Of a stretch of 55,090 nt of DNA, positions 1 through 55,090 are shown in pieces. Location: positions 1 through 55,090 of the forward strand of contig CAIOIZ010000099.1 of the NCBI GenBank assembly GCA_903858475.1, given 5' to 3'. Under the pieces are notes generated by a model that was not told where the DNA came from, did not search any database, and saw only the letters and a list, made by a program, of their open reading frames with translations. Origin of the DNA: an uncultured Bacteroidota bacterium (GTDB taxonomy: Bacteria; Bacteroidota; Bacteroidia; Chitinophagales; Chitinophagaceae). Numbering within the stretch: the first letter of the stretch is position 1; each line of letters starts with the position of its first letter. The translations under genes were made by a program, and so were the position numbers.

Positions 1-178
1 AGCTTTGTGCTCCACGGTCGTTTTCAATTTTAAATTCTTGTTCCAGTAAACTTACTTTCAATCGGTCTTGGAAAGTGGCGGCTTTTTTATATACCATGCG
101 TGGCAATAAAAACCAAAACACAATCATTAATACAAACCACATAACAGAAAAAGTCAGAAAGGCTAATGGTCGTATTTA
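1..178 (-). pseudogene. Fragment of a duplicated YcxB-like gene
   Basis: Bases 1-177 match bases 4446-4622 on the same strand with only scattered substitutions and no indels. They correspond to roughly residues 49-107 of the intact YcxB-like protein at 4288-4767. The match stops abruptly near base 178, so the N-terminal 48 codons are missing on this side. The C-terminal end lies outside the window and may or may not exist. It is best read as a remnant of a duplication that accompanied the cassette rearrangement next to it. Confidence 0.8.
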
Positions 179-179
179 T

Positions 180-480
180 GCAACCGCTGGTCACAGACCA
201 AGCGGCGGCGGTCTGTATCTGAAATGCAATTATTATAGATTTGAAGAGAAATATATGGCGGCGAAAAGCTCACTAAATGTGCCTATACAATTGCAAACAG
301 TGAATGTAGTGGCTGTATAAAGATTGTAAGTGATTGAGAATATAGGGTAGGGGTTAATGTTGACGTCGTTGCGCCTATGGCACAAATTGAAATTACATTC
401 AATGTATAAGTGGTACTGCACAATAGGCTGATATATCAAAGCTGGCAACAAAACCACTACCAAATACATATAAGAGTTAT
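180..480. other. Non-coding stretch before cassette A
   Basis: No convincing gene is seen here. The only clear structure is a short inverted repeat, ACAGACC at 193-199 and GGTCTGT at 210-216 with a 10-nt loop. It lies just beyond the breakpoint of the YcxB fragment and could be a relic of the rearrangement or a weak terminator. The short open frames lack domain signals or good composition and are treated as noise. Confidence 0.5.
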
Positions 481-504
481 ATGTAAATAGTTATACATTT
501 ACAT
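481..504 (+). promoter_or_regulatory. Near-palindromic element upstream of cassette A
   Basis: The element reads ATGTAAAT-AGTTATAC-ATTTACAT, with perfect 8-nt inverted arms around an 8-nt centre. An almost identical copy (one centre base differs when both are read in gene orientation) sits at 8397-8420 upstream of cassette B. Conservation of a non-coding palindrome in front of both copies suggests an operator or promoter shared by the cassettes. Its right half contains TACATTTA, one base from the Bacteroidota -7 consensus TAnnTTTG. Here it is 195 bp from the start codon because the leader carries extra sequence. Confidence 0.55.
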
Positions 505-670
505 CCTAAAATTTATTGGTGTTCCAATAACGAACTCTGTCAGAAAAATCTGCAAATTTGATGGCCAGTGTAAGTTAAAGTGAACAGGTCTGAAAAAGTT
601 GTGTTCCCTTAGTTTCTGTTGTGCCTAGGCATTTCCAGATGCCTACGATTGTTAAGTAGGAAGACGCCGC
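505..670 (+). other. Extra leader segment of cassette A with two hairpins
   Basis: In cassette B only about 43 bp separate the palindromic element from the start codon. Here about 195 bp do, and just the last 30 or so (TTTTTAATAA, then CATCAAAACACA) are shared. The extra segment carries two perfect short hairpins: TTATTGG-tgtt-CCAATAA at 513-530 and TAGGCAT-ttccag-ATGCCTA at 626-645. It is either an insertion in A or a deletion in B. It could alter expression of cassette A. I recognise no known RNA family. Confidence 0.4.
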
Positions 671-698
671 TTTTTAATAAGCATCAAAACACAACTTT

Positions 699-2342
699 AT
701 GAAAAAAGAAATATTTCTTCCGCTGACAGCTTTATTTTCTATATTTCTGATTGTATTTTTTTCCTGTAAAAGAGAACTAAGTTTTGAAAGAAAGGACCCA
801 GTTAAAGAATCCAAGTACTGGTTTAATAAGACTTACGATAGATTGCTTACCTTAAAGAATGGAAAATTAGTAGGGGGTAATAATTATCCAGACTGGCGAT
901 TTGCCAAAGTCTATAAACCTAAAGGAAGAATGTATGATATTGTTGAAATGCCCTTATTGCAAAACATAAGACACAGATTAGTATTACAAACAGACAATGC
1001 AGAAAAAAATAACTATAAAATTTCTTCTGTAAAAAAATTATTAATTTTTACTAATGGCAGCGACCATCATTTTGATGCGATTATGACGATTGTGCCAGAT
1101 AAAGAGTTTTTAAAAACCAATTTTGATATATCTACAATTAATACAGAAAATGTACCCTCTAATTTTAACGGATACATTTTATTTGAAAGATTTGATGGTA
1201 GGGCATTGAAGAATTTTAAGTATAAAAACGGTATAATAAAATCTGTTGTTAAATTAACTCCAGTTGCAAACAATAACAATAGCACCAGTGTTCACGTTGC
1301 CCAAATTAGACCGCCTTACATCCAAGACAAATGTACAAGCTGTGAATCATTTTATAATGCTGGTGATGTAATTAGTAATGAAAATGATGGAGCTAATTGC
1401 CAGGGGTTAGAATCAATTTGTGCTATGCTTCAAGACCTCCCACAAAATGAAGACTTAATGTGTGAACAGGATATTTATACTTTGGAATGTAATTGCGGTG
1501 GAATGACTGTAAGTAGTGAAGGTTGTTCTTGGATTATGGAATATTATGGTGATGGGGGTAATGGGGGTGGAAATACTTATAATCCAAATGTTGGAGAAAA
1601 TATATCTGTAGATACATCTATATCAAATAATTTTCCTTGTTTAGATACACTCTTACAGCAAATGCCAAATTGTAATATTGAAGCACAAAAAATACTACAT
1701 AATACTTTTAATGTCAATACTAAGATAAATTTACACTTTCAAATTGATTGGTCAGTTTCTCAAAATTCATTAACAGATGCTGAGACAACACCAGGTACAG
1801 GTACATGGAATACGCCAGAAGGAGGAGTTGATACTATATGGAATTATACTGATACTATAAAACTAAATCCTTACACTATTACAAATGCTGCTAAGGAGTA
1901 TTTAGTAAGTGTTATTTATCATGAAGCTTTCCATGCATATTTAAATTGGCAATTTTATCGAATGGGTGCAGGTGAGGTAGATTCTACTTATATTATTAAT
2001 CGCTTTCCGATATTTTGGACAACTTATTTTACAAGTACTTATACTTCACAGCATGAACAAATGGCATCTTCCTATGTCAATGCATTAGCAGAGCTTGTAA
2101 AATTGTATTATAATCCATTGGCTCCTGATAGTATAAGGAATATAGTTTCAAATAGTTTAGCATGGGGTGGATTAGAAGAAACTACTTCTTGGTTACAACC
2201 TGGTAGAGATACATGCAGAATAAATTCTGATAATCAAACTGCACGAAACTATTTTAATACTCAACAATATTCTTCCACAACCTGTGGAACTATAATAAAA
2301 TCAGCAATTAACGACTTAAAACTATTATCACCATGTCACTAG
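699..2342 (+). CDS. Cassette A lipoprotein with C-terminal HExxH zincin-like domain
   Basis: This 547-residue protein has a short hydrophobic N-terminus ending in FFSC, so Cys23 is the likely lipidation site and the protein should be anchored in the outer envelope. Residues 24-200 form a conserved N-terminal region. A Cys-rich stretch (about 212-276, including ECNCGG) and a Gly-rich linker (284-291) follow. The C-terminal domain (about 300-547) contains HEAFH at 408-412 and HEQMA at 452-456, as expected of a zinc metallopeptidase fold. Residues 1-290 are about 80% identical to the cassette B lipoprotein, but the C-terminal domain is far less similar. This constant-N/variable-C layout recalls polymorphic effectors. 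The proteolytic role is inferred from HExxH only. The last 10 bp overlap the next gene. Confidence 0.75.
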   Translation: MKKEIFLPLTALFSIFLIVFFSCKRELSFERKDPVKESKYWFNKTYDRLLTLKNGKLVGGNNYPDWRFAKVYKPKGRMYDIVEMPLLQNIRHRLVLQTDNAEKNNYKISSVKKLLIFTNGSDHHFDAIMTIVPDKEFLKTNFDISTINTENVPSNFNGYILFERFDGRALKNFKYKNGIIKSVVKLTPVANNNNSTSVHVAQIRPPYIQDKCTSCESFYNAGDVISNENDGANCQGLESICAMLQDLPQNEDLMCEQDIYTLECNCGGMTVSSEGCSWIMEYYGDGGNGGGNTYNPNVGENISVDTSISNNFPCLDTLLQQMPNCNIEAQKILHNTFNVNTKINLHFQIDWSVSQNSLTDAETTPGTGTWNTPEGGVDTIWNYTDTIKLNPYTITNAAKEYLVSVIYHEAFHAYLNWQFYRMGAGEVDSTYIINRFPIFWTTYFTSTYTSQHEQMASSYVNALAELVKLYYNPLAPDSIRNIVSNSLAWGGLEETTSWLQPGRDTCRINSDNQTARNYFNTQQYSSTTCGTIIKSAINDLKLLSPCH

Positions 2343-2827
2343 TAAAAAAAATATCAATCCTAGCAATCCTTATATTTCTTAATTCTACTTTGGCGATTGG
2401 GCAAGAAGATTCTTTACAACAAAAAGAACTTGGCGCTTTTGCTGGAAATATCTCAAAAACTTTGTGGATTCCAAAGGAAGAATTGACTAAGATAAAAAGT
2501 GAGATGTTTTTCGTTTTATTTCACATAAGAGATTTTAAAATTTCTTCATTTGAGATTTTTGCAAATTCAGATACCTTAATAAAAAAATCTGTGAATAATT
2601 TTTTTGAAAACAATTCAAATAAGGTAATATTTAAATATACTCAAAATCATGATTTTGTTGTTTCTTTAGTAATAAAAAATTTGCATCAACCCAAAACCAA
2701 AGAAGTAAATACTGATTACAATTACCTTTTATGGAAAAATGGGAAGATTAAGAGGCCAAATGATATTAAATCAATTTTTAGCTACCCTACTTTTGTTTAT
2801 CTAAGTAGTGGCCAAAATGAAAAGTAA
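2333..2827 (+). CDS. Cassette A small secreted protein of unknown function
   Basis: This 164-residue protein has a clear signal peptide (hydrophobic stretch to about residue 22, cleavage plausible after AIG). It starts inside the end of the lipoprotein gene, so the two are translationally linked. The counterpart in cassette B (6205-6690) has the same position, size and general pattern (signal peptide, an IP..L/I motif near residue 45, then a hydrophobic beta-type core), but its sequence is only weakly similar. By position it could be a cognate partner, chaperone or immunity protein for the lipoprotein. That is inference; no domain was recognised. Confidence 0.65.
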   Translation: MSLVKKISILAILIFLNSTLAIGQEDSLQQKELGAFAGNISKTLWIPKEELTKIKSEMFFVLFHIRDFKISSFEIFANSDTLIKKSVNNFFENNSNKVIFKYTQNHDFVVSLVIKNLHQPKTKEVNTDYNYLLWKNGKIKRPNDIKSIFSYPTFVYLSSGQNEK

Positions 2828-2851
2828 CATGTATAAGTAAAAATTTAACTT

Positions 2852-4141
2852 TTGTTTTATTCATTTGACAATGCATCCTTTTTATTCGCTTTTGGCACAA
2901 TATTTTTTTTAACTATTGTGCCTTTTTTTGATTTTAAACAAAGTAAATACACTTTTACACTTCCGTTGGTTGGTGCAGTAGCATTAGTATTTTTCGGCTA
3001 TAGAACTGCTGCTGTAAGTGCGATAAGTATTTTTGTGCTTTGGGTGTATTTGAAAAACAATTTTAAATTGCAGCTTGCTGTCATTGCCTTGGGTATTTGC
3101 TTGGTTACTTTTTTTATCAAATCAGGATCAACTAGTGGAAGGTGGTTTATTATTAAACGAACAATTGAAATATTAAGAGATAACCCAAACGGCATTGGTT
3201 TTGGGAATTTTAAAGTTGTGTATGGATTACATCAAGCACATTATTTTAAGTCACATTTTATTAATGATACTATTGCGTTAGGTGCCGATAATACTGAATT
3301 TGCTTTGAATGAGTATTTACAAGTAGCTATTGAAGGTGGAATATTCCAGGGGGCCGTATTTCTTTTATTTACAATTCTGTTATTATTCGTAGGTTTTAAG
3401 GTATATAAATTAAAGCAGCAAAAAATATTGCTTGCTTTTATGACAGGTTTTACTGCACTAAGCTTTGCTAACCTTTGGTTTTATATGCTACATAACTATT
3501 GGGTCTTGACATTTTACATTATCTGTGTACTAGGTATTTATTTATTTTTAATATTCAACAAACGTACCGCAACTTCATTTAGTTTTTGTGCTGGCTTAAT
3601 TTTAATCTCAATTACTCTTTTTAAAAATTATAAAAGCAATTTCTTGAAGAAGAAATTGGAAACAGCTTCAACGCTTTCATCTGTAGGATACAAAAGTTAT
3701 GCTGACTCCGTTTTCAAAAGTGTTAATGACGACTCTTTGAATGTGGACTATCAGTTAATTATGGCTAACCATTGTTTAAGATATAATAATCCCGAACAAG
3801 CAATTTTAGAAATGGAAAAAGTAAATAAACAAATAACTAATGATGGAAATTATCTTTTAACTGGAGATGCTTACTTAGCTCTCGGCGATACGTTAAATGC
3901 TATTAAATATTATTTAACTGCTATATACTCTGTACCAAAACGGTTTAGCAGCCGGAAAAAACTTGCAAATGTCTATCAACAAACAAATGATCGTGTTAAA
4001 GAAATATACTGGTTACAATCCATTATTAATTTACCTGAAAAAGTACCTTCGAAAATAACTAAACAGATCAAAGAGGAAGCACAACAAAGATTAATTGAAA
4101 TTGCTCAACCAAAGAGTGCAAATGATCGGCAGTATATGTGA
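2852..4141 (+). CDS. Cassette A shortened O-antigen-ligase-like membrane protein with TPR-like tail
   Basis: This 429-residue protein has about seven membrane segments in residues 8-260. It carries the Wzy/WaaL-type C-terminal signature: a GRW motif (STSGRWFI), then GFGNF and an NEYLQ motif about 60 residues later. A soluble helical region follows (about 270-420) with TPR-like repeats. Full-length family members carry several more N-terminal helices that are absent here. An in-frame stop lies just upstream and the only plausible start is TTG. The cassette B homologue begins at the equivalent TTG, so the short form predates the duplication and is probably functional rather than a random break. 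A role in glycan transfer or export linked to the lipoprotein is possible but unproven. Confidence 0.6.
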   Translation: MFYSFDNASFLFAFGTIFFLTIVPFFDFKQSKYTFTLPLVGAVALVFFGYRTAAVSAISIFVLWVYLKNNFKLQLAVIALGICLVTFFIKSGSTSGRWFIIKRTIEILRDNPNGIGFGNFKVVYGLHQAHYFKSHFINDTIALGADNTEFALNEYLQVAIEGGIFQGAVFLLFTILLLFVGFKVYKLKQQKILLAFMTGFTALSFANLWFYMLHNYWVLTFYIICVLGIYLFLIFNKRTATSFSFCAGLILISITLFKNYKSNFLKKKLETASTLSSVGYKSYADSVFKSVNDDSLNVDYQLIMANHCLRYNNPEQAILEMEKVNKQITNDGNYLLTGDAYLALGDTLNAIKYYLTAIYSVPKRFSSRKKLANVYQQTNDRVKEIYWLQSIINLPEKVPSKITKQIKEEAQQRLIEIAQPKSANDRQYM

Positions 4142-4145
4142 GTGA

Positions 4146-4259
4146 TACAAGGGATGCAAAACAGCCATCGGCTTTTATGAAATACTCGGATATAAGGTTT
4201 GCGGAGAAGAATTTGAGGAAGTAACCATACCGCATTACCTGATGGAGAAAAAATTATAA
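4146..4259 (+). pseudogene. C-terminal remnant of a GNAT acetyltransferase
   Basis: A 37-codon open stretch ends at TAA 4257-4259 and contains AIGFYEILGYKV, then GEEFEE and IPHYLMEKKL. This is the typical last strand and tail of GNAT N-acetyltransferases. No start codon or acetyl-CoA-binding region precedes it; the frame is closed by a stop at 4143, right at the end of cassette A. It looks like the tail of a gene cut off when the cassette moved in. The call rests on motif recognition only. Confidence 0.6.
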
Positions 4260-4287
4260 TAAGGCTAGATATAATAGTAGTTCCGTT

Positions 4288-4767
4288 TTATTGTCGCTTG
4301 ATTTTGGCTGCCAATATTTTTCTTGCATCAAACACTTCATCATCTGTAAAAGCGTTCTTGGGTATTATAAAAAAAGAGCGGCTATTAAAATATACATGAA
4401 AAAAATGTGGACTTTCCATCCAGTTGCTGAATTTTGACCATTCCCAGCTTTGTGCTCCACGGTCGTTTTCAATTTTAAATTCTTGTTCCAGTAAACTTAC
4501 TTTCAATCGGTCTTGGAAAGTGGCTGCTTTTTTATACACCATGCGGGGTAATAAAAACCAAAAAACAATCATCAATACAAACCACATAACAGAAAAAGCC
4601 AGAAAGGCAAGTGGTTGTATTTTTTTCATATAAAATAATACCCCTGAGAGAATGGCAAATACATTGACCAGGATTATCATAATTTTTATTTCCTTTCGGG
4701 TAATAAAATGATAACGGAGTGCTTGTATTACTTTGTTCTTATCGTAGGTAAAAAATTGGGATATCAT
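4288..4767 (-). CDS. YcxB-like small membrane protein
   Basis: This 159-residue protein has two adjacent membrane helices (about residues 27-48 and 51-74) and a short soluble C-terminal domain with W-x-W-S-x-F and FIIPKxAF motifs, the layout of the YcxB-like C-terminal family. Function is unknown. It is flanked on both sides by the oppositely oriented cassette copies, and a fragment of a second copy lies at the window start. A TATCTTTG box lies only 4 nt before the ATG, so the start is well supported and the transcript may have almost no leader. Confidence 0.75.
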   Translation of the reverse strand: MISQFFTYDKNKVIQALRYHFITRKEIKIMIILVNVFAILSGVLFYMKKIQPLAFLAFSVMWFVLMIVFWFLLPRMVYKKAATFQDRLKVSLLEQEFKIENDRGAQSWEWSKFSNWMESPHFFHVYFNSRSFFIIPKNAFTDDEVFDARKILAAKIKRQ

Positions 4768-4771
4768 TGCG

Positions 4772-4779
4772 CAAAGATA
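4772..4779 (-). promoter_or_regulatory. TAnnTTTG box abutting the YcxB-like gene
   Basis: Read on the minus strand this is TATCTTTG, a match to the Bacteroidota -7 consensus, 4 nt upstream of the ATG. A -33 box is not obvious. The short distance implies a leaderless or nearly leaderless mRNA. Confidence 0.45.
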
Positions 4780-4892
4780 AGGAGATGAGGAATTGGATGG
4801 AAAGCTGGGATGGATTACGTTAAACTATATAGTATCGTATTTGTGAATTAGTTCTGGTCGGTGGAGATACCGATTGAGTGAGAGGGTACATT

Positions 4893-6152
4893 TTATTGTA
4901 AAATAATATTAAGTCGCAATTTAGCATACATTTTAATCTGTTTAGTTATTTCCGAGGGAACTTTTTCAGATAAATCAACAATTGATTTTAACCAAAATAC
5001 TTCTGCTTTAATATTATTTGTCTGTCGATAAATATCAACAAGTTTTTTTCTGCTTATAAACCGCTTAGGTACAATGTACACAGCAGTTAAATAACATTTA
5101 ATCGCATTTACAGTATCTCCAATAGCTAAGTAAGCATCACCTGTTAAAAGATAATTTCCATCATTAGTTACTTGCTTGTTTACTTTTGCCATTTCACTAA
5201 TTGCTTCGGCTGCTTTGTTATAATTTAAATAATGGCGGGCTTGCTTTACTTGGTAGCCAATATCCGCTGAGTCTTTACTAACATTTTTAAAAATAGAGTC
5301 AGCATCATTTTTGTAACCTACTGATGAAAGAATTGAAGCTGTTTCTATCTTCTTGTATAAGAAATTATGTTTATAGTTTTTAAACCCAATAATTGAAATC
5401 AAAATTGAGACTGCTAATAAAGCAAAAAAAGTGGCGAAGCGTTTATAGAGTAATAAAGAACAATAAATCCCTAATGCACAGATAATATAAAATGCCAAGA
5501 CCCAATAGTTATGTAACATATAAAAAGTTAGGTTAGCAAAGCTTATCCCTGTAAACCCAGTAATAAAGACAAGTAATAGTTCTTCTTGCTTTCTTCTGTA
5601 CAATTTAATTCCTACAATTAATGTTATGATTGTACACAAAAAAAATAACACTCCATAGAATACTCCACCCTCAATCGCTATCTGTAAATATTCATTAAAT
5701 GCAAATTGCGTATTCTCTGCACCCAAAGCAATAGCGTCATTTATTGGGTGCGATTTAAAGTAATCAGCTTGATGTAACCCATAAGTAACTTTAAAATTTC
5801 CAAAACCAATACCTTTTGGGTTCTCCTTTAGTATCTCAATAGCCCTTTTAGTAATAAACCATCTGCCACTAGTTGAACCTATTTTTATAAACAAAGCAGC
5901 AACGCAAATAATTAAAGCAATAGCACCATATTGCCATCTGAATTTATGTTTTAAATACAGCCAAAGTGCAAATATCCCTACTGCACTTAATGAAGCAGTC
6001 CTAAAACCCAAGTATAAAAGAGTAATTGTAAAAATTAAAGGGATAAGGTAGAAATACTTTGATTTAGGAAAATAAAAAAAAGGCACAATAGTTAAAAAAA
6101 CTATTGTACCGAATGCAACTAAGAATGAAATATTAGTAAATAAGTAAAACAA
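4893..6152 (-). CDS. Cassette B shortened O-antigen-ligase-like membrane protein with TPR-like tail
   Basis: This 419-residue homologue of the protein at 2852-4141 is roughly two-thirds identical over the membrane part. It has the same STSGRWFI, GIGFGNF and FNEYLQ motifs, the same seven or so membrane segments and a helical TPR-like C-terminal region (about 265-415). It also begins at TTG and lacks the N-terminal helices of normal ligases. It is the last gene of cassette B, 52 bp after the small secreted gene. Keeping an intact frame in both copies argues that the short form is used. Substrate and partner are unknown. Confidence 0.6.
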   Translation of the reverse strand: MFYLFTNISFLVAFGTIVFLTIVPFFYFPKSKYFYLIPLIFTITLLYLGFRTASLSAVGIFALWLYLKHKFRWQYGAIALIICVAALFIKIGSTSGRWFITKRAIEILKENPKGIGFGNFKVTYGLHQADYFKSHPINDAIALGAENTQFAFNEYLQIAIEGGVFYGVLFFLCTIITLIVGIKLYRRKQEELLLVFITGFTGISFANLTFYMLHNYWVLAFYIICALGIYCSLLLYKRFATFFALLAVSILISIIGFKNYKHNFLYKKIETASILSSVGYKNDADSIFKNVSKDSADIGYQVKQARHYLNYNKAAEAISEMAKVNKQVTNDGNYLLTGDAYLAIGDTVNAIKCYLTAVYIVPKRFISRKKLVDIYRQTNNIKAEVFWLKSIVDLSEKVPSEITKQIKMYAKLRLNIILQ

Positions 6153-6204
6153 GGATTACTTTTTGATACATATAAGTGATTTTCAATTTCACTAATAACA
6201 AATA

Positions 6205-6690
6205 TTATTGAGACCTACTTATCTCAGTTCTAACACTTCGTGTCATTTGTAAACAAAAGAACGAATTGTATTTAGAAAGGGATTTACATAAACCGGAAAA
6301 ATCATTATACTTGGTATACGCCTTAGGCCTGTTTGTAGGTAATCTTGAGCTATTTATAATACCTAACCCGATAGTAAAATTACCTCTGAGAAGTGAAAGT
6401 GTTTTGTAATTCAAGAATTTATTACTTAATGATGCTTGTATGAATGGTAACAATTCCGATTCTTGAGAACCAAGTACAATTAAGCTTATTAAAACAGAGT
6501 CTTTAATTGCAAAAGCTACAATAAAACTTTCTTCATTTATTTTTCGCAATGATGAATCAGGAATCATAATATTTTTCATAATTAAATCTGTCATTACTTC
6601 AATATCCTTACTTTTCAATAATGAATCTTGAGCATTACCTTTCACTCCTATTAAAAAAAGGGTTATAAAACCTAAAAGTAAATTTTTCAT
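6205..6690 (-). CDS. Cassette B small secreted protein of unknown function
   Basis: This 161-residue protein has a signal peptide (hydrophobic stretch to about residue 20, with NAQ as the likely cleavage site). It lies 7 bp after the cassette B lipoprotein gene. It matches the cassette A protein at 2333-2827 in length, position and the early IP-x-x-x-L/I pattern, but the sequence is much more diverged than in the flanking genes. That is what one would expect if it co-evolves with the variable C-terminal domain of the lipoprotein. No known domain was recognised. Confidence 0.65.
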   Translation of the reverse strand: MKNLLLGFITLFLIGVKGNAQDSLLKSKDIEVMTDLIMKNIMIPDSSLRKINEESFIVAFAIKDSVLISLIVLGSQESELLPFIQASLSNKFLNYKTLSLLRGNFTIGLGIINSSRLPTNRPKAYTKYNDFSGLCKSLSKYNSFFCLQMTRSVRTEISRSQ

Positions 6691-6697
6691 AATTATA

Positions 6698-8353
6698 TTA
6701 ATTACAAGGTAAACTAAGTCCTAATTTATTTCTATTAAGTGTATCTGCTGAGCAAGCAGATGTAGCAGGGAAAATAAAAGTTGAATATGCATTTCTGGCA
6801 GACACACTTTGATTATTGACAGTGCAAGTATCAATAAATCCAGGAAATCGCCATGCGGTTGTATTATTTAGACCGCCCCAAGCTAAATTATCAGAAACGC
6901 TATTTCGTAATTGAGTTGAGGCAGATGGGTTAAAGTATGTTTTAATTATTGTGCTAATTCTATCTCTATAAGCCAATGCCATTAATTCATGCTCTTGTTG
7001 TACACTAGGCAATAATGGGAATTGATAAAAGTCCCAAAAAATTGGAAATTCATTAATAAATGTAGAAGTAGATATAAACCCAGCTAAATACTGACTATAT
7101 CTGTAATTAATGTAAGCATGAATTGCTTCATGAAAAATAGTGGCTATTAAATATTCCTTTGTTGATCTATTTACGACATAAGGATTTAGCATAATCGTAT
7201 CTCTAAACGAAAAAAATGAATCAGTGCCATTATTAAATAAGTGTTTTATGCCTATACCTGGTAGTGTATAAGCATCTTCTATACTGAGGCTATCTAGACT
7301 TCGGTCAATAGCAAATGTTAAGTTAGATTTTGTATGTACACCAAAAATGTCATCAATAATTTTTTGTGCGGTAATATTGATGTCCGAAAAATTTTGAAGC
7401 AGTGAATCTAAGCATGGATAATGTGAAGAAATGGAAGTATCTATAATAATCATTGAACCTTGATCTGGATTGTATGTATCGCCACCCCCATCTCCCTCAT
7501 CACCATAATATTCCATAATCCACGAACACCCTTCACTACTCACAGTCATACCCCCACAATTACATTCCAAGGTATAAATATCCTGTTCACACATTAAATC
7601 CTCATTTTCTGGAAGATCTTGAAACATGTTACAAAGGGATTCAAATCCTTGGCAATTAGTCCCTTCATTTTCATTACTAATTACATCACCTGATGTGAAA
7701 AATGGTTCACAGGTTGAACATTTATCTTGCAAATAAGGAGGTCTGATAACAGCAGCATCTATGCCGGTAGTGCTGTTATTAAATGCAAGAGGAGTCAATT
7801 TAACAACAGATTTTATTTTACCATTTTTATACTTGAAAGTTTTTAATGGTCTGCCGTCAAATTTTTCAAATAAAATATATCCATTATAATTAGAAGGTAC
7901 ATTTTCGGTGTTTATGGTAGATATATCATAGTTGGTTTTTAAAAATTCCTTATCAGGCACAATCGTCATTATCGCATCAGAATGGTGGTTACTGCCATTT
8001 GTAAAAATCAATAATTTTTTTACAGATGAAATTTTAAAATCATTTTTTTCTGTGTTACTCGTTTGCAATACTAACCGGTGTTTTATTTTTTGTATCAGGG
8101 GCATTTCTATAATATCATACCTTCTACCCTTAGGTTTATAAACCTTGGCAAATCTCCAGTCTGGGTAATTATTGCCGCCAACTAATTTTTCATCTTTCAA
8201 AGAAAGCAATCTGTCGTAAGTCTTGTTGAACCAATATCTTGATTCTTTAACAGGATCTTTTCTTTCAAAACTCATTTCTCTTTTACAGGAAAAGAATACA
8301 ATTAGAAATACAGCAAGCACGGCTGTCAGCGGAAGAAATGTTTCTCTTTTCAT
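6698..8353 (-). CDS. Cassette B lipoprotein with C-terminal HExxH zincin-like domain
   Basis: This 551-residue paralogue of the protein at 699-2342 has the same FFSC lipobox (Cys23), N-terminal region, Cys-rich block (residues 251-280 identical in both) and Gly/Asp linker. The C-terminal domain keeps HEAIH at 408-412 and HELMA near 454-458, as well as the DTI-LNPY and LAWGGL motifs. Elsewhere it differs strongly from copy A. The two proteins therefore share a constant carrier region and a diversified catalytic-looking region. The probable location is the outer envelope. Whether it acts on other cells, the host envelope or nutrients cannot be told from sequence. Confidence 0.75.
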   Translation of the reverse strand: MKRETFLPLTAVLAVFLIVFFSCKREMSFERKDPVKESRYWFNKTYDRLLSLKDEKLVGGNNYPDWRFAKVYKPKGRRYDIIEMPLIQKIKHRLVLQTSNTEKNDFKISSVKKLLIFTNGSNHHSDAIMTIVPDKEFLKTNYDISTINTENVPSNYNGYILFEKFDGRPLKTFKYKNGKIKSVVKLTPLAFNNSTTGIDAAVIRPPYLQDKCSTCEPFFTSGDVISNENEGTNCQGFESLCNMFQDLPENEDLMCEQDIYTLECNCGGMTVSSEGCSWIMEYYGDEGDGGGDTYNPDQGSMIIIDTSISSHYPCLDSLLQNFSDINITAQKIIDDIFGVHTKSNLTFAIDRSLDSLSIEDAYTLPGIGIKHLFNNGTDSFFSFRDTIMLNPYVVNRSTKEYLIATIFHEAIHAYINYRYSQYLAGFISTSTFINEFPIFWDFYQFPLLPSVQQEHELMALAYRDRISTIIKTYFNPSASTQLRNSVSDNLAWGGLNNTTAWRFPGFIDTCTVNNQSVSARNAYSTFIFPATSACSADTLNRNKLGLSLPCN

Positions 8354-8396
8354 ACAGCTGTGTTTTGATGGTTATTAAAAAGGTATATTTTCATAG

Positions 8397-8420
8397 ATGT
8401 AAATGTATAATTATTTACAT
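8397..8420 (-). promoter_or_regulatory. Near-palindromic element upstream of cassette B
   Basis: In gene orientation the element reads ATGTAAAT-AATTATAC-ATTTACAT and lies 43 bp before the lipoprotein start. It matches the element at 481-504 in 23 of 24 positions, and a short AGAGTT just upstream is also shared. It is a plausible operator or promoter that controls both cassettes. Confidence 0.55.
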
Positions 8421-8510
8421 GAAACTCTACTAGAATTTGTTCTATCATATCATAAAATAATTACTACTTTAAATTTCATAAGTTTGCAATTAATTTTTGA
8501 ATTAAAAAAG

Positions 8511-8696
8511 ATGATCGTACAAGTACTTTATGATAGTTGGTTTAGTAGCTTTTCTATTGGTAAGCAGCTACTCCACGACCTTGGATTTCTATGGCACACG
8601 AAACATTTCTCAATGATTTCCATCAAACACTTCATACGAGTTAGTAAAAAAATCAAATTCGTCTGTACCGATTTCATAAATCTAGCAGAGGAATAA
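8511..8696 (+). pseudogene. Possible relic of a DDE transposase
   Basis: A short open frame begins with VQVLYDSWFSS and continues about 60 codons to TAA. The V-L-x-D-S-W-F-S/C string resembles the second catalytic Asp region of IS4-type DDE transposases, but nothing before or after completes a transposase. It lies beside the rearranged cassettes, where an IS relic would fit. The evidence is one motif, so confidence is low. Confidence 0.3.
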
Positions 8697-8827
8697 ATAA
8701 TGATAATCTAAATCATCTTTTGATAAGCACCACTCACGAATCGAGGCAGCGGACACCGAACAAGGAATAAGAGCATTCTGAAAAGATGATCTATAATGTT
8801 CCCCATTGGTATGCAGTACAAGTGAGA

Positions 8828-8860
8828 TTCTTCTTTCCTTTTACTAAAAGAAAAGAAGAA
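8828..8860. repeat. Long imperfect hairpin
   Basis: Bases 8828-8843 and 8845-8860 are inverted copies (16 bp, one mismatch, 1-nt centre), made of alternating pyrimidine and purine runs. It lies in an otherwise gene-free stretch (8700-8900) between the possible transposase relic and the terminator of the reductase gene. It may be a mobile-element end or a terminator remnant. Confidence 0.45.
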
Positions 8861-8907
8861 CAGAATAAATTCACAACTATGATGACCAAAGAAATATAGT
8901 TTGTCCC

Positions 8908-8944
8908 AAAAAAAAACCACCAGCTTTTATACTGATGGCTTTTA
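8908..8944 (-). terminator. Rho-independent terminator of the ribonucleotide reductase gene
   Basis: On the minus strand, AAAAGCCATCAG and CTGGTGGTTTT can pair (with G-U pairs) around an AT-rich loop, followed by a run of nine T. It lies about 60 bp after the stop codon of the gene that ends at 9003. Confidence 0.65.
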
Positions 8945-9002
8945 TATGTTCGTGCTTACTACTTCGCTAAAAGCTACGTAGTACAAGAATGTAAACTATT
9001 AC

Positions 9003-12000
9003 TTAACTGCACCCCATACTATTTCCGCAATTCAAACATTTGTAACAGGTGCCGCTGCGTACTGTAATATGTCCGCAGGTATTACAAGCAGGCGCATCAC
9101 TTTGCATGCTTTTAGCGGCTGCATTTACTGCATCCATACCAGTTTGAGCTGCTTTTTTTACATGTGCTGTACGGTGTGCTCCTTGGGCTGGTTGAGCGGT
9201 TACTGGTGTGGCAGATCCTATCACACGAACCTCACTCAATTCGGGTACACGATCACCAATTGTAGGTGTATTTTGATCCCACTCTGCATTGCCCAGGTTT
9301 TGTAATTCGGGTTTGTCGAGTACATGTACTAAATCGTTGCGGCCTAAATATTCGTAAGCAAGTGAACGGAATATAAAGTCGATGATAGAAGTGGTTGTTT
9401 TGATATTTGGATGATCCACCATTCCGCTTGGTTCGAAACGGGTGAATACAAATTTCTCCACATATTCTTCCAGTGGCACCCCATATTGCAAACCAATAGA
9501 GATAGCAATGGCAAAACAGTTGAGCATGCTACGCATGGTAGCACCTTCTTTGGCCATATCAATAAATATTTCACCTAATGTGCCATCATTGTATTCTCCA
9601 GTACGAAGGAATAATGCCTGGCCATTGATTTTAGCTTTCTGTGTAAAGCCACGGCGTTTGGCTGGCATGGTTCTTCTTTCTACAATCATTGCCAATTGGC
9701 GTTTGAGTGAAGTGTCAGCACTGTTCAATACACGCTTATTCATTTCATCCAATAAATCGTCGATAGTAAGCTTGCCCATATCGAATAAAGCCGATTCGAA
9801 TGCGGAAGGGGTCTGTTCTTCGGTTTCGTCTTCCGCAGATTTTTTCTTTTTATCACTCTTCGTACTCAATGGCTGAGAAAGTTTAGAACCATCTCTGTAC
9901 AGTGCACAAGCTTTTAATCCAATTTCCCAACTCATGCGATAAGAATCTGCAATCTCTTCTTGAGTGGCTTCATTGGGCAGGTTAATGGTTTTGCTAATGG
10001 CACCACTTAAGAAAGGCTGTGCAGAACCCATCATACGAATATGACCGTGTGCATGAATATACCTTTCGCCTTTTTGTCCGCATTTATTGGCACAATCAAA
10101 TACAGAAAGGTGTTCGTCCTTCAAGAAAGGAGCACCTTCTACTGTCATAGTACCACAGATATAAGTATTAGCCACTTCAATTTGATCATCTGTAAATCCT
10201 AAAGCTTCCAATAAACTCCATCCGAAATCATTGTATTGTTCGGGTTTAAAACCAAGTCTTTCCATGGCTGTTTCACCGAATGTGTACACATTGAATACAA
10301 AGCCAATTTCGAAGGCAGCACCCAATGCATTTTCAACTTTTTGCAAATCTTCATGGGTAAACCCTTTGGCCAATAAAGATTCAGTATTGATATAAGGAGC
10401 ACCTTTTAAAGTAGCATGTCCTTTGGCATAATTAACAATGGCTTCCAACTGGGCTTCGCTGTATTTCAAATTGCGCAATGCCTGTGGTACACTTTGGTTG
10501 ATGATTTTGAAATAACCACCCCCACTTAATTTTTTAAATTTCACTAGCGCGAAATCAGGTTCCACACCCGTAGTATCACAATCCATTACCAAACCAATGG
10601 TTCCGGTTGGAGCAATAACGGTAGTTTGTGCATTGCGATAGCCATGCTTTTCGCCCAACTGAACTGCATCATCCCAAGCTTTGGTAGCTGCTTTCAATAA
10701 ATAATCGGGGCAATATTTTGCGTTGATACCTTGAGGTTTAATCTCAATACCTTCATACGCATCCTGTGCATCATAAGCTGCCGCACGGTGATTGCGCATT
10801 ACGCGCAACATATGCTTTTTGTTTTCTTCGTATTTATCGAAGGCGCCCATGAAAGAGGCGATTTCAGCAGAAGTTTTATAAGCAACCCCTGTCATGATAG
10901 CAGTAATGGCACCAGCAATACCGCGTGCTTCTTCACTATCATAAGCAATACCACTCACCATCAACAAAGAACCTAGGTTGGCATAACCCAATCCAAGGGT
11001 ACGGTAATCGTAGCTCAATTGTGCTACTTCTTTACTAGGGAATTGGGCCATTAATACAGAGATTTCCAATACGGCTGTCCATATACGACAAGTGTATTCA
11101 AAACCTGGAACATCAATGGTATTATCGGCTTCATTGAAAAATTTACGGAGGTTTACACTGGCCAAATTACAAGCCGTGTTATCGAGGAACATGTACTCAC
11201 TGCAAGGGTTAGACGCTCTGATGGGACCACCTTCGGGGCAGGTATGCCATTCGTTGATGGTAGTATCGTATTGTGTTCCTGGGTCAGCACATCTCCAAGC
11301 AGCATAGTTGATTTGATCCCATAATTCGCGGGCCTTTACTTTACGCATGGTGCGGCCATCGCTTCTTCCTTTCAATTCCCAATCGCCATCTTGGTCCAAT
11401 ACTTTGAAAAAAGAATTGGGGATGCGAACGGAGTTATTGCTGTTTTGTCCGCTTACAGTGCGATAAGCTTCTCCTTCATAATCGTGGGAGTAACCTGCAG
11501 CGATCAAGGCAGCTACTTTATCTTCTTCCTTGGTTTTCCAATTAACGAATTCAACAATTTCGGGGTGGTCAAGATCCAGACAAACCATCTTGGCTGCACG
11601 ACGGGTAGTACCACCACTTTTGATGGCACCTGCAGCACGGTCGCCGATTTTAAGGAAGCTCATTAAGCCACTGGAAGTACCACCACCACTTAATTTTTCG
11701 CCTTCGCCACGAATACTACTGAAATTGGTACCCACACCACTACCATATTTGAAAATGCGTGCTTCCCGAACCCATAGGTCCATGATGCCGCCTTCATTTA
11801 CCAAATCATCATCCACACTCAGGATAAAGCAAGCATGTGGTTGAGGTCTTTCGTAGGCTGAAGTTGATTTTTTTAACTGACCATCTTTAGCATCTACATA
11901 ATAATGCCCCTGTGGCTTTCCCTGAATACCATAGGCTTCATATAAACCGGTATTGAACCATTGTGGGCTATTGGGTACGCAAGCTTGGTTAAGAATGGAA

Positions 12001-12374
12001 TAAACCAATTCATCATAAAATACTCCAGCATCTTTAGCAGACGCGAAATAATTATTTCTTTCTCCCCATACTCTCCAGCAATAGGCCATGCGATGCGCTA
12101 CTTGTTTAACGGTAGACTCTCTTCCACTGGTTCCATCAGCTTGGGGTACACCCGCTTTTCTAAAATATTTTTGGGCCAGGATATCTGTAGCAATCTGACT
12201 CCACTGCCTAGGCACTTCCACATTGTCCATTTGGAATACAATTTCTCCGGTAGGATTCTTTATCACAGAGGTGCGATAATCGTATTCGAACATATCGTAG
12301 GGGCTGATTCCTTCCTTGGTAAACTGCCGAGAGAACTGGAGTCCTTTGGTTGACTGCTTTTTTATATTGGCCAT
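9003..12374 (-). CDS. nrdJ: Adenosylcobalamin-dependent (class II) ribonucleotide reductase
   Basis: This 1123-residue enzyme reduces ribonucleotides to deoxyribonucleotides in the cytoplasm using a B12 radical. Family motifs are clear: PHACFILS with redox Cys182, GGTTRRAAKMV near 254-264, the active-site loop NPCSE at 389-393 (Cys391, Glu393), and APTGTIG in the phosphate-binding region. A TSCPD-type domain lies near 930-1030. The C-terminal tail has two CxxC pairs and ends in CGNSMGCS, which re-reduces the active site or binds zinc. Length is normal for this long class II form. The gene stands alone with its own terminator. It implies a need for cobalamin unless another class of reductase exists elsewhere. 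Confidence 0.95.
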   Translation of the reverse strand: MANIKKQSTKGLQFSRQFTKEGISPYDMFEYDYRTSVIKNPTGEIVFQMDNVEVPRQWSQIATDILAQKYFRKAGVPQADGTSGRESTVKQVAHRMAYCWRVWGERNNYFASAKDAGVFYDELVYSILNQACVPNSPQWFNTGLYEAYGIQGKPQGHYYVDAKDGQLKKSTSAYERPQPHACFILSVDDDLVNEGGIMDLWVREARIFKYGSGVGTNFSSIRGEGEKLSGGGTSSGLMSFLKIGDRAAGAIKSGGTTRRAAKMVCLDLDHPEIVEFVNWKTKEEDKVAALIAAGYSHDYEGEAYRTVSGQNSNNSVRIPNSFFKVLDQDGDWELKGRSDGRTMRKVKARELWDQINYAAWRCADPGTQYDTTINEWHTCPEGGPIRASNPCSEYMFLDNTACNLASVNLRKFFNEADNTIDVPGFEYTCRIWTAVLEISVLMAQFPSKEVAQLSYDYRTLGLGYANLGSLLMVSGIAYDSEEARGIAGAITAIMTGVAYKTSAEIASFMGAFDKYEENKKHMLRVMRNHRAAAYDAQDAYEGIEIKPQGINAKYCPDYLLKAATKAWDDAVQLGEKHGYRNAQTTVIAPTGTIGLVMDCDTTGVEPDFALVKFKKLSGGGYFKIINQSVPQALRNLKYSEAQLEAIVNYAKGHATLKGAPYINTESLLAKGFTHEDLQKVENALGAAFEIGFVFNVYTFGETAMERLGFKPEQYNDFGWSLLEALGFTDDQIEVANTYICGTMTVEGAPFLKDEHLSVFDCANKCGQKGERYIHAHGHIRMMGSAQPFLSGAISKTINLPNEATQEEIADSYRMSWEIGLKACALYRDGSKLSQPLSTKSDKKKKSAEDETEEQTPSAFESALFDMGKLTIDDLLDEMNKRVLNSADTSLKRQLAMIVERRTMPAKRRGFTQKAKINGQALFLRTGEYNDGTLGEIFIDMAKEGATMRSMLNCFAIAISIGLQYGVPLEEYVEKFVFTRFEPSGMVDHPNIKTTTSIIDFIFRSLAYEYLGRNDLVHVLDKPELQNLGNAEWDQNTPTIGDRVPELSEVRVIGSATPVTAQPAQGAHRTAHVKKAAQTGMDAVNAAAKSMQSDAPACNTCGHITVRSGTCYKCLNCGNSMGCS

Positions 12375-12423
12375 CGTTGATAATATTGACTATGGGTTAT
12401 TAATTCTTTTGAAATGAAGGCAA

Positions 12424-12454
12424 CGAAAATATTTGTTGTAGGGCAACAAACAAA
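12424..12454 (-). promoter_or_regulatory. Promoter of nrdJ with an inverted repeat between its boxes
   Basis: On the minus strand, TTTG (12451-12454), a 19-nt spacer and TATTTTCG (12424-12431) fit the Bacteroidota -33/-7 promoter with one mismatch in the -7 box. The spacer is filled by an inverted repeat, TTTGTTG at 12432-12438 and CAACAAA at 12444-12450. This could be an operator that blocks polymerase. The start codon is 49 nt downstream. Confidence 0.45.
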
Positions 12455-12472
12455 CTTTTAAATATCAACACA

Positions 12473-12494
12473 TGTGGACAAAAATGGTGGATAA
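12473..12494. promoter_or_regulatory. Two near-consensus DnaA boxes upstream of nrdJ
   Basis: TTGTCCACA (reverse of 12473-12481) and TTATCCACC (reverse of 12486-12494) each differ from TTATCCACA by one base and lie in the same orientation, 5 nt apart, just upstream of the -33 box. DnaA control of ribonucleotide reductase genes is known in other bacteria. Two near-matches could also be chance. Confidence 0.3.
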
Positions 12495-12935
12495 ATTCTG
12501 TGAGTCAAACGTGGTGGGCATTTGCACACTTTTCCCCAAATTTTGAAAAAAAATGTTTGTTATAAATCTTGGATATTTCACAAAAGTTACTTGTTGAAAA
12601 AAACAGCCCTGTATTTAATATGAAACCCTTTGCCAACAAGGGTTTCAAAGAAAATCGCAGTTTTATATTTCGAATTCAAAACATACATAAAAATCCAAGC
12701 TTGATAATCGAGAAAAAAAGGCTCAGGCATAAATGCCATTTTTTTAAAATTTAAGGAAGGAGCAAAGAAAAATACATTTTTCATGCTGGTTTTTAAGGGT
12801 TGCCTAATCACTGTTTAAACTTCTATTTTTTCTCCAATAAGGGAGGAATGAAATGGTTGCAATACAAAAAATGGGTAACCTTATTTTTATATAAAATGCC
12901 CTTCTGGTTTTATGAAATGCTACTTATTCCAATAC
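12495..12935. other. AT-rich intergenic region between nrdJ and dtd
   Basis: This stretch lies between divergently transcribed genes. It is AT-rich with many poly-A and poly-T runs. Short open frames here have no start context, composition or motifs that suggest genes. I see no RNA gene or clear hairpin. Confidence 0.5.
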
Positions 12936-12943
12936 TATATTTG
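12936..12943 (+). promoter_or_regulatory. TAnnTTTG box abutting dtd
   Basis: TATATTTG lies 5 nt before the dtd ATG and matches the Bacteroidota -7 consensus. Transcription from it would give an almost leaderless mRNA. Confidence 0.45.
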
Positions 12944-12948
12944 TAGCT

Positions 12949-13401
12949 ATGAGAGCAATTATTCAACGAGTCAGCTCGGCAAGTGTAACCATTGAAGGAC
13001 GAATAAAATCGGAAATCAAGGCTGGTTTATTGGTCTTGGTAGGCATTGAAGATGCCGACAATAAGGAAGACATTGTATGGTTGAGTAACAAACTGGTGAA
13101 CCTTCGACTTTTTGACGATTTGAATAAAGTGCCGAACATTTCTGTAAAAGACATAGAGGGAGATATATTACTGGTCAGTCAGTTTACCTTGCATGCTGCC
13201 ACCAAAAAAGGCAATCGGCCATCCTATATTAGGGCGAGTAAACCGGAGATAGCTATTCCTGTTTACGAGCAATTCATTCAACAATTGGAGCAGGATTTAG
13301 GCAAGCAGATATATACTGGCGAATTTGGTGCAGATATGAAAGTAGCTTTACTGAATGATGGACCGGTGACTATATATATAGATACGAAGGATAAGTTTTA
13401 G
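12949..13401 (+). CDS. dtd: D-aminoacyl-tRNA deacylase
   Basis: This 150-residue protein has the normal DTD length. It hydrolyses D-amino acids wrongly attached to tRNA, and glycine from tRNA-Ala. The start MRAIIQRVSSASV is the classic N-terminus of the family. The catalytic SQFTL motif is at 77-81 and the second signature NDGPVT at 136-141 (family NxGPVT, which contributes the chiral-proofreading pocket of the dimer). It precedes a MazG-like gene by 29 bp and then glyS, a plausible small quality-control group. Confidence 0.96.
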   Translation: MRAIIQRVSSASVTIEGRIKSEIKAGLLVLVGIEDADNKEDIVWLSNKLVNLRLFDDLNKVPNISVKDIEGDILLVSQFTLHAATKKGNRPSYIRASKPEIAIPVYEQFIQQLEQDLGKQIYTGEFGADMKVALLNDGPVTIYIDTKDKF

Positions 13402-13430
13402 TACCATTTATATACACTAAACAACAAAAA

Positions 13431-13757
13431 ATGACCATTCAAGCGGCTCAACAAAAAGTGGATCAATGGATACAGACCGTTGGTGTCAGGTATTTCAATG
13501 AACTGACTAACCTAGGCATACTCATGGAGGAAGTGGGAGAACTTTCGCGCCTGATGGTGCGGAAGTATGGGGAGCAATCCTATAAAGACAGCGATAAAGG
13601 AAAGGAAATAGCCGATGAAATGGCCGATGTATTATGGGTATTGATTTGTTTGGCGAACCAAACCGGAGTTGATCTCACGGATGCATTGGAAAAGAATTTT
13701 GAAAAAAAACAATTGCGGGACCAGGACCGTCATCGCAATAACGAGAAACTACAATAG
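13431..13757 (+). CDS. MazG-like nucleotide pyrophosphohydrolase
   Basis: This 108-residue all-helical protein of the MazG/dUTPase-like superfamily would hydrolyse nucleoside triphosphates to monophosphates. The metal-binding pattern is visible as MEEVGEL (about residues 27-33) and EIADEMADVLW (about 59-69), giving the EExxE...ExxD arrangement. The short length fits the single-domain MazG-like forms of Bacteroidota. It lies 29 bp after dtd on the same strand. The exact substrate (house-cleaning of damaged dNTPs or another) is not deducible. Confidence 0.88.
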   Translation: MTIQAAQQKVDQWIQTVGVRYFNELTNLGILMEEVGELSRLMVRKYGEQSYKDSDKGKEIADEMADVLWVLICLANQTGVDLTDALEKNFEKKQLRDQDRHRNNEKLQ

Positions 13758-13838
13758 TGATGTTTCAAGTATTTTACTGGCAACAGGCTTTAATTTAAAT
13801 GCATTTCAAGTAAAGGTTTTAAAATGCTTGTTCTGGCT

Positions 13839-13846
13839 TATTTTTG
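13839..13846 (+). promoter_or_regulatory. TAnnTTTG box abutting glyS
   Basis: TATTTTTG lies 6 nt before the ATG at 13853. If it acts as the -7 box, translation cannot start at the TTG 13844-13846 inside it. This supports the ATG as start and a near-leaderless message. Confidence 0.45.
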
Positions 13847-13852
13847 CAGCCT

Positions 13853-15313
13853 ATGGCAAACGAGACAAATATATTTCAGGAATTAATTTCCCATTGCAAA
13901 GAGTATGGTTACATTTTTCAGTCCAGCGAAATTTATGACGGACTAGCGGCTGTATATGATTATGGTCAGAACGGTGCACAACTCAAAAAAAACATCCGTG
14001 ACGAATGGTGGAAAAGCATGACGCAATTTCACGATAATATCGTTGGTATTGATGCAGCCATTTTTATGCACCCTACTACCTGGAAGGCCAGCGGCCATGT
14101 GGACAATTTCAGCGACCCGATGATTGACAACAAGGATAGCAATAAACGCTATCGGGTAGATCATTTATTAGAAGGATTTTCAGAAGATCAAAAAGCATTG
14201 GGCAATGATGCCCTTGCCAATGAAATCATTCAAGCAATGGATGCCTTACTGGCAACAAATGATTTTGCCGGATTAAAAAAATTGATTGAAGACAACAAAA
14301 TCAAATGTGCCGTTAGCAAAACCTGCAACTGGACTGATGTACGAGAATTTAATTTAATGTTCAGTACTCAAATAGGAAGTGTGGCAGAAGAAAGTGAAAC
14401 CATTTACCTACGACCAGAAACTGCCCAAGGTATTTTTGTTAATTTCTTGAATGTACAGAAGACGGGAAGGATGAAAATTCCTTTTGGTATTGCTCAAACT
14501 GGTAAGGCTTTCAGAAATGAAATTGTAGCCCGTCAGTTTATTTTCCGCATGCGCGAATTTGAGCAAATGGAAATGCAGTTTTTTGTACGCCCCGGAACAC
14601 AAATGGAGTGGTATAGTTTTTGGAAAGCGGAAAGAAAAAAATGGCACGAAAGCATGGGCATACCGGCAGCAAAACTGCGGTACCACAACCATGTAAAACT
14701 GGCCCACTATGCAGATGCAGCATTGGATATTGAATTTGAATTTCCATTTGGTTGGAAAGAGTTGGAAGGCATACATAGCAGAACTGATTTTGATTTGAAG
14801 CAACACCAAGAATACAGCAAGAAAAAAATTCAATACTTCGACAACGACTTAAATCCAGAAGGGAAACCTTTTGGCAACTATGTACCTTATGTAGTAGAAA
14901 CTTCGGTTGGGCTTGACCGTTTGTTTTTAACCATATTAAGTTTGGCTTATGTCAATGAGCATTGGACAAAAGAAGATGGCACTGAAGACAGTCGTGTTGT
15001 ATTAAAAATACCAGCCAAGATTGCGCCTACCAAATTGGCCATTTTACCATTGGTGAAAAAAGATGGACTACCTGAAATTGCTCGTGCCTTAATGGAAGAT
15101 TGCAAAACAGCATTCCATTGTTTTTATGAAGAAAAGGATGCTATTGGCAAAAGGTATCGCCGCATGGATGCCATTGGAACGCCATTCTGTGTTACAATCG
15201 ATCACCAAACCAAGGAAGACAATATGGTAACGATTCGTTATAGAGATAACATGACGCAAGAAAGAATTCCACTTAGCAGTGTGAAGCAGTTGGTGTTGGA
15301 AAAAATTCAATAA
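13853..15313 (+). CDS. glyS: Glycyl-tRNA synthetase, single-chain dimeric type
   Basis: This 486-residue class II synthetase charges tRNA-Gly. It is the archaeal/eukaryotic-like alpha2 type used by Bacteroidota, not the alpha2beta2 form. Evidence includes the N-terminal ISHCKEYGYIFQSSEIYDGLAAVYDYG region, motif 2 (FRNEIVARQFIFRMREFEQME near 215-235), a motif 3 region (ETSVGLDRLFL) and a C-terminal anticodon-binding domain (about 380-486) with TIRYRDNMTQERI. I chose ATG 13853 (MANETNIF) over a TTG three codons upstream because it matches family N-termini and the promoter box. A strong terminator follows. Confidence 0.95.
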   Translation: MANETNIFQELISHCKEYGYIFQSSEIYDGLAAVYDYGQNGAQLKKNIRDEWWKSMTQFHDNIVGIDAAIFMHPTTWKASGHVDNFSDPMIDNKDSNKRYRVDHLLEGFSEDQKALGNDALANEIIQAMDALLATNDFAGLKKLIEDNKIKCAVSKTCNWTDVREFNLMFSTQIGSVAEESETIYLRPETAQGIFVNFLNVQKTGRMKIPFGIAQTGKAFRNEIVARQFIFRMREFEQMEMQFFVRPGTQMEWYSFWKAERKKWHESMGIPAAKLRYHNHVKLAHYADAALDIEFEFPFGWKELEGIHSRTDFDLKQHQEYSKKKIQYFDNDLNPEGKPFGNYVPYVVETSVGLDRLFLTILSLAYVNEHWTKEDGTEDSRVVLKIPAKIAPTKLAILPLVKKDGLPEIARALMEDCKTAFHCFYEEKDAIGKRYRRMDAIGTPFCVTIDHQTKEDNMVTIRYRDNMTQERIPLSSVKQLVLEKIQ

Positions 15314-15334
15314 TCAGCTGTATACAGATACTAT

Positions 15335-15363
15335 AAAAGCCTCCTGCAAAGGAGGCTTTTATT
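15335..15363. terminator. Bidirectional terminator between glyS and the Rrf2 gene
   Basis: AAAAGCCTCC at 15335-15344 and GGAGGCTTTT at 15351-15360 form a perfect 10-bp stem with a 6-nt loop. It has T-rich sequence after it on the plus strand and A-derived T-runs on the minus strand. It can serve the two convergent genes. Confidence 0.9.
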
Positions 15364-15376
15364 TTGTAAGAGCTAT

Positions 15377-15817
15377 TTATTTCTTATTCTTAAAAAAGAT
15401 GACGCCATTCTTGATATCTGCAGACAGATTCTGAATGGTTGTAGAAACGAATAATTTAATCAATTGCTGTTTAATGGTTTTATATTGAGCATGCATTGGA
15501 CAGGGTTGTATTTCGGAGCAACGCTTTAATCCCAGCACACATTTTTCCAAAACATCATCCTCGCCCATTGCTTGTAAGATAGCCCTAGCAGGTAATTTTT
15601 TCGCTTTTTCGGAAATATAAAAGCCGCCATTAGGGCCCCTGACAGAACTGATGATTTTATTGTTTTTTGTAAGGGATTGCAAAATTTTTGCAGTGAAAGA
15701 TTTGGGAGAACCGATGGCTGATGCAATTTCCTCAATGCCTAATTTATTATCCGCTGAACTTTTCTGAGCGATATAAATAGTAGCCCTTAGTGCGTATTCC
15801 GTTGCCTTTGAAAACAT
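15377..15817 (-). CDS. Rrf2-family Fe-S transcription regulator, NsrR/IscR-like
   Basis: This 146-residue winged-helix regulator begins MFSKATEYALRA, the standard Rrf2 start. It has the DNA-reading helix region SPKSFTAKILQSL (37-49) and the wing RGPNGGFYI (60-68). Three cysteines (Cys93, Cys100, Cys106) lie where NsrR and IscR bind their iron-sulfur cluster. It is the last gene after norC-norB-queD on the same strand. The natural inference is a nitric-oxide-responsive regulator of the nitric oxide reductase, but an IscR-type or redox role cannot be excluded. Confidence 0.85.
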   Translation of the reverse strand: MFSKATEYALRATIYIAQKSSADNKLGIEEIASAIGSPKSFTAKILQSLTKNNKIISSVRGPNGGFYISEKAKKLPARAILQAMGEDDVLEKCVLGLKRCSEIQPCPMHAQYKTIKQQLIKLFVSTTIQNLSADIKNGVIFFKNKK

Positions 15818-15859
15818 AAGGTGAAATTAAATGTTGAATAGATTTATTATTGTTCTTGA

Positions 15860-16288
15860 TTAATCTGCCATCCACTCGGCATAGGAATCCTTGGTTTCAA
15901 ATAATTTTAATTGTACTAATCGAATGGGCGCATTCATTTTTAAATTCAATTGATCTTTAATAAAAATGAGCAGGTTTTCCGCAGTTGGCTCTACCTCCCA
16001 TATCAATAAGTTTTCTTGTTCTGCTATAGCAGGAAATTGTTGTAGAAAAGCAGTTGACAAAACGATTTTGTGATCAAATAATTCTGTGATGGTATTATTC
16101 ACCATTTTTTTAATCTCTTTAAAATCTATTACAAAGCCTGGTGTAGGAATATAGCTGTCCCCACTATATTGTGAAGCAACTGTTACATGCAATTCATATG
16201 AATGGCCGTGTATGTTTTTGCAGGCGCCTTGATAACCATGAATGGCATGAGCGGTTTCGAAATGAACAATTTTAGTAAGACGAATCAT
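15860..16288 (-). CDS. queD: 6-carboxytetrahydropterin synthase / PTPS family
   Basis: This 142-residue enzyme of the 6-pyruvoyl-tetrahydropterin synthase fold makes 6-carboxy-tetrahydropterin in queuosine (preQ0) synthesis. Zinc ligands are His14, His27 and His29 (FETAHAI and NIHGHSYEL), the catalytic Cys is Cys23, and the C-terminal EPTAENL and LFETKDSYAEW motifs are typical of QueD. It sits between norB (60 bp upstream) and the Rrf2 gene (42 bp downstream), an odd place for a queuosine gene. A role in other pterin synthesis is possible. Confidence 0.9.
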   Translation of the reverse strand: MIRLTKIVHFETAHAIHGYQGACKNIHGHSYELHVTVASQYSGDSYIPTPGFVIDFKEIKKMVNNTITELFDHKIVLSTAFLQQFPAIAEQENLLIWEVEPTAENLLIFIKDQLNLKMNAPIRLVQLKLFETKDSYAEWMAD

Positions 16289-16348
16289 ATAGCACTTAAT
16301 AAATTTTAAAGTAAATATTTTTATCCCGATTGCAAACCATCGCTGCTG

Positions 16349-17701
16349 TTAATCCTCCGTTCTTAGATAAGCTTTGAATAAATTTTTTACTAAAGGATAC
16401 AGCATGAGTAGGAAGCCTACAATCATTACAATACCTGCATTTAATACAGTATCAAAGTAGGGTCGCAATTGTTCCATCATAGTATTAAAAGCTGTTCTTT
16501 CTGCTGACATTTGCCAATGTGCTTTTGCTATACCGGCGAATATCAAGCTAAGCCAAAATACCAATAAGGAGATATTGGTAATCCAAAATCCAAACCTAAT
16601 AAGTACAAAAGCGGATGGTTTCATTTGAACATCTGAATCATGCAGCATATCAAAGGCAAATGATAAAAGCAAAAATGTATTGATACCAATGGTAGTACCC
16701 ATGGTATGCGCTACTGTAAAATGGGTGCCATGTGTATAAACATTGATAGCGGGAATCGACATTACTATGGCTTGTACTAGATTTAAAAATACCCAAAAAT
16801 CGGCAGCGGCTAACATCCGAAATGACATGATATGAAAATGTCTTTGAGCAGTGGAAATGGTAGTTCTCCAAGTATAGATGATTCTTCCAAATATAAAAAG
16901 CTCTGTCATGCTGATGGCATAACTAACATATTGAATATACTGATGGGTTGGCAATGTATAAATATGGTGCCCCCAATTAAATAGTAAATTAGTGAACCCG
17001 GTAAAATAGAGCACGAAAGCCATAGGAGAACGGCCTGCTTCTTTGTTGCCACTTATTTTTTCCATCAAAAAAATGCTGCTTCCATATATCAACATATTCC
17101 AGGTACCTACCATGGACCCATAAGATTTCCACTGTACAGTCATATCATTGATGATATTGTTGCGGAAATAGGGCAATAACCATAAATAAGATTCTAGAAA
17201 TGTAAATAAGAAAAAGACGATGCCTGTGAGCCACATCCAAACATATACAGGTTGTTTCTTTAAAGTGCCGAGTGATACTATAAAATTAATTAGAAAAAGT
17301 ATCCATCCTACTGCAATGGGCATGGCCAGAAAAGGATGAAATTCCCAATATTCTCTACCCCCAAATTCGCCAAAGCAATAGGATATTAGAATAAAAATAA
17401 TGGTAATCAGAAAGATCATAAACTGAACTTTCGCTAATAATGGGAAGCGCAGTTTTTTCCCATTATACTGTTGAAGATAAGTAAACACGCTGCCCATTGC
17501 GGCAACGATAATCCAAAACACTACTGCACTTACATGCAGTGGGCGCATTTTTTCAAAGGACAATTGTTGCTTTAAAAAATTAGGCAAGATATATTGTGCT
17601 GCAGCACCTAAGCCAAAAATCATTCCTACAGACAATAACAGCAAGCCTGTTAGTACAAATAATTTGGCAGTGGAAAAATGTTTATTGTGCAATGGTTCCA
17701 T
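16349..17701 (-). CDS. norB: Heme-copper oxidase family subunit I, nitric oxide reductase NorB-like
   Basis: This 450-residue integral membrane protein has about 12 helices. Heme and metal ligands are visible: His in RPLHVSAVVFW (low-spin heme), NWGHHIY (metal-B site), and THGTHFTVAHTMGTT with paired histidines near the high-spin heme. The motif GTWNMLIYGSSIFLMEKISG is typical of the NorB/short cbb3-like group. It pairs with the NorC-like cytochrome gene, whose end it overlaps by 20 bp if the start is ATG 17701; an upstream ATG at 17749 gives a 16-residue longer form. The likely reaction is 2 NO to N2O with electrons from NorC. An oxygen-reducing role cannot be excluded from sequence alone. 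Confidence 0.8.
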   Translation of the reverse strand: MEPLHNKHFSTAKLFVLTGLLLLSVGMIFGLGAAAQYILPNFLKQQLSFEKMRPLHVSAVVFWIIVAAMGSVFTYLQQYNGKKLRFPLLAKVQFMIFLITIIFILISYCFGEFGGREYWEFHPFLAMPIAVGWILFLINFIVSLGTLKKQPVYVWMWLTGIVFFLFTFLESYLWLLPYFRNNIINDMTVQWKSYGSMVGTWNMLIYGSSIFLMEKISGNKEAGRSPMAFVLYFTGFTNLLFNWGHHIYTLPTHQYIQYVSYAISMTELFIFGRIIYTWRTTISTAQRHFHIMSFRMLAAADFWVFLNLVQAIVMSIPAINVYTHGTHFTVAHTMGTTIGINTFLLLSFAFDMLHDSDVQMKPSAFVLIRFGFWITNISLLVFWLSLIFAGIAKAHWQMSAERTAFNTMMEQLRPYFDTVLNAGIVMIVGFLLMLYPLVKNLFKAYLRTED

Positions 17702-18083
17702 TAGAATGAATTGTAAATGTTCGTGGGTCTGATTTACCGGAAGCGTCAACGCTTTTCAAATAGGCAATCAAATCTTTCAATTCTATATCAGATAAATGAA
17801 AAGCAGGCATGGTCCTAGGGCCAAAATTGACCAGGGGTTTAATATAATCTGCACCTTTCAATGAGTAAATATTGGTAAGATCGGGGCCCAAGTACCCCCC
17901 CAACCCATAAATTTGGTGACAAGCATTGCAGTTGTACTTTTGCCAAACCATTTTCCCATCTTCGGCATTGGGGTCAACAGCATATTTGTTAACCGGTAAA
18001 CGGTAATAAATATAGGAGGAGTAGCTCAAAAAAGCAATCACCAACAATGTTACAACAACCATCTTTCGAGAATCAGCAGCCAT
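17682..18083 (-). CDS. norC: NorC-like membrane-anchored cytochrome c
   Basis: This 133-residue protein has one N-terminal membrane anchor (about residues 8-28) and a monoheme cytochrome c domain with heme motif CNACH at 52-56. GLGGYLGPDLTNI follows, and Met92 in TMPAFH is the likely axial ligand. The G-x-G-x-Y-x-x-P-D/E-L pattern is characteristic of NorC. It is the first gene of the cluster and feeds electrons to the adjacent NorB-like subunit. A good Bacteroidota promoter lies 27 bp upstream. Confidence 0.85.
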   Translation of the reverse strand: MAADSRKMVVVTLLVIAFLSYSSYIYYRLPVNKYAVDPNAEDGKMVWQKYNCNACHQIYGLGGYLGPDLTNIYSLKGADYIKPLVNFGPRTMPAFHLSDIELKDLIAYLKSVDASGKSDPRTFTIHSNGTIAQ

Positions 18084-18110
18084 AAGGAAATTTCAAGACA
18101 TAATTAAGGA

Positions 18111-18142
18111 CAAATTTATCCATATTTATTATATTTGCCCAA
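18111..18142 (-). promoter_or_regulatory. Promoter of the norC-norB cluster
   Basis: On the minus strand, TTG (18140-18142), a 21-nt spacer and TAAATTTG (18111-18118) fit the Bacteroidota -33/-7 promoter. The norC start codon is 27 nt further on. No clear Rrf2 or FNR-type palindrome was recognised near it. Confidence 0.5.
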
Positions 18143-18274
18143 TCTTTTTATTGTAAAATTAAACTTTTCAGCAGCTAAATTACTGATGTATTCCAGTTTT
18201 TTACTCCCCCATGTCAATTCCAATTAAACATATAAAATTCAAGTATAATATCAATTATTTATATTCAAACGCAG

Positions 18275-18282
18275 TAGATTTG
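18275..18282 (+). promoter_or_regulatory. TAnnTTTG box upstream of the thioesterase gene
   Basis: TAGATTTG lies 11 nt before ATG 18294 and 29 nt before the internal ATG 18312. It fits the -7 consensus. No convincing -33 box is seen. Confidence 0.35.
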
Positions 18283-18293
18283 TCTGCTGTATC

Positions 18294-18797
18294 ATGGCTC
18301 AACTCAATCATATGAAAAAACCCATCCCATCTAAATCGCCCAGTGCTTCCATTATAATAAAAACCGAAGTGGTTTGCCCCAATGACACTAATCCCATGGA
18401 TATTTTACAAGGTGGTCGCTTAGTGGAATGGATGGACATTGCAGCTGCAGTTTGTGCGCAAACACACTCAGGAAAAATATGTGTTACTGCTTCTATCAAC
18501 CAGGTGGATTTTAATGCACCAGCCAAAATTGGAGATATTATAAGCATTCATGCATGTATCACAAGGGCTTTTAATAGTTCCATGGAAATTTTTGTACAGT
18601 CCTTTGCCCGTAAAGTACTGGAAGAAAAAAAATACCTGATCAGTGAAGCCTATTTTAGTTTTGTGGCATTAGATGGGAATGGGAATGCAACGCCTGTTTT
18701 GAGCATAAAACCTGAAACCAAGGAGGAGAAAAAGCAATATAAAACAGCGTTGCTAAGGAGGCAGAAAAAAATCGAACTTAAAAAAGTCAGCAAATAA
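18294..18797 (+). CDS. Acyl-CoA thioesterase, hotdog fold (YciA-like)
   Basis: This 167-residue single hotdog-domain protein is predicted to hydrolyse acyl-CoA thioesters in the cytoplasm. Family signatures are NPMDILQGGRLVEWMDIAAA (about 33-52, with the catalytic Asp in WMD) and the following strand pattern VDFNAPAKIGDII. The Lys/Arg-rich tail is common in this group. A start at ATG 18312 (MKKPIPSK) is equally possible and would leave a normal leader after the promoter box. It is transcribed divergently from norC and followed after 5 bp by the U32 gene. Confidence 0.85.
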   Translation: MAQLNHMKKPIPSKSPSASIIIKTEVVCPNDTNPMDILQGGRLVEWMDIAAAVCAQTHSGKICVTASINQVDFNAPAKIGDIISIHACITRAFNSSMEIFVQSFARKVLEEKKYLISEAYFSFVALDGNGNATPVLSIKPETKEEKKQYKTALLRRQKKIELKKVSK

Positions 18798-18802
18798 CAA
18801 AG

Positions 18803-20053
18803 ATGTCGATCCAGTCAAATATATCATTGCTTGCTCCAGCGGGTTCATTCGAATCATTACAAGCTGCTATTCAGGCTGGAGCCAATTCGGTTTATTTTGG
18901 AGTGGAGCAATTAAATATGCGCGCGCGTTCTGCTGGTGGATTTGTGATAGCTGATTTAAAAACCATTAGCAATATTTGTAAAAAGGCCGGTATTAAATCC
19001 TACATCACATTAAATACCATCATGTACGAACATGATATGCAATTATTGCAAAACATTTTAAAGGAAGTTAAAAAGCAAGAGATTGATGCTGTAATAGGAG
19101 CCGATTTTGCAGTAATTGAATATTGCAGACAAATGAATATCCCCTTGCATGTTTCTACGCAGGCCAATATTAGCAATATTGAAGCAGTACAATTTTTTGC
19201 GCCTTTTTCGGACGTAGTGGTATTGGCTAGAGAGCTCACTTTAAAACAAACTGCACAAATCAACCAAGAAATCAGTCGCAGAAATATCCGCGGGGTATCT
19301 GGAGAGTTGATGAAAACTGAAATTTTTGTTCATGGTGCACTTTGTATGGCCATTTCTGGAAAATGTTATTTAAGTCTGCATTCCCAAAATGCCTCTGCCA
19401 ACCGTGGCGCCTGTATTCAAAATTGCAGAAGGCCCTATAAAGTAACAGATGCAGAAACAAATGAAGAGTTGCTAATCGATAATGAATATATTTTCTCCCC
19501 CAAAGATCTATGCACGATTGATATTTTAGACCAGGTTTTGGATAGTGGTGTATCGGTATTGAAAATTGAAGGAAGGAGTAAGGGGCCGGAGTATGTATAT
19601 ACTGTTACCAAATGTTATCGGGAGGCTATTGAATCCCTCCACAACAATACCTATACCCCTGAAAAAATAAAAAACTGGTTGGAACAATTGTCTACGGTGT
19701 ATAATCGTGGATTTTGGGAGGGTTATTATTTAGGCAGGCAGTTGGGTGAATGGACTTCACAGCCTGGCTCGATTGCAACAGAGAAAAAAATATATTTGGG
19801 CAAGGCTGAAAAATATTATCCGAAAATTAAAGTAGGAGAATTTTTAATTGAGGCTGGCTCCATCAAGGAAGGTGACAGCATTATGATAACAGGACCTAGC
19901 TTTGGCATGATCAAAGAAAAGCTAGACACCTTAACAGTAAATGGAAATCCACACTCAATTGCCATCAAAGGAGATAGAATCACTTTCCCCATTGAACATA
20001 AAATTTCTTCAAAAGACAAGTTGTATAAAATAGTAGATGCAGACAATGGCTAA
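18803..20053 (+). CDS. U32-family protein, TrhP-like (tRNA hydroxylation)
   Basis: This 416-residue protein starts with LLAPAGSFESLQAAIQAGANSVYFG, the TIM-barrel start of peptidase family U32. The family signature is E-x-F-V-H-G-A-L-C (about 169-177), then SGKCYLS, SANRGAC and QNCRRPY. The four cysteines bind an Fe-S cluster in characterised relatives. A C-terminal beta-barrel part (about 330-416) is present. Despite the name, family members TrhP, RlhA and UbiU/UbiV are hydroxylation factors. By length and signature this is closest to TrhP, which makes 5-hydroxyuridine at tRNA position 34. It overlaps a ferredoxin gene, a plausible electron donor. Confidence 0.82.
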   Translation: MSIQSNISLLAPAGSFESLQAAIQAGANSVYFGVEQLNMRARSAGGFVIADLKTISNICKKAGIKSYITLNTIMYEHDMQLLQNILKEVKKQEIDAVIGADFAVIEYCRQMNIPLHVSTQANISNIEAVQFFAPFSDVVVLARELTLKQTAQINQEISRRNIRGVSGELMKTEIFVHGALCMAISGKCYLSLHSQNASANRGACIQNCRRPYKVTDAETNEELLIDNEYIFSPKDLCTIDILDQVLDSGVSVLKIEGRSKGPEYVYTVTKCYREAIESLHNNTYTPEKIKNWLEQLSTVYNRGFWEGYYLGRQLGEWTSQPGSIATEKKIYLGKAEKYYPKIKVGEFLIEAGSIKEGDSIMITGPSFGMIKEKLDTLTVNGNPHSIAIKGDRITFPIEHKISSKDKLYKIVDADNG

Positions 20054-20267
20054 GATTATTCACTACAGAAATAAATGTATTGGTTGTGGAATTTGCTATG
20101 AACAGCAACCAGCATTTTGGAGGATGTCGAAAAAAGACGGTAAAGCCACTTTGCTAAAAGCAACTGCTAAAAAAGATTTATTTATTTTAAGTATTCCCCT
20201 TGACGCTGTTGAACATACAAAAGAAATTGCCAAGGCTTGTCCTGTTAGAATTATTAAAGTAAACTAA
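20046..20267 (+). CDS. Small 4Fe-4S ferredoxin
   Basis: This 73-residue ferredoxin (from ATG 20046; an ATG at 20037 adds three residues) has a CxxCxxC motif (CIGCGIC) and a distal CP (KACPVRI) that together bind one 4Fe-4S cluster. It overlaps the end of the U32 gene by 8 bp and precedes the split-barrel flavoprotein gene by 5 bp, so the three are almost surely co-transcribed. It is likely an electron carrier for the U32 hydroxylation factor. That link is inferred from context. Confidence 0.85.
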   Translation: MAKIIHYRNKCIGCGICYEQQPAFWRMSKKDGKATLLKATAKKDLFILSIPLDAVEHTKEIAKACPVRIIKVN

Positions 20268-20272
20268 TCCCT

Positions 20273-20698
20273 ATGAAAGTTAAAATTGATGAATTTATTA
20301 CCAAACAACATTGTGCTAATATTTGCTGCATTGATGAAGCAGGTCATCCTTATTGTTTCAGTTGCTTTTATACTTATGACAAAGAAAATACTTTGCTCTA
20401 TTTCAAATCTTCAGAAAATACAAAGCATGGTGGCATGATGTTAAAGAATAGAATATTAGCTGGCTCTATTCTTCCAGATAAATTAAATTTTTTACAAATC
20501 AAGGGAATTCAATTGCAAGGCCGTTTAATTGAAAAAGGAAATTCACTCAGTTTAAATGCTTCTAGTCAATATTACAAACAACACCCCACTGCCTTAGCGA
20601 TGCCCGGAGAAATATGGGTAATTCAGTTAGACAGTATTAAATTTACTGACAATACCCTTGGATTTGGAAGTAAAATAAATTGGACTAGACAAGTATAG
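20273..20698 (+). CDS. Split-barrel FMN-binding protein (pyridoxamine-phosphate-oxidase-like)
   Basis: This 141-residue protein has the split beta-barrel pattern of PNPOx-like proteins: LATI-type first strand (CANICCIDEAGHPYCFSC, about 14-31), YFKSSENTKHGGM (about 43-55) and a second half ending in GEIWVIQLDSIKF. It is related to YhbP-type proteins, which in enterobacteria also sit near U32 genes. A flavin-linked redox role with the ferredoxin is possible. The actual substrate is unknown. Confidence 0.75.
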   Translation: MKVKIDEFITKQHCANICCIDEAGHPYCFSCFYTYDKENTLLYFKSSENTKHGGMMLKNRILAGSILPDKLNFLQIKGIQLQGRLIEKGNSLSLNASSQYYKQHPTALAMPGEIWVIQLDSIKFTDNTLGFGSKINWTRQV

Positions 20699-20970
20699 TA
20701 GAAAAAACTTTCGAAATAAAAGCTCCACTGTAAAAGAAAGTACGCAAAGCATTATTCTATTGGTATTTAGCCATTATAGCAGGGCCTTTTATTTGCCCTT
20801 ATTTTTTAACATAAAAGGAAGGGTCCCTCGTGGGATATATCAAATAATTATTAACCTAATTAAAGACATTTTTGTCCTTTATAAGGTTTATCTTCGTTTG
20901 CTAGCATTTGTGCGGACTCCTTTCTTACTACTTCCACTCCAATGCTTTTTATTTACTTATTCTTTTTTGC
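20699..20970. other. Intergenic region before the 600-residue protein gene
   Basis: This stretch is AT-rich. A frame open from 20908 could add 21 residues to the next protein, but those residues are hydrophobic and low in similarity to what follows, so I treat them as non-coding. A CCTTTATAAGG near-palindrome at about 20876-20886 is the only local symmetry seen. Confidence 0.4.
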
Positions 20971-22773
20971 ATGTACAACACCCCTCATCATTCCTTTCAT
21001 ATTCCCGTTATGGGATTGGCTTATACTGTCGACACCCCGATTAAAGTAGCACCCTATGGCATCTCCTCGGTAATGTCTATAGTAGAAGATCGCTTAATAG
21101 AGATGATGCGCAAACATTATTATCCGACTATGGGCTGGCAATACCATGCCATTCCTGCTCATATTCCTGATAGCAGGGCCAAAAGAATTACCGACTACTT
21201 GAATATGGTGAATTTCATGGTGCAGGAGCAAGTAGATAAAATAAAATCGGCAGCCTTTGAAGCAGGCTCAGAAATTGTCAAATATTTCGAGCTGTTGCCA
21301 GAAGAAAATCGTCTCAAACAATTATATCGACAAATGATGAATTCAGGCATTCAACCTGAAAAAGAAAAAATAGAGCATTACCTGCGTTCACAAATTATTC
21401 CGGGTGCGATTGATGTAAATATCATGACCAAGACAGATCGCAATAATTATGAAAAAGATGGTAGTTTAATTGAAGATGGTTCAGACGCAGTTGCTGCATT
21501 AAGGGGCTATGCAAAAAGCAACCTGACCAATTCATCGGTTATATTTTCTGCTGGCATGAATCCAAGATTGTATAATTATTTGGGCAACTGTGAGGCATTC
21601 TTCATGAATGAACAAGGGCAATTCAATAAAAAAATAATTATTAAAGTAAGTGATTATCGCTCTGCGCTGATTCAGGGTAAATACCTTGCCAAAAAAGGGC
21701 TTTGGGTAAGTGAGTTTAGAATTGAATCGGGGCTGAATTGTGGTGGACACGCATTTGCGACAGAAGGCTATTTAATGGGTCCTATTTTAGAAGAATTCCA
21801 AACGAAAAAACAGGAATTGATTGATAGCTTGTTTGAACTGTACAATGATGCGCAATTTAAAAAAACCAATCAATGGTTGACGACAGCACCTGTCATTAAT
21901 TTATCTGCTCAGGGTGGTATTGGAACCTATGAGGAGGATATCTTTCTCCATCAACAATATAAATTGAATAGTACTGGTTGGGGTACTCCTTTTTTATTAG
22001 TGCCAGAAGCCACTACGGTGGATCCTGATACTATTAACTTATTAATTAAGGCAGAAGAAAAGGATATTGAATTAAGTTATAATTCACCATTAGGAGTAAG
22101 GTTTTATTATTTAAAAGGAAGCAGTGCAGAAAAAGAAAAATTAGACAGAATTGCAAAGGGGCACCCTGGCAGTCCTTGTTCGGAAAAACACCTGGCCTTC
22201 AATACTGAATTTACACAGGAATCTGTTTGTACTGCATCACGTCAATACCAGGAATTAAAGATTGCATCGCTCGATACAATGGAATTGACGGAAAAGGAAT
22301 ATAATATTCAGTTGAAAGAAGTTTTAGCAAAAGAATGCCTTTGTGTAGGCTTAAGTAATGCAGCTGCCATTTGCCATAAAGAAGTATTTATAAAAAAAAG
22401 GAATGAGGTCAATATTTGCCCAGGTCCCAATATTGTAAATTTTTCCGAAGTGGTGAGTTTACAAACCATGATTGACCATATTTATGGAAGAGTCAATATC
22501 ATGAATCGGTCAGAGAGGCCGCATATGTTCATTGCAGAATTGAATATGTATTTAGACTATCTAAAAGAACAAATTGAAAAAGATATTGACGCTGATACTT
22601 TTGACAAAAAGAAAAAATACTATGCCGGATTTTATCAAAATTTAAGAGCCGGCATTCTCTATTATCGTACTTTAAAAAATATCGCCAAAGAAAATAGACA
22701 GGCTTTTGTAAAAGCTTTGTTTTATGCCGATTTAGAATTAGACGCTTTACAATACCAATATAGTTTTAATTAA
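20971..22773 (+). CDS. Conserved Bacteroidota protein of unknown function, about 600 residues
   Basis: This protein has 600 residues from ATG 20971 (MYNTPHHSFHIPVMG). I do not recognise a named domain with certainty. Segments such as IPVMGLAYTVDTPIKVAPYGISSV near the start, GLNCGGHAFATEGYLMGP in the middle (about 255-272) and SAQGGIGT (about 310-317) followed by TGWGTPFLLVPEATTVD look like loops of a TIM-barrel flavoenzyme of the nitronate-monooxygenase type. Cys-rich spots (KECLCVGLSNAAA, NICPGPN) lie near 480-520. It has no signal peptide, so it is cytoplasmic. A bidirectional terminator follows. A flavin or metal role is a guess. Confidence 0.75.
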   Translation: MYNTPHHSFHIPVMGLAYTVDTPIKVAPYGISSVMSIVEDRLIEMMRKHYYPTMGWQYHAIPAHIPDSRAKRITDYLNMVNFMVQEQVDKIKSAAFEAGSEIVKYFELLPEENRLKQLYRQMMNSGIQPEKEKIEHYLRSQIIPGAIDVNIMTKTDRNNYEKDGSLIEDGSDAVAALRGYAKSNLTNSSVIFSAGMNPRLYNYLGNCEAFFMNEQGQFNKKIIIKVSDYRSALIQGKYLAKKGLWVSEFRIESGLNCGGHAFATEGYLMGPILEEFQTKKQELIDSLFELYNDAQFKKTNQWLTTAPVINLSAQGGIGTYEEDIFLHQQYKLNSTGWGTPFLLVPEATTVDPDTINLLIKAEEKDIELSYNSPLGVRFYYLKGSSAEKEKLDRIAKGHPGSPCSEKHLAFNTEFTQESVCTASRQYQELKIASLDTMELTEKEYNIQLKEVLAKECLCVGLSNAAAICHKEVFIKKRNEVNICPGPNIVNFSEVVSLQTMIDHIYGRVNIMNRSERPHMFIAELNMYLDYLKEQIEKDIDADTFDKKKKYYAGFYQNLRAGILYYRTLKNIAKENRQAFVKALFYADLELDALQYQYSFN

Positions 22774-22788
22774 TTGCCAATATCATGA

Positions 22789-22819
22789 AAAAGCCCTTTC
22801 TCTTAGAGAAAGGGCTTTT
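22789..22819. terminator. Strong bidirectional terminator
   Basis: AAAAGCCCTTTCTC (22789-22802) and GAGAAAGGGCTTTT (22806-22819) form a perfect 14-bp stem with a 3-nt loop between two convergent genes. Confidence 0.95.
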
Positions 22820-22848
22820 CAATTGTATTCATTCTTGGTTTAACTACT

Positions 22849-24234
<1,386 letters not shown>

Positions 24235-24246
24235 TTATTTTAAAAT

Positions 24247-25620
24247 TTATTGAATGGGTTTTAGTTTGGCAGTAAAATGTCGAAGGGTGGGCGCTTCTTC
24301 AATGATTGTAAGTCCTTTGATGGCTTTGCGTTGTTCGAATACTTCAATGATTACTTCGGCTACATAATCAATATGGCTTTGCGTGTATACACGTCTTGGG
24401 ATGGCTAATCGAACCAATTCCAAAGCAGCAGGTATCAATTCATGTTGGTCGTTGTATTTTCCAAACATGAGTGAACCAATTTCTACAGCGCGAATACCAC
24501 CATGCAAATACAATGCTCCTACCAAGGCCTGTCCAGGATATTGATGAACTGGAATATGATCTAGGAATGCTTTGGCATCTAAGTAAACTGCATGTCCACC
24601 TGCCGGTAGCATTACCGGTACACCCGCAGCTTCTAATTTATTGGTGATATATTCGATACTTCTAATGCGGTACTGAAGATAATGCTCATCCAATACTTCT
24701 TTCAATCCAATGGCAATGGCTTCCAAATCGCGGCCGGCTAATCCCCCATAGGTAGGAAACCCTTCAGTAAGGATGAGTAGGTTGCGGCATTGTTGTGCCA
24801 ATGTTTCATCGTGCATGGCTAAAAATCCGCCGATATTGGCGAAGGCATCTTTTTTTGCACTCATCGTACATCCGTCGGCGTGAGAAAATAATTCCCGTGC
24901 AATTTCTTTTACAGAAATATCGGCATAGCCAGGCTCACGTAGTTTGATAAAATAACTATTTTCAGCAAACCGACAGGCATCAATAAATAATGGGATATGG
25001 TGTTCGTGGCAAACTGCCTTAACTGCCTTTATATTTCCCATACTCACGGGCTGCCCACCGCCAGAATTATTGGTAACAGTGATAATACAAAGTGGAATAT
25101 TAGCGGCTCCTTTTTCTTCGATAAAGGCTTTGAGTGCTTCCACATCCATATTGCCTTTAAAAGGTGCGGGGATGGTGGGATGTTTGCCTGCTTCTCCAAT
25201 AAAATCTACTCCTTCTGCTCCGGAATATTCTATATTGGCGCGAGTGGTATCAAATAAGGTATTGCTCACAAAATATTTGCCCTTACCACCCAAAATACTA
25301 AATAGAATTTTTTCAGCAGCCCTTCCTTGATGGGCAGGTATTACATGGGGCATATGCGTAATATCCTGTACCGCATCTTTAAAACGAAAATAGCTAGGGC
25401 TCCCGGCATAGGATTCATCTCCTTTCATGATACCAGCCCATTGATCACTGCTCATGGCACTGGTGCCGCTATCGGTCAATAGGTCGATGAGTACATCATT
25501 GGAATGAATTAGAAAAGGGTTGTAATCTGCATTCTTTAATACTTCTACCCTGTATTCGGGCGTCGTGAAAAATATGGGCTCAACAGATTTAATTTTGAAA
25601 GGCTCTATAATGGTCTTCAT
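24247..25620 (-). CDS. tnaA: Tryptophanase
   Basis: This 457-residue PLP enzyme cleaves L-tryptophan to indole, pyruvate and ammonia. MSAKKDAF carries the PLP lysine. Tryptophanase-specific residues are the Asp in TLFDTTR and the His in LRHFTAKL near the C-terminus. GIRAVEIGSLMFG and [16 protein letters not shown] also fit. It is the first gene of a two-gene operon with tpl. No tnaC-like leader peptide gene was seen upstream on this strand. A possible -7 box, TAGTTTTG, lies at 25738-25745, about 118 bp upstream. Confidence 0.92.
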   Translation of the reverse strand: MKTIIEPFKIKSVEPIFFTTPEYRVEVLKNADYNPFLIHSNDVLIDLLTDSGTSAMSSDQWAGIMKGDESYAGSPSYFRFKDAVQDITHMPHVIPAHQGRAAEKILFSILGGKGKYFVSNTLFDTTRANIEYSGAEGVDFIGEAGKHPTIPAPFKGNMDVEALKAFIEEKGAANIPLCIITVTNNSGGGQPVSMGNIKAVKAVCHEHHIPLFIDACRFAENSYFIKLREPGYADISVKEIARELFSHADGCTMSAKKDAFANIGGFLAMHDETLAQQCRNLLILTEGFPTYGGLAGRDLEAIAIGLKEVLDEHYLQYRIRSIEYITNKLEAAGVPVMLPAGGHAVYLDAKAFLDHIPVHQYPGQALVGALYLHGGIRAVEIGSLMFGKYNDQHELIPAALELVRLAIPRRVYTQSHIDYVAEVIIEVFEQRKAIKGLTIIEEAPTLRHFTAKLKPIQ

Positions 25621-25837
25621 GCCTGCAGTTGTTTAACAGCATTAATAATGTGGTGTAATGAAATGAATAGGGTACGGAAAAATCAGGTGGGTTTATTAAT
25701 GATATTCTTCCAAATACTCATGCAAGCTTATTTGATGCAAAACTACAAAAGCCCAAGCGGGCAGCATATGATTTAAATCAGTTATTGAACAATTATTAGT
25801 AGTAAAAGGATGGTAAAAATTTGCAGGGATCCCTTTT

Positions 25838-25857
25838 CAGATTAAAATTTTAATCTG
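25838..25857. repeat. Perfect 20-bp palindrome over a stop codon
   Basis: CAGATTAAAATTTTAATCTG reads the same on both strands. It contains the TAA stop of the gene ending at 25850. A second short palindrome, AGGGATCCCT, lies at 25825-25834. The pair may act in transcript ending or 3'-end stability of the nuo operon. A normal loop-and-T-run terminator is not seen. Confidence 0.6.
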
Positions 25858-26236
25858 TTTCGTAATACGGCACTTCATCTTGACTAATATTGTCTTTTTG
25901 CTCCCAATAGGCAAGTGTAACGACATGCCCGTCAGCAGTTTTGAGTGCTCTTCCAAAAATAGCATTGATGCTATTAAAAGTATAATCTGTAACGCCCACA
26001 GTAAAGGTTTCTGGTGCTGCAGGTGGAGGTGCCACTACTGGTGGAACTTCCCCTTCTTTCGGTGCTGCTACTGGCGCTGCTTTGGGTGCAGGAGTAGGCG
26101 CCGCAACTACCGTGTATCCATTAGATTCTAATATTGATTTTAAAAAAGCAACCCTGGCAGGATTTACTTTTTTTTCAACGATGCCACATTTAATGCCATC
26201 CAGTTCTTCAAATTCGTGATTTTTATTAATTGCCAT
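25850..26236 (-). CDS. Pro/Ala-rich protein at the end of the nuo operon
   Basis: This 128-residue protein lies 18 bp after nuoN on the same strand, so it is the last gene of the complex I operon. Residues 1-44 are a compact charged domain (HEFEELDGIKCGIVEKK), 45-76 a flexible Pro/Ala-rich linker, and 77-128 a second small domain (FTVGVTDYTFNSINAIFGRALKT). It has no signal peptide or membrane segment. I do not recognise a family. Position suggests a complex I accessory or assembly factor, but nothing in the sequence proves it. Confidence 0.7.
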   Translation of the reverse strand: MAINKNHEFEELDGIKCGIVEKKVNPARVAFLKSILESNGYTVVAAPTPAPKAAPVAAPKEGEVPPVVAPPPAAPETFTVGVTDYTFNSINAIFGRALKTADGHVVTLAYWEQKDNISQDEVPYYETD

Positions 26237-26254
26237 GGTTAATAGTCGTTATAA

Positions 26255-27658
26255 TCATTTTACCAGTGATACTATATAATCGTATACCCAACTTAGGATA
26301 CCGAGTAAAACTATGCCTGCACCGCAAAGCAATAAAGCCAATTTTGCTGAAGCAGGAATATTGATTTTTTCAATTGGCTGTTCAGACTTATCCATGAATA
26401 CTGCTCTTACCACTTTCAAATAATAGAATAACGATATCATCATATTCAAAGCAGCAATAATGATAAACCAATAAGAGGCTTTGGATGCACCTGCTGTGAT
26501 GAGAAATAATTTTCCAAAGAATCCGGCTGTTGGTGGAATACCCGCTAATGAAAACAATGCGATCGCTAAAACCCAACTAAGAAAAGGATTAGTAGCATAC
26601 ATTCCTTTATAATCATCAATCGTTTCCTTTCCGGTTTGATTAGATATTAATTCAGCAACCCCAAATGCAGCCAAATTGCTGAATACATAAATGAGTACAA
26701 AATATACTACAGCACTGAGGCCTTCAGGTGCACCACTGCTAATACCTACCAGAATAAAACCAACTTGTGCAATGGAGGAGAACGCCAGGAATCTTTTGAA
26801 TTGCTGTTGACGCAATGCAAATAGATTACCCACTAACATGGTAGCAACGGACAAGATGACCAACATATTGTACCATACCTCTTCCATTGGGCGAAATACT
26901 TTATACAAGGCAGTGATAAATATAAAGGCAATCGCCCCTTTTGAAACAACAGATAGAAAAGAAGTAACTGCAATAGGTGCACCTTCGTATACATCTGCTG
27001 TATATAAATGGAAAGGCACAATAGAAAGTTTGAATGCAAATGCAGCAAATAAAAATATAAATGCAAATAGCTGCAATGGACTACCATTCAACAAGGCTGG
27101 TAATGCTACAAAATCAATTGTACCAGTGGCGCCATACAACAATGAAATACCAAACAATAAAATGCCAGAGGAAAAGGCAGAAGATAAAATCATTTTCATG
27201 GCCGCTTCTGAAGAACGTCTTTTTTCCAAGTCGAAATTAGCAATGGCAGCAATAGGTATGGTCGCCAATTCCAATGACAAATAAAACATCAACAAATTAC
27301 CGGCAGAAATCATGAAGAACATACCCAAAAGTGCAGATAGCATCAAGAGAAAAAATTCAGCTAGATGATCTGACTTTTTTAACCACCCAACACAAAGTAA
27401 AGAAATCAAATAGGTGGCAAGACTTAATATATTTTTCTGGAACACCATCAGCGCAGTAGTATTATACATGCCGCCAAATAATATACCTTCTTTATTGAAG
27501 AAAAATCCAATTACAAAATTGGTCAGCAAAAGCAATTGAATCAATGGCAATAAGGTTTCATTCTTAATGCCCTTCCCAATTTTTATGAACAACAGAATAA
27601 AGATGATAAATGTTACCACCAGTTCCTGTTTCATCAGTATCAATAGATCAGTTGTCAT
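26255..27658 (-). CDS. nuoN: NADH-quinone oxidoreductase subunit N
   Basis: This 467-residue antiporter-like membrane subunit of complex I has about 14 helices and carries one of the proton paths. The proton_antipo_M region is clear: KLSIVPFHLYTADVYEGAPIAVTSFLSVVSKGA around residues 215-245, including the conserved Lys residues in transmembrane helices. Its start directly follows the stop of nuoM, so the two are tightly coupled in the operon. Confidence 0.95.
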   Translation of the reverse strand: MTTDLLILMKQELVVTFIIFILLFIKIGKGIKNETLLPLIQLLLLTNFVIGFFFNKEGILFGGMYNTTALMVFQKNILSLATYLISLLCVGWLKKSDHLAEFFLLMLSALLGMFFMISAGNLLMFYLSLELATIPIAAIANFDLEKRRSSEAAMKMILSSAFSSGILLFGISLLYGATGTIDFVALPALLNGSPLQLFAFIFLFAAFAFKLSIVPFHLYTADVYEGAPIAVTSFLSVVSKGAIAFIFITALYKVFRPMEEVWYNMLVILSVATMLVGNLFALRQQQFKRFLAFSSIAQVGFILVGISSGAPEGLSAVVYFVLIYVFSNLAAFGVAELISNQTGKETIDDYKGMYATNPFLSWVLAIALFSLAGIPPTAGFFGKLFLITAGASKASYWFIIIAALNMMISLFYYLKVVRAVFMDKSEQPIEKINIPASAKLALLLCGAGIVLLGILSWVYDYIVSLVK

Positions 27659-29134
27659 TTATTTGCCTGTCAGTTTGTTAATAATAATTTCTGTACCGGG
27701 TGTAATTAAATCATTCAGCCAGAAGGGTGCTAATCCAATGGCCAATATACCTGCCAATAAAACACCTGCGGCCAGTTTTTCATTCCAACTAGCATCAGGT
27801 AAATTTTTAAACTCCTCTTTAATAGGTCCCATCGCAGTTTTTCCAATAGCTCTTAGGATATAAACGGCCGTTACTACAATCGACATACAAGCAGCAATGG
27901 TAGCAATGCGGTAAAACATTCCGGGGTTTTGCCAAGCACCCATGAAAACAGTCATTTCGGCAACAAAGCCACTTAGTCCGGGTAAACCCAAAGAACAAAG
28001 TCCTACAATAAATAAAATAGTTGTTATAAAGGGCATTGATTTCATGAGGCCGCCCATTTCATTCACTTGTCTTGTATGAGTTCGTTGGTATACCATTCCA
28101 ATAACGGCGAAGAAAAGGGCTGTCATTAAACCATGACTTACCATTTGCATCACTGCACCCGTGAGGGCAGTTTTGGTTAACATACCGATACCAAGTAAAA
28201 CAAAACCACAATGGCTTATAGAAGAATAGGCGTTGATATATTTCAAATCTTTCTGCATCATGGTAGCGAATGCACCATATAAAATAGCAATAGAAGAAAG
28301 TACAATAATATAAGGTGCATATTGATGTGCTGCATCAGGCATCATAAATGTAGCTACCCGCAAACATCCATAGCCACCTAGCTTCATAGAAATGCCAGCC
28401 AAAAACATCGATCCTGCTGTTGGCGCAGAGGAGTGACCATCGGGCACCCAAGTATGAAAGGGAAACAAAGCAGTAAAAACACCAAAGCCAATAAATAAAA
28501 GTGGGAAGCAAATTTTTTGTGTCAATGGAGAAAGATGCAATTGAGATAATTTGATTAAATCAAAAGTTCTTTCCTCTCCGCTAAAATAAACACCCAACAA
28601 GCCCACCAATACCAGTGCCGATCCTCCCATAAGCATCAAGGCCAACTTATTGGCACTGTATTCTTTTTTTCCACTACCCCAAATACCAATGAGTAAATAT
28701 TTAGGAATCACCGCAATTTCGAGGAAGAAGAATAGAATAAAGAGATCCAAAGAAATAAAAAATCCATAGGCACCAAAACTCAATAATATCAATAGAAAAT
28801 AAAATTCCTTGGTCATTTTTTCTACATTCCAAGATACCAATACACCTGCCAATACTACAAATGCAGTCAATAGTATCATCGCCAAAGCAATACCGTCTAC
28901 GCCTACATGAAAATTGATGCCCCAAGTTGGAAACCAACTATACGTTTGTTGAAACAACATACCAGTAGCGCCGCTTGCACTTGCTTTTTGAAAATAATAA
29001 TAGAGTGCCAGTGAAAGAATCAATTGCACTGATGCCCCAGCAAAAGACACCCATTTTACCTGCTGTTGGTTACGACTCATGAGTACCAACACGGCAGTTA
29101 ATAATGGTATTCCTAATAATAATAATAAATTCAT
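27659..29134 (-). CDS. nuoM: NADH-quinone oxidoreductase subunit M
   Basis: This 491-residue antiporter-like subunit has about 14 helices. Diagnostic strings are LFPFHTWVPDGHSSAPTAGSMFLAGISMKLGGYG (around 220-255) and the conserved Glu in the fifth helix region (FFFLEIAVIPKYLLIG). It lies between nuoL (39 bp upstream) and nuoN (directly adjacent). Confidence 0.95.
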   Translation of the reverse strand: MNLLLLLGIPLLTAVLVLMSRNQQQVKWVSFAGASVQLILSLALYYYFQKASASGATGMLFQQTYSWFPTWGINFHVGVDGIALAMILLTAFVVLAGVLVSWNVEKMTKEFYFLLILLSFGAYGFFISLDLFILFFFLEIAVIPKYLLIGIWGSGKKEYSANKLALMLMGGSALVLVGLLGVYFSGEERTFDLIKLSQLHLSPLTQKICFPLLFIGFGVFTALFPFHTWVPDGHSSAPTAGSMFLAGISMKLGGYGCLRVATFMMPDAAHQYAPYIIVLSSIAILYGAFATMMQKDLKYINAYSSISHCGFVLLGIGMLTKTALTGAVMQMVSHGLMTALFFAVIGMVYQRTHTRQVNEMGGLMKSMPFITTILFIVGLCSLGLPGLSGFVAEMTVFMGAWQNPGMFYRIATIAACMSIVVTAVYILRAIGKTAMGPIKEEFKNLPDASWNEKLAAGVLLAGILAIGLAPFWLNDLITPGTEIIINKLTGK

Positions 29135-29173
29135 TCCTAATTAATTTTATTCCTGCGCTTGGCAGTGCTTAGT

Positions 29174-31105
29174 TTATTTCCAGATATAAAGGAATATCAA
29201 CACCAATCCAAAAACACCTGCGAAAAAATAGGCAGCATATTGTTGTACTCGACCAGACTGCATTCCTTTAATCTTTGCTGAAATCATTGTGGTGGCATTA
29301 CCTGTTGCGTTTACTAATCCATCAACCACATTTTTATCAAACCAAGCAGCAGGCCTTCCAATTAAATTGAACAATATTTTTTTAGTGATAAAAAGATAGA
29401 GTTCATCTATATAAAATTTATGATAGACTGTTTTGTAGATTCCACCCAAGCTATTGGCTAAATTGGTAGCCTTATTAGATTGTTTTTTATACATAACAAA
29501 TGCCAGCAGGATTCCTGATAGCCCGATTAATACGGGTGCCGCAGAAAATGCCAGGTGAAAATGCGATTCTAATTTAGCGCCATCTGAACTTACAAAGTTG
29601 CCGAATGGGATAAAGCCCGCGGCGGCGGCCCCAATGGCTAATAATACCAAGGGCATCATCATTGCAAATCCGCCTTCGCCATGATGCTTGTCGTGCTGTG
29701 TTGCAGGTTCCTTACTCCAAAAAATATTAAAGTATAAACGGAACATATAAAATGCTGTCAGACCAGAAGTAAGTAAGGCGACATAATAAATGGTTTTGTT
29801 GCCATTAAAAGCTGCCAATAAAATTTCCTCCTTACTAAAGAAGCCTGCAAATGGAGGAACACCAGCTATAGCTAAACAGGCAATTAAAAAGGTAATATGC
29901 GTGATGGGCAATAATTTTCGAAGTCCGCCCATATCCTTCATTTCATTGCTGTGTACGTAGTGAATGACAGCGCCGGCACCCAAGAACAATAATGCTTTGA
30001 ACATGGCGTGTGTGAATAAATGAAACATGGAAGCCGTAAAACCCAGTCCATTTTCGCCTCCATATTTGCTCACTCCTAGCGCAAATAACATAAATCCAAT
30101 TTGCGACATGGTAGAATAAGCCAACACTCTTTTAATATCTGTTTGCGTGCAAGCAATCATCGCCGCAAAGATGGCAGAGAATGCACCCACCCAACCAACA
30201 ATTTCCAATACAGCAGGAGTGGTTAGTGCAAATACAGGAAATAAACGTGCCACTAAGAATACACCTGCTACCACCATGGTAGCCGCATGAATCAATGCCG
30301 ATACGGGTGTAGGACCTTCCATTGCATCGGGTAACCATATATGTAATGGAAACATTGCACTCTTACCTGCACCTCCGATAAATACCAAGGCCATACCCCA
30401 AGAAATTGCAGATACTCCTAAGAAAGAAGCAGTGACTGCATTTTTCATAGCAGCAGACTCAGGAGTAGTAAGTGTATTTATCAGTGTAGCAAAATCTAAA
30501 GTGCCGGAATAAAAAGAAAGAATTAAAATACCAATTAGAAAACCCAAGTCAGCAAAACGGGTAACGATAAACGCTTTTTTACAAGCCGCCACTGCCGATG
30601 GTTTATTATAATAAAAACCAATTAATAAGAAAGAGGATAACCCCACCAATTCCCAGAAAATATAAATCTGGAATAGATTAGAGGATAGTACCAGGCCAAG
30701 CATTGAAAAAGTAAAGAGCATCAAGTAAGCATAATAGGTAGCAAACCTTTCTTCTCCTTTAACATAGGCCAAACTATAAATATGCACCATCAGCGAAACA
30801 AAAGTAACTACCAACAACATCATCACAGAAATGGGATCAATCAGTGCTCCCATATCAATGGAAAGCGTGTCGGTAAACCGTAGCCAGGTGTATTGAAAGG
30901 CAATTGTTTTCGGATATACCCCACCGTTAGCATGTGTAAAATAATCATAGGCCACATATACCGATAAACCGAAGGCAGTTAATAATAATAGGGTGGCAAT
31001 GATGCCAGACGTCTCTTTAAAAAATTTCCTTCCAAAAAGACCGAGCATTAGAAAGCCGGCCAGTGGCAATAAAGGAATCAGTGCTATATATACTGGGTTC
31101 ATCAT
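29174..31105 (-). CDS. nuoL: NADH-quinone oxidoreductase subunit L
   Basis: This 643-residue distal antiporter-like subunit has a C-terminal extension (about 540-643) that forms the long amphipathic helix along the membrane arm. Signatures are FWELVGLSSFLLIGFYY and PLHIWLPDAMEGPTPVSALIHAATMVVAGVFLVAR. Length is normal for the family. Its start directly abuts the end of nuoK. Confidence 0.95.
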   Translation of the reverse strand: MMNPVYIALIPLLPLAGFLMLGLFGRKFFKETSGIIATLLLLTAFGLSVYVAYDYFTHANGGVYPKTIAFQYTWLRFTDTLSIDMGALIDPISVMMLLVVTFVSLMVHIYSLAYVKGEERFATYYAYLMLFTFSMLGLVLSSNLFQIYIFWELVGLSSFLLIGFYYNKPSAVAACKKAFIVTRFADLGFLIGILILSFYSGTLDFATLINTLTTPESAAMKNAVTASFLGVSAISWGMALVFIGGAGKSAMFPLHIWLPDAMEGPTPVSALIHAATMVVAGVFLVARLFPVFALTTPAVLEIVGWVGAFSAIFAAMIACTQTDIKRVLAYSTMSQIGFMLFALGVSKYGGENGLGFTASMFHLFTHAMFKALLFLGAGAVIHYVHSNEMKDMGGLRKLLPITHITFLIACLAIAGVPPFAGFFSKEEILLAAFNGNKTIYYVALLTSGLTAFYMFRLYFNIFWSKEPATQHDKHHGEGGFAMMMPLVLLAIGAAAAGFIPFGNFVSSDGAKLESHFHLAFSAAPVLIGLSGILLAFVMYKKQSNKATNLANSLGGIYKTVYHKFYIDELYLFITKKILFNLIGRPAAWFDKNVVDGLVNATGNATTMISAKIKGMQSGRVQQYAAYFFAGVFGLVLIFLYIWK

Positions 31106-31420
31106 TTAATATTTCATTTCTCCCGCGTCTTCCACATCGATGGATTGATGACTGCGGTATAGATTGATAATAATGGCAATGGCTACTGCAGCTTCTGCCG
31201 CTGCAATGGCAATAACAAATAAACTAAAAAACAGTCCGTCCATTTTATGTGGCCAAACATATTTGTTGAAGGCAATAAAATTGAGGTTCACACTGTTTAA
31301 AATCAACTCAATACTCATCAGCATTGTGATTAAGTTTCTTCTTGTAAAAAAACCAAATACACCTATGAAGAAAAGTGCTGCGCTGATAATTAGTATATGA
31401 TATAATCCGGGTTGCATCAT
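31106..31420 (-). CDS. nuoK: NADH-quinone oxidoreductase subunit K
   Basis: This 104-residue subunit has three helices. The two conserved membrane glutamates are visible in MSIELILNSVNLN and AAAEAAVAIAI. It overlaps nuoJ by 4 bp, a typical stop-start coupling. Confidence 0.95.
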   Translation of the reverse strand: MMQPGLYHILIISAALFFIGVFGFFTRRNLITMLMSIELILNSVNLNFIAFNKYVWPHKMDGLFFSLFVIAIAAAEAAVAIAIIINLYRSHQSIDVEDAGEMKY

Positions 31421-31935
31421 GTTGTTTGAGGTTTAGAACGCATGGCAATAACTATACAACCAATCAAGGCTGCCAATAATAACATACTTACCAGTTCAAA
31501 TGGCAAAGCATAGCCCTCTTCTTTTACGCCGAGCATTTGTGTACCAATATCTGCTACTTTTGGAGTAAGGGTCAAATCTTTGCTAATGGGAAAATTATGC
31601 TGGAAGAGTTGTATTAATACCAAAGCAAACCCGCAGAATGCTGCCAATGCAGAGAAGACAGTTCTTCCTAATTTTTGAGACGGCATTTTTTCGCCTGCAC
31701 TTTGTGTAAGGAATATTGAAAATATTATCAATACCACAATACCGCCCACATACACTACTATTTGTACAGCGGCAATGAATTGATAATCCAGCCAAAAATA
31801 AATGCCCGCAATGCCAATCAATGCAAACAGCAATGAAATTGCAGCCCGCAAAATATTGGTGGCTGTTACAGCTAGAATGCCACTTACAACGGTAAGCAGG
31901 GCCAGCAGATAAAATATAATTGTTGATCCTTCCAT
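31417..31935 (-). CDS. nuoJ: NADH-quinone oxidoreductase subunit J
   Basis: This 172-residue subunit has five helices and the conserved YVGGIVVLIIFSIFLT (the third-helix region with the essential Gly/Tyr motif). It overlaps nuoI by one base. Standard length. Confidence 0.95.
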   Translation of the reverse strand: MEGSTIIFYLLALLTVVSGILAVTATNILRAAISLLFALIGIAGIYFWLDYQFIAAVQIVVYVGGIVVLIIFSIFLTQSAGEKMPSQKLGRTVFSALAAFCGFALVLIQLFQHNFPISKDLTLTPKVADIGTQMLGVKEEGYALPFELVSMLLLAALIGCIVIAMRSKPQTT

Positions 31936-32411
31936 TATTCTACTCCGTCCATTATTTTGGAATCGGGATTGTTTAAAATTTTTGTCAATAGGTTTCTATC
32001 ATACACACTGTGTTCAAATGTTTGTGCCATTATAATTGCATCGGAAGGGCAAGCCACCACACATAAATTACACATGGTGCAAAGTTCGAGGTGATACACC
32101 AGTTTATCAATCGCTTTCTTTTTCTTTCCTTCTGGGCTGATATCGAATTTAGTAACTACTTTGATTGTTCCATTCGGACAAGCCAGTTCACAGGCCGTGC
32201 ACCCAGTACAGCGATGTTCATTTTTTTCATCATGCGGCATTACTACTTCACCTTTGAAACGTTCCGGCAAATGCAGCGTATCTCTGTTATCAGGATACTG
32301 TTCCGTAATAATTTCTTTGTGATGGGTGAAATAATAAAGTGTACGCCTCATCCCGATGGCCAAGGATTTTACGGCACCGAAAACTTCTTGTATGTATTTT
32401 ACTATAAACAT
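31935..32411 (-). CDS. nuoI: NADH-quinone oxidoreductase subunit I
   Basis: This 158-residue peripheral-arm subunit carries two 4Fe-4S clusters: CTGCTACELACP (about 71-82) and CTMCNLCVVACP (about 112-123). It connects the hydrophilic arm to NuoB. In a complex without NuoEFG this subunit would be at or near the electron entry point. It lies 39 bp downstream of the 56-aa membrane protein gene. Confidence 0.95.
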   Translation of the reverse strand: MFIVKYIQEVFGAVKSLAIGMRRTLYYFTHHKEIITEQYPDNRDTLHLPERFKGEVVMPHDEKNEHRCTGCTACELACPNGTIKVVTKFDISPEGKKKKAIDKLVYHLELCTMCNLCVVACPSDAIIMAQTFEHSVYDRNLLTKILNNPDSKIMDGVE

Positions 32412-32450
32412 GTATTATTTTATTGAACAGGGCCGTGATTGCCACTGTAA

Positions 32451-32621
32451 TTATTTTTTCGACTTCTTAATAATGAATGCGCCTACCAAGGTCAAGAGAA
32501 TAGAAGCCAAGAGCCCTTTTCCTGTTAACCCTGATTTTTTACCCATAAAATAAGCTACTGCATGTCGTACCACTAAGGCGACGCCCAGCAAGCCAATAAT
32601 ATATCCTATAAATTTCAACAT
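32451..32621 (-). CDS. 56-residue membrane protein inside the nuo operon
   Basis: An intact short frame runs from ATG 32619-32621 to TAA 32451-32453: a first hydrophobic helix (residues 4-26, FIGYIIGLLGVALVVRHAVAY), a basic Gly/Lys loop (27-36) and a second helix (37-51, GLLASILLTLVGAFI), ending in KKSKK. The two-helix hairpin with positive loop and tail, the correct strand and the 10-bp gap after nuoH support a real gene. Function is unknown. It could be a small complex I-associated subunit, or an unrelated passenger. Confidence 0.6.
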   Translation of the reverse strand: MLKFIGYIIGLLGVALVVRHAVAYFMGKKSGLTGKGLLASILLTLVGAFIIKKSKK

Positions 32622-32631
32622 ATACTATTCT

Positions 32632-33708
32632 TTAAAAATGCCATTTCATTATTGCAATCAGCGTAACCAACAAAAGGTTGAACATACTGATGGGCAATAA
32701 ATATTTCCATTCCAGATTTAATAATTGATCAATGCGCAAACGAGGGAATGTCCACCTGAACCACATAATTAGAAAAATCATAAAAAATGTTTTTCCAAAA
32801 AACCATATACTCGAGGGTATATAATCCATTACATGATTAAACCCTTCCCAATTACCAATATGAAAGGGCATCCATCCGCCTAAAAACAAAGTAGCGCCCA
32901 ATGCACATACTATAAATACATTGATGTATTCCGCCAGGAAGAATAGGGCGAATTTCATTCCTGAATATTCTGTGTGAAAACCTGCTGTTAATTCTGATTC
33001 CGCTTCTGCTAAATCAAAAGGTGCCCGATTGGTTTCTGCAGTAACTGCTATAATAAATACAACAAAAGCAATGATCACAGGAATATGTCCTTTAAAAATC
33101 CACCAACCATCGGCTTGTGAATAGATGATATCATTGATGCTCATGCTTCCGGTCAATACCACAATGGCCAATACGGAAAGTCCAGCTGATAATTCATAGC
33201 TCACAATCTGTGCGCCACTGCGCATGGCACCCATCAATGAATATTTATTATTGCTGGCCCATCCTGCCATCAAAATACTAATAACCATTATAGAAGAGAT
33301 CGCTGAAATATAGAGTACTCCAATATTCAGGTCCCACAATTGAAAGTCTTTGGCAAAAGCAATGGGAGCCATTAATAACATGGCTACAATCATGGCAATA
33401 AATGGTGCCAGATTGAATAAAAATTTGTCGGCGCCATTGGGCGTAAGCCCTTCTTTTACCAATAATTTCAAAGTGTCTGCTAGTGATTGTAATAATCCTT
33501 TAGGACCAACACGATTGGGGCCCAATCGAATTTGTATCCAAGCAGCTACTTTTCTTTCCATAATTACCAATACCAAACCCAATCCTGCGAAAAGACCAAT
33601 TACGGCAACGCCGGCAATGACCATTTCAAAAATAAGGGTCCAGGTAGGGTTGAAATTGGCATTCAACCAGACATGTATACTATTGGCAATATGATTAAAG
33701 CTCCACAT
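32632..33708 (-). CDS. nuoH: NADH-quinone oxidoreductase subunit H
   Basis: This 358-residue membrane subunit forms the quinone chamber. Signatures are AAWIQIRLGPNRVGPKGLLQSLADTLKLL (about 54-82), AETNRAPFDLAEAESELTAGFHTEYSG (about 223-249) and MWFRWTFPRLRIDQL. It begins 4 bp after the nuoD stop. In most operons nuoE, nuoF and nuoG lie between these two genes; here there is no room for them. Confidence 0.96.
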   Translation of the reverse strand: MWSFNHIANSIHVWLNANFNPTWTLIFEMVIAGVAVIGLFAGLGLVLVIMERKVAAWIQIRLGPNRVGPKGLLQSLADTLKLLVKEGLTPNGADKFLFNLAPFIAMIVAMLLMAPIAFAKDFQLWDLNIGVLYISAISSIMVISILMAGWASNNKYSLMGAMRSGAQIVSYELSAGLSVLAIVVLTGSMSINDIIYSQADGWWIFKGHIPVIIAFVVFIIAVTAETNRAPFDLAEAESELTAGFHTEYSGMKFALFFLAEYINVFIVCALGATLFLGGWMPFHIGNWEGFNHVMDYIPSSIWFFGKTFFMIFLIMWFRWTFPRLRIDQLLNLEWKYLLPISMFNLLLVTLIAIMKWHF

Positions 33709-33712
33709 AATT

Positions 33713-34852
33713 TTAACGATCGATATCAGGTATTACTAAATCCAGTGTTCCCATCATGGCCACCAAGTCGCCCAGTTTGCTTCCGCGGGCGATATGGTCC
33801 AATATTGATAAATTGGAAAATCCGGGTGAACGAAATTTAATTCTATAAGGAGTGGTACCACCTTCACTAACAATGTACACACCCAATTCGCCACGGGCTG
33901 TTTCCACTCTTGTATAATAATCTCCTTTGGGCAATTTCAATACGGCTTTGGTCTTTGCTTGAAAATCGCCTTCTGGAATATTATCAATTAATTGTTCGAT
34001 GATACGAATTGATTGTTGCATTTCGCGTATGCGTACCATGTACCTAGCAAATGAATCACCAGCTGTTTCTAGCACCTCTTCAAAATCTAATTTATCATAT
34101 ATTTCATAAGGATAAATCTTGCGTACATCACAACTTAGTCCACTACCTCTAGCAGCAGGACCAGTTACGCCATAGGAGAGTGCATCTTCCGGTTTGATAA
34201 TACCAACGCCCTTCATCCTATTTTGGAATATGATATTACCGGTAACCAGTTCATCATATTCATGAATTTTTAGTTTATATAATTGCAGAAAGGCTTTTAC
34301 TTTTTTCTGAAAATTGGGATGAATATCCTGCACTACTCCACCAGGCACCATATAATTCATGGTTAACCTAGCGCCACAGGTTTCTTCCATTATTTCATTG
34401 ATACTTTCTCTTTCTCTGAAAGCGTGAAAGAAAGGAGTGAAGGCACCCAAATCCATGGCCATCGAACCCCACCATAATTCATGCGATGCTACGCGAGTTA
34501 GCTCGTCCATCAAAACCCTTATCACTTGAGCACGGGCTGGCACTTCTATTTGTAACCCTTTCTCTACAACAAGCGCACAGGCGTGGTTATTGATATGAGC
34601 AGAGAGATAATCCATCCTACTGGTAACATAAATAAACTGACGGTAAGTAAGACTCTCGCACATTTTTTCAATGCTGCGATGGATATAACCCAAATGAGGC
34701 TCCACCTTACGAATGGTTTCACCGCTCAACGTAATGACGAGATGCAATACGCCATGCGTTGAAGGATGTTGCGGTCCTACGTTGATGATCAGTTCACCTT
34801 CAGGGGTTGTGCCTATTTCTTCAATCATGTATGCGTATCGGGTATTGAGCAT
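33713..34852 (-). CDS. nuoD: NADH-quinone oxidoreductase subunit D
   Basis: This 379-residue 49-kDa-type subunit is related to the large subunit of NiFe hydrogenases. NVGPQHPSTHGVL near residue 24 forms the quinone-binding loop; GYIHRSIEK and RMDYLSAHINN follow. It is separate from nuoC (67 bp gap), unlike the fused NuoCD of enterobacteria. Start at MLNTRYAYMIEE; a later Met at residue 9 is also possible. Confidence 0.95.
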   Translation of the reverse strand: MLNTRYAYMIEEIGTTPEGELIINVGPQHPSTHGVLHLVITLSGETIRKVEPHLGYIHRSIEKMCESLTYRQFIYVTSRMDYLSAHINNHACALVVEKGLQIEVPARAQVIRVLMDELTRVASHELWWGSMAMDLGAFTPFFHAFRERESINEIMEETCGARLTMNYMVPGGVVQDIHPNFQKKVKAFLQLYKLKIHEYDELVTGNIIFQNRMKGVGIIKPEDALSYGVTGPAARGSGLSCDVRKIYPYEIYDKLDFEEVLETAGDSFARYMVRIREMQQSIRIIEQLIDNIPEGDFQAKTKAVLKLPKGDYYTRVETARGELGVYIVSEGGTTPYRIKFRSPGFSNLSILDHIARGSKLGDLVAMMGTLDLVIPDIDR

Positions 34853-34919
34853 TCAGTTTCAAATTGCGTGTATCCTTTCAGGATAGTAGGCGATAGAAAA
34901 ACTGTTTACTTGTTCATTA

Positions 34920-35378
34920 TTAAAGCTTTATCATATTAATCGGGTCCACAAAATCTTTGCGCAATGGGTTCTTGCCTTCCCATCCATCGGGCAATATCAA
35001 TAACCTAAGGTCGGGATGATTCAGAAAGTTTACACCAAACATTTCGTATACTTCTCTTTCATGAAATTCGGCTGTTCGCCATAAATCGGAAACCGTTGCA
35101 ATAACTGGTTTTGCTGCATCCAATTTAACCTTTACCACCATATTGTGTCCAAATGTTCGAGAGGAAAGATGATACACCATGGTAAGGTGCGTCTTCCAGT
35201 CTACACAGGTTAAACAAAAAAGAAAATTAAAATTTAGTGTAGGCTCGGTGAGCAAGTTATTGGCCAATGCTGGCCAATCGGTGGGCTCCACCTGCATAGT
35301 AAGCCATTCGCCCCCTTCTTCAAAAGTGGCAGCAGGCAATAGTGCTGAGAGTTTAATTTTCAATTCTTCTTGCTGCAT
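34920..35378 (-). CDS. nuoC: NADH-quinone oxidoreductase subunit C
   Basis: This 152-residue 30-kDa-type subunit has the signature W-R-T-A-E-F-H-E-R-E-V-Y-E-M-F-G (about residues 106-121) and a C-terminal PLRKDF. It lies directly after nuoB (2-bp gap) on the same strand. Normal length for a stand-alone NuoC. Confidence 0.95.
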   Translation of the reverse strand: MQQEELKIKLSALLPAATFEEGGEWLTMQVEPTDWPALANNLLTEPTLNFNFLFCLTCVDWKTHLTMVYHLSSRTFGHNMVVKVKLDAAKPVIATVSDLWRTAEFHEREVYEMFGVNFLNHPDLRLLILPDGWEGKNPLRKDFVDPINMIKL

Positions 35379-35380
35379 AG

Positions 35381-35917
35381 TTATTCTTTACCTATTCTAA
35401 TCTGTTCGCGCGTTAATCCGCTTTTTATTTTTTGTTGCAACGTAATCAATGAATGCAATAAGGCTTCAGGTCTTGGCGGACAACCAGCCACATAAACATC
35501 TACTGGTATCACATGGTCAGCACCTTTTACTACTGAATAAGTATTATAGAAAAAGGGGCCACCACTGATAGCACATGCGCCCATTGCAATTACATATTTT
35601 GGATCGGCCATTTGATCATACAATCGCTTTAAAACAGGAGCCATTTTATTAACAATGGTACCAGCGATAATAATCACATCGGCCTGACGGGGAGAGGCAC
35701 GCGCTACTTCAAAACCAAAACGCGAAAAATCGTATTTGGCACCGGCTACCGACATGTATTCGATACCACAGCAACTGGTTGCAAAAGTGAGTGGCCACAA
35801 AGAATTAGACCTTGCCCAGTTGATAATATCATCGAGTTTACTCAGCACCACGCCACCACCCGGAATCTCATGGATTTTGCCGGGGAATTCAGTTTGTATT
35901 GCTTGCTGTTCTGCCAT
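35381..35917 (-). CDS. nuoB: NADH-quinone oxidoreductase subunit B
   Basis: This 178-residue PSST-type subunit binds cluster N2. Ligands are visible: the tandem Cys of TSCCGIEY (about 48-49), the Cys of GACAISGG (about 113) and GCPPRPEALL (about 143). It follows nuoA by 22 bp. Confidence 0.96.
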   Translation of the reverse strand: MAEQQAIQTEFPGKIHEIPGGGVVLSKLDDIINWARSNSLWPLTFATSCCGIEYMSVAGAKYDFSRFGFEVARASPRQADVIIIAGTIVNKMAPVLKRLYDQMADPKYVIAMGACAISGGPFFYNTYSVVKGADHVIPVDVYVAGCPPRPEALLHSLITLQQKIKSGLTREQIRIGKE

Positions 35918-35939
35918 TGATTACTGCAATTTTTTTATA

Positions 35940-36290
35940 CTATACCCATTTAAGGGCACCTTTTTTATGAGCGTAAATAAATCCGATGAATAAAATAAAA
36001 ATAAAGATGACTATTTCTATCAATGCCAAGAAGCCAATTTTTTTGGCGACTACCGCCCATGGATAGAGAAAAACCAATTCCACATCGAAAATTAAGAAGA
36101 TCAAAGCAAAAAGATAATACCCAACATTTAATTGTATCCAGGTCTTTCCATGAGTGGGAACACCACATTCGTAAGCCTCTCCTTTTTGTTTGTTGGTGGT
36201 GGTTCTTAATACTAATCTGAATAATATTGTTGCGATACCAGAAAAAGCAACAGCTGCGATAATCAGAACAATCAGTGAAGAAGCGCCCAT
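35940..36290 (-). CDS. nuoA: NADH-quinone oxidoreductase subunit A
   Basis: This 116-residue subunit has three helices and the conserved K-G-E-A-Y-E-C-G motif (about 36-43, with the Cys of the TMH1-2 loop) and FDVELVFLYPWA. It is the first nuo gene. The 147 bp upstream could hold a promoter but no clear -33/-7 pair was found; TAACTTGT at about 36330 is a weak -7 candidate. Confidence 0.95.
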   Translation of the reverse strand: MGASSLIVLIIAAVAFSGIATILFRLVLRTTTNKQKGEAYECGVPTHGKTWIQLNVGYYLFALIFLIFDVELVFLYPWAVVAKKIGFLALIEIVIFIFILFIGFIYAHKKGALKWV

Positions 36291-36437
36291 AATAATTCAG
36301 TTAATTTGATGCCCTATTTTGAGGCGACAAGTTACATAAAAATGCTGTAACATTTGTGACAGTGAAATTTGGTATTTATCATTATATCGGATGATTTTAG
36401 TCATAGTTTATCCTCTGAAATCAACCTTTTCCAGCCA

Positions 36438-37157
36438 TCAACCATATAATTCCTGTCGAATACAAGCCTTCTCATAACCCATATTCAATAATGCTTGCCT
36501 TGCTTCATCCACCATGTCCTTCCAACCACATAAATAAAAATCGGCGGGCTGTTTGGCACTGCACAATTCATGATAAAGCGCATGTACATATCCTATCCTA
36601 CCCTCCCAATTACCTTGCGACAAAGTAGGGAGGTAATGAAATCCAGGCAACTCCTTTTCTAATTGCTGCATTTCGGAATGGTATAGCAGATCGGCTTCCT
36701 CTCTACAACCAAAGAGTAGGTAAATGTTTTTAGAAGGCAATTGATTGACTCTAATATAATGAAGCATACTCCTGAAAGGGGCAATACCAGTACCCGTGCA
36801 AATAAAAAACAAATCCTTGTCAATGGTAGGCTGTAGGGTAAATACCCCTTGTGGACCACGAAAGCTGAGTACTGAGCCAATTTTAACTTCATTGAACAAA
36901 TAGTTGGTGCCTGCACCTAGCTTATCTAATACAATGATTAATTCCACTATATTGGAACCATCGGGCCAACTAGCAATAGAATAACTGCGCCAACGTTTAT
37001 TGGCTTTTTCATGAATAGGTAGGTCGAGGGTAAGAAATTGCCCGGGCTGAAATTCAAATCGCTCTACAGTTGGAATGGCTATCCATAATCTTCGGGTATC
37101 TGCAGTTTCGTCTTCAATGCGTATAACCTTTCCAGTAAGCCAAGGTAATAATGCCAT
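36438..37157 (-). CDS. Ferredoxin-NADP reductase-type flavoprotein
   Basis: This 239-residue protein of the FNR superfamily has an FAD-binding barrel (about 1-100) with F-Q-P-G-Q-F and the FAD motif R-W-R-S-Y-S-I-A-S. An NAD(P)-binding domain follows, with CTGTGIAPFRSML (about 118-130), LLFGCREEADLLY and CGWKDMVDEAR. It has no 2Fe-2S domain, so the partner is a separate carrier such as ferredoxin. It lies just upstream of nuoA on the same strand. Because the nuo operon lacks its NADH-input genes, a functional link is tempting but unproven. A TATCTTTG box lies 14 nt before the start. Confidence 0.88.
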   Translation of the reverse strand: MALLPWLTGKVIRIEDETADTRRLWIAIPTVERFEFQPGQFLTLDLPIHEKANKRWRSYSIASWPDGSNIVELIIVLDKLGAGTNYLFNEVKIGSVLSFRGPQGVFTLQPTIDKDLFFICTGTGIAPFRSMLHYIRVNQLPSKNIYLLFGCREEADLLYHSEMQQLEKELPGFHYLPTLSQGNWEGRIGYVHALYHELCSAKQPADFYLCGWKDMVDEARQALLNMGYEKACIRQELYG

Positions 37158-37171
37158 AGCAATTTTTTAGT

Positions 37172-37179
37172 CAAAGATA
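37172..37179 (-). promoter_or_regulatory. TAnnTTTG box upstream of the FNR gene
   Basis: On the minus strand this is TATCTTTG, 14 nt before the ATG. It matches the Bacteroidota -7 box; no clear -33 box. It suggests that the FNR gene is transcribed independently of the upstream subtilase gene. Confidence 0.4.
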
Positions 37180-37266
37180 AAGAAGGGACTGCATTGGTAG
37201 TGCTATATAAAATTATACAAACCATACCTAGCCCGTGCAGCTGATAGTTGTTAAAGCCTTTATAAC

Positions 37267-40200
37267 TTATTTGCCTTTAATCAGTAATTGAATACCACTT
37301 GCAATATTTACTAGCCCACCAGTATAAGTAGTTACAGAACGCACCGAAGTATTGGCACTTAATACAGGGTAATTAGTCAACCCTGCAGGAATTACTACAT
37401 CACTGTATTGGTCGGGCAAGGCGCCACAGCTCCAATTGGCTGGATCCATCCAATTAGTACTTTGAAAACCATTCCAAATAAAATTAAATCGAAGCGTACG
37501 TTCATAATCTGGATTACCATTCACCAAACAACGGTATTTGTTGCCGGTAGTGCTGGTAGGCAGATTAATCAGTTGCAGCGTAGCAGTAGTGGCACCTGCA
37601 TAATTGACCCCATTGCTAATATTCGTATACCCTACTCCGTTATTTTCTTGCCATTGATAAGTACCTCCACCTGTAGCGGTATAACTAATCGTACTGGCAG
37701 GACAGTTACTGGCAGGAACAGGTGTAATCATGGCTCGGCTAAACCAATGTTCACTGAATTCATTGACAGAAAACTCGGCATAATAACCATCGCCATGTGG
37801 AATAATCTGCGTATTAGCGGGAAAAATAAATTGGTAACTGCCAGCCAAATTATCGGCGAGGGTGCCATTTTCTTCTGCTTGCAAACCGCTGTATTTTGTT
37901 ATCCCTAATTCATACGCATCGCTCGGTTTGCCACAGCTTGCACAACCACTCGCATTGATCAGCGCATTGATTTCACTGTCTTTAAAATACAAACGAACAC
38001 TCACTGGCTGACTAGGTATATTTTCTGCTCTAATGGAGTAATTGCGATCGAGATAATATTCATTACTACTATTTCGAACTATCCCACTCGGGTTCATATA
38101 AAGGTTCATGTTGACAGCCCCTAAATTTTGGCCATGCGGATTCATTTCACCCATTATATAATAAGGACCTACTAAGACATCGCCCCATGTAAATGGAATC
38201 CAATCATTACCTGATACTGGCATTACAGCAGTTGTTAGTGCCGGAGGAACAACAGCAATAGCTAGTTTTTCATGAATGCGAATATCATCAATACCGATAC
38301 CTTCTAAATTTAATCCTGCGTCGCTGCTCATTACAAATCGAATGCGAATGATGCCTGCAGTACGTGGTAAAGAAATGCTGGCTACATGCCACTTGTTGTT
38401 TGATACACGCCAATTATCAACCCCTGCATTATCGTACCAATTAGTGCCCTCTCCTACAGCGCCTAATTTGTTCCATACATTGCTATTGCCAACGCTGTAT
38501 TCAACCCAGGCATAATCATAATCGGTTTCAATTTCAAAAAAATGACTGAAGGATAGCACGGCTGCATTCAATGAACTGATATCAAAACAAGGTGAATAGA
38601 GATAGGAAAATTCATTTTCAGTATAGGTACCGGTTAAATTAGTAACGAAGGCTTTGCTACCATTGGCGGCTTTATTCATGATGGTTTTAGCAGGAGTACC
38701 CCATTGCCAACTACTATTCGAACCTTTTGCATACCAGGAGCCAGCACTGCTTTCAAATCCCTCCATATAAGGATAGCTCGTGATAATGGGAGAAGTATGT
38801 ACTCGATAATCTAAAATACTATCATTATTGCTATAGGTATCGCCAGTTGCTGTTAACCAACAATCAAACTTATAATCATTATCAACTGCAAGATTCGCAT
38901 TGACTGGAAAAGTATATACTTGTGTGCTATTTGCCGCGATACTAGTAATAGTATTTGTTACAGGGGCTGCTCCATTAATTCGGTAGGCTATAGGCACATT
39001 GTTAAAAACGGTATTGCTGTAATTTTTTATTTTAACAGCTACTTGTACTGATCCATAGCTGCCACATCCATTTAATATAGGAGATACCATTTCAGAAATG
39101 GCCACATCATTAGTAGCCGATACTAAGCGAGTGTCGTCAAAAGTATATCCATCATCTTGATCCAATATAGGATTAGGTACATTGGCAGAAGTACTTCCTT
39201 GTTGTACTATTTTAACTTGAAAACTACTGCTAACAGGTTGAACAGGAAGTACCGTATCCAATATATCGTTTATATTGATGATGGCTTTTTTCCAAGCGCC
39301 TAAGTCGCCCTGATTGGCCACTAAGTCATACGCCAAGACCCAGGGCTTGCTATCGCTTCCTCTCATCCATATTTTGTTATTTGGATTGGCGGCCTGGCCA
39401 TGATTTTTATAATAAAAATCATAACGGAGTTGGTTACCCGAAATATAATTACTAAGGTTATAGGTTAATAAAAGGCTATCCGTCACTATCGCTCCCAAGG
39501 GCGTCTGATCGAGCGTAATGGCACGATTCCCGGTGCGGGCAAATCCAGTGTTCACAAATGTTCTAGCCCTGCTCCTATTTTGCTCGGTTTTAAAATCGAG
39601 TCGGTCATCGCCATTCAATCCAATTGTATTGGATTGATAGTTTTCGATAGTAGTCGTTTCAAATCCATCAGTTGATGGCAATGTAAGCGCTGCATTCGCG
39701 AGCTGTTTGATGGTTGCATACGCGGTGTCATCACTGGGTTGCGTATCACCAGCCCTAGTGACCCATACTTTAAAATTATAAATACCGGGTGTCAATAAAT
39801 TTGCGGTACTAGTAAATGTATAAGTATAAGTAGACAAGGAGGGAATGACTACGGATGTATTTTCCGTAATAATGGAACCTCCATTAATTTGATAGGAGAG
39901 TGAATAAGTACCACTACTACTAATATCATCTAAGTTTTTAATGGTCAGTTTAACTGGTTCTATGCCTGTTTTAGCGCTAGCAGTATTTTCTCTTCCTGTA
40001 TTCGGTGCATCCAAGCTTACTGCTTTAAAATCGTTGTCAAAAGCAGATAAATTACAGGTGCCAGATGCTGCCATCCCCGATTCGGCCAAGGATTGCCTTC
40101 CAATGACTGTACCATTTTTAGCACGCACTGCAAACCAATTAGTAAGGCTAGGATTTAGATTACTGATATTGAAACTAAGCGTAGTAGTATTGCCGATAAC

Positions 40201-42489
40201 CGACATACTATCGCCTTTGAGTTGCAGCACATCATACGAAGTAGCACCAGTAGCAGCTGACCAGCCCAATTGGATATACCCCTCACACAAAGTAGTCATG
40301 GCGTTGATGACCGGCACGCCTAGAATATTAAAATTGGCATCACTGTTATCTGCATAAGCAGTATTATTTCTACTTACCCTAACCAAAGCTTGATTGGTAA
40401 TGCCTGCAGGAACCGTCCAAACATAACTGCGAGCAGTAGACGCAACCGAATTATTAATTACAGTCCAACTACTCCCATTATTATCAGAATATTCAATGGT
40501 AAAATTTTCATTCTCGCTGCCATAGGCAGTCCAGCGCAATGTTTCTGTTTCACCTGGCACAAAATGCTCGCCACCAAATGGATATTCAACAGTAACCCCG
40601 TTCATGTCTATTTGGTAAGTAACATAATAGCTTTGTGGCCCCTGTGGAATAGCAAATCCATTCACATTTACTGTAAAAATTCCTGCAGAAGGATTATCGA
40701 TGACTACCTGCTCAATATTATTAATATGGTCAATTCCTTCGGTAGCAGCGTTATCAACTCCTGCTGGAGAAGAATCTAAAATAAGCGGCCGATGCAAAAT
40801 AACAGAAGGTGTTGTTACAGTAAGATCCAAGTCATTCACCAATGCATTGGCTGTATTGGGTGTAGCCGGGTAGTCGTTCCATACCAATAGCACACGCAGT
40901 CGTCTTGCGCCCGAAGGAACTGTAATTCCGAATGATTGATTTTGCGTGTTTGCAATACTGTTAGTATAGTATTGGTTGCCCTCCATTGCTTCAATGGCCT
41001 TACGCACATTAAGCATACCAAAACCAAATTTAAAGTCAGGACCCGGATTGCCCAGGTCTTCTGCATTGTTACAAAGCAAGGCCTTTACCAAAGCAGCTTT
41101 AGCATTAGCCCCAGCATGTAATTGCCGATATCTTTCTTGGAGGAGTGCTGTTGCACCGGTAACAACAGGAGCAGCCATACTGGTTCCAAAACTCAATCCA
41201 TATGTATTAATAGGATAAGTAGAATAACTAGCACCATTAGACGTAATTTCTGGTTTAATGCGGCCATCTTTAACTGGGCCACGACTACTATACAAGGCAA
41301 TATTATAACTCGCCTGATCCATGCTACCTACTGTCAAAACATTCTTGGCAGATTGCCAACCTGATTTAACAGTTGCAAATCCCTGTGGATAGGGTGTACA
41401 ACCTAAACTTCCATCATTGCCAGATGCTATCACATGCAATACTTCATCATAGCTGCGCATTTGAGCATCTATATAATTACTCAATGCGTCATATACCCCT
41501 TCTCCAGGGCATCCCACCGCTACCGAATAATAAGAATTATTTGTTGCTACTATATTATTATCTGTCACATAAGTAGGCGTGTTTAATAAAACATCGCTGA
41601 ACCACTGCGAAATAATACCTGCTTTGGGAGCAATGCCTTTGCGCTTAGGGTCAATCAAACCTCCACCCGCTGCAGTACCGGATGTATGCGTACCATGATA
41701 ATCCATACCAAAAGGGTGACGCAAGATGGCACGGCCAGTAAAATCAATATGACCACTTGTAATATCAGCATTGTCACCTACACCAATGGTAACATTGCGA
41801 CCCAATAAATTGCGACCACTCGGAGATTGCAAACCACTTACCCCATGAGTACTTGTATTATTATAATTTATAGGCTTGTCTTTTATTGATTGCGCTGCAA
41901 TATAATTGACAAAAGGCAAGGCCGCAATTTGATGGATGGCAGTTGGAGCTGGTTGAATCAACAGACAATTACTAAGATTGAATTTATCTACTTGCACCTG
42001 TAAGCCCAATGATTGCAACGTTGTTGTTGCCAACCCTTTATCCGCATTTGAAAAAAGGCAAACCACCCAATATCCAATATCATTTTTATCTGCTATTCGA
42101 TGATAGCCAGATAACCCGTTTTCTATCTTGTATTGTGTTGGCACAGGCACAATGGTATTTATTCCAAAACGACTAAGGTTGGAAAAATCAACATCAATGT
42201 TTATGCTGGCGAAAAATGCATGATCTGGTATATAAGACTCCAAATAAATGCCTGCCAACTGTAGACTGTTTTTTGTATTCGCATCTGGCAATTGATTGAA
42301 CTGTATGAGTACATAGTATCGATTGCCCCAAATAGCAGCTTGAAGACTTTCTTTCCTGAATGTTTGATTGCTGATATTATTAACCGTGACAAAATCGCCA
42401 TTAGCAAAATGAATAGGCCTGCTGGGGGGCTGAGCAAACGCCGCAAAACTGAAAAAAAAGCTAATAATGAATAAGTAATGTTTCTTCAT
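37267..42489 (-). CDS. Large secreted subtilisin-like serine peptidase (S8)
   Basis: This 1740-residue protein has a signal peptide (1-19, ending AFAQ). Residues 20-200 look like a propeptide. The S8 catalytic domain spans about 225-500 with Asp239 (GVGDNADI), His265 (DYHGTHTSG), Asn358 (ASGNDG) and Ser437 (GTSMAAP). A long C-terminal part follows: a beta-sandwich, a fibronectin-like region near 720-790, adhesion-type and MAM-like domains (about 1020-1350) and an Ig/PKD-like domain near the end. It should be secreted and degrade proteins outside the cell. No recognisable T9SS sorting domain closes the protein: it ends at a short repeat (LVNIASGIQLLIKGK). It may use an atypical signal or be truncated at the end. 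Confidence 0.88.
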   Translation of the reverse strand: MKKHYLFIISFFFSFAAFAQPPSRPIHFANGDFVTVNNISNQTFRKESLQAAIWGNRYYVLIQFNQLPDANTKNSLQLAGIYLESYIPDHAFFASINIDVDFSNLSRFGINTIVPVPTQYKIENGLSGYHRIADKNDIGYWVVCLFSNADKGLATTTLQSLGLQVQVDKFNLSNCLLIQPAPTAIHQIAALPFVNYIAAQSIKDKPINYNNTSTHGVSGLQSPSGRNLLGRNVTIGVGDNADITSGHIDFTGRAILRHPFGMDYHGTHTSGTAAGGGLIDPKRKGIAPKAGIISQWFSDVLLNTPTYVTDNNIVATNNSYYSVAVGCPGEGVYDALSNYIDAQMRSYDEVLHVIASGNDGSLGCTPYPQGFATVKSGWQSAKNVLTVGSMDQASYNIALYSSRGPVKDGRIKPEITSNGASYSTYPINTYGLSFGTSMAAPVVTGATALLQERYRQLHAGANAKAALVKALLCNNAEDLGNPGPDFKFGFGMLNVRKAIEAMEGNQYYTNSIANTQNQSFGITVPSGARRLRVLLVWNDYPATPNTANALVNDLDLTVTTPSVILHRPLILDSSPAGVDNAATEGIDHINNIEQVVIDNPSAGIFTVNVNGFAIPQGPQSYYVTYQIDMNGVTVEYPFGGEHFVPGETETLRWTAYGSENENFTIEYSDNNGSSWTVINNSVASTARSYVWTVPAGITNQALVRVSRNNTAYADNSDANFNILGVPVINAMTTLCEGYIQLGWSAATGATSYDVLQLKGDSMSVIGNTTTLSFNISNLNPSLTNWFAVRAKNGTVIGRQSLAESGMAASGTCNLSAFDNDFKAVSLDAPNTGRENTASAKTGIEPVKLTIKNLDDISSSGTYSLSYQINGGSIITENTSVVIPSLSTYTYTFTSTANLLTPGIYNFKVWVTRAGDTQPSDDTAYATIKQLANAALTLPSTDGFETTTIENYQSNTIGLNGDDRLDFKTEQNRSRARTFVNTGFARTGNRAITLDQTPLGAIVTDSLLLTYNLSNYISGNQLRYDFYYKNHGQAANPNNKIWMRGSDSKPWVLAYDLVANQGDLGAWKKAIININDILDTVLPVQPVSSSFQVKIVQQGSTSANVPNPILDQDDGYTFDDTRLVSATNDVAISEMVSPILNGCGSYGSVQVAVKIKNYSNTVFNNVPIAYRINGAAPVTNTITSIAANSTQVYTFPVNANLAVDNDYKFDCWLTATGDTYSNNDSILDYRVHTSPIITSYPYMEGFESSAGSWYAKGSNSSWQWGTPAKTIMNKAANGSKAFVTNLTGTYTENEFSYLYSPCFDISSLNAAVLSFSHFFEIETDYDYAWVEYSVGNSNVWNKLGAVGEGTNWYDNAGVDNWRVSNNKWHVASISLPRTAGIIRIRFVMSSDAGLNLEGIGIDDIRIHEKLAIAVVPPALTTAVMPVSGNDWIPFTWGDVLVGPYYIMGEMNPHGQNLGAVNMNLYMNPSGIVRNSSNEYYLDRNYSIRAENIPSQPVSVRLYFKDSEINALINASGCASCGKPSDAYELGITKYSGLQAEENGTLADNLAGSYQFIFPANTQIIPHGDGYYAEFSVNEFSEHWFSRAMITPVPASNCPASTISYTATGGGTYQWQENNGVGYTNISNGVNYAGATTATLQLINLPTSTTGNKYRCLVNGNPDYERTLRFNFIWNGFQSTNWMDPANWSCGALPDQYSDVVIPAGLTNYPVLSANTSVRSVTTYTGGLVNIASGIQLLIKGK

Positions 42490-42522
42490 TCAGATTGTTT
42501 AACGGCGTACAAGTTTAGATAT

Positions 42523-42530
42523 CAAATATA
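42523..42530 (-). promoter_or_regulatory. TAnnTTTG box upstream of the subtilase gene
   Basis: Minus-strand TATATTTG, 33 nt before the ATG at 42489, with a TTG 16 nt further upstream. It is a plausible -7 box with a short spacer to its -33 box. Confidence 0.4.
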
Positions 42531-42904
42531 CCGAATATGGAGGATACAAGAAGCCCGTTCGGCCGTCAGTAGGACTTTTTTGTAGCAAAATATCTACTAA
42601 TATATAATATTTATTACTACCGCGTTCAATTGGCATAAACTACAACATATTAAAATAAATCAAAATAATTTTACCATTGAAACGAACGAAAGATTTCGAA
42701 AACATTATCCCGAATAGGTCCTTGCAGCATCCCAAGTATGGAACCCCTACTGTCACTAGAAGCCACCCCATCCAATTGTAATAGCAATTTCCAATTGCAG
42801 TTTATTTTATTTCGCCCCCACCTATTGACCAGTTTATTTCAAGCCTGCAGGTTTTATAGATGCCCAATTCTAAAAATATTTAATAAAGTTTTAATTTAAT
42901 TATT
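42531..42904. other. Divergent intergenic region
   Basis: This separates the subtilase gene from the glycine-rich protein gene. It is AT-rich with no coding signal, RNA gene or strong hairpin seen. It should hold the promoter of the plus-strand gene, but I could not identify convincing boxes. Confidence 0.45.
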
Positions 42905-45124
42905 ATGAAAACCTTCCTACTAATTTCGCTATTTTTTTTACAGTCCAATATATCATTCTCACAGGTAGCTGTACTATCCGGGGGAGCAGGTGCGCCTGCA
43001 GGTAGTGGTGAAAATGGAGCAAATAATATGGGTCTTCCAGCAACGGGACTGGGTTGCGGTGGTGGTGCAGGTAGTTGGTGGGGTGGAACAGGCGGTGCTG
43101 GAAAATATGGTGGCGGTGGCGGTGGTGCTGGTGGTTATTTTGGCCTTGGCTCCATCAATTGGGCAGGCGGTGATGGAGGACAGGGGGTAGTAGTAATTGC
43201 GTTTTACAACGGAGTTAGTTTTGTAAATTCAGTAGTATTAATAGAGGGGTCATCTGTAACTGTTAATAGTGGCATTACCTCCGCTAAGGTATGGGCCATT
43301 GGTGGTGGTGGAGGTGGTGGTGGTGCCACAGAAAATGATGGCACATCTGGTGGAAGTGGTGCCGCTGGTGGTGTAGCCTATATTACCAAAGCAGTAAGTG
43401 CTGGAAATATTATTTCCTATTCAATTGGAAGCGGCGGACTGCCTGGAAATGGCTCTATAAATGGAGCTGCAGGAGGCACTACTTCAGTAACAATTGCCGG
43501 TACAACTATTTATGGATATGGCGGTGGCCCAGGCTTATATAATGATGTATCCAGTCCTTCAGGTGGAAGTTTTTTAGGTGGCGATGGTGGTGTTGCTGGA
43601 GGTAATGGTTATGGAAGATCGGGTGATGTTGGCGGAGGAGGTGGTGCTGGCATTGGAGGGGCTAATGGTACACAGGCCTCAATTGATGGTGGTACAGGGG
43701 CTAATGCTATTGATGTAGCAGGATTATTTGCGGCCTGTGCAACAGCACCTAATCCAACAGCTCCTACACTAAGTTCTTTTACACCTACTACCGGTTTAAG
43801 TGGCACGAACGTTACAATAACAGGCACCAAATTTACAGGTGCAACAGCCGTCTATTTTGGAGGATATGCAGCTAGTTCATTTACGGTGGATTCCGATTTG
43901 CAGATAAGCGCCACCGTTAGTCCAAGTGCTGTTACCGGAAGCGTGAGTATTACATTGCCAACAGTAGCAGTTTCAAAACCTATTTACTTTGTGTCTGCGC
44001 CGGTTGCACCAACCATTGGTTCATTTTCCCCAACAAATGCTGCTAATGGAGTTGAAGTAACCATTAATGGGGATAAATTACTGGGCACTACCAATGTTAG
44101 TTTTGGCGGCACCAACGCTGCCTCATTTAATGTGGTATCAGACTTCAAAATTGTTGCCATCGTAGGCTCGGGTAGTGATGGCAATGTGAGTGTTAGCAGT
44201 TCAAGCGGAACGGGAATACTGGCTGGCTTCACTTGGCTAGCTACTACAGCAGCAGCTAATATAGTTTTCTCAACCATTCAAGAAACGCAGCTAACTATAT
44301 CATGGAGCAATGGCAATGCAGCAAAAAGAGCAGTATTTGTAAAAGAAGGAACTGGTGCCATTACCAATCCCACAGATAATATTACCTATACGGCCAGTAG
44401 CGACTGGACTGCAAAAGGAACAGCCTTGGGTAGTTCAGGTTATTATTGTGTTTACAATAACAGCGGGAACAGTATTACATTAACAGGGCTAACTGCCAAC
44501 ACACTATATATAGTACAGGTATTTGAATACAACGGTAATGCTGGAGCAGAAAAATACTATCTATCTACTGCTATCAATAACCCCAATAGCCAAACAACCG
44601 CTACACTATTGCCCGTAAGCTGGATTGATTTTATTGCCAAGACACAAAATGACAATGTATTACTGAATTGGAGTACTGCTACTGAACAGGACAGCAAAGA
44701 CTTTACTGTACAAAAGAGCAACAATAGTATCAACTGGAATAATATTGGGACCGTTCCTGCTTCGCAAAATAGTCAAACAGTAAAAAACTATACATTTATT
44801 GACACTCACCCATTGCAAGGAATGAATTATTACAGGCTGCTACAACAAGATCTAAATGGAAGAAATGGTTATAGCAAAATTATAAATGTGAAATTTGCAG
44901 GACAATCATCAAAAGTCTTCATCTATCCTAATCCGGTAGTAAATGGCACATTCAATATTCAATTGGAAAATGCAGGTACTGCACAATTGTTTAATACCAA
45001 CGGATTATTAATTTGGAATAAAGCCCTGCCTGCAGGAACTCAAAAAATAAATACATCTGCCCTTAACAAAGGTTTGTATATTTTAAGAGTCGTAGGAAAA
45101 TCAATTCCCATCAACATAGAATAA
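42905..45124 (+). CDS. Glycine-rich surface protein with IPT domains and T9SS sorting domain
   Basis: This 739-residue protein has a signal peptide (1-19, NISFSQ). Residues 20-250 are a glycine-rich domain with long Gly runs and a V-T-V-x-S-G-x-x-x-x-K-V-W-A-I-G-G-G-G pattern as in bacterial adhesins. Two IPT/TIG domains follow (about 285-365 and 367-445, each with TGLSGTNVTITG or NGVEVTINGDKL), then a fibronectin-like domain (about 450-565). The last 160 residues fit a T9SS sorting region: LPVSWIDFIAK, a cargo-type beta domain, then VFIYPNPVVNGTFNIQL and a closing GLYILRV. It is predicted to be exported by type IX secretion to the cell surface. The substrate is unknown. Confidence 0.88.
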   Translation: MKTFLLISLFFLQSNISFSQVAVLSGGAGAPAGSGENGANNMGLPATGLGCGGGAGSWWGGTGGAGKYGGGGGGAGGYFGLGSINWAGGDGGQGVVVIAFYNGVSFVNSVVLIEGSSVTVNSGITSAKVWAIGGGGGGGGATENDGTSGGSGAAGGVAYITKAVSAGNIISYSIGSGGLPGNGSINGAAGGTTSVTIAGTTIYGYGGGPGLYNDVSSPSGGSFLGGDGGVAGGNGYGRSGDVGGGGGAGIGGANGTQASIDGGTGANAIDVAGLFAACATAPNPTAPTLSSFTPTTGLSGTNVTITGTKFTGATAVYFGGYAASSFTVDSDLQISATVSPSAVTGSVSITLPTVAVSKPIYFVSAPVAPTIGSFSPTNAANGVEVTINGDKLLGTTNVSFGGTNAASFNVVSDFKIVAIVGSGSDGNVSVSSSSGTGILAGFTWLATTAAANIVFSTIQETQLTISWSNGNAAKRAVFVKEGTGAITNPTDNITYTASSDWTAKGTALGSSGYYCVYNNSGNSITLTGLTANTLYIVQVFEYNGNAGAEKYYLSTAINNPNSQTTATLLPVSWIDFIAKTQNDNVLLNWSTATEQDSKDFTVQKSNNSINWNNIGTVPASQNSQTVKNYTFIDTHPLQGMNYYRLLQQDLNGRNGYSKIINVKFAGQSSKVFIYPNPVVNGTFNIQLENAGTAQLFNTNGLLIWNKALPAGTQKINTSALNKGLYILRVVGKSIPINIE

Positions 45125-45140
45125 GAGCATGAGTATAGTA

Positions 45141-45173
45141 ATGAGCGTGACACAATCTGTCACGCTCATTTTG
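45141..45173 (+). terminator. Terminator of the glycine-rich protein gene
   Basis: ATGAGCGTGACA (45141-45152) and TGTCACGCTCAT (45158-45169) form a perfect 12-bp stem with a 5-nt loop, followed by TTTG. Confidence 0.9.
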
Positions 45174-45177
45174 CATT

Positions 45178-45321
45178 GTACCCAATACCCCTTTATCTAT
45201 CACTGCAGAAATATTAAATCATTTGATACCTGCACTTGCCAATAAAGTGAGTGGAAACAGAATTAATTTAACTACGCAAATCAACTTACCCGCCTACACC
45301 TATTTGATTTTGACAAATTAA
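45178..45321 (+). pseudogene. Short tail-like gene remnant
   Basis: About 47 codons stay open to TAA 45319-45321 and read like the C-terminal end of a larger protein (PNTPLSITAEILN, then NRINLTTQINLPAYTYLIL). The hydrophobic strand pattern resembles a terminal beta-sandwich of some secreted enzymes. It has no start codon of its own and its upstream frame runs into the terminator. It may be a gene scrap; the identity is not recognised. Confidence 0.3.
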
Positions 45322-45400
45322 AGATTACCAAGAATCCTAAATTATTATTGGTTTTAAATGGTAACTTACTATTACATTTTAAAACCAATTTTTAATAATC

Positions 45401-45952
45401 GTGAATACTTCTAAGATTAATTTTCAACCGCTTCTTCAAAATAAACTGGTCAAAGCAAGCCCATTGCTTCCAACTGATTTTGAGTACTTATTCGAGGCGG
45501 CGGCGGATCCATTGATTTGGGAACAACATCCCAATAAAAACAGGTGGCAAAGAAAGGAGTTTGAAAATTATTTCACTGGCGCCATGCTATCTGGTGGCGC
45601 ATTTTTAGTTAGAGATGCCGATACGCTAGAAGTGATTGGCAGTTCACGCTTCAGCGATTACGATGAAATAGAAAATACGGTAGCCGTTGGATATACTTTT
45701 TTTAAAAGAAGCCACTGGGGAAAAGGCCATAACTACGCATTGAAGCAGTTGATGCTAGAGCATATATTCCAATATGTAGCAGCGGTGATTTTTTATATCG
45801 GTGCTGTCAACAAACGTTCTCAAATTTCTTTAGAAAGATTTGGTGCTATCAAAACAGGAGAAAAAGAAACAGCCTATTATGGTGAGCCGGCTAAGCTGGA
45901 TTATGTATATACCATTACAAAAGAAAAATGGTTAAGCCACTTAAAGCATTAA
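45401..45952 (+). CDS. GNAT-family N-acetyltransferase (RimL-like)
   Basis: This 183-residue acetyltransferase, from GTG 45401, transfers acetyl groups from acetyl-CoA to an amine. Signs are L-x-P-x-D-F-E-Y-L-F near the start, the strand VIGSSRFSDYDEIENTVAVGYTFFKRSHWGKG (about 86-117, ending in the acetyl-CoA loop) and the NKRSQISLERFGAIKTGE segment (about 139-156). It resembles the RimL type that acetylates protein N-termini or small amines. Substrate unknown. It is convergent with the lipoprotein gene ending at 45980. Confidence 0.82.
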   Translation: MNTSKINFQPLLQNKLVKASPLLPTDFEYLFEAAADPLIWEQHPNKNRWQRKEFENYFTGAMLSGGAFLVRDADTLEVIGSSRFSDYDEIENTVAVGYTFFKRSHWGKGHNYALKQLMLEHIFQYVAAVIFYIGAVNKRSQISLERFGAIKTGEKETAYYGEPAKLDYVYTITKEKWLSHLKH

Positions 45953-45979
45953 CCATTTTTACAAATAAAATTAAGACAG

Positions 45980-46636
45980 CTATTTATATTTTATCTCATT
46001 TTGCAGTGACTTATTTTTATCTCGTATTTCAGACATGGAATAAGAGGCCTTTACAGTTCTGTCATTGTCTGACAATACTGCATTTTTATTAGACACTGAT
46101 TTTACTTTGCCAGGAAAATGCAAAATAAGGCTATAAGTCATATCCTTCAAATAAAGCTCCGCCATTTCCTTATTCTCGTCATCCCCCAACAATTCATCAG
46201 AAATAGCAACTCCCCCATCTTTTCTATTGAACCGTCCTTTTGACCAAGTATACAAGCCTGTTTCAACTTCCTCTCCTTTGGTGATATCTACTACTGTATT
46301 CAAGACATCCACATTGGTAAAATCAAGGGTTATTTTATATACATCTGCAGTTGATTTATCATAGCGTACATTGCTAACCCCATTGATACCTTCATATTTT
46401 TGCACATATGAAGTATAAGTCGAATCAAAATTTTTATAAAGATTATTCATCATTTGACCAGTAGAGTCAAGGCTGGCCAGGGGCTTCAGTTGTTCTACTA
46501 ATTTTGAAACCTCCATACTATATACATAAGTGCCAGATCCGTCATTGTTTAAACTAATTTCTTCAACCATGTCCAAACAACCTGTAGCAGTGAAACTCAA
46601 AGCCACAAAAAAAAGTAATCTGATTATTCTTTTCAT
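45980..46636 (-). CDS. Lipoprotein of unknown function
   Basis: This 218-residue protein has a lipobox (FTATGC, Cys20). The mature part begins with LDMVEEISLNNDGSGTYVYSMEVSKL, a start seen in Bacteroidota envelope lipoproteins with an N-terminal immunoglobulin-like strand pattern. It has no catalytic motif. It should be anchored in the envelope. It faces mfd on the opposite strand. Confidence 0.7.
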   Translation of the reverse strand: MKRIIRLLFFVALSFTATGCLDMVEEISLNNDGSGTYVYSMEVSKLVEQLKPLASLDSTGQMMNNLYKNFDSTYTSYVQKYEGINGVSNVRYDKSTADVYKITLDFTNVDVLNTVVDITKGEEVETGLYTWSKGRFNRKDGGVAISDELLGDDENKEMAELYLKDMTYSLILHFPGKVKSVSNKNAVLSDNDRTVKASYSMSEIRDKNKSLQNEIKYK

Positions 46637-46755
46637 TTAATAAGGTTTAATTTTTTAGAAAGTGCTCAAGATAATGGAAAAAGAATCACTCCCAATGCCA
46701 GTATTATTAAATCATCCAAAATAGCAAGCCCAATGCATGTACTACCTAAGTTCAT

Positions 46756-46763
46756 TATCTTTG
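46756..46763 (+). promoter_or_regulatory. TAnnTTTG box abutting mfd
   Basis: TATCTTTG, 7 nt before the mfd ATG. It implies an almost leaderless transcript. Confidence 0.45.
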
Positions 46764-46770
46764 TGACCTG

Positions 46771-49700
46771 ATGAACCTGGAAGTGTTGCAGCATGATTAT
46801 CGCATTGACCCCCGCTGTTTACAACTAGCGGACAGGCTGTCCTTTGCCCAGCCGCAATATATTCACTTAAAAGGCCTACAAGGATCTTCCCCACAATTCA
46901 TCATTACAGCAATTTTCGAAAACCCTTCCACTGCCCAACTCAATCACCTGATTATTTTAAGAGATGCTGAAGAAGCAGCCTACTTTCACAATACCCTGGA
47001 AAATTTAACTGGTGCACTGGACCTTTTTTATTTTCCTTCCTCTTTTAAGAATAAAAAAAACTATCAACTTCTCAATAGTAGCCACGTAATGCTGCGCACA
47101 GAAACGCTCACCCGAATAGCCGGAGGGGGTAATAAAAAATTAGTAGTTACTTATCCAGAAGCCTTATTTGAAAAAGTAGTACTGTCAAAAACTTTGTCAG
47201 CCAATATCTTATCTATTAAACAAAATGACACCATTGACCCTAATGGTATCATTGAAAAATTAGTTGGGTATGGCTTCAACAGAACCGATTTTGTTTATGA
47301 ACCAGGGCAATTTGCCATTAGAGGAGGCATCTTCGATATTTATTCTTATGGCAATGAAAAACCATACCGCATAGAATTGTTTGGCAATGATGTTGATAGC
47401 ATCCGAATCTTTGATCCAGAATCGCAATTAAGCGAAAGAAAATTATTACAAGTAAATATCATTCCGAATTTAGATGCCCTTCAAGAGGACGAAGGAGAAA
47501 AAATATCATTGATAGAATACCTGCCTGCCAATACGGTAATATGGATGCAGGATTGGAATTTCATCAAAGAAAAAATTGAGCAGCAGGAAGAAGATCTTGC
47601 AATTGCACTGGGCCCTATTCAGTTGATATCAAATCAATCAGGAAATGCCATTGCCGAGCAGGAAGCCGCGGAAGAAGCTACAAAAAAAGAAATCAACCCA
47701 AATGACTTTATTAAGGCCGCAGAACTGAAACCATTTATACAGTTACATAGCATTATAGAATTTGGGGTAAAAGCATTTTTTTCAAATACCAATTTACACT
47801 TTGCAACAATCGAACAACCTGCTTTTAACCGACAGTTCGATTACCTTATCAAAAACCTAAAAGAATACGAAGCCAAAAAATACAACATTTACATTTTTGC
47901 GGAAAATCCTAAACAATTAGAGCGGCTACATACCATCTTTACCGATCTTAAAGCAGCCATTCAAGTAACACCCATCCCTATTGCCATTCATGAAGGATTT
48001 ATTGATGATGACTTAAAATTGATTTGTTATACAGACCATCAAATATTCCAACGTTATCATAAGTATAAAGTAAAACAGGCTTTTAGTAAAAACAAAGCGC
48101 TCAGCCTCAAAACACTTCGCGAATTACAACCTGGCGATTATGTTACACATATTGACCACGGTGTTGGGGTGTATAGCGGATTACAAAAAATTGAAGCCAA
48201 TGGTAAATTACAAGAAGCAGTAAGAATTCAATACAAGGATGGAGATTTACTATATGTAAACATTTCTTCGCTTCACAAAATAAGTAAATACAGCGGCAAG
48301 GAAGGCAGCGTGCCCAAAATGAATAAACTCGGCAGCGATGTATGGAATAAACTCAAAGAAAAAACCAAGAAGCAGGTAAAAGATATTGCAACAGATTTGA
48401 TCAAATTATATGCGCAAAGAAAAAGTCAGGAAGGCTTTGCACATGGCCCCGATAATTATATGCAAACCGAATTGGAAGCCAGTTTCATATACGAAGATAC
48501 CCCCGACCAGCACAAAGCGACCGAAGATGTAAAACGAGATATGGAAAAGCCATCTCCCATGGACCGGCTTGTATGTGGTGATGTTGGGTTTGGTAAAACA
48601 GAAGTGGCTATTCGCGCTGCTTTCAAATCTTGTTGCGATGGTAAACAAGCCGCCATATTAGTACCCACCACTATTCTTGCCTATCAGCATTACAAAACCT
48701 TTGGTGAAAGATTAAAGGACTTTCCAGTAACCGTTGACTTTATCAATCGATTTAAATCCGCAAAAGAAAAAAAAGAAACCCTTCTAAAACTGAAGGAAGG
48801 AAAAATTGATATCATTATAGGCACACATGCCTTGTTGAGTAAGGATGTGCAGTTTAAAGACCTGGGCATCATGATCATCGATGAAGAACAAAAATTCGGC
48901 GTAGCAGCAAAAGAGAAACTAAAACAATTGAGAACTACAGTCGATTCTCTTACACTAACGGCAACGCCTATACCCAGAACATTGCAGTTTAGTTTAATGG
49001 GCGCCCGCGACTTAAGCATTATTAATACCGCACCGCCCAACCGTCAACCCATTCAAACAGAAGTGCAAGTTTTTAATGAAGATAATATTCGCGACATCAT
49101 ATATTATGAGGTGGAAAGAGGTGGCCAGGTTTTCTTCATTCACAACAGGGTACATGGGCTGCAGGAGATGACCGGATTAATCCAAACCCTTTGTCCGGAT
49201 ATTAGCATTGCCTATGCACATGGCCAAATGGATGGCGACCAACTAGAAGATACCATTCTAGATTTCATGGATAAAAAATATGATGTACTGGTTTGTACCA
49301 ATATTGTGGAAAGCGGGGTGGACATTCCTAATGTAAATACCATCATCATCAATAATGCCCACCAATTTGGATTGAGTGATTTACACCAATTAAGGGGTAG
49401 GGTTGGCCGCAGTAATAAAAAAGCATTCTGCTACCTTTTTGCTCCACCCATGAGTACTTTACCGTCTGATTCTAGAAAAAGATTATCTACGCTGGAGCAA
49501 TACAGTGACTTAGGCAGCGGTTTTCAAATTGCCATGCGTGATTTAGATATCCGAGGAGCTGGTAACTTACTTGGAGGTGAACAAAGTGGTTTCATTGCAG
49601 AAATTGGTTTTGAAATGTATCAGAAAATTTTAGATGAAGCCATTCGTGAATTGAAAAGAAAAGAATTCAAAGAACTCTACAAAGAAGAAATCGCACAACA

Positions 49701-50175
49701 GGATGATTTTGTAAGTGATTGTACCATTGATACTGATCTGGAGATCTTAATTCCGGATAGCTATGTTGAAAGTATTACGGAAAGATTGTCGCTGTATGCA
49801 AGACTCGATAATTGTGAAAACGAGGATCAGCTATTGGGTTTCCATACCGAAATGACCGACCGCTTTGGTCCTATTCCAGCTTCAGTAGAAGATCTATTTA
49901 CCATTGTACGATGTCGTAAAATAGCCGTCCTACTAGGTTTTGAAAAAATACTATTAAAGGATGAAATATTGAAATGCTTCTTTGTGAGCAATCCCGATTC
50001 GCCCTATTTTCAAAGTGATGTTTTTAATGGAATACTGCAATACCTGCAACGGGGTACTAATAAAGCCAAGTTAAAACAAGTGGGTAAAAACGGAATATTG
50101 ATTGTACAAGATGTAACGGATATGAATACACTATATACATTCATGCACCGAATGCTAAAAAGTATAAATATTTAA
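46771..50175 (+). CDS. mfd: Transcription-repair coupling factor
   Basis: This 1134-residue ATP-dependent translocase removes stalled RNA polymerase and recruits UvrA for repair. The domains appear in order: a UvrB-like N-terminal part (about 1-320, including GGNKKLVVTYPEALF), the RNA-polymerase-interacting CarD-like module (LQPGDYVTHIDHGVGVYSGL, about 449-468), and the helicase core. The core has GDVGFGKTEVA (about 604-614), DEEQKFG (about 707-713), TATPIPRTLQFSLMGARDLS and GRVGRSNKKAFCYLF (about 877-891). A C-terminal TRCF domain follows (about 980-1130). Length is normal. Confidence 0.96.
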   Translation: MNLEVLQHDYRIDPRCLQLADRLSFAQPQYIHLKGLQGSSPQFIITAIFENPSTAQLNHLIILRDAEEAAYFHNTLENLTGALDLFYFPSSFKNKKNYQLLNSSHVMLRTETLTRIAGGGNKKLVVTYPEALFEKVVLSKTLSANILSIKQNDTIDPNGIIEKLVGYGFNRTDFVYEPGQFAIRGGIFDIYSYGNEKPYRIELFGNDVDSIRIFDPESQLSERKLLQVNIIPNLDALQEDEGEKISLIEYLPANTVIWMQDWNFIKEKIEQQEEDLAIALGPIQLISNQSGNAIAEQEAAEEATKKEINPNDFIKAAELKPFIQLHSIIEFGVKAFFSNTNLHFATIEQPAFNRQFDYLIKNLKEYEAKKYNIYIFAENPKQLERLHTIFTDLKAAIQVTPIPIAIHEGFIDDDLKLICYTDHQIFQRYHKYKVKQAFSKNKALSLKTLRELQPGDYVTHIDHGVGVYSGLQKIEANGKLQEAVRIQYKDGDLLYVNISSLHKISKYSGKEGSVPKMNKLGSDVWNKLKEKTKKQVKDIATDLIKLYAQRKSQEGFAHGPDNYMQTELEASFIYEDTPDQHKATEDVKRDMEKPSPMDRLVCGDVGFGKTEVAIRAAFKSCCDGKQAAILVPTTILAYQHYKTFGERLKDFPVTVDFINRFKSAKEKKETLLKLKEGKIDIIIGTHALLSKDVQFKDLGIMIIDEEQKFGVAAKEKLKQLRTTVDSLTLTATPIPRTLQFSLMGARDLSIINTAPPNRQPIQTEVQVFNEDNIRDIIYYEVERGGQVFFIHNRVHGLQEMTGLIQTLCPDISIAYAHGQMDGDQLEDTILDFMDKKYDVLVCTNIVESGVDIPNVNTIIINNAHQFGLSDLHQLRGRVGRSNKKAFCYLFAPPMSTLPSDSRKRLSTLEQYSDLGSGFQIAMRDLDIRGAGNLLGGEQSGFIAEIGFEMYQKILDEAIRELKRKEFKELYKEEIAQQDDFVSDCTIDTDLEILIPDSYVESITERLSLYARLDNCENEDQLLGFHTEMTDRFGPIPASVEDLFTIVRCRKIAVLLGFEKILLKDEILKCFFVSNPDSPYFQSDVFNGILQYLQRGTNKAKLKQVGKNGILIVQDVTDMNTLYTFMHRMLKSINI

Positions 50176-50224
50176 ACCATAAACTGGATTAACCTTGGTT
50201 AACCTCCAACCTCCAACCATTCTC

Positions 50225-52903
50225 CTATCTCAACAACATCACCGATACCTTCTTCTGCACCACATTGCCCTTAAAATCGATACCATTAGCAATAACAATG
50301 TATACGCCCTGTTCTTGCTTTTGCCCTTTCCATTCACCATTCCAACCAATGCGATAGTTGTCAGTTGCAAAAATTTCCTGCCCCCATCGATTGTATATTT
50401 TAAAATACTTAAATTCTTTAATTCCAACAGGAATGCCCCTCAACAGATCATTCAATCCATCGCCGTTGGGTGTAAATGCATTGGGAATATAAATATCTGG
50501 CCCCTTGTAAATTTTAATTAAAACAGTGTCATAAGTAGTGCATCCCTGTGGTGTAAATGCTTTTAAAATATATTGTTGGCTCTGATTCAACACCGCAATA
50601 GGATTGGAAATAAATGCATCATTTAATCCAACTGGTGGCAGCCATTGATAACTTACCCCTCCGCTAGCGTTTAACTGAATAGGTTGTCCCGCTGCAGCAA
50701 TGGTATCGTTACCAGCAAATGCCTGTGTACTATAAATAGTGATAGCACGGTTAAGCGTATCCGAATTGCAACCAGCAATGCTAATGCCACTTAATGTTAC
50801 AGGAAATATTCCATTTTGGTTATAACTATGTTGCGCTGGATTCAGCAAACTAGTTCCTCCATCTCCAAAACTCCATTGCCAATTCGACATAGCCAATCCA
50901 TTCAATTCGGTACCAATAAAATTAACTGTACTATAACGACAAGCGTTGCTAAAAAGCATGGCAATGTCTGGCTTTGGAAAAACTTGCAACAATTTTGTAC
51001 TTGTATCGCTAACACATCCAGCTGCGCTGGTAGTTACTAACTTAATAATATAAATACCCGCAGATAAAATAGTGGAGGGATTTTGAATCGAGCTAAAGGA
51101 AGATCCCCCAATCAACCAATTCCATTGTGCGATGCTTCCGTTGGCAATAGTTGAAGAATCGCTGAATACAACATTTTTGTTGCTACAAAGTAAATTCCCA
51201 TAACCAAATTTGGCAAGGGGCTTTGCATTCAATGTGATTGTTTTTGAAATAGTATCTGATGGACAGCCTACACTACTATTAACAACCAATCTAACAACAT
51301 AAGGACCGGTTGAGGCATAGGTAACAGAAGGGTTTTGCAAGTTGGAAAATTGTCCATTGCCCAAATCCCACCACCAATTGGTAATTGGCAAACCATCTGT
51401 TGTATAAGAAGAATCCAGTAATTGAATAGGTGCAAACTGACAAGCCGTATTGGCTTTGAAATAGGCAATGGGTTTATTCACCACAAAAACATCTTTTTGT
51501 ATCGATGCCCCACAACCAGCGTTAATACCTGTCGGCGAAAGTTGTACAGTATGCAATCCTGCTGTAGCAAAAACATGCGAAGGATTTTGTGTGTTGTCTA
51601 ATGGACTGCCATCTCCAAAATTCCAAGTCCAACCACTAATAGCACCCTCCACCCAAGTACTATTATCAAAAAATAAGGTAGGCGCCCCTAAACAAACCGA
51701 ATCAGTAAAATTAAAGTCAGCTACCGGTCTAGCATATACGCGAATAAACCGACTTAAGGTATCAGATTCACAGCCCTCCTGAGATTTAACCGCCAACCTA
51801 ACCAACTTCATACCGTTACTGGTAAATGAGTTAGTTGGATTTTGAATAGTAGCGATACTACTCGATTCAAATTCCCAAAACCAGTTATTAATGGTACCCA
51901 CTGTAGCACTGGAAGCATCCGTAAATTGAATGGTAGTATTGATACAACTATCGCTATAAGTAAAGCCTGCATTGGGTTTACTGCCAATTCTAACCAACTG
52001 GCTATTAGTAGCCATACATCCATCTGCACCAGTTACTGTTTGAACAACCGTGTAATCACCCGGCGTTGAATAAATATGTACAGGATTTAAGTTGGTATTA
52101 TCTACTGGACTACCATCCCCAAAATCCCATGAAAAACTAGCGATGGTAGCAAATGAAATAGTACTATCGATGAATTGAATAGCTGTATTAACACATTTTT
52201 TTTGTGTTGGGCTAAAATGAAAGGAGGGGTTTAAGGCTGTTTTGAATCGCTGCCAGTTGTTAGCACCTCCTGTGCTTCCAGTAAAACCCCAGTATACCAA
52301 GGGATTACCACTAAAAACATCAGTAACAAAATCTTTCACCGCCGATACCCTTAGTACACCATCCATATAAACTGTCATCGTCTTGGTTGGTGCATTCCAT
52401 TGTACCCTTAGTGAATGCCAAATGCCATCCTCAATATTATCACTACCGCTTAATGCAGTAACTGGACCAGCAATATTATTGGCTGTGCTGTGATTTAAAT
52501 CGCCATTTAGTTGAATGGCAATATGGTCATAAAAAGGATCATTATTGTCGGTGTTCTGCCAGGTATCAATCGCTACTCCCACGGCAGGGGAAATACCACT
52601 ATACCCCAATCCGCCACCACTTGAACCAACAACAGTGCTGATAGGCTGTAATACAAACACAATTCCATCTGCTCCTGCATCTGAATTTCCCAAGAACACA
52701 TCAAACTTGAAATCAAAAATTTGTGTCAGATTGATTTTATTGTTATTCCACACTGACCCACTTTGATTACCAATAGCCTGCGTTAAACTATATGCATTAC
52801 AAGCTTCCTGACTGGCATTGCCATTGATAGTGTATTGCTGAGCCTTCAATTCGTTGGTTGCAATGAATGCAATAATCAGAAAATATATTATCTTATTATT
52901 CAC
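50225..52903 (-). CDS. Secreted lectin/PKD protein with gliding-type C-terminal domain
   Basis: This 892-residue protein starts at GTG 52903 and has a signal peptide (about 1-21). A legume-lectin-like domain (about 25-230, with ADGIVFVLQ and GVAIDTWQN) is followed by about six PKD-type repeats. Several carry the W-x-F-G-D-G core (WDFGDG, WNFGDG, WSFGDG); others are degenerate (WEFESS, WDLGNG). The last 90 residues, IYIPNAFTPNGDGLNDLLRG through a terminal KVSVMLLR, are the CHU_C / type B T9SS sorting region, with YNRWGQEIFATDNY typical of it. It is likely a surface or secreted sugar-binding adhesin exported by T9SS. It is convergent with mfd, whose stop lies 49 bp away. Confidence 0.9.
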   Translation of the reverse strand: MNNKIIYFLIIAFIATNELKAQQYTINGNASQEACNAYSLTQAIGNQSGSVWNNNKINLTQIFDFKFDVFLGNSDAGADGIVFVLQPISTVVGSSGGGLGYSGISPAVGVAIDTWQNTDNNDPFYDHIAIQLNGDLNHSTANNIAGPVTALSGSDNIEDGIWHSLRVQWNAPTKTMTVYMDGVLRVSAVKDFVTDVFSGNPLVYWGFTGSTGGANNWQRFKTALNPSFHFSPTQKKCVNTAIQFIDSTISFATIASFSWDFGDGSPVDNTNLNPVHIYSTPGDYTVVQTVTGADGCMATNSQLVRIGSKPNAGFTYSDSCINTTIQFTDASSATVGTINNWFWEFESSSIATIQNPTNSFTSNGMKLVRLAVKSQEGCESDTLSRFIRVYARPVADFNFTDSVCLGAPTLFFDNSTWVEGAISGWTWNFGDGSPLDNTQNPSHVFATAGLHTVQLSPTGINAGCGASIQKDVFVVNKPIAYFKANTACQFAPIQLLDSSYTTDGLPITNWWWDLGNGQFSNLQNPSVTYASTGPYVVRLVVNSSVGCPSDTISKTITLNAKPLAKFGYGNLLCSNKNVVFSDSSTIANGSIAQWNWLIGGSSFSSIQNPSTILSAGIYIIKLVTTSAAGCVSDTSTKLLQVFPKPDIAMLFSNACRYSTVNFIGTELNGLAMSNWQWSFGDGGTSLLNPAQHSYNQNGIFPVTLSGISIAGCNSDTLNRAITIYSTQAFAGNDTIAAAGQPIQLNASGGVSYQWLPPVGLNDAFISNPIAVLNQSQQYILKAFTPQGCTTYDTVLIKIYKGPDIYIPNAFTPNGDGLNDLLRGIPVGIKEFKYFKIYNRWGQEIFATDNYRIGWNGEWKGQKQEQGVYIVIANGIDFKGNVVQKKVSVMLLR

Positions 52904-52907
52904 TGTT

Positions 52908-52915
52908 CAAATATA
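52908..52915 (-). promoter_or_regulatory. TAnnTTTG box abutting the lectin/PKD gene
   Basis: Minus-strand TATATTTG, 4 nt before the GTG start. It helps fix the GTG as start. No clear -33 box. Confidence 0.45.
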
Positions 52916-52924
52916 GGAAAATTA

Positions 52925-52952
52925 AAAAGGCCTTCTTTACAGAAAGCCTTTT
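52925..52952 (-). terminator. Terminator between the 66-aa gene and the lectin/PKD gene
   Basis: AAAAGGC (52925-52931) pairs with GCCTTTT (52946-52952), with a further inner pairing of TTCT/AGAA. The T-run on the minus strand fits a terminator for the 66-aa gene. Confidence 0.8.
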
Positions 52953-52970
52953 AATGCGTTGAAGATAATA

Positions 52971-53171
52971 TTACCAACCTTTTTTTGCTACACCATCCGC
53001 TATGGCCTGATTGGCTGTAGCTTCACTAAGCATTGTGGTCATTTTATTGCCTTTACCGTCATGGCCTTGAGCCATATAACCACCACGGGCTGTTTTGGTT
53101 ATCACTGCATCCTGCATGGGAACGTTTTTTTCTTTCGTTTTCATGCAATAGGCCGTTAACATTTTACTCAT
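52971..53171 (-). CDS. Small conserved protein of 66 residues
   Basis: This 66-residue basic protein starts MSKMLTAYCMKTKEKN, has a central K-T-A-R-G-G-Y-M-A-Q-G and ends GVAKKGW. The Y-C-x-K-x-K start recalls small zinc-ribbon-like proteins (DUF5679-like), but only one Cys is present, so no metal site is obvious. It has its own strong promoter, a leader with a hairpin and a terminator, so it is a genuine stand-alone gene. Function unknown. Confidence 0.75.
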   Translation of the reverse strand: MSKMLTAYCMKTKEKNVPMQDAVITKTARGGYMAQGHDGKGNKMTTMLSEATANQAIADGVAKKGW

Positions 53172-53201
53172 TTTAAAGAATTTAATTGTTTAGAAAAATT
53201 A

Positions 53202-53220
53202 AGTGAAGCCCCGCTTCATT
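53202..53220 (-). promoter_or_regulatory. Terminator-like hairpin in the leader of the 66-aa gene
   Basis: On the minus strand TGAAGC-ggg-GCTTCA (53204-53218) forms a short perfect hairpin, followed by a T-rich stretch. It lies about 35 bp before the start codon inside the predicted 5' leader, so it could act as an attenuator or a leader structure that stabilises the mRNA. Confidence 0.4.
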
Positions 53221-53276
53221 GTACAAGCTACCTGATTTTTATGTGTTTACAAAACCAAGAAAGCCTTAAGGTTGTG

Positions 53277-53306
53277 CAAATATAATTTAAATCACTGATA
53301 ATCAAA
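53277..53306 (-). promoter_or_regulatory. Strong Bacteroidota promoter of the 66-aa gene
   Basis: On the minus strand TTTG (53303-53306), an 18-nt spacer and TATATTTG (53277-53284) give full matches to the -33 and -7 boxes. The start codon is about 100 nt downstream, leaving a leader of near 100 nt. Confidence 0.7.
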
Positions 53307-53334
53307 GGATAAAAAACATATTAAGCCCTGTTAA

Positions 53335-55090
<1,756 letters not shown>

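Follow-up and report, generated by a model that had tools for sequence, protein, structure and literature searches.

An inverted pair of probable lipoprotein toxin loci, with a conserved carrier, exchangeable tips and an adjoining Wzy_C/TPR protein, in an uncultured Bacteroidota bacterium

Near one end of a 55,090-nt contig from an uncultured Bacteroidota bacterium (contig C99 of a draft genome, which in its entirety forms the window analyzed here), two copies of the same three genes face each other, each encoding a lipoprotein with an HExxH motif, a small secreted protein, and a short homologue of O-antigen ligases. This raises the question of what the three products do, and of why two copies held by one cell have diverged so unevenly. 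Based on comparisons with relatives of the trio, we estimate, with a probability of about 0.74, that each copy is a lipoprotein polymorphic toxin locus. Apart from T6SS and a few bacteriocins, the contact-dependent means by which most Bacteroidota fight their close kin are poorly understood, and the trio may offer a defined and widespread candidate for such conflict, whose modular tips seem to have their targets in the envelope.

Layout and uneven divergence of the two copies

The earlier note had described two trios facing each other around a YcxB-like gene between positions 699 and 8353, and this arrangement is real: both trios lie there, inverted repeats of 982 nt (81%) and 1,085 nt (75%) span them, and the products are 64% (lipoprotein), 27% (small protein), and 65% (ligase) identical over their whole lengths. 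Copy A, on the forward strand, begins with a lipoprotein of 547 aa (699-2342), in which a carrier part (699..1595, residues 1-299) with a type II signal peptide (SC, Cys 23), an N-terminal domain, and a Cys-rich linker precedes an exchangeable tip, an SprT-like zincin domain (1596..2342) with HEAFH at 1920-1934. It is followed by the small secreted protein (2333-2827, 164 aa), a probable immunity protein, and by a short-form Wzy_C/TPR membrane protein with a TTG start (2852-4141, 429 aa). Copy B, on the reverse strand, has the same parts: a lipoprotein of 551 aa (6698-8353) with its carrier part (signal peptide, N-terminal domain, and linker; 7457..8353, residues 1-299) and SprT-like tip (6698..7456, HEAIH at 7118-7132), a small secreted protein that is likewise a probable immunity protein (6205-6690, 161 aa), and a short-form Wzy_C/TPR protein, also with a TTG start (4893-6152, 419 aa). 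Order and lengths are kept between the copies, as had been claimed, but the overlap is not, the lipoprotein and small genes overlapping by 10 nt in A and standing 7 nt apart in B.

The YcxB-like gene between the trios (4288-4767, reverse strand; PF14317, E 1.7e-10) shows no evidence of membership in the system. A partial copy of it (1..177, 94% identical to 4446-4622) lies at the contig edge, where 91 nt are shared exactly with the end of contig C11. A search of the genome that holds the window for the lipoprotein, for its N-terminal domain, or for its tip turned up nothing beyond these two copies.

The key observation is that likeness between the copies is uneven, strong in the N-terminal part of the lipoprotein and in the ligase but weak across the tip and the small gene. 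The carriers are 81.7% identical over residues 1-290 and the ligases 65.4% (dN 0.228, dS 0.925), while the tips are 42.7% identical and the small proteins 28% from residue 21 on. Synonymous divergence follows the same pattern, being 0.98 in the carrier and 0.93 in the ligase, whereas it reaches 1.8 in the tip and is saturated in the small gene. In 150-nt windows of a global alignment, nucleotide identity to B falls to 45-57% across positions 1650..2787 of copy A (forward strand), the likely exchanged segment, and is 75-85% over 750-1649 and 60-83% over 2788-4137. The divergence is thus cassette-like, and from its jump, rather than from tree topology, we infer an exchange. Tip B is closer to the tip of a relative in genome G079 (52.0% identical) than to tip A, although in a tree of nine tips this grouping had a support of just 50/9 and holding the two window tips together was not rejected (p-AU 0.18), so that the tree is not decisive as proof of exchange. 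The window can be viewed as a natural experiment in which one cell holds two alleles, with carrier and ligase in common and with different tips and putative immunity genes.

Carriers, tips and partners among relatives

The lipoprotein consists of a conserved carrier (residues 1 to about 300) and an exchangeable SprT-like HExxH tip. All 14 aligned carriers have the lipobox cysteine, with S, G, or A just before it and K, R, Q, or H just after. A single-sequence scan of the named genomes recovered no relatives. Carrier profile A4 matched in 24 other genomes of the 394 in the family (one match, within a kinase, is probably false), and profile A8 matched in 18 others of 395 genomes in the phylum, two of them weakly and probably falsely; these two matches (L117 and L118) span little beyond the signal peptide. 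The carrier had no credible match among PDB sequences (best E 0.19), and neither the lipoprotein nor the small protein matched PHROGs at E 0.01. In NCBIfam, which we take to include TANFOR, the window lipoprotein matched no family at E 0.1, a probable point of difference from TANFOR toxins.

The earlier note's HExxH assignment held in its motif, since H408, E409, and H412 are invariant across 16 aligned tips and H452 is kept in at least 90%, but PF10263 scored 21.8 and 20.5 bits against the window tips, below its curated cut-off of 25.6. Against PDB sequences, the best match of the tip profile was projannalysin (E 0.12), and the window's own proteins matched no known toxin family above cut-off. 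Our listing of 32 genes left out L016, whose proteins are those of L015 on another contig, and L077, whose carrier match lies inside a kinase. We then compared 28 loci (25 with the carrier domain and three zincin-only), leaving out also L063, L070_1, and L073, with no partner in reach, and L071, with too short a tip. L068 was retained, its neighbor resembling an Ada-type gene by eye.

These 28 loci hold 12 tip clusters (phmmer E 0.001), some of which remote kinship may merge. Above cut-off, tips on other carriers matched Peptidase_M23 (8.4e-14) and DUF6973 (8.8e-20, in L109, where the carrier profile matches residues 100-213 at E 4e-14 and a weak wnt match reaches 0.022); an M35 zincin match (2e-5) fell below cut-off. 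Endolysin families were also among the matches of the M23 tip (best 5.9e-11). Tips of recognizable family are mostly hydrolases, and no nuclease family matched above cut-off among the tips scanned, the nearest being a sub-threshold EME1-MUS81_C match in L010 (E 0.025). Zincin tips also sit on N-termini that profile A4 does not match (L011 and L012). By eye, we read HxH..SxxD (JAMM-like) and NCxxFAL (papain-like) motifs in tips with no Pfam match above cut-off; C39 matches among the tips are weak, and papain-like tips are possible.

Tip and partner go together. Across the 28 loci, 12 locus pairs were alike in both, compared to at most 8 in 5000 shuffles. Among the 39 tip pairs with detectable likeness, 27 had unlike partners, and therefore fast divergence or replacement of the partner must be assumed; one pair was alike in the partner alone. 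A hydrophobic N-terminus was present in 26/28 partners, and two (L064 and L068) look unsecreted. In 20 named loci, 25 of 26 zincin ORFs had close behind them, on the same strand, a gene whose product has a hydrophobic N-terminus, as opposed to 27 of 90 control genes; one of these 25 downstream genes, in L087, looks unrelated by eye. Because its pairing is with the tip, we regard the small gene as probably encoding the tip's immunity protein. A Pfam scan of ten small partners gave no match above cut-off. Beyond G079, relatives of the window's small protein were limited to two marginal matches (E 0.005 and 0.01) in G045 and G080, genomes in which the lipoprotein was not found, and we took its PADLOC match to type III restriction (1.3e-3, 14.8 bits, 73 residues) as chance.

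Several relatives carry tips apart from any carrier. In Mucilaginibacter oryzae (L092), orphan tips and their partners stand behind copied linkers (229 nt at 97% and 111 nt at 91-92%). Orphan tip-partner cassettes also occur in L090 and L088, and L093 has an orphan tip with no partner after it; the window's own genome has no orphan tip. Alleles within one genome, with N-termini alike and tips unlike, occur at L091 and in genome G894.

A Wzy_C/TPR protein that follows the carrier

Of the 15 best-scoring carrier genes, 14 have a ligase gene no more than four genes away, and the Wzy_C homologue occurs mostly beside carriers. Carrier and ligase diverge together (Spearman 0.60; 1 in 5000 shuffles as high). 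No ligase match was obtained in the genomes that harbor the zincin-only loci L011, L012, and L013, whereas carriers bearing other tips do have a ligase nearby. The ligase goes with the carrier rather than with the tip, and these loci rule out a fixed trio in which small gene and ligase are tied to the zincin. The earlier note's proposal that the three products work together was right that the genes belong together, but missed that the small gene is the partner of the tip and the ligase that of the carrier. Its refuting condition, lipoprotein homologues mostly alone or among unrelated neighbors, is not borne out by the ligases near 14/15 carriers and the secreted genes after 25/26 zincin ORFs.

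The PF04932 profile matched the ligase of copy B (E 5.1e-8, 33.3 bits) above its cut-off of 31.7, that of copy A (E 4.9e-7, 30.1 bits) just under it, and the long-form relative L015 clearly (1.7e-15, 57.5 bits). Grouped by length, 8/15 ligases are short forms that lack the first part of the protein, and both window ligases start at a TTG no more than one codon from the ATG start of a short relative in G006. A dN/dS of about 0.25 between A and B argues against a decayed gene, and the upstream gaps (24 nt in A, 52 nt in B) leave no room for a missing part. The short form may have arisen more than once; the tree needs three changes, and its starred branches force just one. At the position that we take to be that of the canonical catalytic His, in a periplasmic loop, none of the 15 ligases has His. 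Some active-site function is nevertheless plausible, because all 15 retain the Arg of SxxGR and the Asn of N(D/E). Matches to PDB sequences were confined to the TPR part, and PHROGs gave one weak family of no known role (6.7e-3). With no PHROGs match to the lipoprotein or small protein at E 0.01 and a single weak PADLOC match, we set aside a phage or known defence origin.

Toxin locus, alternatives and known systems

How might such a locus work? After export, the lipoprotein would be attached through its N-terminal cysteine to a membrane, probably the outer one, with the N-terminal domain serving as carrier or escort. On contact, the SprT-like zincin would act as the toxin tip, predicted to cut an envelope protein of a neighboring cell, and the small secreted protein would keep the tip from acting in the periplasm of the producing cell. 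As a single cassette, tip and immunity gene would travel between carriers, so that two copies could give the cell two specificities. The earlier suggestion of an exported zincin-like effector and its partner comes close to this, missing the split between carrier and exchangeable tip. The Wzy_C/TPR protein would be an accessory dedicated to the carrier, most likely for its maturation or display, perhaps adding a glycan.

This linkage is the surprising part, since a toxin-dedicated ligase would tie glycan transfer to toxin display. We consider it doubtful that the protein couples the carrier to a lipid-linked glycan (or LPS or capsule) for display or hand-over; if it does, Bacteroidota would have a new deployment of polymorphic toxins built from two exchangeable units, carrier with ligase and tip with immunity, the toxin being displayed or handed over on polysaccharide. 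A strong contender, at somewhat short of even odds and compatible with the toxin reading, is that the protein is instead the carrier's membrane receptor, its chaperone, or a second protective protein. The non-His residue in 15/15 and the short forms in 8/15 favor such a role, and the clear Wzy_C match of L015 and the conserved Arg and Asn speak for a ligase.

Alternatively, the lipoprotein may be a secreted or membrane protease for feeding or envelope upkeep, with the small protein as chaperone or safety inhibitor and the copies differing by ordinary divergence. The preponderance of hydrolases among recognizable tips and the 27/39 like tips with unlike partners would suit such a protease; many dissimilar tips on one carrier, orphan arrays behind copied linkers, same-genome alleles, and the synonymous jump would all go unexplained, and we consider it improbable. 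Slightly less credible still is a variable surface glycoprotein, glycosylated by the ligase homologue, with an end that varies to evade phage or grazers and the small protein as export partner. The lipobox, the variable outer part, and a Wzy_C homologue that sits mostly beside carriers and co-diverges with them fit this idea, yet the tips retain enzyme-like motifs (HExxH in 16/16 rows; the M23 match), and surface variation does not require tip and partner classes to go together. We give least credence to plain duplication of a housekeeping-type operon with tip and small gene under relaxed constraint. Though the flanks are duplicated as well and the tip tree allows a common origin, relatives show the same break, and the synonymous jump counts against relaxed constraint because relaxed protein constraint does not produce one.

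A polymorphic toxin-immunity locus, our preferred reading, is consistent with a carrier bearing many unlike tips, a tip-specific downstream gene, and orphan cassettes in relatives. Zincin domains with HExxH serve as tips in Tox-MPTase1-5 and other toxin families; the five Tox-MPTase families typically sit on RHS repeats, unlike the trio's lipoprotein carrier, and SprT is not mentioned in the available portion of that paper (PMC3482391). TANFOR toxins, also of Bacteroidetes, resemble the trio in their exported N-terminal domain, variable C-terminal toxins, and downstream immunity genes, whereas the trio has a lipobox carrier and no nuclease tip above cut-off (PMC7073777). The SitA lipoprotein toxins established in myxobacteria (PMC5562445, PMC8546572) share with the proposed loci an N-terminal escort domain, an exchangeable C-terminal toxin, a downstream immunity gene (SitI), a short gene overlap (SitB/SitA, 11 bp), and an accessory gene (SitB). 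SitA tips, according to the accessible parts of these papers, are nucleases acting in the cytoplasm, while tips of recognizable family on the carriers here are mostly hydrolases expected to act outside it, the trio's partners appear secreted, and its accessory is a Wzy_C/TPR membrane protein.

The trio is less novel than the earlier claim of an undescribed system implied: a 2025 study (PMC12419801) predicted polymorphic toxins that combine a lipobox with a Cystatin-like domain at the N-terminus. What stands of the claim is that, in the portions of the polymorphic toxin literature available, we found no description of the zincin tips or of the dedicated ligase. The accessible text of the 2025 paper names neither an SprT-like zincin tip nor an adjoining Wzy_C ligase, and its mentions of O-antigen ligase, WaaL, and Wzy do not concern lipobox toxins. 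These toxins, whose most widespread immunity proteins are BamE-like, nevertheless share with the trio a lipobox, a conserved N-terminal domain, several C-terminal tips, and a membrane or periplasmic immunity protein. The DUF6973 tip of L109, with its weak wnt match, would fit their Min-Wnt tips, and DUF6973, a name absent from the available portion, may correspond to Min-Wnt; their papain-like tips may have counterparts in our weak C39 matches. The trio's carrier and the Cystatin-like N-terminal domain may belong to the same family.

Mosaic divergence of the two facing trios

The two trios, copy A on the + strand (lipoprotein 699-2342, small secreted protein 2333-2827, Wzy_C/TPR membrane protein or "ligase" 2852-4141) and copy B on the - strand (6698-8353, 6205-6690 and 4893-6152, respectively), face each other and match as long inverted repeats. 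The earlier note had gene order, overlaps and lengths all conserved; order and lengths are indeed kept, but the overlap between the lipoprotein and small genes differs between the copies. Protein identity was uneven, at about 80% over lipoprotein residues 1-300 (the carrier), about 40% over the C-terminal part, 27% for the small protein and 65% for the ligase, and nucleotide identity in 150-nt windows was 75-85% (750-1649), 45-57% (1650-2787) and 60-83% (2788-4137). Synonymous divergence was equal for carrier (0.98) and ligase (0.93), reached 1.8 in the tip and was saturated in the small gene. Since it is raised in the tip and small gene, rapid protein change alone is insufficient to account for the drop in identity.

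We also compared both copies with a locus from the same genus (G079), to which identity is 28-30% for the window carriers and about 32% for the ligases. Tip B was closer to the G079 tip (52.0% identity) than to tip A (42.7%), with a column bootstrap of 0.99, and the same comparison for the small protein gave a column bootstrap of 0.98. In a tree of nine tips, A and B as a group were not rejected (p-AU 0.18), and the branch joining B with G079 had support of 50/9. We therefore limit our claim to cassette-like divergence, of which exchange of the tip together with the small gene is the likely cause.

The source genome is a draft, 96.07% complete, and the window is one whole contig. Outside the main repeat, an inverted 33-nt pair (473-505 and 8396-8428, 91% alike) lies 5' of both lipoprotein genes and is possibly a shared control region. 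Another contig, C11 (79000-82217), terminates in a gene identified by eye as GNAT-like plus an incomplete YcxB gene; this end has an exact 91-nt overlap with the window start (region 1-177); the GNAT tail and YcxB recur as a 92-94% copy at about 4156-4622. If the two contigs are neighbors, trio A would lie between two direct flank copies, as if inserted or duplicated. Elsewhere, a very large subtilase-family protein (37267-42489, 1740 aa, PF00082 7e-32) adjoins a gene (42905-45124) whose product bears a Por secretion tail (PF18962 5.4e-9).

Tips, partners and cassettes across genomes

A single-sequence lipoprotein search of 147 related genomes gave matches in 7 (the own genome among them); the match spans nearly the whole protein in G079, and is confined to the N-terminal part in G006 and G064 and to the tip in G059, G023 and G069. 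The carrier profile A4 matched 25 of 394 family genomes and a broader carrier profile 19 of 395 genomes phylum-wide, own included in each. One stretch was fetched and mapped from each of the 24 other A4-matched genomes, the match in G461 (locus L077) sitting in a kinase and being probably false; many of the compared loci come from draft or metagenome assemblies. With L016 and L077 left out, 32 lipoprotein genes were listed, 28 of them testable; the carrier domain is present in 25 of these, and the other 3 are zincin-only.

These 28 loci fell into 12 tip clusters (at E 0.001) and 19 partner clusters. Twelve locus pairs were alike in both tip and partner; likeness was confined to the tip in 27 and to the partner in 1, and 338 pairs had it in neither. 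None of 5000 shuffles reached 12 pairs (shuffle maximum 8). A hydrophobic N-terminal stretch was present in 26 of 28 partners. Among zincin ORFs, 25 of 26 (20 named loci, with L080, L081, L082 and L086 the named forms of G079, G059, G023 and G069) had a same-strand gene with a hydrophobic N-terminus on their 3' side, compared to 27 of 90 control genes from the same stretches; one neighbor counted among the 25, in L087 (427 aa), is probably unrelated. An exact 10-nt gene overlap occurred in 8/51 focal pairs versus 0/56 control pairs.

The window tips are SprT-like zincins that score below the Pfam cut-off; across 16 aligned tip rows H408, E409, H412 and two cysteines are invariant, and H452 nearly so. 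Ten phylum carriers yielded Peptidase_M23 (L115) and DUF6973 (L109, with wnt at 0.022) above cut-off and, below it, an M35 zincin (L108) and weak C39 matches (L102, L104); the remaining five, and all ten family carriers scanned, had no Pfam match above cut-off. Zincin tips also occur on N-termini unmatched by A4 (L011, L012), which may be remote kin.

Orphan tips were found in several loci. At locus L092 of Mucilaginibacter oryzae DSM 19975, 229 nt of linker occur in two copies (97%, at 9777 and 11297), with a 111-nt part of this stretch in a third (91%, at 12734); behind each copy lie a zincin tip unlike the other two and a secreted partner specific to it. Cultured relatives with zincin loci include this strain and Sediminibacterium ginsengisoli DSM 22335 (L085). 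Further orphan zincin tips lie in L088, L090 and L093, that of L093 with no partner gene after it. Two Sphingobacterium genes (L091) are 96-100% alike over about 500 nt, after which identity declines within roughly 200 nt to no more than about 45%. In G894, two genes with common carrier-linker sequence (the first ten 100-nt steps are 69-100% alike) bear unlike tips, and their partners are identical at 42/143 places. The abstract of PMC3482391 counts recombining standalone toxin cassettes among the features that characterize polymorphic toxins.

Linkage of the carrier to the ligase homologue

Among carriers with E up to 1.1e-20, a ligase lay at most four genes away in 14 of 15 (upstream in L064), and in the exception, L063, the contig stops 319 nt downstream. 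Together with the secreted neighbors of the zincin ORFs, this supports the earlier note's proposal that the three genes belong together. Weaker carriers had a ligase nearby in 1 of 14 cases, some being cut by contig or fetch ends. With the ligase profile, 17 of the 27 genomes that bear a carrier had matches, 22 in all: 16 at carrier loci (two on like contigs of G064) and 6 elsewhere. A single-sequence ligase search matched 4 of 147 genomes (the own one among them), each of which has carrier genes; of its 7 matches, one lay away from carrier loci, in the window's own genome.

Carrier and ligase distances were correlated across 14 loci (Spearman 0.60; 1/5000 shuffles as high), and also without copy B (0.63; 12/5000), while carriers of the same tip class were hardly closer to each other. 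The carrier-ligase correlation could also stem from common descent of the hosts. On the whole, the system seems to consist of two units, carrier plus ligase and tip plus partner.

Grouped by length, 8 of 15 ligases are short forms, and the dN/dS of about 0.25 between ligases A and B indicates constraint on the short form. The column that we take to be the classical catalytic His position of Wzy_C ligases is non-His in 15/15 sequences. A distant long-form relative of the ligase lies away from carrier loci in the window's own genome (C125, about 4593-5888). In G064, a gene that looks transposase-like by eye (171 aa) stands between partner and ligase (L015 6249-6764, L016 11595-12110). In Olivibacter (L088, 318-2844), a zincin gene is oriented divergently to a homologue of the ligase (E 1e-37) and a further lipoprotein-like gene, so ligase neighbors may extend beyond the window-type carrier family.

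Comparison with known toxin systems

Excerpts of PMC12419801 describe lipobox toxins that carry a Cystatin-like domain at the N-terminus and one of several tips, predicted as a distinct polymorphic system. Locus L109 suggests that the window-type carrier may belong to the same family. Those excerpts name neither a ligase beside the lipobox toxins nor SprT tips. We infer toxicity, immunity, delivery and ligase activity for the window system, for which the best functional model, by analogy, is SitA as described in excerpts of PMC5562445 and PMC8546572.
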